A DNA stretch of 64,000 nt from Arenicola marina (taxonomy: Eukaryota > Annelida > Polychaeta > Arenicolidae): assembly GCA_964019135.1 (NCBI GenBank), contig OZ025264.1, forward strand, positions 37,781,994 to 37,845,993, given 5' to 3'. How positions within the stretch are numbered: position 1 is the first letter of the stretch; each line of letters starts with the position of its first letter. Both the position numbers and the translations under genes were made by a program. Shown in pieces: positions 1-64,000 of this stretch. The notes below the pieces were generated by a model. It was not told where the DNA came from. It searched no databases and saw only the letters and a list, made by a program, of their open reading frames with translations.

Positions 1-1081
1 GTCCAGGGAGGGCGATGTGCAAGCGTCCAGAGAGGGCGATGTGCAAGCGTCCAGGGAGGACGATGTGCAAGCGTCCAGGGTGGGCGATGTGCAAGCGTCC
101 AGAGAGGGCGATGTGCAAGCATCCAGAGAGGGCCATGTGCAAGCGTCCAGAGAGGGCGATTTGCAAGCGTCCAGGGCGTGCGATGTGCAAGCGTCCAGGG
201 AGGGCGATGTGCAAGCGTCCAGGGAGGGCGATGTGCAAGCGTCCATGGCGTGCGATGTGCAAGCATCCAGAGAGGGCGATGTGCAAGCATCCAGAGAGGG
301 CGATGTGCAAGCGTCCAGAGAGGGCGATGTGCAAGCGTCCAGAGAGCGCGATGTGCAAGCGTCCAGGGAGGGCGATGTGCAAGCGCCCAGGGAGGGCGAT
401 GTGTAAGCGTCCAGGGAGGGCGATGTGCAAGGGTCCAGGGTGGGCGATGTGCAAGCGTCCAGGGCGTGCGATGTGCAAACGTCCAGGGAAGGCGATGTGC
501 AAGCGCCCAGGGAGGGCGATGTGCAAGCGTCCAGGGAGGGCGATGTGCAAGGGTCCAGGGCAGGCGATGTGCAAGCGTCCAGAGAGGGCGATGTGCAAGC
601 GTCCAGGGTGGGCGATGTGCAAGCGTCCAGAGAGGGCGATGTGCAAGCGTCCAGAGAGGGCGATGTGCAAGCGTCCAGAGAGGGCGATGTGCAAGCGTCC
701 AGGGAGGGCGATGTGCAAGCGTCCAGAGAGCGCGATGTGCAAGCGTCCAAGGAGGACGATGTGCAAGCGTCCAGGGTGGGCGATGTGCAAGCGTCCAGAG
801 AGGGCGATGTGCAAGCATCCAGAGAGGGCCATGTGCAAGCGTCCAGAGAGGGCGATGTGCAAGCGTCCAGGGCGTGCGATGTGCAAGCGTCCAGGGAGGG
901 CGATGTGCAAGCGTCCAGGGAGGGCGATGTGCAAGCGTCCATGGCGTGCGATGTGCAAGCATCCAGAGAGGGCGATGTGCAAGCATCCAGAGAGGGCGAT
1001 GTGCAAGCGTCCAGAGAGGGCGATGTGCAAGCGTCCAGAGAGCGCGATGTGCAAGCGTCCAGAGAGGGTGATGTGCAAGTG
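1..1081. repeat. 24-bp minisatellite, cut by the left window edge
   Basis: About 45 copies of a 24-bp unit built around GATGTGCAAGCGTCCAG, with few substitutions. A stretch near 49-378 recurs near 745-1074, an offset of 696 bp (29 units), so blocks of units have been copied together. Because 24 is a multiple of three, several frames stay open (one reads MCKRPERA repeats); I regard these as by-products. The array sits in the COP1 intron that ends at 1203. Confidence 0.97.
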
Positions 1082-1203
1082 TGAACGCGCAATGGCAATT
1101 ACCAGTCGCGAAGTTTACCTCGTAATAACTTTAATGACAGTCTACATAACACTCTGTTAAGGCAAGATGGACTAGATGGTAACGTGTTGTTTCGGTCTTG
1201 CAG

Positions 1204-1263
1204 AAACTGGAGCAGTTGAATAAGGAGATTCATCTCATCGAGGACGATCTACGATGCGTCGAC
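1204..1263 (+). CDS. COP1: COP1 exon 1 of window: end of coiled coil
   Basis: Twenty codons with [16 protein letters not shown] match the end of the COP1 coiled coil, which follows the RING and mediates dimerisation. The acceptor is TCTTGCAG ending at 1203 and the donor is GTGAGT at 1264. It starts and ends in phase 0. Earlier exons are outside the window. Confidence 0.88.
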
Positions 1264-4200
1264 GTGAGTTGACAAGATTACACACTAGGCCAGTGCCTGG
1301 CTTTTTAGTGTCACTTATTTCATTTTTACTTTTAAATCAAAAAATGTGCTTCTTCTCATGCGTCACCTTTTGAAGAATCCTCGATCATAATCTATGATAC
1401 CAAAACTAATCGGAAAATTAGTTCAGGCAGCCCTGCAGAAATGCAATTCATTTCAATTAGCCACTGTGGCTTAACACCTTTAATTTTCTTTAGCCACACA
1501 CAGATCCCATAAGCCCTGGGGGCCCCGTGATGTCTGAAGTAGTGGACATTTCTGATGAAAAAGAAAATGGCAAACCCCTCTTGAGGGGGTTACCCCAGCT
1601 CACCCCCCCCCCCCACCTCAAGGAAATGGATGTCTGGTAAGGACATGCCAATGACTGTGAAGTATAGTAGCGAACCCCCTAGTCCCACAAGTCGTATATT
1701 TTTCGAACATACTCAGTCAACCCTTTCCAAATGCTGTATCCGCTCCTGTTGCGATGATTGAGCATTGGAGGTCTCTGGTGATTGAGGAATTGAGGTATCC
1801 GGGCCCAGAAATCACCTGAATCACCTGGATCCGTTCTATATACAATTTTGGCCCACTCTTGAGGAAGGGCAGCCTAAATGGTGGGGAGCAGTCATATGGC
1901 GCTTTTAGCCATGGACGCCACATCTCTATCCAACCGCACGTGGGTAATTAATGCATTGCTAGATTTGGGCGAGTTCCGTATTAGCAACCCCCCTTTACCG
2001 CTTGAAGGTATATGTATCTGTTTGCTATTGACCTGCCCTGTGCAAGTCCGTTTGGTTTGTCTTTTCCCAGCAAACCAGCTCTGCACTGTTGTGTGCCCCA
2101 AGGATTACACCAGAACTTCTCAGTGGGGTAACTTTATGAATATTTCCGGTCTGATGGGTATATTTTTATAATAAGAAATAAAGAAATATCGCACTACTTA
2201 TACATGCTTGTGGCAGTGCGCTTTCTCAGGCATTACTGGATGTCAAGGGACCCTTTCCCCCCACACACTTAAGTAAGACATGTATTATGAAATGCCCCCC
2301 CCCCCTTCTTGGTCACCAACCTCAATACGAGAATGATCATGTTGTCTAAGCACTTATCCTCATCTTGAAGATAAACATCTGTCAACAACACGAGAACAAA
2401 TACCTAACTAACGCCATTTAGTTTGCCTTTACCCTCAACACGCCCACAGCCGAGACAACGTCCCGACTGGCCCGCCCCGGAAATGAAATACGGACGTGCG
2501 CACTCGAAAGGGGGATTTGGCTTATTGACTGCTGCGTAGCGTGTACCCTTCGCCGCCATAATTGTGTCACCGTGTGCTTGGACAGCGCGAGCGCCGTGTT
2601 CATTCCATGTTGAAAAGTAACCGAAAATGAATGATTCAGAAAAGAACTAGAAGTACGAGTGAACTACGTCACCTTGGGAAATGTGCGACATGTGTTCGGC
2701 CTTGGGATTTCTGTGTGCCAATGACAGCCACATCACTGCGGGCAATCGCTTTCGCGAAATCGCGTCTTGATCGTTGATCGAAAACCAGGCCATTTTGTTT
2801 TTCGCCACCGTGGCGACACGCATGGGCCAATCTTGCGCCACATACGGGTCGCTTTTACCATTGGCGATGTGGCGAACGGCTAGCGCGCACCCAGCCTGAT
2901 AATAGGCCGATCCAGGCTGTCAGTCATTCAATGACGTCCCTGGTGCTTTTATCCAATCATGTTGTGAAAAAAGGTCTTCCACGTGCGTTATATCGGACAA
3001 ACAAAGCAGCATGCCACTTTGTTGTCAGTTCAGAGATGAGTACTTCTCACTCGTCATTAGCTATGATTGTCAATTTCATACTCCCGATTACGGAAAAACG
3101 ACTCACACGTGGGCGGGGCTTAGTGTCAGGTTATGGATTGGTCTATTGATGCAGTGTGCTCAATTTGGGCACCAGTCTGTTGGAAAGAGTGGTACCCCCC
3201 ACGCTCGGTCGCCCGTGATGAGTCTATGGGGAAATCGACTGCCAGCAGCCATATATAAGCGAGGATGATCTGCCCAAGCTAGAGCTGCGATCTGTGGGTG
3301 GCATGGTAGGGTTGAGCTATCTCTGTGCCTGTGCTCAAAATTGACACAGTGCGCTTTGTCTGGGCAGAAAATGCTTGCACCATTGAAGGTCACAGATGTT
3401 GCAGCGAGAATATCAAAGTTGATTGCTGCCATCAAACAGATTTTCGTCGTACCGATCTTCCATCGGACTTCTTGTTTACATTTTGCTGAAATTGTAACTT
3501 TAAAATATGTTTTGATATTTGCACATATTTGTGTTTAGGAACACCTGGTGGATGACCGCAGGCGGTCGCAGCACGTGGCGCCGGTCAGTATGCACAGCCA
3601 TCACCAGTACAGCCCCCATGTTAACGTCCACTAACCCGAGTACAATAGTAATGATGCGGGAGTAATAGACACCGAATCGCGCCAACATGGAACAGCTGTA
3701 AGGGTTTGGTGGGCCTTAACACGTGTGTCCAGGGCGAGAGAGTGCGCCTCGCCACACGTCCAGACCGCTCAATTATCGTGTTGAGGCTCCCGCCTTGTAA
3801 CAATTGAGTACCAGTAAATAGTCTTTTTCATGCGTGACCACCAGTAATTGTAAAATGGCGAAGGAGTCAATTTTATTTCGTAATGTAGCTGAGTTAAAGA
3901 AGCATGCTTCGGTGGTGTGGTGGGAGTTGTACATGTGAGAAGTCTGGTTCAGTGGTGTGGTGGGAGTTGTACATGTGAGAAGTCTGGTTCAGTGGTGTGG
4001 TGGGAGTTGTACATGTGAGAAGTCTGGTTCAGTGGTGTGGTGGGAGTTGTACATGTGAGAAGTCTGGTTCAGTGGTGTGGTGGGAGTTGTACATGTGAGA
4101 AGTCTGGTTCAGTGGTGTGGTGAGAGTTGTACATGTGAGAAGTCTGGTTCAGTGGTGTGGTGGGAGTTGTACATGTGAGAAGTCTGGTTCAGTGGTGTGG

Positions 4201-7200
4201 TGGGAGTTGTACATATGAGAAGTCTGGTTCAGTGGTGTGGTGGGAGTTGTACATGTGAGAAGTCTGGTTCAGTGGTGTGGTGGGAGTTGTACATGTGAGA
4301 AGTCTGGTTCAGTGGTGTGGTGGGAGTTGTACATGTGAGAAGTCTGGTTCAGTGGTGTGGTGGGAGTTGTACATGTGAGAAGTCTGGTTCAGTGGTGTGG
4401 TGGGAGTTGTACATGTGAGAAGTCTGGTTCAGTGGTGTGGTGGGAGTTGTACATGTGAGAAGTCTGGTTCAGTGGTGTGGTGGGAGTTGTACATGTGAGA
4501 AGTCTGGTTCAGTGGTGTGGTGGGAGTTGTACATGTGAGAAGTCTGGTTCAGTGGTGTGGTGGGAGTTGTACATGTGAGAAGTCTGGTTCAGTGGTGTGG
4601 TGGGAGTTGTACATGTGAGAAGTCTGGTTCAGTGGTGTGGTGGGAGTTGTACATGTGAGAAGTCTGGTTCAGTGGTGTGGTGGGAGTTGTACATGTGAGA
4701 AGTCTGGTTCAGTGGTGTGGTGGGAGTTGTACATGTGAGAAGTCTGGTTCAGTGGTGTGGTGGGAGTTGTACATGTGAGAGTCTGGTTCAGTCGTGTACT
4801 GTACGTTGCAGGAGGGCGCCGTGTTGAATGGTCTCGACCCGGCCCTGGCCTCCTCTGCGGCCGCGGTCGCCGCCACCAGCGTCGGCCAGGACGGATTTAA
4901 CGGCAGCAGAAATGTACGTACACTGCACCGGCCGCTAGGTGGCGACACACAGTGACCCTTCACGTCTTCTCCGATATTTGTTCTTCAATTTGTTGTCAAA
5001 CAAATATAGCATGTGTATTCATTGGGTTGAGACTTGTATCCATATACCGGACGGACGGTAACCGAGCAGTACTATATGTGCCTGATCCATGTATGACCCC
5101 GGGACACATCTAGAAATCTAGTTGGAGGCGAATCCTTGTCACTTATGGACTAAAGCAACATACTCCGTTCATCTTTGAGTCCGCCATTAAAGTTTGCTGC
5201 TGTTAAGTTGGCATGTCAGACTGTCTCTGCGGAAGATTACTGCCTTGACTTTGCGCTGTAAGGCTGCGATGGTCTCCATTGATCCTCCAGGCCGGGCGGC
5301 AGTGGCTGCAGACAACGATGGCGTCACGACGGAAAAAAGTCACACAACACTTCGAGGACCTGGAACAGTGCTACTTTTCTTCTAGGCAGCGGGACTTATT
5401 AGACGCCGCAGATGTGGGTGAGTGGACTGCTTGGACGCTACAGATGTGGGTGAGTGGACTGGTTGGACGCCATATATATGTGTGTCAGAGGACTGGTTAG
5501 ACACAACAGATGTGGATAAGTGGACTGCTTGGACGCTACAGATGTGGGTGAGTGGACTGGTTAGACGCCACATATGTGTGTGAGAGGACTGGTTAGACAC
5601 CACAGATGTGGATAAGTGGACTGCTTGGACGCTACAGATGTGGGTGAGTGGACTGGTAAGACGCCACATATGTGTGTGAGAGGACTGGTTGGACACCACA
5701 GATGTGGATAAGTGGACTGCTTGGACGCTACAGATGTGGGTGAGTGGACTGGTTAGAAGCTGCAGATGTGAGTGAGTGGACTGGTTAGACGCCACATATG
5801 TGTGTGAGAGGACTGGTTGGACACCGCAGATGTGGATAAGTGGACTGCTTGGATGCTACAGATGTGGCTGAGTGGACTGGTTAGACGCTGCAGATGTGAT
5901 TGAGTGGACTGGTTGGACGCCACAGATGTGGGTGAGGACTGGTTAGACGCCACAGATGTGGGTGAGTGGACTGGTTAGACGCCACATATGTGTGTGAGAG
6001 GACTGGTTGGACACCGCAGATGTGGATAAGTGGACTGCTTGGACGTTACAGATGTGGCTGAGTGGACTGGTTAGACGCTGCAGATGTGAGTGAGTGGACT
6101 GGTTAGACGCTGCAGATGTGGGTGAGTGGAATGGTTGGAAGCCACATATGTGGGTGAGGACTGGTTAGACGCCACAGACGTGGGTGAGTGGACTGGTTAG
6201 ACACCGCAGATGTGGATAAGTTGACTGCTTGGACGCTACAGATGTGGCTGAGTGGACTGGTTGGACGCTGCAGATGTGAGTGAGTGGACTGATTAGACGC
6301 TGCAGATGTGGGTGAGTGGACTGGTTGGACGCCACAGATGTGGGTGAGGACTGGTTAGACGCCACAGACGTGGGTGAGTGGACTAGTTACACGCCACATA
6401 TGTGTGTAAGAGGACTGGTTAGACACCACTTTGTGGATAAGTGGACTGATTGGACGCTACAGATGTGGGTGAGTGGAATGGTTAGACGCTGCAGATGTGA
6501 GTGAGTGGACTGGGTAAACGCCACAGATGTGGGTGAGTAGACTGGGTAAACGCCACAGATGTGGGTGAGTGGACTGGTTAGACGCTGCAGATGTGAGTGA
6601 GTGGACTGGTTAGACGCTGCAGATGTGGGTGAGTGGACTGGTTAGACGCTGCAGATGTGAGTGAGTGGACTGGTTAGACGCTGCAGATGTGGGTAAGTCG
6701 ACTGGTTAGACTCCACAGATGTGGATGAGTGGACTGGTTAGACATATGTGGGTGAGTGGACTGGTTTGATATATGTGGGTGAGTGGACTGATTAGACATA
6801 TGTGGGTGAGTGGACTGGTTTGACATGTGGGTGCGTGGGCTGGTCAGACATATGTGGGTGCGTGGGCTGGTCAGACATATGTGGGTGCGTGGGCTGGTCA
6901 GACATATGTGGGTGCGTGGGCTGGTCAGACATATGTGGGTGAGTGGGCTGGTCAGACATATGTGGGTGAGTGGGCTGGTCAGACATATGTGGGTGCGTGG
7001 GCTGGTCAGACATATGTGGGTGAGTGGGCTGGTCAGACATATGTGGGTGCGTGGGCTGGTCAGACATATGTGGGTGAGTGGGCTGGTCAGACATATGTGG
7101 GTGAGTGGACTGGTTTGACATGTGGGTGCGTGGGCTGGTCAGACATATGTGGGTGCGTGGGCTGGTCAGACATATGTGGGTGCGTGGGCTGGTCAGACAT

Positions 7201-10200
7201 ATGTGGGTGCGTGGGCTGGTCAGACATATGTGGGTGAGTGGGCTGGTCAGACATATGTGGGTGAGTGGGCTGGTCAGACATATGTGGGTGCGTGGGCTGG
7301 TCAGACATATGTGGGTGCGTGGGCTGGTCAGACATATGTGGGTGAGTGGGCTGGTCAGACATATGTGGGTGAGTGGGCTGGTCAGACATATGTGGGTGAG
7401 TGGGCTGGTCAGACATATGTGGGTGCGTGGGCTGGTCAGACATATGTGGGTGAGTGGGCTGGTCAGACATATGTGGGTGCGTGGGCTGGTCAGACATATG
7501 TGGGTGCGTGGGCTGGTCAGACATATGTGGGTGCGTGGACTGGTTTGACATGTGGGTGAGTGGACTGGTTTGACATGTGGGTGAGTGGACTGGGTAGACA
7601 TATGTGGGTGAGTGGACTGGTTTGACATATGTGGGTGCGTGGGCTGGTCAGACATATGTGGGTGCGTGGGCTGGTCAGACATATGTGGGTGCGTGGTAAT
7701 GATATTGTAGATCCCGCTCTGGCTGACATGAATATTATTTAAGCCATGTCAGATTATGTTAAATAGTATTTCATTGTATAACAATACATGTACTATTGTT
7801 ACTAGTGTAAACATTGATATCTCATAGTGAATAGTGACACTTTTTGGCAGTGTAAAACGGATGATATTTTTGCGTGGTAAGCATCGATGGAGACTTTGGT
7901 TTTGTCTAAGATATCTCGCAGTGGCTCTCCGACTGATGTAATACCTGCGTCAATGCGATCGACATTCCTATGATATAAGCCGCTAGACTGATGCACTTAT
8001 GCTTGCATGTCGTTACAGGGTCTAGTTCCAGTAACCGCAATCTGGACGACTTCACGGAGAGTCTGTCCAAGTTTACTCGCTTTAGCTCCTTCAGAACACT
8101 CGCCACGCTAAATTATGCCAGTGATATATATAATACTTCTAGTATAGTGTCTAGGTAAGTACACCAGGCTGATATATATATTATACCAAGTCCAGTATAA
8201 AGTGTCTAATTAAGTACATGAGCTTAATATATATAAATATACATTTAGATATGTATGTATTTAAGCTGTCTAGTATAGTGTCTGAGTGTATACACCAAAC
8301 CGTTTAGTGTAGTGTCTTGGTGAATACACCAAGCCGTCTAGTAGTGTCTGGGTGAATACACCAAGCCGTCTAGTATAGTGTCTGGGTGAATACACCAAGC
8401 CGTCTAGTATAGTGTCTGGATGAATACACCAAGCCGTCTAGTATAGTGTCTTAGTGAATACGTCAGGCTGTATATTCCAAATACGTACAAGTGGCCAATA
8501 TGAAAAGGATTGTTTTTTGGGGTAGTTAAGTTTTGTATGTTATGATCACCGCTTTCTTTTGCTGCTCTTCATGCTGGCACTCCCAATGGTGCCGCTTGAA
8601 CTATGTACGTCATGGTTTACATGGTATTCGCACGTTGTCTTGTTACAGTATTGAGTTTGACCGAGACTGTGATTATTTCGCCATTGCCGGAGTGACGAAG
8701 AAGATCAAAGTGTTTGAGTACGGCACTGTGATACGCGACCAGGTTGATATGCACTACCCCATAATTGAGATGGTCTGCAACTCCAAAATCAGGTCAGTAT
8801 AAAATAATCTATAATGGTTACAGTTACGGCTACAGTGGGCGGCCAGTTGATACTCTACAGCTACAATAGGCAGCCAGTTGGTACTGTATAGCTACAGTGG
8901 GCGGCCAGTTGATACTGTACAGCTACAATGGGCGGCCAGTTGGTACTGTATAGCTACAGTGGGCGGCCAGTTGGTACTGTATAGCTACAGTGGGCGGCCA
9001 GTTGATACTGTACAGCTACAATGGGCGGCCAGTTGGTACTGTATAGCTACAGTGGGCGGCCAGTTGGTACTGTATAGCTACAGTGGGCGGCCAGTTGATA
9101 CTGTACAGCTACACTGGGCGGCCAGTTGGTACTGTATAGCTACAGTGGGCGGCCAGTTGATACTGTAGAGCTACAGTGGGCGGCCTGTTGATACTGTACA
9201 GCTACAATGGGCAGCCAGTTGGTACTGTATAGCTACAATGGGCAGCCAGTTGATACTGTCCAGCTACAGTGGGCAGCTAGTTGATACTGTGCAGCTACAG
9301 TGGGAGGCCAGTTGATATTGTACAGCTACAGTGGGCAGCTAGTTGATACTGTGCAGCTACAGTGGGCGGCCAGTTGATACTGTCCAGCTACAATGGGCAG
9401 CCAGTTAATATGTACAACTACAGTGGGCGGCCAGTTGATATTGTACAGCTACAGCGGGCGGCCAGTTGATACTGTACAGCTACAGTGGGCGGCCAGTTGA
9501 TACTGTACAGCTGCAGTGGGCGGCCAGTTGATATTGTACAGCTACAGTGGGCGGCCAGTTGATACTGTACAGCTACAGTGGGCGGCCAGTTGATACTGTA
9601 TAGCTACAGAGGGCGGCCAGTTGATACTGTCCAGCTACAGTGGGCGACCAGTTGATACTGTATAGCTACAGAGGGCGGCCAGTTGATACTGTCCAGCTAC
9701 AGTGGGCGGCCAGTTGATACTGTACAGCTACAATGGGAGGCCAGTTGATATTGTACAGCTGCAGTGGGCGGCCAGTTGATACTGTACAGCTACAGTGGGC
9801 GGCCAGTTGATATTGTACAGCTACAGCGGGCGGCCAGTTGATACTGTACAGCTACAGTGGGCGGCCAGTTGATATTGTACAGCTACCGTGGGCGGCCCGT
9901 TGATACTGTACAGCTACAATGGGAGGCCAGTTGATATTGTACAGCTACAGTGGGAGGCCAGTCGATGTTGTACAGCTACAGTGGGAGGCCAGTTGATATT
10001 GTACAGCTACAATGGGCGGCCAGTTGATATTGTACAGCTACAATGGGCGGCCAGTTGATATTGTACAGCTACAATGGGAGACCAGTTGATATTGTACAGC
10101 TACAGTGGGCGGCCAGTTGATACTGTACAGCTACCGTGGGCGGCCAGTTGACATTGTACAGCTACAGTGGGAGGCCGTAATCATTCTGTAGAGTAGTCGC

Positions 10201-13200
10201 TGAGATCACAATCGGCTTATTTGTTCAGTTCCATTGTGTGGAGCGCCTACCACAAGAACATGTTGGCGAGCGCAGACTACGAAGGCAACGTCACATTGTG
10301 GGACGCCTTCAACGGCGTCAAGTCCAGAGTCTTCCACGTGAGTCTTAATACATTTACCACACTTTTCTTCAATACGGTTACCACAATGTTCTTTGATGTT
10401 TAATACACTTACCACTGTATGTTCTGTGATGTGTAATACACTTACCACTGTATGTTCTATGGTGTGTAATACACTTACCACTGTATGTTCTGTGATGTGT
10501 AATACACTTCCCACTGTATGTTCTGTGATGTGTAATACACTTACCACTGTATGTTCTGTGATGTGTAATACACTTACCACTGTATGTTCTGTGATGTGTA
10601 ATACACTTACCACTGTATGTTCTGTGATGTGTAATACACTTACCACTGTATGTTCTATGGCGTGTAATACACTTACCACTGTATGTTCTATGGTGTGTAA
10701 TGCACTTACCACTGTATGTTCTGTGATGTGTAATACACTTACCACTGTATGTTCTATGGCGTGTAATACACTTACCACTGTATGTTCTATGGTGTGTAAT
10801 ACACTTACCACTGTATGTTCTGTGATGTGTAATACACTTACCACTGTCTGTTCTGTGATGTGTAATACACTTACCACTGTATGTTCTGTGATATGTAATA
10901 AACTTACCACTGTATGTTCTATGGCGTGTAATACACTTACCACTGTATGTTCTGTGATGTGTAATACACTTACCACTGTATGTTCTATGGCGTGTAATGC
11001 ACTTACCACTGTATGTTCTATGGTGTGTAACACACTTACCACTGTATGTTCTGTGATGTGTAATACACTTACCACTGTATGTTCTGTAATGTGTAATACA
11101 CTTACCACTGTATGTTCTATGGCGTGTAATACACTTACCACTGTATGTTCTGTGATGTGTAATACACTTACCACTGTATGTTCTATGGTGTGTAATGCAC
11201 TTACCACTGTAGGTTCTATGGTGTGTAATACCCTTACCACTGTATGTTCTGTGATGTGTAATACACTTACCACAGTATGTTCTATGGCGTGTAATACACT
11301 TACCACTGTATGTTCTGTGATGTGTAATACACTTACCACTGTATGTTCTGTGATGTGTAATACACTTACCACTGTATGTTCTGTGATGTGTAACACACTT
11401 ACCACTGTATGTTCTATGGCGTGTAATACACTTACCACTGTATGTTCTGTGATGTGTAATACACTTACCACTGTATGTTCCATGGTGTGTAATACACTTA
11501 CCACTGTATGTTCTGTGATGTGTAATACACTTACCATTGTATGTTCTGTGATGTGTAATACACTTACCACTATGTTCTATGGTGTGTAATACACTTACCA
11601 CTGTATGTTCTATGGCGTGTAATACACTTACCACTGTATGTTCTGTGATGTGTAATACACTTACCACTGTATGTTCTGTGATGTGTAATACACTTACCAC
11701 TGTATGTTCTGTGATGTGTAATACACTTACCACTGTATGTTCTATGGTGTGTAATGCACTTACCACGGTATGTTCTGTGATGTGTAATACACTTACCACT
11801 GTATGTTCTATGGTGTGTAATACACTTACCACTGTATGTTCTGTGATGTGTAATACACTTACCACTATGTTCTATGGTGTGTAATACACTTACCACTGTA
11901 TGTTCTATGGCGTGTAATACACTTACCACTGTATGTTCTGTGATGTGTAATACACTTACCACTGTATGTTCTGTGATGTGTAATACACTTACCACTGTAT
12001 GTTCTGTGATGTGTAATACACTTACCACTGTATGTTCTATGGTGTGTAATGCACTTACCACGGTATGTTCTGTGATGTGTAATACACTTACCACTGTATG
12101 TTCTATGGTGTGTAATACACTTACCACTGTATGTTCTGTGATGTGTAATACACTTACCACTGTATGTTCCATGGTGTGTAATACACTTACCACTGTATGT
12201 TCTATGGTGTTTAATACACTTACCACTGTATGTTCTATGGTGTGTAATACACTTACCACTGTATGTTCTATGGCGTGTAATACACTTACCACTATGTTCT
12301 GTGATGTGTAATACACTTACCACTGTATGTTCTGTGATGTGTAATACACTTACCACTGTATGTTCTATGGCGTGTAATACACTTACCACTGTATGTTCTG
12401 TGATGTGTAATACACTTACCACTGTATGTTCTGTAATGTGTAATACACTTACCCCTGTTATGTTCTGTGATGTGTAATACACTTACCACTGTATGTTCTG
12501 TGATGTGTAATACACTTACCACTGTATGTTCTGTGATGTGTAATACACTTACCACTGTATGTTCTGTGATGTGTAATACACTTACCACTGTATGTTCTGT
12601 GATGTGTAATACACTTACCACTGTATGTTCTATGGCGTGTAATACCCTTACCACTGTATGTTCTGTGATGTGTAATACACTTACCACTGTATGTTCTGTG
12701 ATGTGTAATACACTTACCACTGTATGTTCTGTAATGTGTAATACACTTACCACAGTATGTTCTATGGTGTGTACTGCACGTGCCACGGCATTGTCTGCAT
12801 AATGATAATCTGTATGTTTCATTTTGATAGGAACACGAGAAGCGATGTTGGAGCTTGGATTTCAATAAAATGGATCCCAAGTTATTGGCATCCGGGTCAG
12901 ATGATTCAAGAGGTATGAGCGCAGTGATGACATTATTGTAGAGGTATGAGCGCAGTGGTGACATTATTGTAGAGGTATGAGCGCAGTGATGACATTATTG
13001 TAGAGGTATGAGCGCAGTGATGACATTATTGTAGAGGTATGAGCGCAGTGATGACATTATTGTAGAGGTATGAGCGCAGTGATGACATTATTGTAGAGGT
13101 ATGAGCGCAGTGGTGACATTATTGTAGAGGTATCAGCGCAGTGATGACATTATTGTAGAGGTATGAGCGCAGTGATGACATTATAGAGGTATGAGCGCAG

Positions 13201-16200
13201 TGATGACATTATTGTAGAGGTATGAGCGCAGTGATGACATTATTGTAGAGGTATGAGCGCAGTGATGACATTATTGTAGAGGTATGAGCGCAGTGATGAC
13301 ATTATTGTAGAGGTATGAGCGCAGTGATGACATTATTGTAGAGGTATGAGCGCAGTGATGACATTATTGTAGAGGTATGAGGGCAGTGATGACATTATTG
13401 TAGAGGTATGAGGGCAGTGATGACATTATTGTAGAGGTATGAGCGCAGTGATGACATTATTGTAGAGGTATGAGCGCAGTGATGACATTATTGTAGAGGT
13501 ATGAGCGCAGTGATGACATTATTGTAGAGGTATGAGCGCAGTGATGACATTATTGTAGAGGTATGAGCGCAGTGATGACATTATTGTAGAGGTATGAGCG
13601 CAGTGATGACATTATTGTAGAGGTATGAGCGCAGTGATGACATTATTGTAGTGGTATGAGCGCAGTGATGACATTATTGTAGAGGTATGAGGACAGTGAT
13701 GACATTATTGTAGTGGTATGAGGGCAGTGATGACATTATTGTAGAGGTATGAGCGCAGTGATGACATTATTGTAGAGGTATGAGCGCAGTGATGACATTA
13801 TTGTAGAGGTATGAGCACAGTGATGACATTATTGTAGAGGTATGAGCGCAGTGATGACATTATTGTAGAGGTATGAGCGCAGTGATGACATTATTGTAGA
13901 GGTATGAGCGCAGTGATGACATTATTGTAGAGGTATGAGCACAGTGATGACATTATTGTAGAGGTATGAGCACAGTGATGACATTATTGTAGAGGTATCA
14001 GCGCAGTGATGACATTGTAGAGGTATGAGCGCAGTGATGACATTATTGTAGAGGTATGAGCGCAGTGGTGACATTATTGTAGAGGTATGAGGGCAGTGAT
14101 GACATTATTGTAGAGGTATGAGGGCAGTGATGACATTATTGTAGAGGTATGAGCGCCGTGATGACATTGTAGAGGTATGAGGGCAGTGATAACATTATTG
14201 TAGAGGTATGAGCGCAGTGGTGACATTATTGTAGAGGTATGAGCGCAGTGATGACATTATTGTAGAGGTATGAGCGCAGTGATGACATTATTGTAGAGGT
14301 ATGAGCGCAGTGATGACATTATTGTAGAGGTATGAGCGCAGCGATGACATTATTGTAGAGGTATGAGCGCAGTGATGACATTAGTGTAGAGGTATGAGCG
14401 CAGTGATGACATTATTGTAGAGGTATGAGCGCAGTGATGACATTATTGTAGAGGTATGAGGGCAGTGTTGACATTATTGTAGAGGTATGAGCGCAGTGAT
14501 GACATTATTGTAGAGGTATGAGCGCAGCGATGACATTATTGTAGAGGTATGAGCGCAGTGATGACATTATTGTAGAGGTATGAGCGCAGTGATGACTTTA
14601 TTGTAGAGGTATGAGCGCAGTAATGACATTGTAGAGGTATGAGCGCAGTGATGACATTATTGTAGAGGTATGAGCGCAGTGATGACATTATAGAGGTATG
14701 AGCGCAGTGATGACATTATTGTAGAGGTATGAGGGCAGTGATGACATTATTGTAGAGGTATGAGCGCAGTGATGACATTATTGTAGAGGTATGAGCGCAG
14801 TGATGACATTATAGAGGTATGAGCGCAGTGATGACATTATTGTAGAGGTATGAGCGCAGTGATGACATTATTGTAGAGGTATGAGGGCAGTGATGACATT
14901 ATTGTAGAGGTATGAGGGCAGTGATGACATTATTGTAGAGGTATGAGCGCAGTGATGACATTATTGTAGAGGTATGAGCGCAGTGATGACATTATAGAGG
15001 TATGAGCGCAGTGATGACATTATTGTAGAGGTATGAGGGCAGAGATGACATTATTGTAGAGGTATGAGGGCAGTGATGACATTATTATAGAGGTATGAGC
15101 GCAGTGATGACATTATAGAGGTATGAGCGCAGTGATGACATTATTGTAGAGGTATGAGGGCAGTGATGACATTATTGTAGAGGTATGAGCGCAGTGATGA
15201 CATTATTGTAGAGGTATGAGGGCAGTGATGACATTATTGTAGAGGTATGAGGGCAGTGATGACATTATTATAGAGGTATGAGCGCAGTGATGACATTATT
15301 GTAGAGGTATGAGGGCAGTGATGACATTATTGTAGAGGTATGAGCGCAGTGATGACATTATTGTAGAGGTATGAGCGCAGTGATGACATTATAGAGGTAT
15401 GAGCGCAGTGATGACATTATTGTAGTGGTATGAGGGCAGTGATGACATTATTGTAGAGGTATGAGCGCAGTGATGACATTATTGTAGAGATATGAGGGCA
15501 GTGATGACATTATTGTAGAGGTATGAGGGCAGTGATGACATTATTATAGAGGTATGAGCGCAGTGATGACATTATTGTAGAGGTATGAGGGCAGTGATGA
15601 CATTATTGTAGAGGTATGAGCGCACTGATGACATTATTGTAGAGGTATGAGGGCAGTGATGACATTATTGTAGAGGTATGAGGGCAGTGATGACATTATT
15701 ATAGAGGTATGAGCGCAGTGATGACATTATTGTAAAGGTATGAGGGCAGTGATGACATTATTGTAGAGGTATGAGCGCAGTGATGACATTATTGTAGAGA
15801 TATGAGGGCCGTGATGACATTATTGTAGAGGTATGAGCGCAGTGATGACATTATTGTAGAGGTATGAGCGCAGTGATGTCATTATAGAGGTATGAGCGCC
15901 GTGATGACATTATTGTAGAGGTATGAGCGCAGTGATGACATTATTGTAGAGGTATGAGGGCAGTGATGACATTATTGTAGAGGTATGAACGCAGTGATGA
16001 CATTATTGTAGAGGTATGAGCGCAGTGAAGACATTATTGTAGTGGTATGAGGGCAGTGATGACATTATTGTAGAGGTATGAGCGCAGTGATGACATTATT
16101 GTAGAGGTATGAGGGCAGTGATGACATTATAAAGGTATGAGCGCCGTGATGACATTATTGTAGAGGTATGAGCGCAGTGATGACATTATTGTAGAGGTAT

Positions 16201-19200
16201 GAGCGCAGTGATGACATTATTGTAGAGGTATGAGCGCCGTGATGACATTATTGTAGAGGTATGAGCGCAGTGATGACATTATTGTAGAGGTATGAGCGCA
16301 GTGATGACATTATTGTAGACGTATGAGCGCAGTGATGACATTATTGTAGAGGTATGAGCGCAGTGATGACATTATTGTAGAGGTATGAGCGCAGTGATGA
16401 CATTATTGTAGAGGTATGAGCGCAGTGATGACATTATTGTAGAGGTATGAGCGCACTGATGACATTATTGTAGAGGTATGAGCGCAGTGATGACATTATT
16501 GTAGAGGTATGAGCGCAGTGATGACATTATTGTAGAGGTATGAGCGCAGTGATGACATTATAGACGTATGAGCGCAGTGATGACATTATTGTAGAGGTAT
16601 GAGGGCAGTGATGACATTATTGTAGAGGTATGAGCGCAGTGATGACATTATTGTAGAGGTATGAGCGCAGTGATGACATTATAGAGGTATGAGCGCAGTG
16701 ATGACAATATTGTAGAGGTATGAGGGCAGTGATGACATTATTGTAAAGGTATGAGGGCAGTGATGACATTATTGTAGAGGTATGAGCGCAGTGATGACAT
16801 TATTGTAGAGATATGAGGGCCGTGATGACATTATTGTAGAGGTATGAGCGCAGTGATGACATTATTGTAGAGGTATGAGGGCAGTGATGACATTATTGTA
16901 GAGGTATGAGCGCAGTGATGACATTATTGTAGAGGTATGAGCGCAGTGATGACATTATTGTAGTGGTATGAGGGCAGTGATGACATTATTGTAGAGGTAT
17001 GAGCGCAGTGATGACATTATTGTAGAGGTATGAGGGCAGTGATGACATTATAGAGGTATGAGCGCCGTGATGACATTATTGTAGAGGTATGAGCGCAGTG
17101 ATGACATTATTGTAGAGGTATGAGCGCAGTGATGACATTATTGTAGAGGTATGAGCGCCGTGATGACATTATTGTAGAGGTATGAGCGCAGTGATGACAT
17201 TATTGTAGAGGTATGAGCGCAGTGATGACATTATTGTAGAGGTATGAGCGCCGTGATAACATTATTGTAGAGGTATGAGCGCAGCGATGACATTATTGTT
17301 GAGGTATGAGCGCAGTGATGACATTATAGAGGTATGAGCGCAGTGATGACATTATTGTAGAGGTATGAGCGCAGTGATGACAGTATAGAGGTATGAGCGC
17401 AGTGATGACATTATTGTAGAGGTATGAGCGCAGTGATGACATTATTGTAGAGGTATGAGCGCAGTGATGACATTATTGTAGAGGTATGAGCGCAGTGATG
17501 ACATTATTGTAGAGGTATGAGCGCAGTGATGACATTATTGTAGAGGTATGAGCGCCGTGATAACATTATTGTAGAGGTATGAGCGCAGTGATGACATTAT
17601 TGTAGAGGTATGAGCGTAGGGATGACATTGTTGTAGAGGTATGAGCGCAGTGATGACATTATTGTAGAGGTATGAGCGCAGTGATGACATTATTGTAGAG
17701 GTATGAGCGCAGCGATGACATTATTGTAGAGGTATGAGCGCAGTGATGACATTATTGTAGAGGTATGAGGGCAGTGATGACATTATTGTAGAGGTATGAG
17801 CGCAGTGATGACATTATTGTAGAGGTATTAGCGCAGTAATGACATTATTGTAGAGGTATGAGCGCAGTGATGACATTATTGTAGAGGTATTAGCGCAGTA
17901 ATGACATTATTGTAGAGGTATGAGCGCAGTGATGACATTATTGTAGAGGTATTAGCGCCGTGATGACATTATTGTAGAGGTATGAGCGCAGTGATACGAA
18001 TAATTGTGGAAGTATATGATTGTATTGAACAATGACGTGCTTTTGGTTATGATTGAAGCATTGCTGGTCATTGGCCAGGACTTTCTGCCTGACTACTACA
18101 TGGTTATGGTGAACTGTTGCCTTGTGACGCATGAGCTAGTACTGCAATAAGATTCTTTCTGTTTTCACAGTGAAGTTGTGGTACACCAACATGGAGCACT
18201 CAGTAGCCTTTATTGAAGCCAAGGCGAACGTGTGTTGTGTGCAGTTCAACCCCCAGAACAGATACCACCTGGCGTTTGGTTCGGCAGGTAAACCACAACT
18301 CTAGCTTGGCTCTTCTTAGAGCTGTTGCTGAAATAGATCAACAACGATAATCATTGTAAATTGTAAATGCTCCATGCCAGGTAGCCTTTTGGAAATACAT
18401 CTATTCTAGCCTATCCAATTTACAATGTAACAATTGTAACAATTTATAGTACTTGATAGAATAGAACTCTGTAAATGCAAGTGACTTTGCCGGTTTCAGA
18501 TCACTGCGTTCATTACTACGACCTCAGAAACACCAAACAAGCGCTCAACATGTACAAAGGTCATCGCAAGGCAGTCTCCTATGCCAAGTTCCTCAACCAA
18601 TCAGAGATTGTCTCAGCGTAAGTGCGGCGTGGACTGATGCTTTCACGTACTGGTTTGTTGTTCGTGTGCCCTAGACGGTGGCTGATGGTCCTCTGTTTTC
18701 GCCGTGCGGTCAAGTGGCACCCCCCCCTCCGCCCTAGACGTTGTCTGATGGCCCTTTGTTTTCGCCGTGTGGTTCAGTGGCCCCCGCCCCCCTAGGCGGT
18801 GGCTGATGGCCCTCTGTTGTCGCCGTGTGGTTCAGTGCCCCCCCCCCCGCCCCCCTAGGCGGTGGCTGATGGCCCTCTGTTGTCGCCGTGTGGTTCAGTG
18901 CCCCCCCCGCCCCCCTAGGCGGTGGCTGATGGCCCTCTGTTGTCGCCGTGTGGTTCAGTGCCCCCCGCCCCTCTAGGCGGTGGCTGATGGCCCTCTGTTG
19001 TCGCCGTGTGGTTCAATGGCACCCCCCCCCCCTAGGCGTTGGCTGATGGCCCTCTGTTGTCGCCGTGTGGTTTAGTGCCCCCCGCCCCCCTAGACGTTGT
19101 CTGATGGCCCTCTGTTGTCGCCGTGTGGTTCAGTGCCCCCCGCCCCCCTAGACGTTGTCTGATGGCCCTCTGTTGTCGCCGTGTGGTTCAGTGCCCCCCC

Positions 19201-22200
19201 CCACCCTAGGCGGTGGCTGATGGCCCTCTGTTGTCGCCGTGTGGTTCAGTGCCCCCCGCCCCCCTAGGCGGTGGCTGATGGCCCTCTGTTGTCGCCGTGT
19301 GGTTCAGTGCCCCCCCCCACCCTAGGCGGTGGCTGATGGCCCTCTGTTGTCGCCGTGTGGTTCAGTGCCCCCCCCCCCCCTAGGCGGTGGCTGATGGCCC
19401 TCTGTTGTCGCCGTGTGGTTCAGTGCCCCCCGCCCCCCTAGGCGGTGGCTGATGGCCCTCTGTTGTCGCCGTGTGGTTCAGTGGCACCCCCCCCCCCCTA
19501 GGCGGTGGCTGATGGCCCTCTGTTGTCGCCGTGTGGTTCAGTGCCCCCCGCCCCCTAGGCGGTGGCTGATGGCCCTCTGTTGTCGCCGTGTGGTTCAGTG
19601 CCCCCCGCCCCCCTAGGCGGTGGCTGATGGCCCTCTGTTGTCGCCGTGTGGTTCAGTGCCCCCCGCCCCCCTAGACGTTGTCTGATGGCCCTCTGTTGTC
19701 GCCGTGTGGTTCAGTGCCCCCCCCCCCACCCTAGGCGGTGGCTGATGGCCCTCTGTTGTCGCCGTGTGGTTCAGTGCCCCCCGCCCCCCTAGGCGGTGGC
19801 TGATGGCCCTCTGTTGTCGCCGTGTGGTTCAGTGCCCCCCCCCCACCCTAGGCGGTGGCTGATGGCCCTCTGTTGTCGCCGTGTGGTTCAGTGCCCCCCC
19901 CCCCCTAGGCGGTGGCTGATGGCCCTCTGTTGTCGCCGTGTGGTTCAGTGCCCCCCGCCCCCCTAGGCGGTGGCTGATGGCCCTCTGTTGTCGCCGTGTG
20001 GTTCAGTGCCCCCCCCCCCCTAGGCGGTGGCTGATGGCCCTCTGTTGTCGCCGTGTGGTTCAGTGCCCCCCGCCCCCCTAGGCGGTGGCTGATGGCCCTC
20101 TGTTGTCGCCGTGTGGTTCAGTGCCCCCCGCCCCCCTAGGCGGTGGCTGATGGCCCTGTGTTGTCGCCGTGTGGTTCAGTGGCACCCCGCCCCCTTAGAC
20201 GTTGCCTGATGGCCCTCTGTTGTCGCCGTGTGGTTCAGTGGCACCCCCCCCCCTAGACGGTGGCTGATGGCCCTCTACTTTTGCCGTGTGGTCCAGTGGC
20301 ACCGCCCCCGCCCCCCTACCAGACGGTGGCTGATGGCCGCCTGTTCTCTCTGCCTCAGGTCGACGGACAGCCAACTGAAACTGTGGAGTCTGAGCGCCAC
20401 GAGCCGCAAGACCGACCAGCATCAGTGTCTGCGCACCTTCAAGGGCCACACCAACGAAAAGAACTTCGTCGGCCTGGCGACAGATGGCGACTACATCGCC
20501 TGCGGTAAGTGACACCACGCAGTCTGCTGCTGGCGGGGTGAGGCACTTCCGCTAGTGTGACTCATGACCCACCGTCACAAGTCTGCTGCTAGCGGGGCGA
20601 GGAACTTCCGCTAGTGTGACTCATGACCCACCGTCACAGTCTGCTGCTAGCGAGGCGAGGCACTTTCGCTAGTATGACTCATGACCCACCGTCACAGTCT
20701 GCTGCTAGCGGGGCGAGGCACTTCCGCTAGTGTGACTCATGACCCACCCTCACAGTCTGCTGCTGGCGGGGCGAGGAACTTCCGCTAGTGTGACTCATGA
20801 CCCACCGTCACAGTCTGCTGCTGGCGGGGCGAGGCACTTTTGCTAGTATGACTCATGACCCACCGTCACAAGTCTGCTGCTAGCGGGGCGAGGAACTTCC
20901 GCTAGTGTGACTCATGACCCACCCTCACAGTCTGCTGTTGGCGGGGCGAGGCAATTCCGCTAGTGTGACTCATGACCCACCGTCACAGTCTGCTGCTAGC
21001 GGGGCGAGGCACTTCCGCTTGTGTGACTCATGACCCACCGTCACAGTCTGCTGCTAGCGGGGCGAGGCACTTCCGCTAGTATGACTCATGACCGTGCTGC
21101 TAGCGGGGCGAGGCACTTTCGCTAGTTCGACTCATGAACCACCGTCACAGTCTGCTGCTAGCGGGGCGAGGCACTTCCGCTAGTGTGACTCATGACCCAC
21201 CCTCACAGTCTGCTGCTGGCGGGGTGAGGCACTTCCGCTAGTGTGACTCATGACCCACCGTCACAAGTCTGCTGCTAGCGGGGCGAGGAACTTCCGCTAG
21301 TGTGACTCATGACCCACCGTCACAGTCTGCTGCTAGCGGGGCGAGACACTTCCGCTAGTATGACTCATGACCCACCGTCACAGTCTGCTGTTGGCGGGGC
21401 GAGGCACTTCCGCTAGTGTGACTCATGACCCACCGTCACAGTCTGCTGCTAGCGGGGCGAGGCACTTCCGCTAATGTGACCCCTGACCCACCGTCACAGT
21501 CTGCTGCTAGCGGGGCGAGGAACTTCCGCTAATGTGACCCCTGACCCACCCTCACAATCTGCTGCTGGCGGGGCGAGGAACTTCCGCTAGTTTGACTCAT
21601 GACCCACCCTCACAGTCTGCTGCTGGCGGGGCGAGGCACTTCCGCTAGTGTGACTCATAACCCACCGTCACAGTCTGTTCTTGAACATTATTGTTGTCTT
21701 CTACCTCTGTGAAATGTTTTAAGCAGGGGGTTATGTTAAAATCGTCATATTTCTCTTAACATAATGGGGTTAGATTGAATGCGATCTGTCTCTGGTTTGC
21801 GAGAGATTACTTTGTACTGCATGGATATAAAAATGTCAACTTGTGCAGGTATCCAAACAGTTGTTGGGTTAGATTCAGCTGGCAATTGTTTTGATGGTCC
21901 TCTAATCTTCTCCAACGTCTGTTTGTGCTACAGGAAGCGAGAATAACGCCCTCTATGTGTACTACAAAGGACTCACCAAACAACTCATGACTTTCAAGTT
22001 TGACACGGTGCGCAGTGTCCTTGTAAGTGTTCAAGTATGACATGGTGCGCAGTGTGCTTGTAAGTGTTCAAGTATGACACGATGCGCAGTGATCTTGTAA
22101 GTGTTCAAGTATGACACGATGCGCAGTGATCTTGTAAGTGTTCAAGTATGACACGATGCGCAGTGATCTTGTAAGTGTTCAAGTATGACACGATGCGCAG

Positions 22201-24961
22201 TGATCTTGTAAGTGTTCAAGTATGACACGATGCGCAGTGATCTTGTAAGTGTTCAAGTATGACACGATGCGCAGTGATCTTGTAAGTGTTCAAGTATGAC
22301 ACGATGCGCAGTCATTAGGGCTCAACGTAGACATGTGTTTGTAGTTCTTTCAGTAAGACTCAACGAAGACTTGTTTGTGTTTTCTCGTTAGGATTCAGTT
22401 TAGACATGTGCTTGTGTTCCTTTATTAGGATATCAGGATTTGTAGACTTGTTTCTGTTCTCTTGTTAGGACCTGGCGTAGATAGACCTTATCTGCTTTTG
22501 TTATCTCACTAAGAATCCATGTTTACTCTTTGTGTTCCCTGCTTTCGACTTCGTATATGCAGGTGTGTGTGTTTCTCTCTTTAGGAGAAGGACCAGAAAG
22601 AGGAGGAATCCAATGAGTTCGTCAGCGCCGTGTGCTGGCGTCCGGTCAGTCCTACTGGCTCTCAGAGCTCTGCTTCACTCAACATGTCGCTAACAATTTT
22701 CCACTACTTTAATCGCCGGTAGTTTTGGACCAGTTATTATATAGTATTCATCATTCCGTTCTGCATCTTACCTCTCAATGTTAGAGCATGTGAATTTTAA
22801 GGTCTTATTTAATGTCAGTTATTGTGGTTTGACGATTGATATCTGTATTTGTGTTTTATTTCAGAAATCCAATGTCTTACTGGCTGCCAACAGTCATGGT
22901 ATCATAAAGGTAATAGGACATGCCAGTGAATCTCATTGTATGTGTGCGATACCTTACTTGATCAGATTTTGGTGACAACGACGTTATATGACCTTAATTT
23001 TTCACTGCGCAGTTCACTCGCTCCTTGCTTGAGGAATGAAAAATCTGTCATCCTAGCCATGATTTGGGACTTGGGACAAGGCCAACTGTGCGATGGGCGC
23101 GGCGAGAAAAAGGGGTCGGTCCCTGTATGTAACTTAAATAAGCACCTGTTAACTATCTAGTTACAATATATTGGTGGAAGACACTGTGAAATTTTCCGTA
23201 TTTTTCTGTATCAATAACTGCGTTCAGTAAACTTAGCGCACTACAGCCCGCTGACTACCCAATGTTTACGCTGGCCTGACAGTGTTGCCGACGGCCGAAT
23301 TAAAACCGTAATTAGTGGACACTGATTAGCGGAAATGGGGAAACGGGTTTTGTTTTCGATAGATCGATTTATCTCGTTAAAAGTAGGTAATTGATGAACC
23401 CATGCATTTCTGTCTGAGATATATTACACAAAAATATAGATCTAAGCTTATGAAAATAAAATATGTACGGTACATGTTTTTATCTAAGATTAATTATTTT
23501 TAAATTTGTAATTTTTTGGTTTTTTATTATATTGGCATGTAGTTTCTCAAACAAAGGAAACTGCCAACCTGGCCTCTAACGCTGATTTAACGATTCATAT
23601 AATACCCAAATGTCTATCCTCCTAATTACAGAATTATGCGTCCTGGTTGTATCTCACAATAAAATTTAGAAGTGACCGCCAACCACGATTTCGCCGCTTA
23701 ACCAGGCGGCAGCCCTTTTTTGTGGTGTGTCCGCGATTGACCAATCATGAGGCGATACACTAATGATCAAACCGGAAATGAAGCCTACTGTGTGAGCAAA
23801 TACAAATAACTCCAATCATAACTTTTTTACTGAGACAATCGCTGCAAGAGATATATCAATATGTTTGGATGCAATTTTTCCATGAAACACTAAGATCATG
23901 GTCTACTGCGCGGCTCGGAACTGCCGTAATTCATCAGAAAATCGCGGCCCTGATCTCTCGTTTCACGCGTTTTCTCTGAAGGGTACCACTGTGAAGAGTT
24001 CCCTCTGCGAGATAACTTCCAGTTATAACGTAAGGCGGCGCCACATATAGGGTCAAAATATACGTCACTTGCTCCGGCAAAACGGCGCGCTGCTCGACAT
24101 TGATGGGGGCGGGTTGCCTTAATTTTTTCTCCTTACCATTCGGCCAAAACACAGCGTTAGCACTCGCCAAAGTAATTTTGAGGTGAACACTTTTGGTGCA
24201 GATCGCGATTAGATTAGATATGACACCAGCTTCAAGTGAACATACCAATAAAACATTGCAAAGTATGCAAATATGAATGTTCTTGTTCTTACAAAATTTG
24301 CCTGGTTGAATAGTTGTTGCATTGAAGGTTTAAAAACAAATTTTTGACGGTGATGGCTGTCCATACTTGTTATCCCATCATTCCAAATCAGTGTAAACAT
24401 TGGGCAATCTTCTAGCTGTTGTGCCCCAAGTTTACTGAGCGTGACCAATGTTATGGAAAAGTATATGTTCAATGTATCATCCGCCAACATATTGACACTA
24501 AACAGTTAACAGTTCTTTATTTAAAACACACAAAAGACTACTTGCGATCCACGCCTTGTTCGGCTTGCCGGCCGCGCAGCTTGCCTGGTTCCACGTCTTA
24601 TGTCGTAACTAGTATGACAGCCCTCTACGCGCGGTATCCATGGTTACGCAGGGGGCGAGTCAGACTGAACAAAAAGCACTTGTTCGTTTGTTTGTCTCCA
24701 AACTGTCGGACCGGAATAAAACCCGCGAGAGCTGACATGCCCTGTTCTCTGCGGCACACTATCTCGCTCCCACCAAATACTCCGTTGGATAGCACAATTT
24801 GTCCTACGACTACGGTGGTCTGGTCAAAAGTCCATAAGACGCTAAGTGAAACCTATCGACCTGCCTACGAGTCTTCCGACACATATTTATCTACAATTGA
24901 ATGTTTCTCGTGCTTGATATGTTTTTTTTGTGTTTTTTTGCAGGTTTTAGAACTTGTATGA
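1204..24961 (+). CDS. COP1: COP1 E3 ubiquitin ligase, 3' part of a multi-exon gene (join of 14 exons)
   Basis: COP1 is a RING-type ubiquitin ligase that works alone or with DET1-DDB1-CUL4 to mark transcription factors such as c-Jun and ETS proteins for the proteasome; its WD40 propeller binds the substrates. I join 1204-1263, 4812-4913, 5291-5417, 8019-8154, 8649-8792, 10229-10337, 12831-12912, 18171-18287, 18500-18617, 20359-20504, 21934-22022, 22585-22644, 22865-22909 and 24944-24961. Every intron is GT-AG and all phases agree, giving 450 residues and TGA. From the N side: end of the coiled coil, an Ala-rich linker, the [11 protein letters not shown] signature, then seven WD40 blades ending in VLELV, as in vertebrate COP1 (about 730 residues). 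The RING and the first coiled-coil part must lie left of the window. Nothing suggests a pseudogene. Exon junctions were placed by eye from homology recalled from memory and from splice consensus. Confidence 0.95.
1264..3538 (+). other. COP1 intron DNA, no gene recognised
   Basis: Unique intron sequence. A 143-nt open stretch at 1494-1636 has splice-like ends but breaks the COP1 phase. A minus-strand frame at 2647-2841 is open but resembles nothing I know. Short poly-C tracts occur near 1605 and 2298. Confidence 0.6.
3539..3583 (+). CDS. COP1: Possible extra COP1 exon in the linker
   Basis: A 45-nt open segment ([15 protein letters not shown]) lies between a good acceptor (TTGTGTTTAG ending at 3538) and a donor GTCAGT at 3584. 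Both ends are phase 0, so it can be included or skipped without changing the reading frame. It falls where the COP1 linker between coiled coil and propeller varies in length and sequence, so homology cannot decide. It could be a chance pair of splice signals. Confidence 0.4.
3909..4797 (+). repeat. 40-bp minisatellite, almost homogeneous
   Basis: About 22 copies of a 40-bp unit containing GGGAGTTGTACATGTGAGAA. I see only three or so changes (near 4123, near 4215 and a one-base deletion in the last copy), so it is recent or actively homogenised. The right end blends into the acceptor of COP1 exon 2: the flank 4790-4815 still resembles a unit. Confidence 0.97.
4812..4913 (+). CDS. COP1: COP1 exon 2: Ala-rich linker
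   Basis: Thirty-four codons, [18 protein letters not shown] and on, between TACGTTGCAG (ending 4811) and donor GTACGTA. Phase 0 at both ends fits its neighbours. The low-complexity Ala/Ser linker has no strong family signature; the call rests on frame, position, GC-rich codon use and splice signals. Its acceptor directly follows the 40-bp minisatellite. Confidence 0.75.
4914..5290 (+). other. Short COP1 intron without a long array
   Basis: A 377-nt intron between exons 2 and 3 with ordinary unique sequence; one of the few larger COP1 introns here lacking a minisatellite. Confidence 0.8.
5291..5417 (+). CDS. COP1: COP1 exon 3: conserved pre-WD40 segment
   Basis: Contains [20 protein letters not shown], the highly conserved block just before the COP1 propeller, preceded by a conserved Trp. 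I chose the acceptor CCTCCAG ending at 5290 over a later CTGCAG because it keeps that Trp. The exon ends with one base of a split Gly codon at a strong donor, GTGAGT (5418). The last about 25 coding bases plus the donor are the first unit of the array that fills the next intron. Confidence 0.93.
5392..6735 (+). repeat. 32-bp minisatellite seeded at the exon 3 donor
   Basis: About 42 copies of a 32-bp unit with GCAGATGTGGGTGAGTGGAC. The first unit is the end of COP1 exon 3 itself: coding bases to 5417 followed by donor GTGAGT. Many copies therefore carry an intact GG|GTGAGT donor; others read GTGTGTG, GTGGAT or similar. Copy divergence is moderate. Confidence 0.95.
6736..7696 (+). repeat. 27-bp derivative of the 32-bp array
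   Basis: The unit shortens by 5 bp to 27 bp around CAGACATATGTGGGTGCGTG and becomes much more uniform (about 35 copies). The donor-like core is GTGAGT in some copies and GTGCGT in others. A marker variant (TTTGACATGTGGGTGCG) recurs 295 bp apart near 6820 and 7115, showing block duplication. Both strands stay open in several frames because 27 is a multiple of three. Confidence 0.95.
7697..8018 (+). other. End of COP1 intron 3, unique sequence
   Basis: About 320 bp of AT-rich unique sequence ending in the exon 4 acceptor; no other feature seen. Confidence 0.7.
8019..8154 (+). CDS. COP1: COP1 exon 4: linker to first WD40 blade
   Basis: Reads [20 protein letters not shown] then [17 protein letters not shown], clearly the COP1 segment before blade 1. 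Acceptor CGTTACAG ends at 8018, donor GTAAGT at 8155. The exon enters in phase 1 and leaves in phase 2 (AG of a Ser codon). Its last 17 bases recur in the minisatellite downstream. Confidence 0.95.
8138..8475 (+). repeat. About 34-bp repeat seeded at the exon 4 donor
   Basis: The end of exon 4 plus intron start, TCTAGTATAGTGTCTAG then GTAAGTACACCAGGC, recurs downstream as TCTAGTATAGTGTCTGG then GTGAATACACCAAGC, about seven times, clearest between 8270 and 8470. The donor has decayed to GTGAAT in the copies. A diverged AT-rich stretch (8165-8265) separates the founder from the cleaner copies. Confidence 0.9.
8649..8792 (+). CDS. COP1: COP1 exon 5: WD40 blade 1
   Basis: Encodes [20 protein letters not shown] and [20 protein letters not shown], almost identical to vertebrate COP1 blade 1. 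Acceptor TTGTTACAG ends at 8648; donor GTCAGT at 8793. It enters and leaves within Ser codons (phase 2). Confidence 0.97.
8817..10180 (+). repeat. 31-bp minisatellite in COP1 intron 5
   Basis: About 44 copies of a 31-bp unit with CTACAGTGGGCGGCCAGTTG. It begins about 25 bp after the exon 5 donor and ends about 48 bp before the exon 6 acceptor, so it fills almost the whole intron. Many copies contain GGGCGG, a GC-box core. No clear copy of the splice site itself. Confidence 0.96.
10229..10337 (+). CDS. COP1: COP1 exon 6: WD40 blade 2
   Basis: Encodes [20 protein letters not shown] followed by [16 protein letters not shown], a complete blade with the terminal LWD. Acceptor TTGTTCAG ends at 10228; donor GTGAGT at 10338. 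Leaves in phase 0. Confidence 0.97.
10344..12782 (+). repeat. 33-bp minisatellite in COP1 intron 6
   Basis: About 73 copies of a 33-bp unit with TAATACACTTACCACTGTAT. Diverged units start 6 bp behind the exon 6 donor and become uniform after about 10400. Read on the minus strand each unit contains GTGGTAAGTG, a near-perfect 5' splice site. Three main variants (GTGATGTG, ATGGTGTG, ATGGCGTG) alternate, and the block ending in ACCACTATGTTC recurs about 300 bp apart near 11570 and 11865. Open frames of up to about 495 codons are repeat artefacts. Confidence 0.96.
12831..12912 (+). CDS. COP1: COP1 exon 7: start of WD40 blade 3
   Basis: Encodes [20 protein letters not shown] then SGSDDSR, a strong COP1 match. 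Acceptor TTTGATAG ends at 12830. The donor is the weaker GTATGA at 12913, chosen because it leaves one G that, with the next exon, makes the Val of VKLW. This donor is repeated in the array that follows. Confidence 0.95.
12906..17997 (+). repeat. 31-bp minisatellite seeded at the exon 7 donor, 5 kb
   Basis: About 160 copies of a 31-bp unit with GAGGTATGAGCGCAGTGATG. The first copy begins at the end of exon 7: the exon's GAG followed by the donor GTATGAG. So nearly every unit repeats AGAG|GTATGAG. Variants (GGGCAG, a 3-5 bp deletion before TAGAG) are arranged in blocks, pointing to unequal exchange. The array ends 173 bp before the exon 8 acceptor. Confidence 0.97.
18171..18287 (+). CDS. COP1: COP1 exon 8: WD40 blades 3-4
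   Basis: Encodes [20 protein letters not shown] and [19 protein letters not shown]. Acceptor TTTTCACAG ends at 18170; donor GTAAAC at 18288. Ends with one base of an Asp codon completed by the next exon. Confidence 0.96.
18500..18617 (+). CDS. COP1: COP1 exon 9: WD40 blades 4-5
   Basis: Encodes [20 protein letters not shown] and [19 protein letters not shown]. The YYDLR is the WDxR-type blade end; motifs of that type can contact DDB1 in CUL4 receptors. Acceptor GGTTTCAG ends at 18499; donor GTAAGT at 18618. Confidence 0.97.
18624..20358 (+). repeat. About 57-bp minisatellite filling COP1 intron 9
   Basis: About 29 copies of a 54-60 bp unit: GGTGGCTGATGGCCCTCTGT, then TGTGGTTCAGTG, then a poly-C tract (CCCCCCGCCCCCC) and CTAG. 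Diverged units run from 6 bp after the donor up to and including the exon 10 acceptor, whose TGATGGCCGCCTGTTCTCTC and CTCAG is a unit without the poly-C. The whole intron is array. Length varies mainly in the C tract. Confidence 0.95.
20359..20504 (+). CDS. COP1: COP1 exon 10: WD40 blades 5-6
   Basis: Encodes [15 protein letters not shown], a short insertion, then [20 protein letters not shown] and AC. Acceptor TGCCTCAG ends at 20358; donor GTAAGT at 20505. The acceptor lies inside the last, diverged copy of the array that fills the preceding intron. The loop after LWSLSAT is a few residues longer than I remember for the human protein. Confidence 0.96.
20511..21680 (+). repeat. 58-bp minisatellite with AP-1 sites in COP1 intron 10
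   Basis: About 20 copies of a 58-bp unit with GTCTGCTGCTAGCGGGGCGA and TGTGACTCATGACCCACC. The first copy begins about 6 bp after the exon 10 donor. I count 17 perfect TGACTCA heptamers, the classical AP-1 (Jun/Fos) site; three copies are altered (CGACTCA, and TGACCCC twice). Confidence 0.96.
21934..22022 (+). CDS. COP1: COP1 exon 11: WD40 blade 6
   Basis: Encodes [20 protein letters not shown] and [10 protein letters not shown]. Acceptor GTGCTACAG ends at 21933; donor GTAAGT at 22023. Ends in phase 0. The last about 25 bases plus the donor repeat in the short array that follows. Confidence 0.97.
21998..22318 (+). repeat. 37-bp repeat seeded at the exon 11 donor
   Basis: About eight to nine copies of a 37-bp unit. 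The founder is the end of exon 11 (GACACGGTGCGCAGTGTCCT) plus donor GTAAGTGTTCAAG; each following unit repeats GATGCGCAGTGATCTTGTAA and so carries an intact CTT|GTAAGT donor. Copies after the second are identical or nearly so, so the expansion is recent. Confidence 0.97.
22585..22644 (+). CDS. COP1: COP1 exon 12: start of WD40 blade 7
   Basis: Twenty codons, [20 protein letters not shown], match the acidic/basic loop and [10 protein letters not shown] of COP1. Acceptor TCTTTAG ends at 22584; donor GTCAGT at 22645. Phase 0 at both ends. Confidence 0.96.
22865..22909 (+). CDS. COP1: COP1 exon 13: WD40 blade 7
   Basis: Fifteen codons, [15 protein letters not shown], match the last propeller strand region. 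Acceptor TTTATTTCAG ends at 22864; donor GTAATA at 22910. Phase 0 at both ends. Confidence 0.95.
22910..23897 (+). other. Start of last COP1 intron, unique AT-rich DNA
   Basis: Intron sequence with no recognised coding region. Around 23330-23520 it is very AT-rich. Confidence 0.6.
23898..24035 (+). pseudogene. THAP-domain exon fragment inside a COP1 intron
   Basis: From ATG at 23898 the frame reads [20 protein letters not shown] then SFHAFSL, the first half of a THAP zinc finger: C-x4-C, then the SFHxF motif. THAP domains bind DNA and occur in P-element-type transposases and in host genes derived from them. The frame reaches a possible donor (AAC|GTAAGG near 24030) and a stop soon after. I find no second half with C-x2-H. 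Most likely a transposon remnant or a lone 5' exon nested in the host intron. Confidence 0.55.
24036..24943 (+). other. Rest of last COP1 intron
   Basis: No gene recognised. Open frames on both strands here (for example + 24419 on) show no family resemblance. The intron ends in a T-rich tract and TTTTGCAG. Confidence 0.55.
24944..24961 (+). CDS. COP1: COP1 exon 14: five-codon coding end
   Basis: After a T-rich tract and TTTTGCAG, the bases encode VLELV and stop TGA, the usual COP1 C-terminus. Only 18 coding nt lie in the last exon. No AATAAA lies between the stop and the minisatellite that begins about 30 bp later. Confidence 0.93.
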   Translation, partial: VLELV

Positions 24962-24992
24962 CGAGAAGATCGTATTTTACATATCCTTTCGG

Positions 24993-27780
24993 CATTTCGT
25001 CTCCGCGGCGTCTCAGTGAGGTCTCCTGTCCAGTCGCCATGACGTCTCAGTGAGGTCTACTGTCCAGTCGCCATGACGTCTCCGCGGCGTCTCTGTGAGG
25101 TCTACTGTCCAGTCTCCATGACGTCTCAGTGAGGTCTCCTGTCCAGTCTCCATGACGGCTCCGCGACGTCTCAGTGAGGTCTACTGTCCAGTCTCCATGA
25201 CGGCTCCGCGACGTCTCTGTGAGGTCTCCTGTCCAGTCGCCATGACGTCTCCGCGACGTCTCAGTGAGGTCTACTGTCCAGTCTCCATGACGTCTCAGTG
25301 AGGTCTACTGTCCAGTCGCCATGACGTCTCCGCGACGTCTCTGTGAGGTCTACTGTCCAGTCTCCCCGACGTCTCTGTGAGGTCTACTGTCCAGTCTCCA
25401 TGATGTCTCAGTGAGGTCTACTGTCCAGTCTCCATGACGTCTCCGCGACGTTTCTGTGAGGTCTCCTGTCCAGTCTCCATGACGTCTCCCCGACGTCTCT
25501 GTGAGGTATCCTGTCCAGTCTCCATGACGTCTCCGCGACGTCTCTGTAAGGTCTACTGTCAGTCTCCGCGACGTCTCTGTAAGGTCTACTGTCCATTCTC
25601 CATGACGTCTCTGTGAGGTCTCCTGTCCAGTCGCCATGACGTCTCTGTGAGGTCTACTGTCCAGTCTCCATGACGTCTCTGTGAGGTCTACTGTCCAGTC
25701 TCCGTGACGTCTCTGTGAGGTCTACTGTCCAGTCTCCATGACGTCTCTGTGAGGTCTACTGTCCAGTCTCCATGACGTCTCCCCGACGTCTCTGTGAGGT
25801 CTACTGTCCAGTCTCCATGACGTCTCCGCGACGTCTCTGTGAGGTCTACTGTCCAGTCTCCGCGACGTCTCTGTGAGGTCTACTGTCCAGTCTCCATGAC
25901 GTCTCCCCGACGTCTCTGTGAGGTCTACTGTCCAGTCTCCATGACGTCTCCGCGACGTCTGTGTGAGGTCTACTGTCCAGTCTCCATGACGTCTCTGTGA
26001 GGTCTACTGTCCAGTCGCCATGACGTCTCTGTGAGGTCTACTGTCCAGTCTCCATGACGTCTCTGTGAGGTCTACTGTCCAGTCTCCGCGACGTCTCTGT
26101 GAGGTCTACTGTCCAGTCTCCATGACGTCTCTGTGAGGTCTACTGTCCAGTCTCCATGACGTCTCCCCGACGTCTCTGTGAGGTCTACTGTCCAGTCTCC
26201 GCGACGTCTCTGTGAGGTCTACTGTCCAGTCTCCATGACGTCTCCGCGACGTCTCTGTGAGGTCTACTGTCCAGTCTCCATGACGTCTCCCCGACGTCTG
26301 TGTGAGGTCTACTGTCCAGTCTCCATGACGTCTCTGTGAGGTCTACTGTCCAGTCGCCATGACGTCTCTGTGAGGTCTACTGTCCAGTCTCCATGACGTC
26401 TCTGTGAGGTCTACTGTCCAGTCTCCGCGACGTCTCTGTGAGGTCTACTGTCCAGTCTCCATGACGTCTCTGTGAGGTCTACTGTCCAGTCTCCATGACG
26501 TCTCCCCGACGTCTCTGTGAGGTCTACTGTCCAGTCTCCATGACGTCTCCGCGACGTCTCTGTGAGGTCTACTGTCCTGTCTCCATGACGTCTCCCCGAC
26601 GTCTCTGTGAGGTCTACTGTGCAGTCTCCGCGACGTCTCTGTGAGGTCTACTGTCCAGTCTCCATGACGTCTCCGCGCCGTCTCTGTGAGGTCTACTGTC
26701 CAGTCTCCATGACGTCTCCCCGACGTCTGTGTGAGGTCTACTGTCCAGTCGCCATGACGTCTCTGTGAGGTCTCCTGTCCAGTCTCCATGACGTCTCCGC
26801 GACGTCTCTGTGAGGTCTACTGTCCAGTCTTCATGACGTCTCCGTGACGTCTTTGTGAGGTCTACTGTCCAGTCTCCGCGACGTCTCCGTGAGGTCTACT
26901 GTCCAGTCTCCATGACGTCTCTGTGAGGTCTACTGTCCAGTCTCCATGACGTCTCCCCGACGTCTCTGTGAGGTCTACTGTCCAGTCTCCGCGACGTCTC
27001 TGTGAGGTCTACTGTCCAGTCTCCATGACGTCTCCGCGACGTCTCTGTGAGGTCTACTGTCCTGTCTCCATGACGTCTCCCCGACGTCTCTGTGAGGTCT
27101 ACTGTGCAGTCTCCGCGACGTCTCTGTGAGGTCTACTGTCCAGTCTCCATGACGTCTCCGCGACGTCTCTGTGAGGTCTACTGTCCAGTCTCCATGACGT
27201 CTCCCCGACGTCTGTGTGAGGTCTACTGTCCAGTCGCCATGACGTCTCTGTGAGGTCTACTGTCCAGTCTCCATGACGTCTCCGCGACGTCTCTGTGAGG
27301 TCTACTGTCCAGTCTCCATGACGTCTCCCCGACGTCTGTGTGAGGTCTACTGTCCAGTCGCCATGACGTCTCTGTGAGGTCTACTGTCCAGTCGCCATGA
27401 CGTCTCTGTGAGGTCTACTGTCCAGTCGCCATGACGTCTCTGTGAGGTCTACTGTCCAGTCGCCATGACGTCTCTGTGAGGTCTACTGTCCAGTCGCCAT
27501 GACGTCTCTGTGAGGTCTACTGTCCAGTCTCCGTGACGTCTCCGCGACGTCTCTGTGAGGTCTACTGTCCAGTCGCCATGACGTCTCTGTGAGGTCTACT
27601 GTCCAGTCTCCATGACGTCTCCCCGACGTCTGTGTGAGGTCTACTGTCCAGTCGCCATGACGTCTCTGTGAGGTCTACTGTCCAGTCGCCATGACGTCTC
27701 TGTGAGGTCTACTGTCCAGTTTACATGGCGTCTCCATGACGTCTCATGTACAGTCTCCATGGCGTCTCGTGCCCAGTTTC
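24993..27780 (+). repeat. 34-bp minisatellite just behind the COP1 stop
   Basis: Roughly 70-80 copies of a 34-bp unit with GACGTCTCTGTGAGGTCTAC and TGTCCAGTCTCCAT; some units carry an extra 11-12 bp GACGTCTCCGC or GACGTCTCCCC insert. It begins about 30 bp after the stop codon and decays after 27720. Most units contain TGACGTC, one base short of the palindromic CRE/ATF site TGACGTCA. If transcription of COP1 continues here the array is 3' UTR. Confidence 0.95.
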
Positions 27781-27848
27781 ATGGCGTCTTTCATTCGATT
27801 GAAATATCCATACAGCTTGCAGAGTCGAATTAACAGTCGATGGAAGGG

Positions 27849-27888
27849 GGTGTGATTGGTGTGATTGGTGTGATTGGTGTGATTGGAC
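27849..27888 (+). repeat. Four tandem 10-bp units
   Basis: GTGTGATTGG repeated four times in a row, then unique sequence. Each unit includes ATTGG, the reverse of a CCAAT core. Confidence 0.85.
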
Positions 27889-28012
27889 ACAAATAACAAT
27901 GAATCTGGGGCGCGATACTATGACCTTCACCTTGCGGTAACAGGATACAAGCAATAACACTAACATCGAGTGGACGGCGACATAGCAACTAAACCTGTGG
28001 ATTTCTTGACTA

Positions 28013-28940
28013 ATGCAAGATGTGTATAAGATAGCACATGATGGTGTGTATAAGATAGCACATGATGGTGTGTATAAGGTAACATGTTGATGTGTAAAGT
28101 GTGTATAAGGTAACATGTTGATGTGTAAAGTGTGTATAAGGTAACATGTTGATGTGTAAAGTGTGTATAAGGTAACATGTTGATGTGTAAAGTGTGTATA
28201 AGGTAACATGTTGATGTGTAAAGTGTGTATACGTTAACATGTTGATGTGTAAAGTGTGTATACGTTAACATGTTGATGTGTAAAGTGTGTATAAGGTAAC
28301 ATGTTGATGTGTAAAGTGTGTATAAGGTAACATGTTGATGTGTAAAGTGTGTACAAGGTAACATGTTGATGTGTAAAGTGTGTACAAGGTAACATGTTGA
28401 TGTGTAAAGTGTGTATAAGGTAACATGTTGATGTGTAAAGTGTGTATAAGGTAACATGTTGATGTGTAAAGTGTGTATAAGGTAACATGTTGATGTGTAA
28501 AGTGTGTATAAGGTAACATGTCGATGTGTAAAGTGTGTATAAGGTAACATGTTGATGTGTAAAGTGTGTATAAGGTAACATGTTGATGTGTAAAGTGTGT
28601 ACAAGGTAACATGTTGATGTGTAAAGTGTGTATAAGGTAACATGTTGATGTGTAAAGTGTGTATACGTTAACATGTTGATGTGTAAAGTGTGTATAAGGT
28701 AACATGTTGATGTGTAAAGTGTGTATACGTTAACATGTTGATGTGTAAAGTGTGTATACGTTAACATGTCGATGTGTAAAGTGTGTATAAGGTAACATGT
28801 TGATGTGTAAAGTGTGTATACGTTAACATGTCGATGTGTAAAGTGTGTATAAGGTAACATGTTGATGTGTAAAGTGTGTATACGTTAACATGTCGATGTG
28901 TAAAGTGTGTATAAGGTAACGTGTTGATGTGTATACCGTA
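28013..28940 (+). repeat. 31-bp minisatellite
   Basis: About 30 copies of a 31-bp unit with GTAACATGTTGATGTGTAAA and GTGTATAAG. The left edge has two shorter units with AGATAGCACATGATGGTG. Variants ACGTTAACATG and ACAAGGTAACATG alternate. The AAG|GTAACA core looks like a splice donor, but no exon was found beside it. The minus-strand frames (MLPYTHFTHQHV) are artefacts of the unit. Confidence 0.95.
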
Positions 28941-30654
28941 AAGAATCTCTCATCTGTAGTTTCGCTTACATTTATTTCCTCATCCCATTCAATTGAATAT
29001 ATATCGTTGGAATCAGTCAGACAGTCACATGAGGTCACTGTAAGTTGTTTAGAGAAGTTTGATACAGGATGGCACCCGTACACCCCGGTGTGCCTGGTCA
29101 CGTGTGCCTAGTCACATGGGCCTCTCGTCCGCTGGCGAACCGGTCCAGTCACGGGACGGTGTAATGCAGGGTCCCGCGTGTGACCCCATTCAGGACGACT
29201 TGTGCCTGGGTTCTCAGGTAGAAGTCAAGTTGCCTTACTGAAGCTCTGTAGACGATGTGGACACGAACACTTAAAGCTCTGGCAAACTTGTGGACTAAAC
29301 GCGTATCATGTGTTGCTTGGCCTGACTGGACGTATACCAATAATTAAAAGATCCACCCAGTTTTAGTGGAGGCAAACGGCCAGTCCATTTGTCTAATTGT
29401 TGGCCCGTGCTATTTATACATGTAAAAAGGGTTTGCGAGTTAACCACGATATACGGCAAAATTTCCTGTTAAAGAGGACTTTCCAGTTTCCAGTATACAC
29501 AAACGTTTCTAAAGCAGTCCCCTGCGTATATGTTGCCATTCTTCACTGCAGACAACGTCAGCATGTGGTCAGTCCAGTGTATTGCAATTGTTGACGTTTA
29601 CAATGAATAAAACATAGTTCTCAGCGATGTTTTTGTTTGCTCACAAAGGTTGACCATTTTAAGAATATATTATTATCTGCGATAATATACCGGGATGCAC
29701 CGCACTCTTTTGTGATCATTGTAGGCAAAACTTAAGTCCGTTATTAAGCCGTCGACGACTGGCTAAACCGCGAATGCGGAATCCCTACAAATGTGGACAT
29801 TTCTCTGTTGTAACCGGTCCCACCTGTGCTACCAGATCGGGATCTGGCCTGACCAGTCCTATTTCTAAATGTAGTGGTGAACAACTGGACAGGGAAAGGA
29901 AAACAGCCCAAAAAGGTGCCCCCCGGTGCCATTTGAGATAGTTGGGACTCCACGGGCGCCTCCAATATATTATTGCCGCCTCTGATTTGTATGTGTGTTG
30001 GGGAAGAGGGCGCTGGTCTCAAGGTGTTGCACATGCAGATTCTAGGGGACCATCTAGGGAAAAAAACCTAGGTATTGTTATCGTGTAAATCGTCAAGTAA
30101 TCTGCCACTTAATATATATGCTTAAACCTATATTGAAGCCTATGTTCGTTGTTGTGGCGATCTAAACCTGCCTCTACTGCTATGCTGCAGGATGAATTGC
30201 CATGTTTAAAAAAAAATCTGAATTTTGGTTCGTACAATTATTAAACTGAATACATTTTGCAGATAAAAAAATCAAGCCATCAGAAGAGCCCACGGAATGA
30301 CTCAATTTGTAGTACTCCTAATACTCCAGTCTTGAAGTTACTGGTAAAGTTATGACTGGTGAATTATGATATTAATTAAAAGTGCATCGCTTTAAATGTA
30401 AGAGCGCTTAGAAGCCGAAGCAAACGTAGCAAATGCATTGTGTATTTGAAAAATAAGGAAATCTGTCTCCGATGGGCACATCGAGAGAAATTGTTGATTT
30501 CTACTTCGGGGATTGATTGAAAAAAGACGTCATTTGGGCGGCACATATGTATATAACTATATGTAGTGCCCACCCCCCGGGATTAGATCCGTTATCACGG
30601 ACTCTACAGCCCGCGTGCCGTCTAGTGGTGTGCTCGCTCCCATATGTAACTTAG
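28941..30654. other. Gene-poor unique sequence
   Basis: Only short open frames on both strands, none recognised. No tRNA, rRNA or clear transposon end seen. Confidence 0.55.
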
Positions 30655-31328
30655 CAGTGGCGGATCTACGGGGGGGGGGGGGTTGCAATCCCCCCTTAGG
30701 AACCAGAACATACGACTTACATGTTAAAGTTGCATGCCGAGCTCTTTCCCGCCAAAACTAATGAGGTCAAAATACATATAAGAATCAGTCCTTGAATCAG
30801 TCCTTGAATCATTCAAGACTTCTTTTATCTATACTCCACCCATACCAGACTGCCAAATAGTGTCTCTTAGCCTTGTCCGTGATATCAATTTACCACAAGT
30901 TTTCATTTTAGTGGTAAACGTCATCATTTTGTGTGCTTCGCGATGCTTTGGTATAAGTAGCAGTGCCGCGACCGAGTTCTGTGGTGTCCCGGGATAGACA
31001 CGTTTGCCACACCACAGCCGAAACGGCGATGTTTATCAGGTTTCTGAATTTATAGAATGAAACAATCGAGTTTTCTGCAAATTTTGATATAAATTTCGCC
31101 TAGGCTTAGTTTTGGCGGGAAAGAAGTCCACATGCAACTTTAACATACATGTTAAAGTCCCAAGTCTTCAGAGAGCACCCCCCCCCCTTGGGAAACTGAA
31201 CATACACTGTTGAAGTCTGGTTCTCGAAGCCCAAGCCCCCCCACCGTTCGGAAGTTTTTCAGAGCACACCCCTCGGTCGAAAGTTTCAGAGAGCAACCCC
31301 CCCTTGGCAAATTCCTAGATCCGCACTG
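30655..31328. mobile_element. Inverted-repeat DNA transposon (MITE/fold-back type), 674 bp
   Basis: Left end CAGTGGCGGATCTACGGGGG and right end, read in reverse, CAGTGCGGATCTAGGAATTT. It is flanked by the 5-bp duplication CTTAG (30650-30654 and 31329-31333). An inner inverted repeat pairs CTTTCCCGCCAAAACTA near 30750 with TAGTTTTGGCGGGAAAG near 31110. No transposase frame, so it is non-autonomous. Confidence 0.88.
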
Positions 31329-31803
31329 CTTAGTGTAGTCTCATATACTTTGAGGTATCTAGTGTGGTAACGCCAAGACTTGCTATGAAGCGAAAATCCG
31401 TAACTATAAAAGAGCAGATTTCGAAGGTTTAAGATAACAGTTAACACGGGCACCATGGGAAGATTGTGTCACTGGCACGCTTTATATGGAGAAACAATTG
31501 ATTGTTTTATTCCGAGCAAGGACATAGTTATTAATTCAAGGGATAAAACTTGGACGACGACAAATATCAAGCGCCTTATCCATAAAAGAAATAGGCTGTT
31601 CAAGCGCTATGCTAAATCCTAAACAGAATCGCATAAAATCGGCATTTGATAACTAGGCGCGAAACTCGAAGTCGACAAAAGACCCACTGAGAGTCTGCAG
31701 GATCCCGCCATGGTAAGCAAAGAATACCCTAACATTGTGAAGTGTGTTTTCTTTAGTAATGTAAATAGAGGCATACCGTTTATCATCCTTGATGGGATGA
31801 GCC

Positions 31804-32063
31804 CAGTGGCGGATTCAGTAATTTACGAAGAGGGGTGGGGGGGGTTATTTAAGTACTACCCAGGCGAGGATCCAGTAAAAAACAAATGCGCCCGGGGAGG
31901 TGGGGGTGCTGGTAAGGTTGTGCAGAAAAAATAGTGACTGTGCCCCCTGTGCCCCTTTCTTCTGAGAAAGGGGCACAGAGGGCATGAGCCTTTTTTTCGC
32001 CTATTTGCTAGCGAAAGAGGGTGTGGCACGTGTCCCCTGTGCCCACCCCCTGGATCCGCCTTG
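31804..32063. mobile_element. Diverged relative of the CAGTGGCGGATC element
   Basis: Left end CAGTGGCGGATTCAG; right end in reverse CAAGGCGGATCCAGGGGGTG. Inside lies a strong 14-bp hairpin, CTGTGCCCCTTTCT / AGAAAGGGGCACAG with a 4-base loop (31947-31978). No clear target duplication. Confidence 0.7.
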
Positions 32064-32851
32064 GATCATGATCCAAGGCGAATGTTTTTAATGAGTATTT
32101 TGCATCTAATTCTACGCTCCCGAGTAGTGAAGAGTGTTTCGCGCCACTTAACGCGAGTAGAATGCCTTGTGCACAATAAGCGTCACTCCTGTCAATACAT
32201 TATCGATATCCGGAGACAGATTGATCCGAAGAAAGCAAATGATTCTGATAATAGCGAGCGCAAGCGAGCTCATAAGGTAACATGCATAATCAAAGTCTAT
32301 TTCAAGCAATAGGCTTAGGCCTTTCATTTCGATTAACAGCCCCCATGAGACGTATAAGGAGCAAATTTCCGCGGCACCATCAAATTATCCCCTAAACAGT
32401 GGTTGAAATGTGTTATATCAAGTCTTTAATAATTAAATTATCTACCTTAAAAAGGTGGATGGTAAATTATTGACACGCTGACACTTCATTTACGCTTTAA
32501 ATTACAATACATTTAGGAGTTCAACGAACCGCGCCGCGCTAAATATTCCTTGCCACACTCGGCAGAGGGCGCTCGGGCTGTGTTGTACTAGTCAGACTGG
32601 TGCCCGACCAGCAACTGACTGTTTCCGCTTTCACTGACTGGTTCGCGTTCACAGGCACAGTCGCCCCCTTAAAGGGAACGCCACCTACCGGCATCGTAAA
32701 CTATGAGCGTCTCCGTTAAACAAAATGGCTGGTCGTCTGCTTTCTTTGCTGACGTGACAAAGCAACCCTGTGCAATTTTAATGATAGCAAACTTACCTGT
32801 GTACTGCGAGGTTATTCTTTTTTTTATAAGACACAAACAATATTTCTCCAT

Positions 32852-33045
32852 GCTGACACTCCATTGGCACGAAACGCAGTTTCGCAAACATACTAAAGCA
32901 CAGGTCATAAGATGAAGTAGTTGCCATGGCGCCGAACGTGCTCTGAACTATATTTGCACAGGCACGCGCGCCATGGCAGTCTTTCATTGTCTGTGATTTA
33001 GTCTATTTGCGACAAAGTGTCTGCTGCCAATGGAGTGTTTTTGGC
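32852..33045. repeat. Imperfect inverted repeat
   Basis: CACTCCATTGGCA near 32858 pairs with TGCCAATGGAGTG near 33027, and further inside GTTGCCATGGCG near 32922 pairs with CGCCATGGCAG near 32970. The arms match imperfectly over about 75 bp. Probably an old palindromic transposon; no termini were defined. Confidence 0.6.
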
Positions 33046-33478
33046 ACGCGCCAAAAACAAGTATGGCGCCCGGTAAAATTCGGACGTTGGTGCTTCGTAA
33101 ATCATCTTGCAGATACAGATGATCAATCTTTTTGATTGTTTGGAAGAATTTGATAGCTAAGAGATTAATCTATACAAAAACATGATATTTAGCCCCAGTG
33201 TGCCTCCAGATAATTCAGAATTTCCAAATGCGCCTATTCTGTTTAAAAGTCCCCGTGCAAAACCCAGGCTGGAACCGAGACCCAACGGCGGAACAGAGTG
33301 GGTCTCCCGAGGCTATCTGGCAACTGTGACTTGAACTGTCTGTCCGTCTGTCGTTCTGACAGCTGCATGAGCCTGAGCTGTTGAACTGGCTGCACTGCCA
33401 CCCATCGCCGTCGGTGTGGTCAGTGTGACTCATTTTTACTGTGTCGGGCTGTCACTCTGTCAAACACACACCGTCACT

Positions 33479-34213
33479 TTGGCGCAGGTGCCCCCAGGCA
33501 AGCCCGCTTTTCTAGGGGCCCAACGGTGTCCATGCTAAGTTCTTTTAGACGCCAGTCGGGAATCGACTGTAGCTTTAATCATAATGTGTACGCGTACAAA
33601 CATACTATTTACATACTCTATATACCTTGTTCTATCTTCTGACATCACGAAAGTGTCTCAACACTAGTTGTTTCGGTTATATTTTCACGAAGAAATGTTA
33701 GAGCATACGTCTTTTCCCGACCAACCGCCATGCGCATGCAGCGCCACCTGGCGAGTCCCGTCACCATTTGAATCATTTGTAGCCTGGTCCCAGACTTTGT
33801 AACCGTGAATTATATATGACAGAGGGTGCTGCCGTTGTCCTTAAGTTTAAACTGAGCGTCTGACAACGCCCTCTAGCGGAGAATCATATGCTAACGGAGC
33901 GGGGAACCAAGTTGCATTCACAGGTACCGGCATCCGCCAAAAACAAATATGGCGGACGGTTGGTCGGGAAAAGTCGTGTGCTCCAACATTTTTTCTCGAA
34001 AATATAACCGAAACAACATAGTGTTGAACACTTTCTTGATGTCAGAAGATAGAACAAGCTATATAGAATACGTAACAGAGTGTTACCACTATGATTGTAT
34101 GCGCACACATTATGATAAAAGCTACAGTCGATTCCCGACTGGCGTCTAAAGAACTTCGCATGGACACCGTTGTGCCCCTAGAAAGCGGGCTTGCCTGGAG
34201 GCACTTGCGCCAA
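33479..34213. mobile_element. Fold-back element with about 255-bp inverted arms
   Basis: Left arm 33479-33731 (TTGGCGCAGGTGC to CCCGACCAACCGCCAT) is the reverse complement, with modest divergence, of right arm 33949-34213 (ATGGCGGACGGTTGGTCGGG to GCACTTGCGCCAA). The shared interior includes GACGCCAGTCGGGAATCGAC. The central spacer is about 217 bp. No coding capacity and no clear target duplication seen. Confidence 0.85.
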
Positions 34214-36180
34214 GGCTCTCACCCTTGCTCCGTTTACGGGCTTAGTAAGAGAGGCATGTAGCAGGGCTAGGTTCATGTTACCTACTTATGAACTAATAGT
34301 GATATTACCTAGTGGCTAATATGTGAAAATGAAACGATTTCAGAATTTCGTCGGGTAACGTCAACTTCGACGTCATTTTTGATGCACACGTTTCAGTACC
34401 GCGAAGAAAGTTACCCACGGCAGCATTTGTCCCTGGATATAAGGTACAACATAAATTGGAAGTCGCCATGACGCATATTAACCGAGTAATGGCCTTTGTA
34501 AAACTATGACGTCATGACGTGATACACGACAACGTCCAAGTAGCAATGAGCCAAAGTTCACTGTCACAACTGATTGGATTAAAGAGCTAGGCGATAAAAA
34601 GAGTAGTTCTTCAGTTATGGCTTGACGAAATGGCCAAGGGTTGCATTAGTTTATCATTGCGGACACACGGAGATCGACGACAAGAACAAAGACCACTGTA
34701 GGCGAAGTGATAAAGCATCGAATTTGTTTCTTTCGGTAGTTCTCTGAAGATTAATGATCTCTACCATTTGGCGCAAAGATCACAACTCTAGCATGTTTTT
34801 CTGATTTTTGACGATTTTTTTTCAGAATGGACACGATCTCCATTCATTCATCATTGGCGGCCCTATGTCATCCCATTTCGAAGCGCTCTAGCGCCATAAC
34901 TAGACAACCTCCGCCTGATTAAAATATTAAGTGATCTGTAGATGCTTATTGGCAACTAGTTATCGAAAAGATTGCAATTTTAGCATTTTTATCTGATTTT
35001 TGACGATTTTTCTTTAGGTGGCCAGAATCTGTATGTTTATCATTAGGCCAGTGGCTTCATTGCCATGGAAACAAAAAAGTAATACTGAGATCGCCGTCTT
35101 TTTCTTATAACTTGTTTTGCTATGGTAGTACCTCAATGTGTGGCGAAGGAGACTGAAAATGTTTGAACGGAAGTAGGTCATATTCAATCAAGTTCATTTT
35201 TCCCCATAGGATCCAATGTTAAACGATTTCGAATATATAATGAAAAGTAACATGGCTATATCACCATGTTCACACTTTATGACTCAGCTTAGTATTATCT
35301 ATCCACAGCTGCAAGCATTGAGTGATGGCTTGATTAGGACGCCCGTAGGAGCCTCTGCTAGCACCAAAAAGCCGTATCTTTCACCATTGGCCAAATTTCA
35401 ACAAAATCCTGTGACGTCACTTTCTTCTCCCATTGCATATGGTAAGCACTGTGGCTACTAGGTATTATGTTTAACTAATGAAGAAATCGCGGTGTTGCTT
35501 GCTGCAGGCATACGCAACAAAACATTTTCCCAGCCTGAGAGATCCAGGGTTTTAACATGGGAAGTCCCATAGAGAAACGCCGTCGGCCCTGGAACCGGAA
35601 GTAAGATAGAAACGTATCGTTTTTAATTTGCAGCTATACTAGGAACTACTTTCCCTACAATATGGCGCTACTCACGCAAGATTTATTTTTTATTTTTGAC
35701 GATTTTGTGTAAGTATTAAAAGTAACGTCATCGTGACGTCACGTGATGTATCAGAAAACTTTAAGATTCAACACAAATCATCTTAATTCATATTTCTGTG
35801 ACATATTGGAACATCATAGCGATAGCTTGATGGTAAATGTATCAAAAAGCGAAAAAAACGACAGAGGTCATTTAGTGCGTTTTCCGCAAAACTTTTGATC
35901 TTATTTTACTCGAAAATGAGTGTGACGTATATGTTTTAGCCCTATTGCGTTGCTATGAGGCAATAACAATTGCAAACCGATGTATGTAACCATTAGGACG
36001 CAATGGGACTTGTATTTTTCGAGTGAAACAGACAAACATACATTCTTACAAACTAACAAAAATATAAACATACAAACTTCGGAAGTGGAGTGGCCAAAAA
36101 ACCTAGCCCGACCGACATAAGACGAAATGATATTTCGTCTTAACAAACAAACACGACTGACTTTATGACTCAGCTTAGTA
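34214..36180. other. Gene-poor sequence with a repeated T-rich motif
   Basis: TTTTTGACGATTTT occurs near 34808, 34997 and 35693, the first two within similar flanks about 190 bp apart, suggesting an old duplication. The + frame 35216-35461 is open but not recognised. Confidence 0.5.
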
Positions 36181-36234
36181 TTAGTATGTGCAGACTGTTA
36201 ATCCGGCAATAATACCAATTGTCTCTACATGTCC

Positions 36235-36450
36235 GCTAACAACACCTGGGTTTGGCCTCGAATCTTGCAATTATCCGAAGCTCCCGCAGATTTTCAGGTC
36301 ATTTTGTGTTGCGATTAAGCGGAATTTGCGACTAACCGAAGTTGCGATTAAGCGAAGTTGTTAACGTGCAAATGTATAGGAAATGGCGTTTGGATTTGAA
36401 ATTTGTTGCGATTAAGCGGAAGTTGCGATTAACCGAAGTGCGTCACTGTA
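36235..36450. mobile_element. Possible pogo/Tc1-like transposon end
   Basis: Repeated motifs GTTGCGATTAAGCGGAA and GTTGCGATTAACCGAAG occur several times, and the segment finishes GAAGTGCGTCACTG followed by TA. Read in reverse this is TA-CAGTGACGCACTTCGGTTA, the style of pogo-like ends with a TA target. The other end was not found. Confidence 0.4.
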
Positions 36451-36959
36451 TATGTCTAATCTGATATACATTGTACTTTTATTATTTTCCATTTAAAATA
36501 GTAGTATATATATATTTAGGCACTACTACATGTATGTAGTAGTGCACAATGTATGTATGTATGCACAATCTTAAATGATTAAATCTTAAATGATCAAATC
36601 ACAATGTTAAATGTATGCACAATCTTAAATGTAGATAAATATTCATTCTTTTAATATTATTATCTATAAGGTCTTCATTATTGTTGTTTCAAAAAGGTTC
36701 AAAAGACAAACTTCAAATACTGCTTGGTATAAATATTTTGGCTATTAGTAATAGTTTAAAACCATAGTTGAAAATATAAATATGTAGTTAAATTTTTCCA
36801 TTTTACTTAATATATAATTATTTCTTCTGCGATCAAATACACCTTTGACTCAGAGAGACTGTACTGTGATGTAAGTTAGGTGATTGAACCGCTTCGATAT
36901 TATTCCGGTGTTAGTAGTCGTCTAAATCTACTGATTTGATTTGGTTAAACAAACGTGCT

Positions 36960-37470
36960 TGGCGTAATTCAAAACTTACCATTCGCACCAAAATGCTAAT
37001 CTACAGGGCGTGCGTTCTAAGTAGCTTGCTGTACGGCAGTGAAACGTAGACTACGTATTTTAGCCAAGAAAGTAAATTGAATAACTTCCATTTTCGTTGC
37101 CTGCGAAGCATTTTAGGCATATATGGCAAGACAAGGTCACGAATGCTGAAGTGTTAGCCCGGGCCAACCTACCGAGCATTCTTGCTCTTGTGAAGCAAAG
37201 TCATCTACGTTGGCTTGGGAACGTTCATCGTATGCAAGATGAACGCATTCCCAAGGATATGCTATACGGTGAACTCGTCGACGGCAAAAGGCCAACTGGA
37301 CGGCCAAAGCTTAGGTTTAAGGATGTTTGTAAGCGGGACATGAAGGCTTTCGGCATCGATCCAGATTCTTGGGAGGACTTGGCATCCGGCAGGTCACCGT
37401 TGCGATGACTGCGGAAAGCTCCGTCGATCACAGATAGGCTTACTCAGTCATCAACGTAAATGCCGCGTTA
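36960..37470 (+). pseudogene. Broken C-terminal end of a non-LTR retrotransposon reverse transcriptase
   Basis: Three frames together give a LINE ORF2 end: MLIYRACVLSSLLYGSET near 36990 (then an in-frame stop), RCLRSILGI near 37100, and after a shift WQDKVTNAEVLARANLPSI, HLRWLGNVHRMQDERIPKDM and FGIDPDSWEDLASGR (to about 37400). After another shift a C-x2-C ... H-x4-C finger follows (37401-37466, CDDCGKLRRS to HQRKC). At least two frameshifts and one stop make it dead. The family is the widespread invertebrate LINE type with this YGSET / WQD / GHVxRM-like tail; the clade cannot be settled here. Confidence 0.85.
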
Positions 37471-37619
37471 CGAATCGTATAACTTAAACCAAACAAAGCT
37501 GCAAATCCATCGTCTTTCGCAGACGGACGGATGCCAACCACCAAATCTACTGATCGCTTCATCGGCGGTGACGCCATCATCACGGCCCTGAGGCGGGTGC
37601 CCAAAGCAAGTTAGGTGGT

Positions 37620-38420
37620 CGTGCAAAAGTGCTTGGAACTTCACTAATGTATGATGAAATTCCACTTGTGTAATGTTTAGCTAATTCCATATGGTTTGTA
37701 CACATGTACATGATGTCGATCTCGATTTTAATTAAGGATTTTGCAAGGGAGGGCACGCAATTGTAATTTATATGTAGGTAATACTTGGTCCAGGTAAATT
37801 TAATGGTGTCCGTAGAAAAATTCATTTCGCTTTCCATTTTTTTGTCCTAGACACCAAAGAATTCCATGTCATTTGGCAAGTGGACTGTGGCCTACAACGT
37901 ACACGTCGTGAGACGCGAGGGGGGGGGGGCGGGGGGTGCTCGATACGTGTCGGAGTGGTGGTTGAACATTTTTATTATTATGATTACATTTATGTGAAAA
38001 TAAAAACAGAAAGTTCAAGCTACTCTCGCGCTATATTCTACATGAGACTGAACGTCCAGCACGGGGAGAAATCTCCTTCCCGGGGGGTGGTGGGCACTAT
38101 AACAATGCTGGGTTTGGGAGGGTTCCGCGGCAAAGCCCCACATTTTACACCTCAACTATGTCGTCGGTCCATCCAAACCCGCTCGGTTTATTGCCCCCCC
38201 CCCTTCCCCCCAAGTTTTAAAATATGTTTTAATCGGAAATGTTCGTTCTATCTTTTTTTTAGGCCGGACGGGGGAGGGGGGCTCTTTATGTAATTAAGTA
38301 TAGGCCTATACATGTGTGCCGCCCAAATGACCCCTTTTCTTCCACCAAAGATATTAGTACACCAAGATAGGTCATACGGCGATTTCCTTGTAATCGTTCT
38401 CCGGTGGCGCCGCCAAGCGG
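37620..38420. other. Unique sequence, no gene recognised
   Basis: Includes G-rich tracts near 37920 and C-rich tracts near 38195, with no recognisable coding region. Confidence 0.5.
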
Positions 38421-38460
38421 TGATCGCGTAGTGTTGCACAGAACCGCCGTCGACAAGCAT

Positions 38461-38552
38461 CAACTTCAAGTTTGTTCTGCCATAAATTGCGCAAATTCAC
38501 GAAAGAAATGTCCAGGAAAGCCATTTTTCAGATTCCCGAAGGAAAAGGAAAG
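38461..38552 (+). pseudogene. Second THAP-domain 5' exon fragment
   Basis: In the frame with TGT at 38473 the sequence reads VCSAINCANSRKKCPGKPFF then RFPKEKER, the first half of a THAP finger with C-x4-C and the FFRFP motif. It ends at a donor GTAAGA (38553), a plausible exon end. There is no ATG just before the first Cys, so the start is lost or lies in an upstream exon. I see no matching second half nearby. Probably a remnant of a THAP transposase or derived gene. Confidence 0.55.
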
Positions 38553-38857
38553 GTAAGACCGGCTTCTTGCGTTAATTTATCCGTCATTGATATCGTGCAT
38601 CGTTTATCACCACCACAGTTTCTGATAATTCTCTATTATCGCCCACGTCGAAGCGGGCGGCTCATGTGAGCAAACCAAGTCAAAGATCTATCGTTGCCAC
38701 TATCTATTACTCAACAATTACCAGACGACAACAAAGCTCTAAGTGCCGGCTAATGAGTAACGAATGTGTAATGAGGTGTCCTAATCGATGTTCTGGGGTT
38801 TGAATAAAATTGGGTGAACTCCGACCATATAGTATGATCATGGACCTACTGCCTTGG

Positions 38858-39115
38858 CCTGGGTGTCCGGTGTAGCATGATAACCTGTCCGCCGTGATAA
38901 AGTGTCCGGCTGACGTGCGCGCATGCGCAGCGAATGGAGTTGCTATGTAAATAGCGCATTTTTGTTAGGTTTAGGGTTAGGTTATGGTTAGGTTATGGTC
39001 CGGGTTAGGGTTAAGGTTAGGATTAGTGTTCTGGTTAGGGTTAGTGACATGAAAGAAGCGTGGCCGGACAGGTTATCACGGCCGGACAGGTTATTATGTT
39101 ACACCGGCTCCCGGG
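38858..39115. mobile_element. Inverted-repeat element with internal telomere-like repeats
   Basis: The left end CCGGTGTAGCATGATAACCT (38867 on) matches the reverse of the right end, CCGGTGTAACATAATAACCT (to 39107). CCTGTCC-GCCGTGATAA blocks are present on both sides. The core (38965-39050) is a run of degenerate GGTTAGGG/GGTTATGG units. No coding capacity. Confidence 0.75.
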
Positions 39116-39305
39116 GTCCGGTTAAATTTGACAGAGCTAGCCAGACCGGGGGAAAAACAAAGCCTTTTGTCTGCAAGTAATTTTTTTGTTATGTTTAGAA
39201 GCATTTGCATTTATACAGTTTTTCTTTTTTTATTATTCCTTTTTAGATGCCAGAGATGGGTGGTCAATGCAAGAAGGAAAGACTTGTTCAATAAGTCCAG
39301 TAGGC

Positions 39306-39476
39306 CAGGGGCGGATCCAGGGGGGGGGGCGACCCGGCCCGGACCCCCTTTTTAGGACCGAAATGTATACCATTTAACATAGAAAAACCAAAACCGCCCC
39401 CAGTCTATCCAGCATATCTAGATCCGACCTTGAAAGCGCCCCCCCCCCCTATCCAGATTTTCTGGGTCCGCCCCTG
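39306..39476. mobile_element. 171-bp MITE with CAGGGGCGGATCCAG ends
   Basis: Left end CAGGGGCGGATCCAGGGGGG, right end in reverse CAGGGGCGGACCCAGAAAAT. Flanked by a 5-bp duplication TAGGC (39301-39305, 39477-39481). Same terminus and duplication length as the 674-bp element at 30655, so probably the same superfamily. Confidence 0.88.
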
Positions 39477-39608
39477 TAGGCCTATCCCTTTCAGCTGAAG
39501 TAGTTTATATTCTTAAATCTTGTTGACGTTCGTGTTTTTGTATTAAAAATATCAATTGGTTAAGCATGGCTTTGTTGTTTTCATTCATATTTAGGCTTAG
39601 AATATATC

Positions 39609-39764
39609 TCTGGGCGGATCTAGGAATTTTGAAGCGGAAAGGGGGGGGGGGGCGTATAAATGGCCACACAAGTCCACCAATTTTTTTTACAACCGGTGGG
39701 AGGGGTGGAAAAATGTCGTCTTTAACATCCATAAATAACCCATCTCCCCTTGGATCCGCCTCTG
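39609..39764. mobile_element. Diverged member of the GGCGGATC family
   Basis: Left end TCTGGGCGGATCTAGG, right end in reverse CAGAGGCGGATCCAAGGGG, 156 bp apart. No clean duplication, so older or truncated. Confidence 0.6.
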
Positions 39765-42700
39765 GGTTTCATCTACAAAATGTCTCTTTCAAGTGTATTT
39801 CGTCGGAAAGCCCGAGTTCTGCTTCTGAGAATGAACTTCGGGCGTCGTTGTGTTTGTTGTACACTTGTTAGGAGACTGTTTCCAGTGGCGTTGAAGGGTA
39901 GACGAATCTATTGTCCAACGAAATGTGTCAATCAAACAAAGACAGGAGACCGCTAAATGCTAAATAATTATGGAGTTGTGTTTTATAATTCATCAGTCAA
40001 GGGTACATCATAGTTTTCAACCAGCAAAGTTATCAGCGAATTAGGGAAGCCAAACTGTTGACTGCCGGTCAATGACGTTCTCGAAATATGACGCCTTGAT
40101 GACACCATTTAACGTAAAATATACCTCAAAGCATGAATGAACACCACCAGGCTTTATATCACCCGAATTAATAGCGCTAAAATCCAATTTGTAGTTCACA
40201 GGGCGCCGCTTATCACGGTCTGCGTTATCGTCGGCGCAGTGGCAGCCGAACGTTACGCCCTCGCCGCATAGCGGCGCCACTACTCGCAGCATTACACATT
40301 TTACAATGGGCTTTTGTCGTATGACCTATCTTGATGTACTAATATATTTGCTTCCACTTTGCTCTCTCATCCCCCGGACCAGAAATCTGCAATATCTCTC
40401 GATGTGCCTATCTGAGAATTTTGTATCGAAAGTGTTCAAATAAATCTGGAGATCTTGACTATATATAGAGATCTATATATATAGCGTTCAAATAATTGTT
40501 CGTGCATATACTTTGTCATGACTGTCAGTGTCAATTTTGAATGCTTGGTTGACCAACAAATACTTCCTCAATGACCACAAAATCGCACTCTCGTTCTCCA
40601 TATATAAGCTTATATGCCATCTGTGGCATGGGTGGCACGCCCCCACCACTGTAGTAATATAGTGCTAGTGCCCCCCAACCCCCGGGCCCAAATGTCCGCT
40701 CTCTCAGGCATCATGGCGCACTCAGTGAATCCGCGACCACATTTGTATAATAGTGCCCCCCACTCCCACCACCCCGGGATTTGCTAGCTTGTCGATCTCC
40801 TCGCTATGGGGGTCGAAAGGTAGACCTGCGGTAGGGAATACACCTCTCCCACCAAGAATCAGGCAGGAGTCCGGCGCACATGGTGTCATTCCAAGTCAGC
40901 GCACCATTGACTGTATTATAGCTCACGAATCACTCACGCCTAGCATTTACTACATTTACTCCGTGGATTTCCAGATGTGAGATGTACCTACTTACCGGTC
41001 TTATTTATTCATGGCAAGCGGGCCTCGCCACAACATGCACACAGGCAGCGTGTGTTTGCGCGTGGAGTAACCTGGGAGACGCTGCCAGGTGTCCGCCAAT
41101 CAGCTACCGTCTATGAGTCACGTGGCGTTATTCATTAATCTCTGCCGAAGCTCTTGGAGGGGACCGAAATAGGTGCTTAGGCTTTCAGTGCATGCGTGCC
41201 CCCGCGATCAACAAACGGAGTGTTATCAATTTGAGCAGTGCGAGCGAGGTTGTTAGGCTTGGACACGTCCATCAACCTCAGGATATTATGGTTACATCTT
41301 CTCTGTGATGCCTTGAGAGGGAGTTATTGGGACAGGATCGGTATTGTAGGACTAAGAGAGAACTGATCTGCGAACAGTAGCGTCCAGCACCACATTATAT
41401 AGAATGGCCAAAGACAACCGAGTCAGGGACACCGAACATATCGACAAGCACGGCAAGTATACTGACTGATAGTGTATTAGTGATATAGCATGTACATGAT
41501 CTACCGTGGCCACATGTAGGCGCTGCAGATCTGTGGAGGGCACCACACCCCATATATATATGCAATTGTATATAGGGTCATATATATGGTGTGTGGAGGG
41601 CCCTCCGCCCTAGGACGGAAGGGCTAGGTGTAACCAGAAGGGGGGGAGTGGGGGCACCAGCTTTGTGCCAGCACCCTGCTCAGTGCCTGTCGTGCTCGAG
41701 ACTTAATAGGGCTATAAAGTCTCGTTCGCTTAGACGTCCGGTTTACTTATTTTGGGGGCAAACAAACGAAGCACGTGTTTAGAACGACTTTAGAACCACT
41801 GCACACACTGGTATCCTGACTATCTGTGACGTAGGCATGACGTGTGTTACGCAAACAGAGAGACTGGGAACCAGGCTACATGCGCAAGAGCCAGGCGCCG
41901 AGGGGTAGGTCCATTGCGGAAGGCCTAGCGATATGAATAAGAGTATTTAAGAAATCTAGCTGCACAAAACGGATTGACGACATATTTTTCATTCATTTGC
42001 GCCATCACAATGACGAATATTTGTTACAACGGGACAACACGGCTTAGAACGTAACTTTTTTTTGTATATCCTACAAAAACGAGGCATTATGATGTCACAC
42101 GGATTCTCCCCCGTGACTGTGGGCGTATATCTTTGGGCAAGGTTCGGTACCCCGCCCCGGGCGCGCAACACGTGACAGGGAACTTACGAGTTTGCCGATA
42201 GGGATATGCCTATTCCAATGAAATGCACACACCGTTCACATCCTGTGCACGTTAGGGCACTGGAACCAATTGTCAACCTTCTCATTACCTTTCAATCAGC
42301 CGCCATCTTCTCCCGAATGTCCCGTGCTGTTTTGAACGGGGCACATCGGCATACCGAATGGACGCGCGCACCCATACCCGGGTGAAAGAAGTGTCGGGCG
42401 GTGAACCGATGCGTAATGTGCGTATTCGGTCCACCGTAGGGATACACACGGGTTACCAAAGAAATGCGCCCAATGTTGGAGTAACGCTTCAAACAGAAAA
42501 CTTACAAAGAATGATAAAGTTTGGTCGTTTCGTGATCCAAAAGTGATACGAAAACATCCAACTGGTCTTATTTTATCTTTACCATGTGTTTTAATGTCGC
42601 ATCTGTGTGTTGTTACTCTATGCACTGCACATTTTGACAGCGGAATGGTTAAGTCGATCACTTGCTCTCGCCATTTTTGTTACCGGGGAGGCACGTGAAA

Positions 42701-43775
42701 CTCTGTGACGTCACTCGCTGTTTGGAGAACTCGCGAAAGCCCGGTTGCAGGGCCAAATTTAGAACGTTATTGTTAGCTTTCGAGTGTTTAGAAGACGGAT
42801 TTTTCCTTGTATATTGCCAAAGTTCTGCGTTTCATCGCCTCCAAATATTTTAACGTATACCTTCCAAAGCCATGTTTAGTGAAATGGTACTCATAGTCTT
42901 TAGAATAAACCTGAAAAGAAATTGACTTATAGCTGCCTATACTTCAACATGGAGCACGTGTGTTAGAACCCAAAACGTCATAGTGACCAAAACGTCATAC
43001 CTTGGTAGAATGAAATATACAGTTTAAAGTTTAATTTCAACCATCCCGGTTATCGCCTACACAACCCTGCGTGGCGTTTCGAACGGAGACAGGGAGGGGC
43101 CACTCGGAGCTAAAGGATTGATTGATTGACAATTAGAGACCTCTTGGAGGCCGAAATTTGCGATTTAAGACGCAGGAAAATAAGGAAATCTAAGGTTTCT
43201 TGGAATAGAAGGTTCCAAGGGATGGCCCCGGAGGGAGGGGGGGGGGGGGGTGGGGCGATACCCATATTCCATCGTTTATGAAAGCACTTAAATATATCTG
43301 AAACTGAAGAGTTACTGCCTCATATATTCACAGCCCCCGTCAACAGACACTGCGATCGAGGCACAGTGTGAAACTGTACATTTGCTCCTAGATGGCTCAG
43401 ACCGTGTGATCTGACGTTTTCGTCACTATGACATTTTGGGCCCTAACACACGTGTGTTTGTTTGTCCCCAAAACTGAAGTCTCGCGGCCCGATTGCGAGA
43501 ACTGTATAGCCCTATTAAGAAAAAGGAGGGACCTTCCCTTTATCCAAACCCCTCAATCACCAACATTTCATTTCCATCGTTCTGTCCTAACTAGACATCC
43601 TTTAACAAGGCTCTGATATGGATCGGCTTTAGGCTTTAGATCCCTATCTATATATCCAACCAATTGCAAAATAAATGCTGCTTCCTGCGTAATGCGGTAG
43701 CTGTAACACAGAGACTGTACGTAGATTACCATGTGAAGGTTTAGATATCCGACCTCGATATAGCTCCTTGCACTG
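39765..43775. other. 4 kb of gene-poor sequence
   Basis: No coding exon recognised. AT palindromes near 40458-40485 (CTATATATAGAGATCTATAT) and a hairpin near 41541-41600 (CACACCCCATATATATATG facing CATATATATGGTGTGTGG). C-rich tracts near 40670 and 40760 and a G tract near 43238 resemble decayed MITE interiors. Confidence 0.5.
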
Positions 43776-43955
43776 CAGCGCGGATCCAGGGGGTGGCAGG
43801 GGTGGTATTGTAAGTTTTAAGTGGTGGACGGAAGCAGGCCCACGAGCCATGAGACTCTTCTTACACTTTGCATCGCCCCCCCCCCTCCCTTGACTAAATC
43901 GCCCCCTCCTTGACGAAATCACCCTACCCTTGACGAAGTCCTGGATCCTCGCCTG
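43776..43955. mobile_element. Another GGATCCAG-ended MITE, 180 bp
   Basis: Left end CAGCGCGGATCCAGGGGGTG, right end in reverse CAGGCGAGGATCCAGGACTT. Inner repeats of CCTTGACGAA(A/G)T occur near the right end. No clear duplication. Confidence 0.65.
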
Positions 43956-45771
43956 CTGACTGGTGGCATGGCGAAGCCATGACCTGAGCACATGTCAGTG
44001 ACCGTAAGTTGGAAACCCAATTCATGTTTTTATGGATAACGTGGGTGGTGCTTGCTTTGGTTGGGGGTTCTAGGCGACGGATCAAATCGCCTGGGTGCGG
44101 AAGACCCCCCCCCCCCCCCCATGCGCAGTTTTCTCCCTTATATAAAATACTTGATATATATAGACCCTCCGTACGGCGCATTTATGATCCAAACGGACAT
44201 TACGAGCCTTGGTGGGGAAAGCCAAGCCGGGACATGGGGGTGGGGGGTAGCGGGGTGGAGGGATTAGACCAGCATTGATACCCTGGTGGCAAAAATGGGA
44301 TACGAAGTGGGCGTGCTGAGGGGGTGGGGGGGGGGACTCGTCGATCTGTACATGTTTCTAGGGTAGTCACTGCACATGTCAATGCACATGTCCCTCACCG
44401 CCGGTTGCAAGTCTCAGTCTATGATCACCCGCGGAACCCCACCAAATTTGCTTAACAGTGCCCCCCCCCCTCCGCTGGAGGCCTGTATGACTTCCAAAAA
44501 ATCCTTGGAACCAAAAAAATACTTCGGGTATAAATCCGATGTGAAATTTATTCAACAATAATATTCGAAGATAAAATATTGCTGCACTTGGTACATTGCA
44601 AATATTCATTTAAGATCTCGTTGCACGTTGCGCTGCCACGGGATCGCGGCCTCAAAATACATTCGTAGACATCGAGTGAGTCTGATAATATCACCATATA
44701 CACCTACAATGCGATGTCGTCATCTGACGACTGCATTTGCAAACATCAGACTCACTCTCGAATTGCGAGAGACACTGTTATCTGGAAGCGGTTTATGCCA
44801 CGATTTTGTTTTGCAACAGGTAAAAGTATGCCACCTTTATCAAGTCCAACCAACCAAAAGCCGCCTTATATCGCCGTTTGGCTTGCTCAAGTAATAATTT
44901 TGATACTTGTTTGGCTCTGTTCTGTTATGAATTGTTATAAGGACGCTGTGGGCCCCTCGCCCCATGCATTGCTCCTTGGTCCATGACGTCAATAACACCT
45001 TGGTCCCTGGCCATTGTGGTCGGCCTTCCATTCCGCATCTATTAGAGGCCACAGGAGCCGCGGGACACGGCGTGTGGCACTGCGCGGTGTGCCGCGGTGC
45101 CTGCGACAGGTATATGGCAAGGTACCTCCCTGTCCACCTGTATGTAAGTCACGGTCGATAGTCAGGTGTGTGCATGTATGTGTAGGAGGGGAGGGCGGCT
45201 GATATGCTGATGTGCGTCTACGTACGCCCCGAAGGAGACGAGGGGGAGTGGGGGGGGGGGCTGGTATAAAACACGCCAGTAGGCCTACCCGTCGGCGCGA
45301 GATAATTGTAACATGGGTGTTACATGATTATAACTTATCTTATACATAAGTACACATCAGGCTATAACTATTTACTGATAGGTTTTACAAACGGTGTTTG
45401 AATTAATTATAAAAATGGTTTTAAATACTTACTAACATGGTTTTAAATAGTTGCAAGCCAGGTCTCAATTGGTTGATGCCATTTTTGGTGAGAAATAAAT
45501 TCTGGGCTGGAATTACTCTTTCATGCTCCTTTTGCGCTGTTATAGTCTTCTCTGTCTCTGCCCCTCTATTTTGGTTCGAATCCCGGCGCGGCCACCTAAA
45601 TTATGGGGTTTCATCCTTCATCGTCCCGGAGGGTTCTTTGTTATGGAAATAGGTCTGAGTAGGTTTTACCCGAAGAGTTTTCGCACAATAATGTTAACGT
45701 AACGTGCAGCCGATTCTGCAGCCGAGTGACAGTCTAGAGCAATATTTAACGGGGTACATCTGTCATACCCT
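43956..45771. other. Gene-poor sequence with a tRNA-like B box
   Basis: GGTTCGAATCCCGGCGCGGC at 45573-45592 matches the T-arm of a tRNA or the B box of a tRNA-derived SINE. I find no A box upstream, so it is a fragment at most. Several G/C homopolymers. A minus-strand open segment at about 45670-45770 is discussed in the findings. Confidence 0.5.
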
Positions 45772-48700
45772 TCATAGCGTGATAGAGGTCGCCATAATAG
45801 CGTGATAGAGGTCGCCATAATAGCGTGATAGAGGTCGCCATAATAGCGTGACAGAGGTCGCCATAATAGCGTGATAGAGGTCGCCATAATAGCGTGATAG
45901 ACGTCGCCATAATAGCGGGATATAGGTCGCCATAATAGTGTGATAGAGGTCGCCATAATAGCGTGATAGAGGTCGCCATAATAGCGTGATAGAGGTCGCC
46001 ATAATAGCGTGATAGAGGTCGCCATAATAGCGGGATATAGGTCGCCATAATAGCGTGATAGAGGTCGCCATAATATCGTGATAGAGGTCGCCATAATAGC
46101 GTGATTAAGGTCGCCATAATAGCGTAATAGAGGTCGCCATAATAGCGTGATAGAGGTCGCCATAATAGCGTGATAGAGGTCGCCATAATAGCGTGAAAGA
46201 GGTCGCCATAATAGCGTGATAAAGGTCGCCATAATAGCGTGATAGAGGTCGCCATAATAGCGTGATATAGGTCGCCATAATAGCGTGATAGAGGTCGCCA
46301 TAATAGCGTGATAGAGGTCGCCATAATAGCGGGATATAGGTCGCCATAATAGCGTGATAGAGATCGCCATAATAGCGTGATAGAGGTCGCCATAATAGCG
46401 TGATAGAGGTCGCCATAATAGCGTGATAGGGGTCGCCATAATAGCGTGATAGGGGTCGCCATAATAGCGTGATAGGGGTCGCCATAATAGCGTGATAGGG
46501 GTCGCCATAATAGCGTGATAGAGGTCGCCATAATAGCGTGATAGATGTCGCCATAATAGCGTGATAGAGGTCGCCATAATAGCGGGATATAGGTCGCCAT
46601 AATAGCGGGATAGAGGTCGCCATAATAGCGTGATATAGGTCGCCATAATAGCGTGATAGAGGTCGCCATAATGGCGTGATAGATGTCGCCATAATAGCGT
46701 GATAGAGGTCGCCATAATAGCGTGATGAAAGTCGCCATAATAGCGTGATAGAGGTCGCCATAATAGCGTGATAGAGGTCGCCATAATAGCGTGATAGAGG
46801 TCGCCATAATAGCGTGATAGAGGTCGCCATAATAGCGTGATAGAGGTCGCCATAATAGCGTGATAGAGGTCGCCATAATAGCGTGATATAGGTCGCCATG
46901 ATAGCGTGATAGAGGTCGCCATAATAGCGTGATAGAGGTCGCCATAATAGCGGGATATAGGTCGCCATAATAGCGTGATAGAGGTCGCCATAATAGCGTG
47001 ATAGAGGTCGCCATAATAGCGTGATAAAGGTCGCCATAATAGCGTGATAGAGGTCGCCATAATAGCGTGATAGAGGTCGTCATAATAGCGTGATAGAGGT
47101 CGCCATAATAGCGTGATTGAGGTCGCCATAATAGCGGGATATAGGTCGCCATAATAGCGTGATAGAGGTCGCCATAATAGCGTGATATAGGTCGCCATAA
47201 TAGCGTGATAGAGGTCGCCATAATGGCGTGATAGATGTCGCCATAATAGCGTGATAGAGGTCGCCAAACTAGCGTGATAGAGGTCGCCATAATATCGTGA
47301 TAGAGGTCGCCATAATAGCGTGATAGAGGTCGCCATAATAGCGGGATAGAGGTCGCCATAATAGCGTGACAGAGGTCGCCATAATAGCGTGATAGAGGTC
47401 GCCATAATAGCGTGATAGAGGTCGCCATAATAGCGTGATAAAGGTCGCCATAATAGCGTGATAGAGGTCGCCATAATAGCGGGATAGAGGTCGCCATAAT
47501 AGCGGGATATAGGTCGCCATAATAGCGTGATAGAGGTCGCCATAATAGCGTGATAGAGGTCGCCATAATAGCGTGATAGAGCTCGCCATAATAGCGTGAT
47601 AGAGGTCGCCATGATAGCGGGATATAGGTCGCCATAATAGCGTGATAGAGGTCGCCATAATAGCGTGATATAGGTCGCCATAATAGCGTGATAGAGGTCA
47701 CCATAATGGCGTGATAGATGTCGCCATAATAGCGTGATAGAGGTCGCCATAATAGCGTGATAGAGGTCGCCATAATATCGGGCTAGAGGTCGCCATAATA
47801 GCGTGATAGGGGTCGCCATAATAGCGTGATAGGGGTCGCCATAATAGCGTGATAGGGGTCGCCATAATAGCGGGATAGCGATCGCCATAATAGTGTGATA
47901 GAGGTCGCCATAATGGCGTGATAGAGGTCGCCATTATAGCGTTATAGAGGTCGCCATAATAGCGTGATAGGGGTCGCCATAATAGCGGGATAGCGATCGC
48001 CATAATAGCGTGATAAAGGTCGCCATGATAGCGTGATAAAGGTCGCCATAATAGCGTGATAGAGGTCGCCATAATAGCGTGATAGAGGTCGCCATAATAG
48101 CGTGATAGAGGTCGCCATAATAGCGTGATAGAGGTCGCCATAATGGCGTGATAGATGTCGCCATAATAGCGTGATAGAGGTCGCCATAATAGCGTGATAG
48201 AGGTTGCCATAATATCGTGATAGAGGTCGCCATAATAGCGTGATAAAGGTCGCCATAATAGTGTGATAGAGGTCGCCATAATGGCGTGACAGATGTCGCC
48301 ATAACAGCGTGATAGAGGTCGCCATAATAGCGTGATAGAGGTCGCCATAATAGCGTGATAGAGGTCGCCATAATAGCGTGATAGAGGTCGCCATAATAGC
48401 GTGATAGAGGTCGCCATAATAGCGGGATGTAGGTTGCCATAATAGCGTGATAGAGGTCGCCATAATAGCGTGATATAGGTCGCCATAATAGCGTGATAGA
48501 GGTCGCCATAATGGCGTGATAGATGTCGCCATAATAGCGTGATAGAGGTCGCCATAATAGCGTGATAGAGGTCGCCATAATAGCGTGCTAAAGGTCGCCA
48601 TAATAGCGTGATAGGGGTCGCCATAATAGCGGGATAGCGATCGCCATAATAGCGTGATCAAGGTCGCCATAATAGCGTGATAAAGGTCGCCATAATAGCG

Positions 48701-51700
48701 TGATAGAGGTCGCCATAATAGCGTGATATAGGTCGCCATAATAGCGTGATAGAGGTCGCCATAATAGCGTGATATAGGTCGCCATAATAGCGTGATAGAG
48801 GTCGCCATAATGGCGTGATAGATGTCGCCATAATAGCGTGATAGAGGTCGCCATAATAGCGTGATAGAGGTCGCCATAATATCGTGATAGAGGTCGCCAT
48901 AATAGCGTGATAAAGGTCGCCATAATAGCGTGATAGAGGTCGCCATAATGGCGTGATAGATGTCGCCATAACAGCGTGATAGAGGTCGCCATAATAGCGT
49001 GATAGAGGTCGCCATAATAGCGTGATAGAGGTCGCCATAATAGCGTGATAGAGGTCGCCATAATAGCGTGATAGAGGTCGCCATAATAGCGGGATATATG
49101 TCGCCATAATAGCGTGATGGAGGTCGCCATAATAGCGTGATATAGGTCGCCATAATAGCGTGATAGAGGTCGCCATAATAGCGTGATAGATGTCGCCATA
49201 ATAGCGTGATAGAGGTCGCCATAATAGCGTGATAGAGGTCGCCATAATAGCGTGATAGAGGTCGCCATAATAGCGTGATAGAGGTCGCCATAATAGCGTG
49301 ATAGAGGTCGCCATAATAGCGTGATAGAGGTCGCCATAATAGCGTGATAGAGGTCGCCATAATAGCGTGATATAGGTCGCGATCAGAGCGTGATAGAGGT
49401 CGCCATAATAGCGTGATAGAGGTCGCCATAATAGCGGGATATAGGTCGCCATAATAGCGTGATAGAGGTCGCCATAATAGCGTGATAGAGGTCGCCATAA
49501 TAGCGAGATAGAGGTCGCCATAATAGCGTGATAAAGGTCGCCATAATAGCGTGATAGAGGTCGCCATAATAGCGTGATAGAGGTCGCCATAATAGCGTGA
49601 TAGAGGTCGCCATAATAGCGTGATTGAGGTCGCCATAATAGCGGGATATAGGTCGCCATAATAGCGTGATAGAGGTCGCCATAATAGCGTGATATAGGTC
49701 GCCATAATAGCGTGATAGAGGTCGCCATAATGGCGTGATAGATGTCGCCATGATAGCGTGATAGAGGTCGCCATAATAGCGTGATAGAGGTCGCCATAAT
49801 AGCGTGATTGAGGTCGCCATAATAGCGGGATAGAGGTCGCCATAATAGCGTGATAGAGGTCGCCATAATAGCGTGCTAGAGGTCGCCATAATAGCGTGAT
49901 AGAGGTCGCCATAATAGCGTGATAGAGGTCGCCATAATAGCGTGATAAAGGTCGCCATAATAGCGTGATAGAGGTCGCCATTATAGCGTGATATAGGTCG
50001 CCATAATAGCGTGATAGAGGTCGCCATAATAGCGTTATAGAGGTCGCCATAATAGCGGGATATAGGTCGCCATAATAGCGTGATAGAGGTCGCCATAATA
50101 GCGTGATAGAGGTCGCCATAATAGCGTGATAGAGGTCGCCATAATAGCGTGATAGAGGTCGCCATGATAGCGGGATATAGGTCGCCATAATAGCGTGATA
50201 GATGTCGCCATAATAGCGTGATAGAGGTCGCCATAATGGCGTGATAGATGTCGCCATAATAGCGTGATAAAGGTCGCCATAATATCGTGATAGAGGTCGC
50301 CATAATGGCGTGATAGATGTCGCCATAACAGCGTGATAGAGGTCGCCATAATAGCGTGATAGAGGTCGCCATAATAGCGTGATAGAGGTCGCCATAATAG
50401 CGTGATAGAGGTCGCCATAATAGCGTGATAGAGGTCGCCATAATAGCGGGATATATGTCGCCATAATAGCGTGATGGAGGTCGCCATAATAGCGTGATAT
50501 AGGTCGCCATAATAGCGTGATAGAGGTCGCCATAATAGCGTGATAGATGTCGCCATAATAGCGGGATAGAGGTCGCCATAATAGCGTGATAGAGGTCGCC
50601 ATAATATCGTGATAGAGGTCGCCATAATAACGTGATGAAATTCACCATAATAGCGTGATAGAGGTCGCCATAATAGCGTGATAGAGGTCGCCATAATAGC
50701 GTGATAGAGGTCGCCATAATAGCGTGATAGAGGTCGCCATAATAGCGTGATAGAGGTCGCCATAATAGCGTGATAGAGGTCGCCATAATAGCGTGATATA
50801 GGTCGCGATCAGAGCGTGATAGAGGTCGCCATAATAGCGTGATAGAGGTCGCCATAATAGCGGGATATAGGTCGCCATAATAGCGTGATAGAGGTCGCCA
50901 TAATAGCGCGATAGAAGTCGCCATAATAGCGAGATAGAGGTCGCCATAATAGCGTGATAAAGGTCGCCATAATAGCGTGATAGAGGTCGCCATAATAGCG
51001 TGATAGAGGTCGCCATAATAGCGTGATAGAGGTCGCCATAATAGCGTGATTGAGGTCGCCATAATAGCGGGATATAGGTCGCCATAATAGCGTGATAGAG
51101 GTCGCCATAATAGCGTGATATAGGTCGCCATAATAGCGTGATAGAGGTCGCCATAATGGCGTGATAGATGTCGCCATGATAGCGTGATAGAGGTCGCCAA
51201 AATAGCGTGATAGAGGTCGCCATAATATCGTGATAGAGGTCGCCATAATAGCGTGATAAAGGTCGCCATAATAACGGGATAGAGGTCGCCATAATAGCGT
51301 GATAGAGGTCGCCATAATGGCGTGATAGATGTCGCCATAACAGCGTGATAGAGGTCGCCATAATAGCGTGATAGAGGTCGCCATAATAGCGTGATAGAGG
51401 TCGCCATAATAGCGTGATAGAGGTCGCCATAATAGTGTGATAGAGGTCGCCATAATAGCGGGATATATGTCGCCATAATAGCGTGATGGAGGTCGCCATA
51501 ATAGCGTGATATAGGTCGCCATAATAGCGTGATAGAGGTCGCCATAATAGCGTGATAGATGTCGCCATAATAGCGTGATAGAGGTCGCCATAATAGCGTG
51601 ATAGAGGTCGCCATAATATCGTGATAGAGGTCGCCATAATAACGTGATGAAAGTCGCCATAATAGCGTGATAGAGGTCGCCATAATAGCGTGATAGAGGT

Positions 51701-54700
51701 CGCCATAATAGCGTGATAGAGGTCGCCATAATAGCGTGATAGAGGTCGCCATAATAGCGTGATAGAGGTCGCCATAATAGCGTGATAGAGGTCGCCATAA
51801 TAGCGTGATATAGGTCGCGATCAGAGCGTGATAGAGGTCGCCATAATAGCGTGATAGAGGTCGCCATAATAGCGGGATATAGGTCGCCATAATAGCGTGA
51901 TAGAGGTCGCCATAATAGCGTGATAGAGGTCGCCATAATAGCGAGATAGAGGTCGCCATAATAGCGTGATAAAGGTCGCCATAATAGCGTGATAGAGGTC
52001 GCCATAATAGCGTGATAGAGGTCGCCATAATAGCGTGATAGAGGTCGCCATAATAGCGTGATTGAGGTCGCCATAATAGCGGGATATAGGTCGCCATAAT
52101 AGCGTGATAGAGGTCGCCATAATAGCGTGATATAGGTCGCCATAATAGCGTGATAGAGGTCGCCATAATGGCGTGATAGATGTCGCCATGATAGCGTGAT
52201 AGAGGTCGCCATAATAGCGTGATAGAGGTCGCCATAATAGCGTGATTGAGGTCGCCATAATAGCGGGATAGAGGTCGCCATAATAGCGTGATAGGGGTCG
52301 CCATAATAGCGTGATAGAGGTCGCCATAATAGCGTGATAGAGGTCGCCATAATAGCGTGATAGAGGTCGCCATAATAGCGTGATAAAGGTCGCCATAATA
52401 GCGTGATAGAGGTCGCCATAATAGCGTGATATAGGTCGCCATAATAGCGTGATAGAGGTCGCCATAATAGCGTTATAGAGGTCGCCATAATAGCGGGATA
52501 TAGGTCGCCATAATAGCGTGATAGAGGTCGCCATAATAGCGTGATAGAGGTCGCCATAATAGCGTGATAGAGGTCGCCATAATAGCGTGATAGAGGTCGC
52601 CATAATGGCGTGATAGATGTCGCCATAATAGCGTGATAAAGGTCGCCATAATATCGTGATAGAGGTCGCCATAATGGCGTGATAGATGTCGCCATAACAG
52701 CGTGATAGAGGTCGCCATAATAGCGTGATAGAGGTCGCCATAATAGCGTGATAGAGGTCGCCATAATAGCGTGATGGAGGTCGCCATAATAGCGTGATAG
52801 AGGTCGCCATAATAGCGGGATATATGTCGCCATAATAGCGTGATGGAGGTCGCCATAATAGCGTGATATAGGTCGCCATAATAGCGTGATAGAGGTCGCC
52901 ATAATAGCGTGATAGAGGTCGCCATAATAGCGTGATAGAGGTCGCCATAATAGCGTGATAGAGGTCGCCATAATAGCGTGATAGAGGTCGCCATAATAGC
53001 GTGATAAAGGTCGCCATAATAGCGTGATAGAGGTCGCCATAATAGCGTGATATAGGTCGCCATAATAGCGTGATAGAGGTCGCCATAATAGCGTTATAGA
53101 GGTCGCCATAATAGCGGGATATAGGTCGCCATAATAGCGTGATAGAGGTCGCCATAATAGCGTGATAGAGGTCGCCATAATAGCGTGATAGAGGTCGCCA
53201 TGATAGCGGGATATAGGTCGCCATAATAGCGTGATAGATGTCGCCATAATAGCGTGATAGAGGTCGCCATAATAGCGTGATAGAGGTCGCCATAATGGCG
53301 TGATAGATGTCGCCATGATAGCGTGATAAAGGTCGCCATAATATCGTGATAGAGGTCGCCATAATGGCGTGATAGATGTCGCCATAACAGCGTGATAGAG
53401 GTCGCCATAATAGCGTGATAGAGGTCGCCATAATAGCGTGATAGAGGTCGCCATAATAGCGTGATAGAGGTCGCCATAATAGCGTGATAGAGGTCGCCAT
53501 AATAGCGGGATATATGTCGCCATAATAGCGTGATGGAGGTCGCCATAATAGCGTGATATAGGTCGCCATAATAGCGTGATAGAGGTCGCCATAATAGCGT
53601 GATAGATGTCGCCATAATAGCGTGATAGAGGTCGCCATAATAGCGTGATAGAGGTCGCCATAATATCGTGATAGAGGTCTCCATAATAACGTGATGAAAG
53701 TCGCCATAATAGCGTGATAGAGGTCGCCATAATAGCGTGATAGAGGTCGCCATAATAGCGTGATAGAGGTCGCCATAATAGCGTGATAGAGGTCGCCATA
53801 ATAGCGTGATAGAGGTCGCCATAATAGCGTGATAGAGGTCGCCATAATAGCGTGATATAGGTCGCGATCAGAGCGTGATAGAGGTCGCCATAATAGCGTG
53901 ATAGAGGTCGCCATAATAGCGGGATATAGGTCGCCATAATAGCGTGATAGAGGTCGCCATAATAGCGTGATAGAGGTCGCCATAATAGCGAGATAGAGGT
54001 CGCCATAATAGCGTGATAAAGGTCGCCATAATAGCGTGATAGAGGTCGCCATACTAGCGTGATAGAGGTCGCCATAATAGCGTGATAGAGGTCGCCATAA
54101 TAGCGTGATTGAGGTCGCCATAATAGCGGGATATAGGTCGCCATAATAGCGTGATAGAGGTCGCCATAATAGCGTGATATAGGTCGCCATAATAGCGTGA
54201 TAGAGGTCGCCATAATGGCGTGATAGATGTCGCCATGATAGCGTGATAGAGGTCGCCAAAATAGCGTGATAGAGGTCGCCATAATATCGTGATAGAGGTC
54301 GCCATAATAGCGTGATAAAGGTCGCCATAATAACGGGATAGAGGTCGCCATAATAGCGTGCTAGAGGTCGCCATAATAGCGTGATAGAGGTCGCCATAAT
54401 AGCGTGATAGAGGTCGCCATAATAGCGTGATAAAGGTCGCCATAATAGCGTGATAGAGGTCGCCATAATGGCGTGATATAGGTCGCCATAATAGCGTGAT
54501 AGAGGTCGCCATAATAGCGTTATAGAGGTCGCCATAATAGCGGGATATAGGTCGCCATAATAGCGTGATAGAGGTCGCCATAATAGCGTGATAGAGGTCG
54601 CCATAATAGCGTGATAGAGGTCGCCATAATAGCGTGATAGAGGTCGCCATGATAGCGGGATATAGGTCGCCATAATAGCGTGATAGAGGTCGCCATAATA

Positions 54701-57700
54701 GCGTGATATAGGTCGCCATAATAGCGTGATAGAGGTCGCCATAATGGCGTGATAGATGTCGCCATAATAGCGTGATAGAGGTCGCCATAATATCGTGCTA
54801 GAGGTCGCCATAATAGCGTGATAGGGGTCGCCATAATAGCGTGATGGGGTCGCCATAATAGCGTGATAGGGGTCGCCATAATAGCGTGATAGGGGTCGCC
54901 ATAATAGCGTGATAGAGGTCGCCATAATAGCGTGATAGATGTCGCCATAATAGCGTGATAGAGGTCGCCATAATAGCGTTCTAGGGGTCGCCATAATAGC
55001 GTGATAGGGGTCGCCATAATAGCGTGATAGGGGTCGCCATAATAGCGTGATAGGGGTCGCCATAATAGCGTGATAGAGGTCGCCATAATAGCGTGATAGA
55101 GGTCGCCATAATAGCGTGATAGAGGTCGCCATAATAGCGTGATAGAGGTCGCCATAATAGCGTGATAGGGGTCGCCATAATAGCGTGATAGAGGTCGCCA
55201 TAATAGCGTGATATAGGTCGCCATAATAACGTCATAGAGGTCGCCATAATAGCGTGATAGAGGTCGCCATAATAGCGGGATATAGGTCGCCATAATAGCG
55301 TGATAGAGGTCGCCATAATAGCGTGATAGAGGTCGCCATAATAGCGTGATAGAGGTCGCCATAATAGCGTGATCAAGGTCGCCATAACAGCGTGATATAG
55401 GTCGCCATAATAGCGTGATAGAGGTCGCCATAATAGCGTGATAGATGTCGCCATAATAGCGTGATAGAGGTCGCCATAATAGCGTGATAGAGGTCGCCAT
55501 AATATCGTGATAGAGGTCGCCATAATAGCGTGATAAAGGTCGCCATAATAGCGTGATAGAGGTCGCCATAATAGCGTGATAGAGGTCGCCATAATAGCGT
55601 GATAGAGGTCGCCATAATAGCGTGATAGAGGTCGCCATAATAGCGTGATAGAGGGCACCATAATAGCGTGATAAAGGTCCCCATAATAGCGTGATAGAGG
55701 TCGCCATAATAGCGTGATATAGGTCGCCATAATAGCGTGATAGAGCTCGCCATAATAGCGTGATAGGGGTCGCCATAATAGCGTGATAGAGGTCGCCATA
55801 ATAGCGTGATATAGGTCGCCATGATAGCGTCATAGAGGTCGCCATAATAGCGTGATAGAGGTCGCCATAATAGAGGGATATAGGTCGCCATAATAGCGTG
55901 ATAGAGGTCGCCATAATAGCGTGATAGAGGTCGCCATAATAGCGTGATAGAGGTCGCCATAATAGCGTGATAAAGGTCGCCATAACAGCGTGATAGGGGT
56001 CGCCATAATAGCGTGATAGAGGTCGCCATAATAGCGTGATAGATGTCGCCATAATAGCGTGATAGAGGTCGCCATAATAGCGTGATAGAGGTCGCCATAA
56101 TATCGTGATAGAGGTCGCCATAATAGCGTGATAAAGGTCGCCATAATAGCGTGATAGAGGTCGCCATAATAGCGTGATAGAGGTCGCCATAATAGCGTGA
56201 TAGAGGTCGCCATAATAGCCTGATAGATGTCGCCATAATAGCGTGATAGAGGTCGCCATAATAGCGGGATAGAGGTCGCCATAATAGCGTGATAGAGGTC
56301 GCCATAATAGCGTGATATAGGTCGCCATAATAGCGTGATAGAGGTCGCCATAATGGCGTGATAGAGGTCGCCATAATAGCGTGATAGAGGTCGCCATAAT
56401 ATCGTGATAGAGGTCGCCATAATAGCGTGATAGAGTTCGCCATAATAGCGTGATAGAGGTCGCCATAATATCGTGATAGAGGTCGCCATAATAGCGTGAT
56501 AGAGGTCGCCATAATAGCGTGATAGAGGTCGCCATAATAGCGTGATAGAGGTCGCTATAATAGCGTGATAGAGGTCGCCATAATAGCGTGATAGAGGTCG
56601 CCATAATAGCGTGATAGAGGTCGCCATAATAGCGTGATAGAGGTCGTCATAATAGCGTGATAGAGGTCGCCATAATAGCGTGATATAGGTCGCCATAATA
56701 GCGTGACAGAGGTCGCCATAATAGCGTGATAGAGGTCGCCATAATAGCGGTATATAGGTCGCCATAATAGCGTGATAGAGGTCGCCATAATAGCGTGATA
56801 GAGGTCGCCATAATAGCGTGATAGAAGTCGCCATAATAGCGTGATAAAGGTCGCCATAATAGCGTGATAGAAGTCGCCATAATAGCGTGATAGAAGTCGC
56901 CATAATAGCGTGATAAAGGTCGCCATAATAGCGTGATAGAGGTCGCCATAATAGCGTGATATAGGTCGCCATAATAGCGTGATTGAGGTCGCCATAATAG
57001 CGTGATAGAGGTCGCCATAATAGCGTGATAGAGGTCGCCATAATAGCGTGATAGAGGTCGCCATAATATCGTGATAGAGGTCGCCATAATAGCGTGATAG
57101 AGGTCGCCATAATAGCGTGATAAAGGACGCCATAATAGCGTGATAGAGGTCGCCATAATAGCGTGATAGGGGTCGCCATAATAGCGTGATAGAGGTCGCC
57201 ATAATAGCGTGATAGAGGTCGCCATAATAGCGGGATATAGGTCGCCATAATAGCGTGATAGAGGTCGCCATAATAGTGTGATAGAGGTCGCCATAATAGC
57301 GTGATAGAGGTCGCCATAATGGTGTGATAGATGTCGCCATAATAGCGTGATAGAGGTCGCCATAATAGCGTGATAGAGGTCGCCATAATATCGTAATAGA
57401 GGTCGCTATAATAGCGTGATAGGGGTCGCCATAATAGCGTGATAGGGGTCGCCATAATAGCGTGATAGGGGTCGCCATAATAGCGTGATAGGGGTCGCCA
57501 TAATAGCGTGATAGAGGTCGCCATAATAGCGTGATAGAGGTCGCCATAATAGCGTGATAGAGGTCGCCATTATAGCGTGATAGAGGTCGCCATAATAGCG
57601 TGATATAGGTCGCCATAATAGCGTGATTGAGGTCGCCATAATAGCGTGATAGAGGTCGCCATAATAGCGTGATAGAGGTCGCCATAATAGCGTGATAGAG

Positions 57701-57852
57701 GTCGCCATAATATCGTGATAGAGGTCGCCATAATAGCGTGATAGAGGTCGCCATAATAGCGTGATAAAGGTCGCCATAATAGCGTGATAGAGGTCGGCAT
57801 AATAGCGTGATAGGGGTCGCCATAATAGCGTGATAGAGGTCGCCATAATAGC
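45772..57852. repeat. 12-kb satellite-like array of a 23-bp unit
   Basis: About 525 copies of a 23-bp unit built on AGGTCGCCATAATAGCGTGA. Common variants are GGGATATAGG, GGCGTGATAGATG, GATAAAGG, GATAGGGG and ATATCGTG, arranged in recurring blocks. The rare variant GATCAGAGCG occurs at 49381, 50807, 51819 and 53866, spaced 62, 44 and 89 whole units apart, so multi-kilobase segments have been duplicated. The minus strand lacks stops in most frames, giving spurious frames of up to 1180 codons (MATSITLLWRPLSRYYGDLY). Runs of the AGGGG variant mark 46430-46500, 47805-47870, 54820-55060 and 57420-57500. Confidence 0.97.
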
Positions 57853-59054
57853 GGGGGAAAAGAAGGGGATGGGGTGCATGGCCCCTAGTACGTCTCTTAT
57901 TTGGACGAAGTAAGAACGGTTAAAGATAACTGTCGTATCGTCGTTGCGATGAGCTGTAGTCATTACATGCTTTACAGGCGGAGGCTGTTTCCATGGATCT
58001 CTGTCCTCACATCATAGCGCGAGGGGACGGCCCTCTGCCGGGAGATCGGAGCACTCCGTGATGATGTTGCAACGGTATATGCGTCACCCTTGCCTCGAAC
58101 ATGTACCCCCAACCCCACTGTCCTCTCCGAGCCGCTTGTCACAGGGAGATGAGGGTTGTGTGGACTGTGGAGATGGCGGGATATTGCATTCACGTATTTA
58201 CCGCCTGTCAGACAAATCTTTGGTAGCCATTCATTACCTCCCCCCCCCCCCCACCACCCACCCATAAAAGGTTTTCCCTCTGTGGACCGCAACCACATCC
58301 AAGGTCAGTTTATCATGACAATAGCGCCATCTGGACAAATCGCTGAGCTAATTTGATTCATTGCTATTCACGGTAGATCCTGACATTTATCGCACTGGCA
58401 ATGGTGATTAGCTGACGTTACAGTCCTGCTTCGGTTTAACGCCTACTTCCCCGCTCACAACACTCCGATGTGTGTATGTGGCTCTGTGGCTGGTGACCTC
58501 CGCATGTTAGCCATTTCAATAAAGCAAGCAATGTGCTGAAGTCCAACAAGTTGACTAACGTGTGTCAAGTACGAGCAGCTGGTTTATTATGATGGATTAG
58601 TCCTGTAGGCCAGCTTTCTGTTTATATACATGGGCTAGAGCGGCCGACCAATAGAATATTATTACTTTCAATAAAACTGTTCATGGATTTATGCTTTCGC
58701 CGCATTTAAATCTGGGCACACGAAATCTGCTTATTGGATATTTACACAGCTTACGTGTGAAACGTTAATGTGGTAATAACGTTTGACAAATCATTACCGA
58801 AATATAATTGTCTTCACGGTGACATATCTTTCACCTGGCGGTTGCACAGGTGAGTGGTTCAGGTGCAATGACCAGTCGTTGGTACGCAGGGCTTCATTAC
58901 CATGGTAACCATAGTAGCACACGAACCATATGAGCGACATTCCCTTTCTTGGCACTGGAAGTGGAAGCTTCAGCTTAATGCGTGCGCGGTGAGCTGATGT
59001 GTCACTCCGCGGATCATTCGCGGAGTATTCCGATACAGGTGTACAGCTACTGAC
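57853..59054. other. Unique sequence between two arrays
   Basis: No gene recognised. A + frame around 58020-58152 follows an acceptor-like CACATCATAG and reads REGTALCREIGALRDDVATV before a stop; support is weak. A C tract and CA-rich stretch occur near 58240. Confidence 0.45.
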
Positions 59055-59342
59055 ATGGAGGGGCGAGCATCAGGTCAGGCATCAGGCCACCGGGAAGGAC
59101 GTAGTCTTGGCGAACGGGCTCGACCACGTGGCTATAGTCGTACAATGGAAGGTGTGTACACGTCGTGTGCTCCGGAGACAAGTTATATCTCATCGACGGA
59201 GCTAGAAGCGAACGCGGCGCCGAGACCGGAGCGCCCCCTGGCCACCGACACCGCCACTGTGTCACCCCCGACAGAGGGCAGTGCGAACCTAGTCGATGGA
59301 AGTCCCGATGAACTGGCACCCCTTCAGGAAGGCTATGGTTAA
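59055..59342 (+). CDS. Possible 3' coding exon of an unknown gene
   Basis: A 95-codon open frame with GC-rich, coding-like codon use, ending TAA at 59340-59342 and followed by AT-rich sequence like a 3' UTR. The C-terminal part is Thr/Ser/Glu/Pro-rich (ATDTATVSPPTEGSANLVDG), the sort of disordered tail that ends many receptors. A splice acceptor such as GGCATCAG (about 59088) could start the exon instead of the ATG. No domain recognised, no AATAAA found nearby. It could be chance. Confidence 0.35.
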   Translation: MEGRASGQASGHREGRSLGERARPRGYSRTMEGVYTSCAPETSYISSTELEANAAPRPERPLATDTATVSPPTEGSANLVDGSPDELAPLQEGYG

Positions 59343-60040
59343 TTGATATTTGTTTATTTTTTAATGTTGTACTGTAATATCTTGTCTATTGGACGTGCAT
59401 TGTGGACGGTTAGGCAATATCTATGATAAGTCCAAAACAGTTGTTAAAATAGAAGATAAGAAGATAATAGAAGAATAAGTTTTTTTTGCATTGATTCCAC
59501 ATATCCGCCCCTAGCGTAAAGGTCTTACCCTCCCTGTATACAAACGGCGGGCCGTAACTGCCGATACGGTCAATTAAAGATGGCGGAAGGTGTCTGGTGA
59601 ACTGTCAATTCGCGGTAAAACCATGAGAAATACGTCATTGCGCAGTCATCTATGATGTCCTTTCCATATAACTTTCCTTCGAGTTTGTTCTACTTCAATT
59701 TGTGGTACTATGGGTCAGCATTTTAAAAGAATATAAGCGTTTTTGCAGTGTTGACCGTATCTAATCTTGTAAGCTTCTAAGTAAGAGTTACGGTCAGTCT
59801 GCAATTTCAGTTACGAGCAACATCATAGATTTTTACTTTATGTTACTAACTACAATGTAATTAGAGCAATTAGTGGTTGTTATCGTGTTTCGCAATAGCA
59901 GCCTCATACCTTTGTTGGACGATGTGGAACTTTTGTCTCGACCGATTCACAATCAGTTTGAAACAAATGACGGATAAAATATTCAACTGACACTTCTTTT
60001 CGCCATCTTTGGTTGACCGTATCTGCAGTTACGGCCCCCC
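59343..60040. other. AT-rich unique sequence
   Basis: No feature recognised apart from short A/T runs. The motif GGCGGGCCGTAACTGC near 59546 is echoed in reverse as GCAGTTACGGCCCCCC near 60023, a possible pair of ends of an approximately 500-bp element just before the array. Confidence 0.45.
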
Positions 60041-60044
60041 GTAG

Positions 60045-63000
60045 AATGACCCTACCGCTACCCCATGCCCTACCACAGGCCATACCCCAGGTCCTACCAC
60101 AGGCCCTACCCCAGGCCCTACCCCAGGCCCTATCCCGAGCCCTACCTAGGCCCTACCCAGGCCCTACCACAGGCCCTACCCCAGGCCATACCCCAGGCCC
60201 TACCAGAGGCCATACCCCAGGCCCTACCCCAGGCCCTACCCCAAGCCCTACCCCAAGTCCTACCCCAGGCCATACCCCAGGCCATACCCCAGGCCATACC
60301 CCAGGCCCTATCCCGAGCCCTACCTAGGCCCTACCCCGGGCCCTACCTAGGCCCTACCCCAGGCCCTACCCCAGGCCCTACCACAGGCCCTACCCCATGC
60401 CCTACCCCAAGCCCTACTCCAAGCACTAGCCCAGGCCCTACCCCAGGCCCTACCCGAGGCCCTACCCCAGGCCCTACCCCAGGCCCTACCCCAGGCCCTA
60501 CCCCAGGCCCTACCCTAGGCCTTACTCCAGGCCCTACCCCGGGCCCTACACCAGGCCCTACCCCAGGCCCTACCCCAGGCCTTACCCCGGGCCCTACCTA
60601 GGCCCTACCCCATGCCCTACCACAGGCCATACCCCAGGCCCTACCCCAGGCCCTACCCCAGACCCTACCTAGGCCCTACCCCAGGCCCTACCTCAGGCCC
60701 TACCACAGGCCCTACCCCAGGCCGTACCCCAGGCCCTACCCCAGGCTCTACCCCAGGCCATACCCCAGGCCCTACCACAGGCCCTACCCCAAGCCCTACC
60801 CCAAGCCCTACCCCAGGCCCTACCCCGCGCCCTACCTCAGGCCATACCCCAGGCCCTATCCCGAGCCCTACCTAGGCCCTACCCCGGGCCCTACCTAGGC
60901 CCTACCCCAGGCCCTACCCCAGGCCCTACCACAGGCCCTACCCCATGCCCTACCCCAAGCCCTACTCCAAGCACTAGCCCAGGCCCTACCCCAGGCCCTA
61001 CCCGAGGCCCTACCCCAGGCCCTACCCCAGGCCCTACCCCAGGCCCTACCCCAGGCCCTACCCCAGGCCTTACTCCAGGCCCTACCCCGGGCCCTACACC
61101 AGGCCCTACCCCAGGCCTTACCCCGGGCCCTACCTAGGCCCTACCCCATGCCCTACCACAGGCCATACCCCAGGCCCTACCCCATACCCTACCTAGGCCC
61201 TACCCCAGGCCCTACCTCAGGCCCTACCACAGGCCCTACCCCAGGCCATACCCCAGGCCCTACCCCAGGCCCTACCCCAGGCCATACCCCAGGCCCTACC
61301 ACAGGCCCTACCTCAGGCCCTACCCCAGGCCCTACCCCAAGCCCTACCCCAAGCCCTACCCCAGGCCATACCCCAGGCCCTACCTCAGGCCATACCCCAG
61401 GCCCTATCCCGAGCCCTACCTAGGCCCTACCCCGGGCCCTACCTAGGCCCTACCCAGGCCCTACCTAGGCCCTACCCCAGGCCCTACCCCAGGCCCTATC
61501 CCGAGCCCTACCTAGGCCCTACCCAGGCCCTACCCCAGGCCCTACCACAGGCCCTACCCAGGCCCTACCCCAGGCCCTACCACAGGCCCTACCCCAGGCC
61601 ATACCCCAGGCCCTACCACAGGCCATACCCCAGGCCCTACCCCAGGCCCTACCCCAAGCCCTACCCCAAGTCCTACCCCAGGCCCTACCCCGGGCCCTAC
61701 CTCAGGCCATACCCCAGGCCCTATCCCGAGCCCTACCTAGGCCCTACCCCGGGCCCTACCTAGGCCCTACCCCAAGCCCTACCCCAGGCCCTACCACAGG
61801 CCCTACCCCATGCCCTACCCCAAGCCCTACTCCAAGCACTAGCCCAGGCCCTACCCCAGGCCCTACCCCAGGCCTTACCCCGGGCCCTACCTAGGCCCTA
61901 CCCCATGCCCTACCACAGGCCATACCCCAGGCCCTACCCCATACCCTACCTAGGCCCTACCCCAGGCCCTACCTCAGGCCCTACCACAGGCCCTACCCCA
62001 GGCCATACCCCAGGCCCTACCCCAGGCCCTACCCCAGGCCATACCCCAGGCCCTACCACAGGCCCTACCTCAGGCCCTACCCCAGGCCCTACCCCAAGCC
62101 CTACCCCAAGCCCTACCCCAGGCCATACCCCAGGCCCTACCCCAGGCCATACCCCAGGCCCTACCACAGGCCCTACCTCAGGCCCTACCCCAGGCCCTAC
62201 CCCAAGCCCTACCCCAAGCCCTACCCCAGGCCCTACCCCATGCCCTACCCCAAGCCCTACCCCAGGCCATACCCCAGGCCCTACCTAGGCCCTACCCCAG
62301 GCCATACCCCAGGCCATACCCCAGGCCCTATCCCGAGCCCTACCTAGGCCCTACCCCGGGCCCTACCTAGGCCCTACCCAGGCCCTACCCCAGGCCCTAC
62401 CCCAGGCCCTACCCCATGCCCTACCCCAAGCCCTACCCCAAGCACTAGCCCAGGCCCTACCCCAGGCCCTACCCGAGGCCCTACCCCAGGCCTCTACCCC
62501 AGGCCCTACCCCAGGCCCTACCCCAGGCCTTACTCCAGGCCCTACCCCGGGCCCTACCCCAGGCCCTACCCCAGGCCATACCCCAGGCCCTACCCCAAGC
62601 CCTACCCCAAGCCCTACCCCAGGCCATACCCCAGGCCCTACCTCAGGCCATACCCCAGGGCCTATCCCGAGCCCTACCTAGGCCCTACCCCGGGCCCTAC
62701 CTAGGCCCTACCCCAGGCCTTACCCCAGGCCCTACCACAGGCCCTACCCCATGCCCCACCCCAAGCCCTACTCCAAGCACTAGCCCAGGCCCTACCCCAG
62801 GCCCTACCCGAGGCCCTACCCCAGGTCCTACCTCAGGCCCTACCCCAGGCCCTACCCCAGGCCCAACCCCAGGCCTTACTCCAGGCCCTACCCCGGGCCC
62901 TACACCAGGCCCTACCCCAGGCCCTACCCCAGGCCTTACCCCGGGCCCTACCTAGGCCCTACCCCAGGCCCTACCCCAGGCCCTACCCCATACCCTACCT

Positions 63001-64000
63001 AGGCCCTACCCCAGGCCCTACCACAGGCCCTACCCCAGGCCCTACCCCAGGCCCTACCCCAAGCCCTACCCCAAGCCCTACCCCAGGCCATACCCCAGGC
63101 CCTACCTCAGGCCATACCCCAGGCCCTATCCCGAGCCCTACCTAGGCCCTACCCCGGGCCCTACATAGGCCCTACCCAGGCCCTACCCCAGGCCCTACCT
63201 AGGCCCTACCCCAGGCCCTACCCCAGGCCCTACCCCAAGCCCTACCCCAAGCCCTACCCCAGGCCATACCCCAGGCCCTACCTAGGCCCTACCCCAGGCC
63301 ATACCCCAGGCCATACCCCAGGCCCTATCCCGAGCCCTACCTAGGCCCTACCCCGGGCCCTACCTAGGCCCTACCCAGGCCCTACCCCAGGCCCTACCCC
63401 AGGCCCTACCCCATGCCCTACCCCAAGCCCTACCCCAAGCACTAGCCCAGGCCCTACCCCAGGCCCTACCCGAGGCCCTACCCCAGGCCCTACCCCAGGC
63501 CCTACCCCAGGCCCTACCCCAGGCCTTACTCCAGGCCCTACCCCGGGCCCTACACCAGGCCCTACCCCAGGCCCTACCCCAGGCCTTACCCCGGGCCCTA
63601 CCTAGGCCCTACCCTATGCCCTACCCCAGACCCTACCTAGGCCCTACCCAGGCCCTACCTCAGGCCCTACCACAGGCCCTACCCCAGGCCCTACCCCAGG
63701 CCCTGCCCCAGGCCATACCCCAGGCCCTACCACAGGCCCTACCCCAGGCCCTACCCCAAGCCCTACCCCAAGCCCTACCCCAGGCCATACCCCAGGCCCT
63801 ACCTCAGGCCATACCCCAGGGCCTATCCCGAGCCCTACCTAGGCCCTACCCCGGGCCCTACCTAGGCCCTACCCCAGGCCTTACCCCAGGCCCTACCACA
63901 GGCCCTACCCCATGCCCCACCCCAAGCCCTACTCCAAGCACTAGCCCAGGCCCTACCCCAGGCCCTACCCGAGGCCCTACCCCAGGTCCTACCTCAGGCC
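60045..64000. repeat. 12-bp C-rich minisatellite, cut by the right window edge
   Basis: About 330 copies of CCCTACCCCAGG with variants CCATACCCCAGG, CCCTACCACAGG, CCCTACCTAGG and CCCTATCCCGAG. The marker TCCCGAGCC occurs at 60311, 60859 and 61407, exactly 548 bp apart twice, and again irregularly at 61499, 61724, 62331, 62664, 63129, 63328 and 63825. The minus strand reads GGGGTAGGGCCTGGGGTAGG. Open frames (PGPTPGPT) are artefacts. Confidence 0.97.

Follow-up and report, generated by a model that had tools for sequence, protein, structure and literature searches.

Why do minisatellites in the introns of one COP1 gene so often contain both the last nucleotides of the exon before them and that exon's 5′ splice site, and does the same happen at other exon borders of this genome? 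The window, by which we mean the whole stretch of 64,000 nucleotides that was analysed, lies in an assembly of 867 Mb comprising 762 contigs, and it is the 3′ part of COP1 (RFWD2), encoded on the + strand, that raises the question.

Minisatellite arrays along the COP1 gene

Thirteen exons between positions 4812 and 24961 are connected by 12 joins into one unbroken COP1 reading frame, which makes the exon borders exact, and the predicted product matches solved COP1 chains. In a tree of COP1 proteins, which is weak evidence, the window copy pairs with one other sequence (96/79); that pair is grouped with Lamellibrachia with poor support (77/52), the annelid Owenia is placed elsewhere, and Branchiostoma falls in a different group from the window COP1. 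According to TRF, minisatellites are present in 8 of the 12 COP1 introns from exon 2 on. Upstream of these exons, a candidate extra COP1 exon (3539-3583, between 1263 and 4812) was picked out by eye, without homology support. The window begins with a 24-bp array (1-1079); the period is divisible by three, and the array gives a 225-residue open frame on the + strand (407-1084). It lies upstream of an exon at 1204-1263 and may be intronic. The arrays and the exons that matter for them are the following.

3908 to 4797, + strand: array of 40-bp units in the intron that precedes exon 2 (4812), ending 14 nt short of the acceptor, whose region it weakly resembles (P 0.001)
5291 to 5417, + strand: COP1 exon 3, in continuous frame; the array that follows opens with a part-unit formed by its final 26 nt (the TRF start lies 26 nt inside the exon)
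5392 to 7696, + strand: intron 3 arrays with 32-bp and then 27-bp units, in two overlapping TRF rows; the units are exon end plus GTGAGT
8019 to 8154, + strand: COP1 exon 4, in continuous frame
8137 to 8461, + strand: intron 4 array of 34-bp units akin to the end of exon 4 plus the donor (TRF and junction alignment)
8825 to 10176, + strand: intron 5 array with a 31-bp unit, starting 32 nt past the donor and not spanning the junction; absent from the earlier note on this DNA
10343 to 12773, + strand: intron 6 array with a 33-bp unit, matching the intronic part of the junction only
12831 to 12912, + strand: COP1 exon 7, in continuous frame
12909 to 17995, + strand: intron 7 array, a 31-bp unit repeated about 165 times, with AGAG and, after the border, GTATGAGC (TRF and junction alignment)
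18669 to 20345, + strand: intron 9 array with a 58-bp unit, ending 13 nt before the acceptor of exon 10; similarity reaches the acceptor region and stops short of the exon
20520 to 21677, + strand: intron 10 array with a 58-bp unit, starting 15 nt past the donor; not spanning
21934 to 22022, + strand: COP1 exon 11, in continuous frame
21993 to 22312, + strand: intron 11 array, 8.6 copies of a 37-bp unit that consists of 30 nt of the end of exon 11 plus GTAAGTG (TRF and junction alignment)

For the junction test, 13 donor and 13 acceptor junctions were aligned to 13 units and scored against a background of 2,000 random unique 60-mers. The donors of exons 3 (score 82), 4 (44), 7 (69) and 11 (90) matched their own arrays on both sides of the border, each with the lowest attainable P, 1/2001. 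Hence, the claim in the earlier note that the units after these exons consist of the exon end plus the donor is borne out for all four, which are half of the eight arrayed introns. Introns 6 and 10 gave intron-only matches (both with score 25, beginning at about +8 and +15, respectively), and the acceptor region of exon 10 displayed a weak match to its own array (P 0.003) that was confined to the intron side. Among unrelated pairs, two donor-unit pairs and one acceptor-unit pair had P below 0.02, which is chance level.

Other details of the earlier note stood in part. It placed the start of the intron 6 array about 6 bp after the donor; a degenerate 2.2-copy stretch does begin after 5 intron bases, but the main array begins after 48. 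The intron 10 array was correctly described as close to its donor, although it starts after 15 bases and not after 6. The last unit in intron 9, said to contain the acceptor, is indeed near it, but the array ends before the exon and its similarity does not extend into the exon.

The arrays that do span their donors differ from each other in extent. The first intron 3 array covers 5392-6824, and the two contiguous arrays of this intron were counted separately. In intron 4, degenerate copies extend from the donor on, and back across it, and the regular copies and the TRF start are found at 8263. The intron 7 array includes 4 exonic nt according to TRF and its unit matches 10 of the last 15 exon nt; overall, this case comprises 4 to 12 exonic nt. 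They also differ in the fate of the copied donors, whose strength was scored with a matrix built from a consensus. The prediction that dozens of decoy donors had been left in the gene holds: 150 sites in intron 7 and 32 in intron 3 are at least as strong as the real donor, and intron 11 contains 8 more. The donor is kept in the copies of introns 7 and 11 and in about half of those in the first intron 3 array (24 within 1 bit, 45 copies); in intron 4 the copied donors are weakened (GTGAAT) and 0 are within 1 bit of the real donor. A uniform decay of decoy donors was not found in the COP1 arrays.

Two more repeats lie downstream of COP1. Positions 45774-57853, about 12 kb, are a 23-bp satellite with 525 copies and 93% matches, whose long minus-strand open frames consist of the repeat, and positions 60058-64000 hold a 12-bp array, CTACCCCAGGCC, which continues past the end of the window and has 69-70% GC and a strong C skew.

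Donor and acceptor borders in fifteen genes

The survey of further genes started from 20 stretches of 10 kb around WD40 exons, hand-picked at hit clusters from 150 scored matches regardless of repeats, to which nine more stretches were added later. Arrays of at least 80 bp fill 20% of the first 200 kb surveyed. Fourteen WD40 genes beyond COP1 (135 introns) were splice-aligned using unverified human references; the COP1 counts use the exact borders given by the continuous frame rather than aligner output. When tried on COP1 against the coelacanth protein, the aligner placed 10 of 12 introns exactly; it set the intron 3 donor too early by 4 nt, followed by a spurious exon, and introduced another spurious exon, of 12 nt, in intron 12. 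After 52 exons had been dropped for length, identity or coverage, 15 genes with 147 introns remained, of which 56 introns contained an array and 42 an array of at least 3 copies with units of at most 100 bp. Loci L003, L008, L012, L015, L019 and L020 stand outside the intron counts. The results apply to one gene family (WD40), 147 introns and one assembly; several cut-offs were tried, and the P values derive from a uniform-placement model in which the founding duplication is placed evenly in the intron with its arrays collapsed.

Similarity of the junction to the array of its own intron was detected for 14 of 42 donors and for 2 of 42 acceptors (two-sided P 0.004 for 14 to 2; 10 to 2 without COP1, P 0.039). 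The 99% quantile of mismatched pairs was zero on both sides, and at least 99% of the 1,722 mismatched pairs scored zero; a comparison of units with adjacent exon ends had been suggested in the earlier note. Mirage-type donor arrays, named after the amphioxus minisatellites discussed below, are thus present in about one in ten sampled introns (14/147). Array placement gave a similar picture: 13 of 49 arrays span a donor where 4.5 are expected (P 2e-4), and 10 of 40 against 3.2 when COP1 is left out (P about 7e-4). No excess was observed for acceptor-spanning arrays (3 against 4.5 expected among the 49; 3 against 3.2 without COP1), nor for arrays beginning within the 50 nt behind a donor (8 against 6.6). 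The uniform test of array starts that the earlier note had called for, run here on 15 genes, therefore rejects uniform placement at donors and not at acceptors. Its view that array edges coincide with splice sites beyond chance is correct for donors, in COP1 as well as in the 14 pooled genes, but neither for acceptors nor for the 50 nt behind donors; likewise, "seeding by splice junctions" describes a real tie to exon borders that concerns donors only (13 or 14 cases against 3 or 2 acceptors).

The donor excess persisted when the criteria were changed. With all 73 arrays, including two-copy ones, donors were spanned 14 times against 6.9 expected (P 0.006) and acceptors 4 times. Requiring an exonic overlap of at least 6 to 15 nt, without COP1, left 7 to 9 cases against 2.2 to 3.0 expected (P 0.0017 to 0.016), and removal of COP1 plus any one further gene gave P values of 0.0003 to 0.0036.

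In the 14 donor-spanning cases the unit measures 19 to 80 bp, and its exonic share ranges from 0.08 to 0.81 across 13 arrays. Coding sequence recurs near-exactly in each unit of LIS1 (34 nt), STRN (44), CIAO1 (22 and 18, in two introns), COPA (18), KATNB1 (18, at 17619) and CDC20 (16). Four of the 14 cases have 4 to 7 exonic nt according to TRF (COP1 exon 7, SKI8, COPA 4808 and KATNB1 8207), and in 9 of the 14 the exon does not end in AG. The two acceptors spanned by similarity are COPA 23132 and KATNB1 18625 (joined-locus coordinates). The latter belongs to KATNB1 intron 17619-18625 (L011+L028), which contains a donor-spanning array with a 38-bp unit and an acceptor-spanning array with a 54-bp unit.

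Array growth and the competing explanations

Array length decreases from donor to acceptor (rho -0.45, P 0.001), and the gradient is also seen without COP1 with a slightly different position measure (rho -0.52, P 5e-4). Of ten arrays with at least 30 copies, four span a donor and none an acceptor; nine start at most 48 nt behind the donor, and the tenth prolongs the first COP1 intron 3 array. Outside COP1, all five arrays of this size start between -22 and +24 of the donor (product of the single chances 7e-4). A sign test on the side of the intron was not significant (30/49, P 0.15). The first two copies were less consensus-like than the middle ones in 8 of the 14 arrays, and the last two in 6 of the 14, so that neither a clear direction of growth nor a greater age of the exon-proximal copies emerged. 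Without COP1, arrays cover 28% of introns and 29% of the sequence outside annotated spans, which may hold other genes, with one shared locus counted twice; this equal coverage indicates that transcription is unnecessary for arrays as such.

The reading that we favour, with a confidence that is about even, is that the arrays are "mirage" minisatellites, generated by duplications that cross an exon border, tolerated at donors and subject to additional growth at the donor end of the intron. A short tandem duplication would cross an exon-intron border by chance and then expand, and the mirages would be one slice of the heavy minisatellite load of this annelid genome. A duplication at the 3′ edge of an exon would keep the original donor in first position with the copies as intronic decoys behind it, so that the mRNA could stay intact. 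At the 5′ edge of an exon the extra acceptors would precede the real one, and acceptor-spanning arrays are presumably less tolerated; the 3 observed are not clearly fewer than the 4.5 expected, and the count thus does not demonstrate purging at acceptors. Stop codons offer a comparable case. The CDC20 stop codon is crossed by an array (L030, reverse-complement 6964-7173), again at a 3′ edge with the original first, which fits the tolerance view. The FBXW7 stop codon (L007, 6334-6404) is probably crossed as well, with less certainty because the stop was taken 63 nt beyond the aligned end, and an array crossing the stop codon was absent in 7 of the 9 genes with a complete 3′ end.

Tolerance alone explains neither the excess of donor-crossing over interior arrays nor the fact that arrays at the donor end are the largest. 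Larger donor-end arrays, together with donor crossing commoner than uniform nucleation predicts, point to an expansion bias tied to the start of the intron; it may be co-transcriptional, for instance if the polymerase pauses, or U1 binds, at the 5′ splice site. This leads to a bolder proposition that we put forward only tentatively: in this annelid, and perhaps in other minisatellite-rich animals, DNA would expand preferentially at 5′ splice sites because of their position in transcribed genes and not because of their sequence, so that mutation positioned by splicing or transcription would build up decoy donors while the spliceosome commits to the first donor transcribed.

A simpler scheme dispenses with donor-linked growth altogether. 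Duplications would arise uniformly and selection would do the rest: coding ones die, acceptor-crossing ones are purged because an upstream decoy AG is taken first, and donor-crossing ones survive. The ratio of 14 to 2, also seen as 10 to 2 without COP1, agrees with this scheme, and the wide range of exonic shares fits random placement. Moreover, if ancestral introns were about 200 bp long, 7.0 donor-spanning arrays would be expected (P 0.016) and acceptors would be short of arrays (P 0.066). This length appears too short, however, given that the median is 388 bp for array-less introns and 351 bp for what is left of arrayed introns once their arrays are removed. At 385 bp, the 13 donor cases compare with 4.0 expected (P 1.5e-4), with no shortage of arrays at acceptors (P 0.43). 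In addition, selection alone does not predict that the longest arrays lie at the donor end, and we therefore regard it as a rather unlikely full account.

Alternatively, the DNA of the 5′ splice site itself, or an R-loop or U1-linked lesion formed there, could trigger duplication. The enrichment is indeed specific to units that include the donor and does not extend to the 50 nt behind it, and the spanning units have a sense GC skew of +0.18 (positive in 10 of 14). Yet other intronic arrays have a skew of 0.00 and array-less introns one of 0.01, and since the value for spanning units includes the exon end and the donor sequence it lends no support to R-loops, one of the mechanisms that the earlier note had offered as examples. 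The 35 non-spanning arrays displayed no enrichment of donor-like motifs (4 sense and 4 antisense against 2.7 expected). Donor strength was alike in introns with spanning arrays (7.6 bits), with other arrays (7.9) and with none (7.5), and exon-end GC was no different. A donor-sequence trigger is for these reasons improbable. Nucleation in GC-rich DNA fared no better, unit GC being 0.440 against 0.419 in the flanks (n 33, P 0.52). Thus, R-loops judged by GC skew, donor-motif nucleation and GC-rich nucleation were each without support.

Two further explanations can hardly hold. One is that the introns were gained by tandem duplication of exonic AG/GT segments, a model discussed for amphioxus globins in the available excerpts of PMC3087553, with the arrays as its remnant: the units do carry exon sequence and splice signals, but related repeats at both intron ends, which it predicts, come closest in one of 42 arrayed introns (the KATNB1 intron described above), where the listed units differ, and the absence of a terminal AG from 9 of 14 exons is contrary to it. 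The other, equally remote, is chance or artefact through misplaced junctions, arrays drawn a few bases too long by TRF or a fortunate choice of genes, for which the unverified references, the imperfect aligner trial, the filtered exons, the restriction to WD40 genes and the weakening of P to 0.004-0.016 once COP1 is left out and the overlap must reach 8 to 15 nt can be cited, and against which stand the exact COP1 junctions, the near-total absence of matches in mismatched pairs and the near-exact recurrence of 16 to 44 coding nt in the six genes listed above from LIS1 to CDC20.

Decoy donors and known systems

Altogether 444 decoys score above the real donor or at most 1 bit below it, and 441 of them are located inside the 14 spanning arrays; in CDC20, CIAO1 and COP1, between 72 and 150 near-identical decoy donors follow a single exon. 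Only 7 of the 444 would keep the frame, all of them in CDC20, where a 79-copy donor-spanning array in the intron at reverse-complement 3677-6676 (L030, minus strand) is open in the exon frame for 792 nt past the donor, so that 7 decoys could add stop-free coding sequence. Since nearly all decoys break the frame, the first donor would have to serve most functional mRNAs. For COP1, as judged from the reading frame, normal splicing would leave the frame intact only if the first donor is used, which implies that commitment must be strongly ordered or exon-defined. Having 72 to 150 decoys behind one exon thus constitutes a natural test of 5′ splice site choice, and the donor-only excess together with the size gradient allows a test of the idea that 5′ splice sites act as mutational hot spots for tandem expansion.

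Some known systems share part of this organization. The polyubiquitin gene UBC contains a tandem array of dual-specific splice sites (PMC10809524, available excerpts); as here, each tandem unit carries a splice signal, usable in UBC, but the UBC units are coding monomers that are spliced in or out, whereas the annelid copies lie in the intron and would in nearly every case break the frame. Internal tandem repeats at exon-intron boundaries in humans indicate that expansion of a boundary minisatellite can alter splicing (PMC2812944); these have 4 repeats per unit on average and lie in segmental duplications, and the excerpts available do not mention a donor bias. Earthworm metallothionein repeats are located in intron 1 and, in the part of the source at hand, are not described as junction copies (PMC12783039).

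The closest precedent is the one that the earlier note mentioned from amphioxus and that the literature confirms. In the accessible parts of these reports, "mirage" minisatellites are described in the Adh3, troponin C, globin and PGBD5 genes, with units of 10-72 bp in Adh3 and 150-160 bp in globins (PMC3087553, PMC3902484). Both systems have repeats that span the exon-intron boundary, here at 14 donors and 2 acceptors of the 42 arrayed introns, and many copies with splice signals, here 441 decoys (none in the COP1 intron 4 array). Length polymorphism, somatic instability and undisturbed normal splicing also count among the traits of mirages; a single assembled sequence represents the annelid arrays. 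The annelid units of 19 to 80 bp were judged to be in the reported range, although those of COPA (76 and 80 bp) fall between the two amphioxus ranges. Both borders are affected in the annelid too, but with a strong donor bias; the globin paper, in the excerpts available, notes that both boundaries duplicate. The cephalochordate range of mirages does not include the present host, which COX1 identifies as an annelid (Pilargis wolfi 91%, closest among the 120 proteins listed); this is a difference in range and not in structure. The COX1 sequence comes from contig C762, translated with the invertebrate mitochondrial code; Saccocirridae and further phyllodocids and nereidids come next in similarity, which places the host probably near Phyllodocida and rejects an amphioxus origin. 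Among the literature matches listed (titles, abstract starts and passages), none reported mirages outside cephalochordates, which is not proof of absence. The amphioxus reports, as far as their excerpts go, concern single genes, whereas in the annelid 14 of 147 sampled introns are affected, with up to 165 copies. The phylum, this frequency, the copy numbers, the donor bias and the size gradient therefore look new. Mirages would thus extend to a second phylum where, at about one in ten sampled introns, they are common rather than anecdotal.
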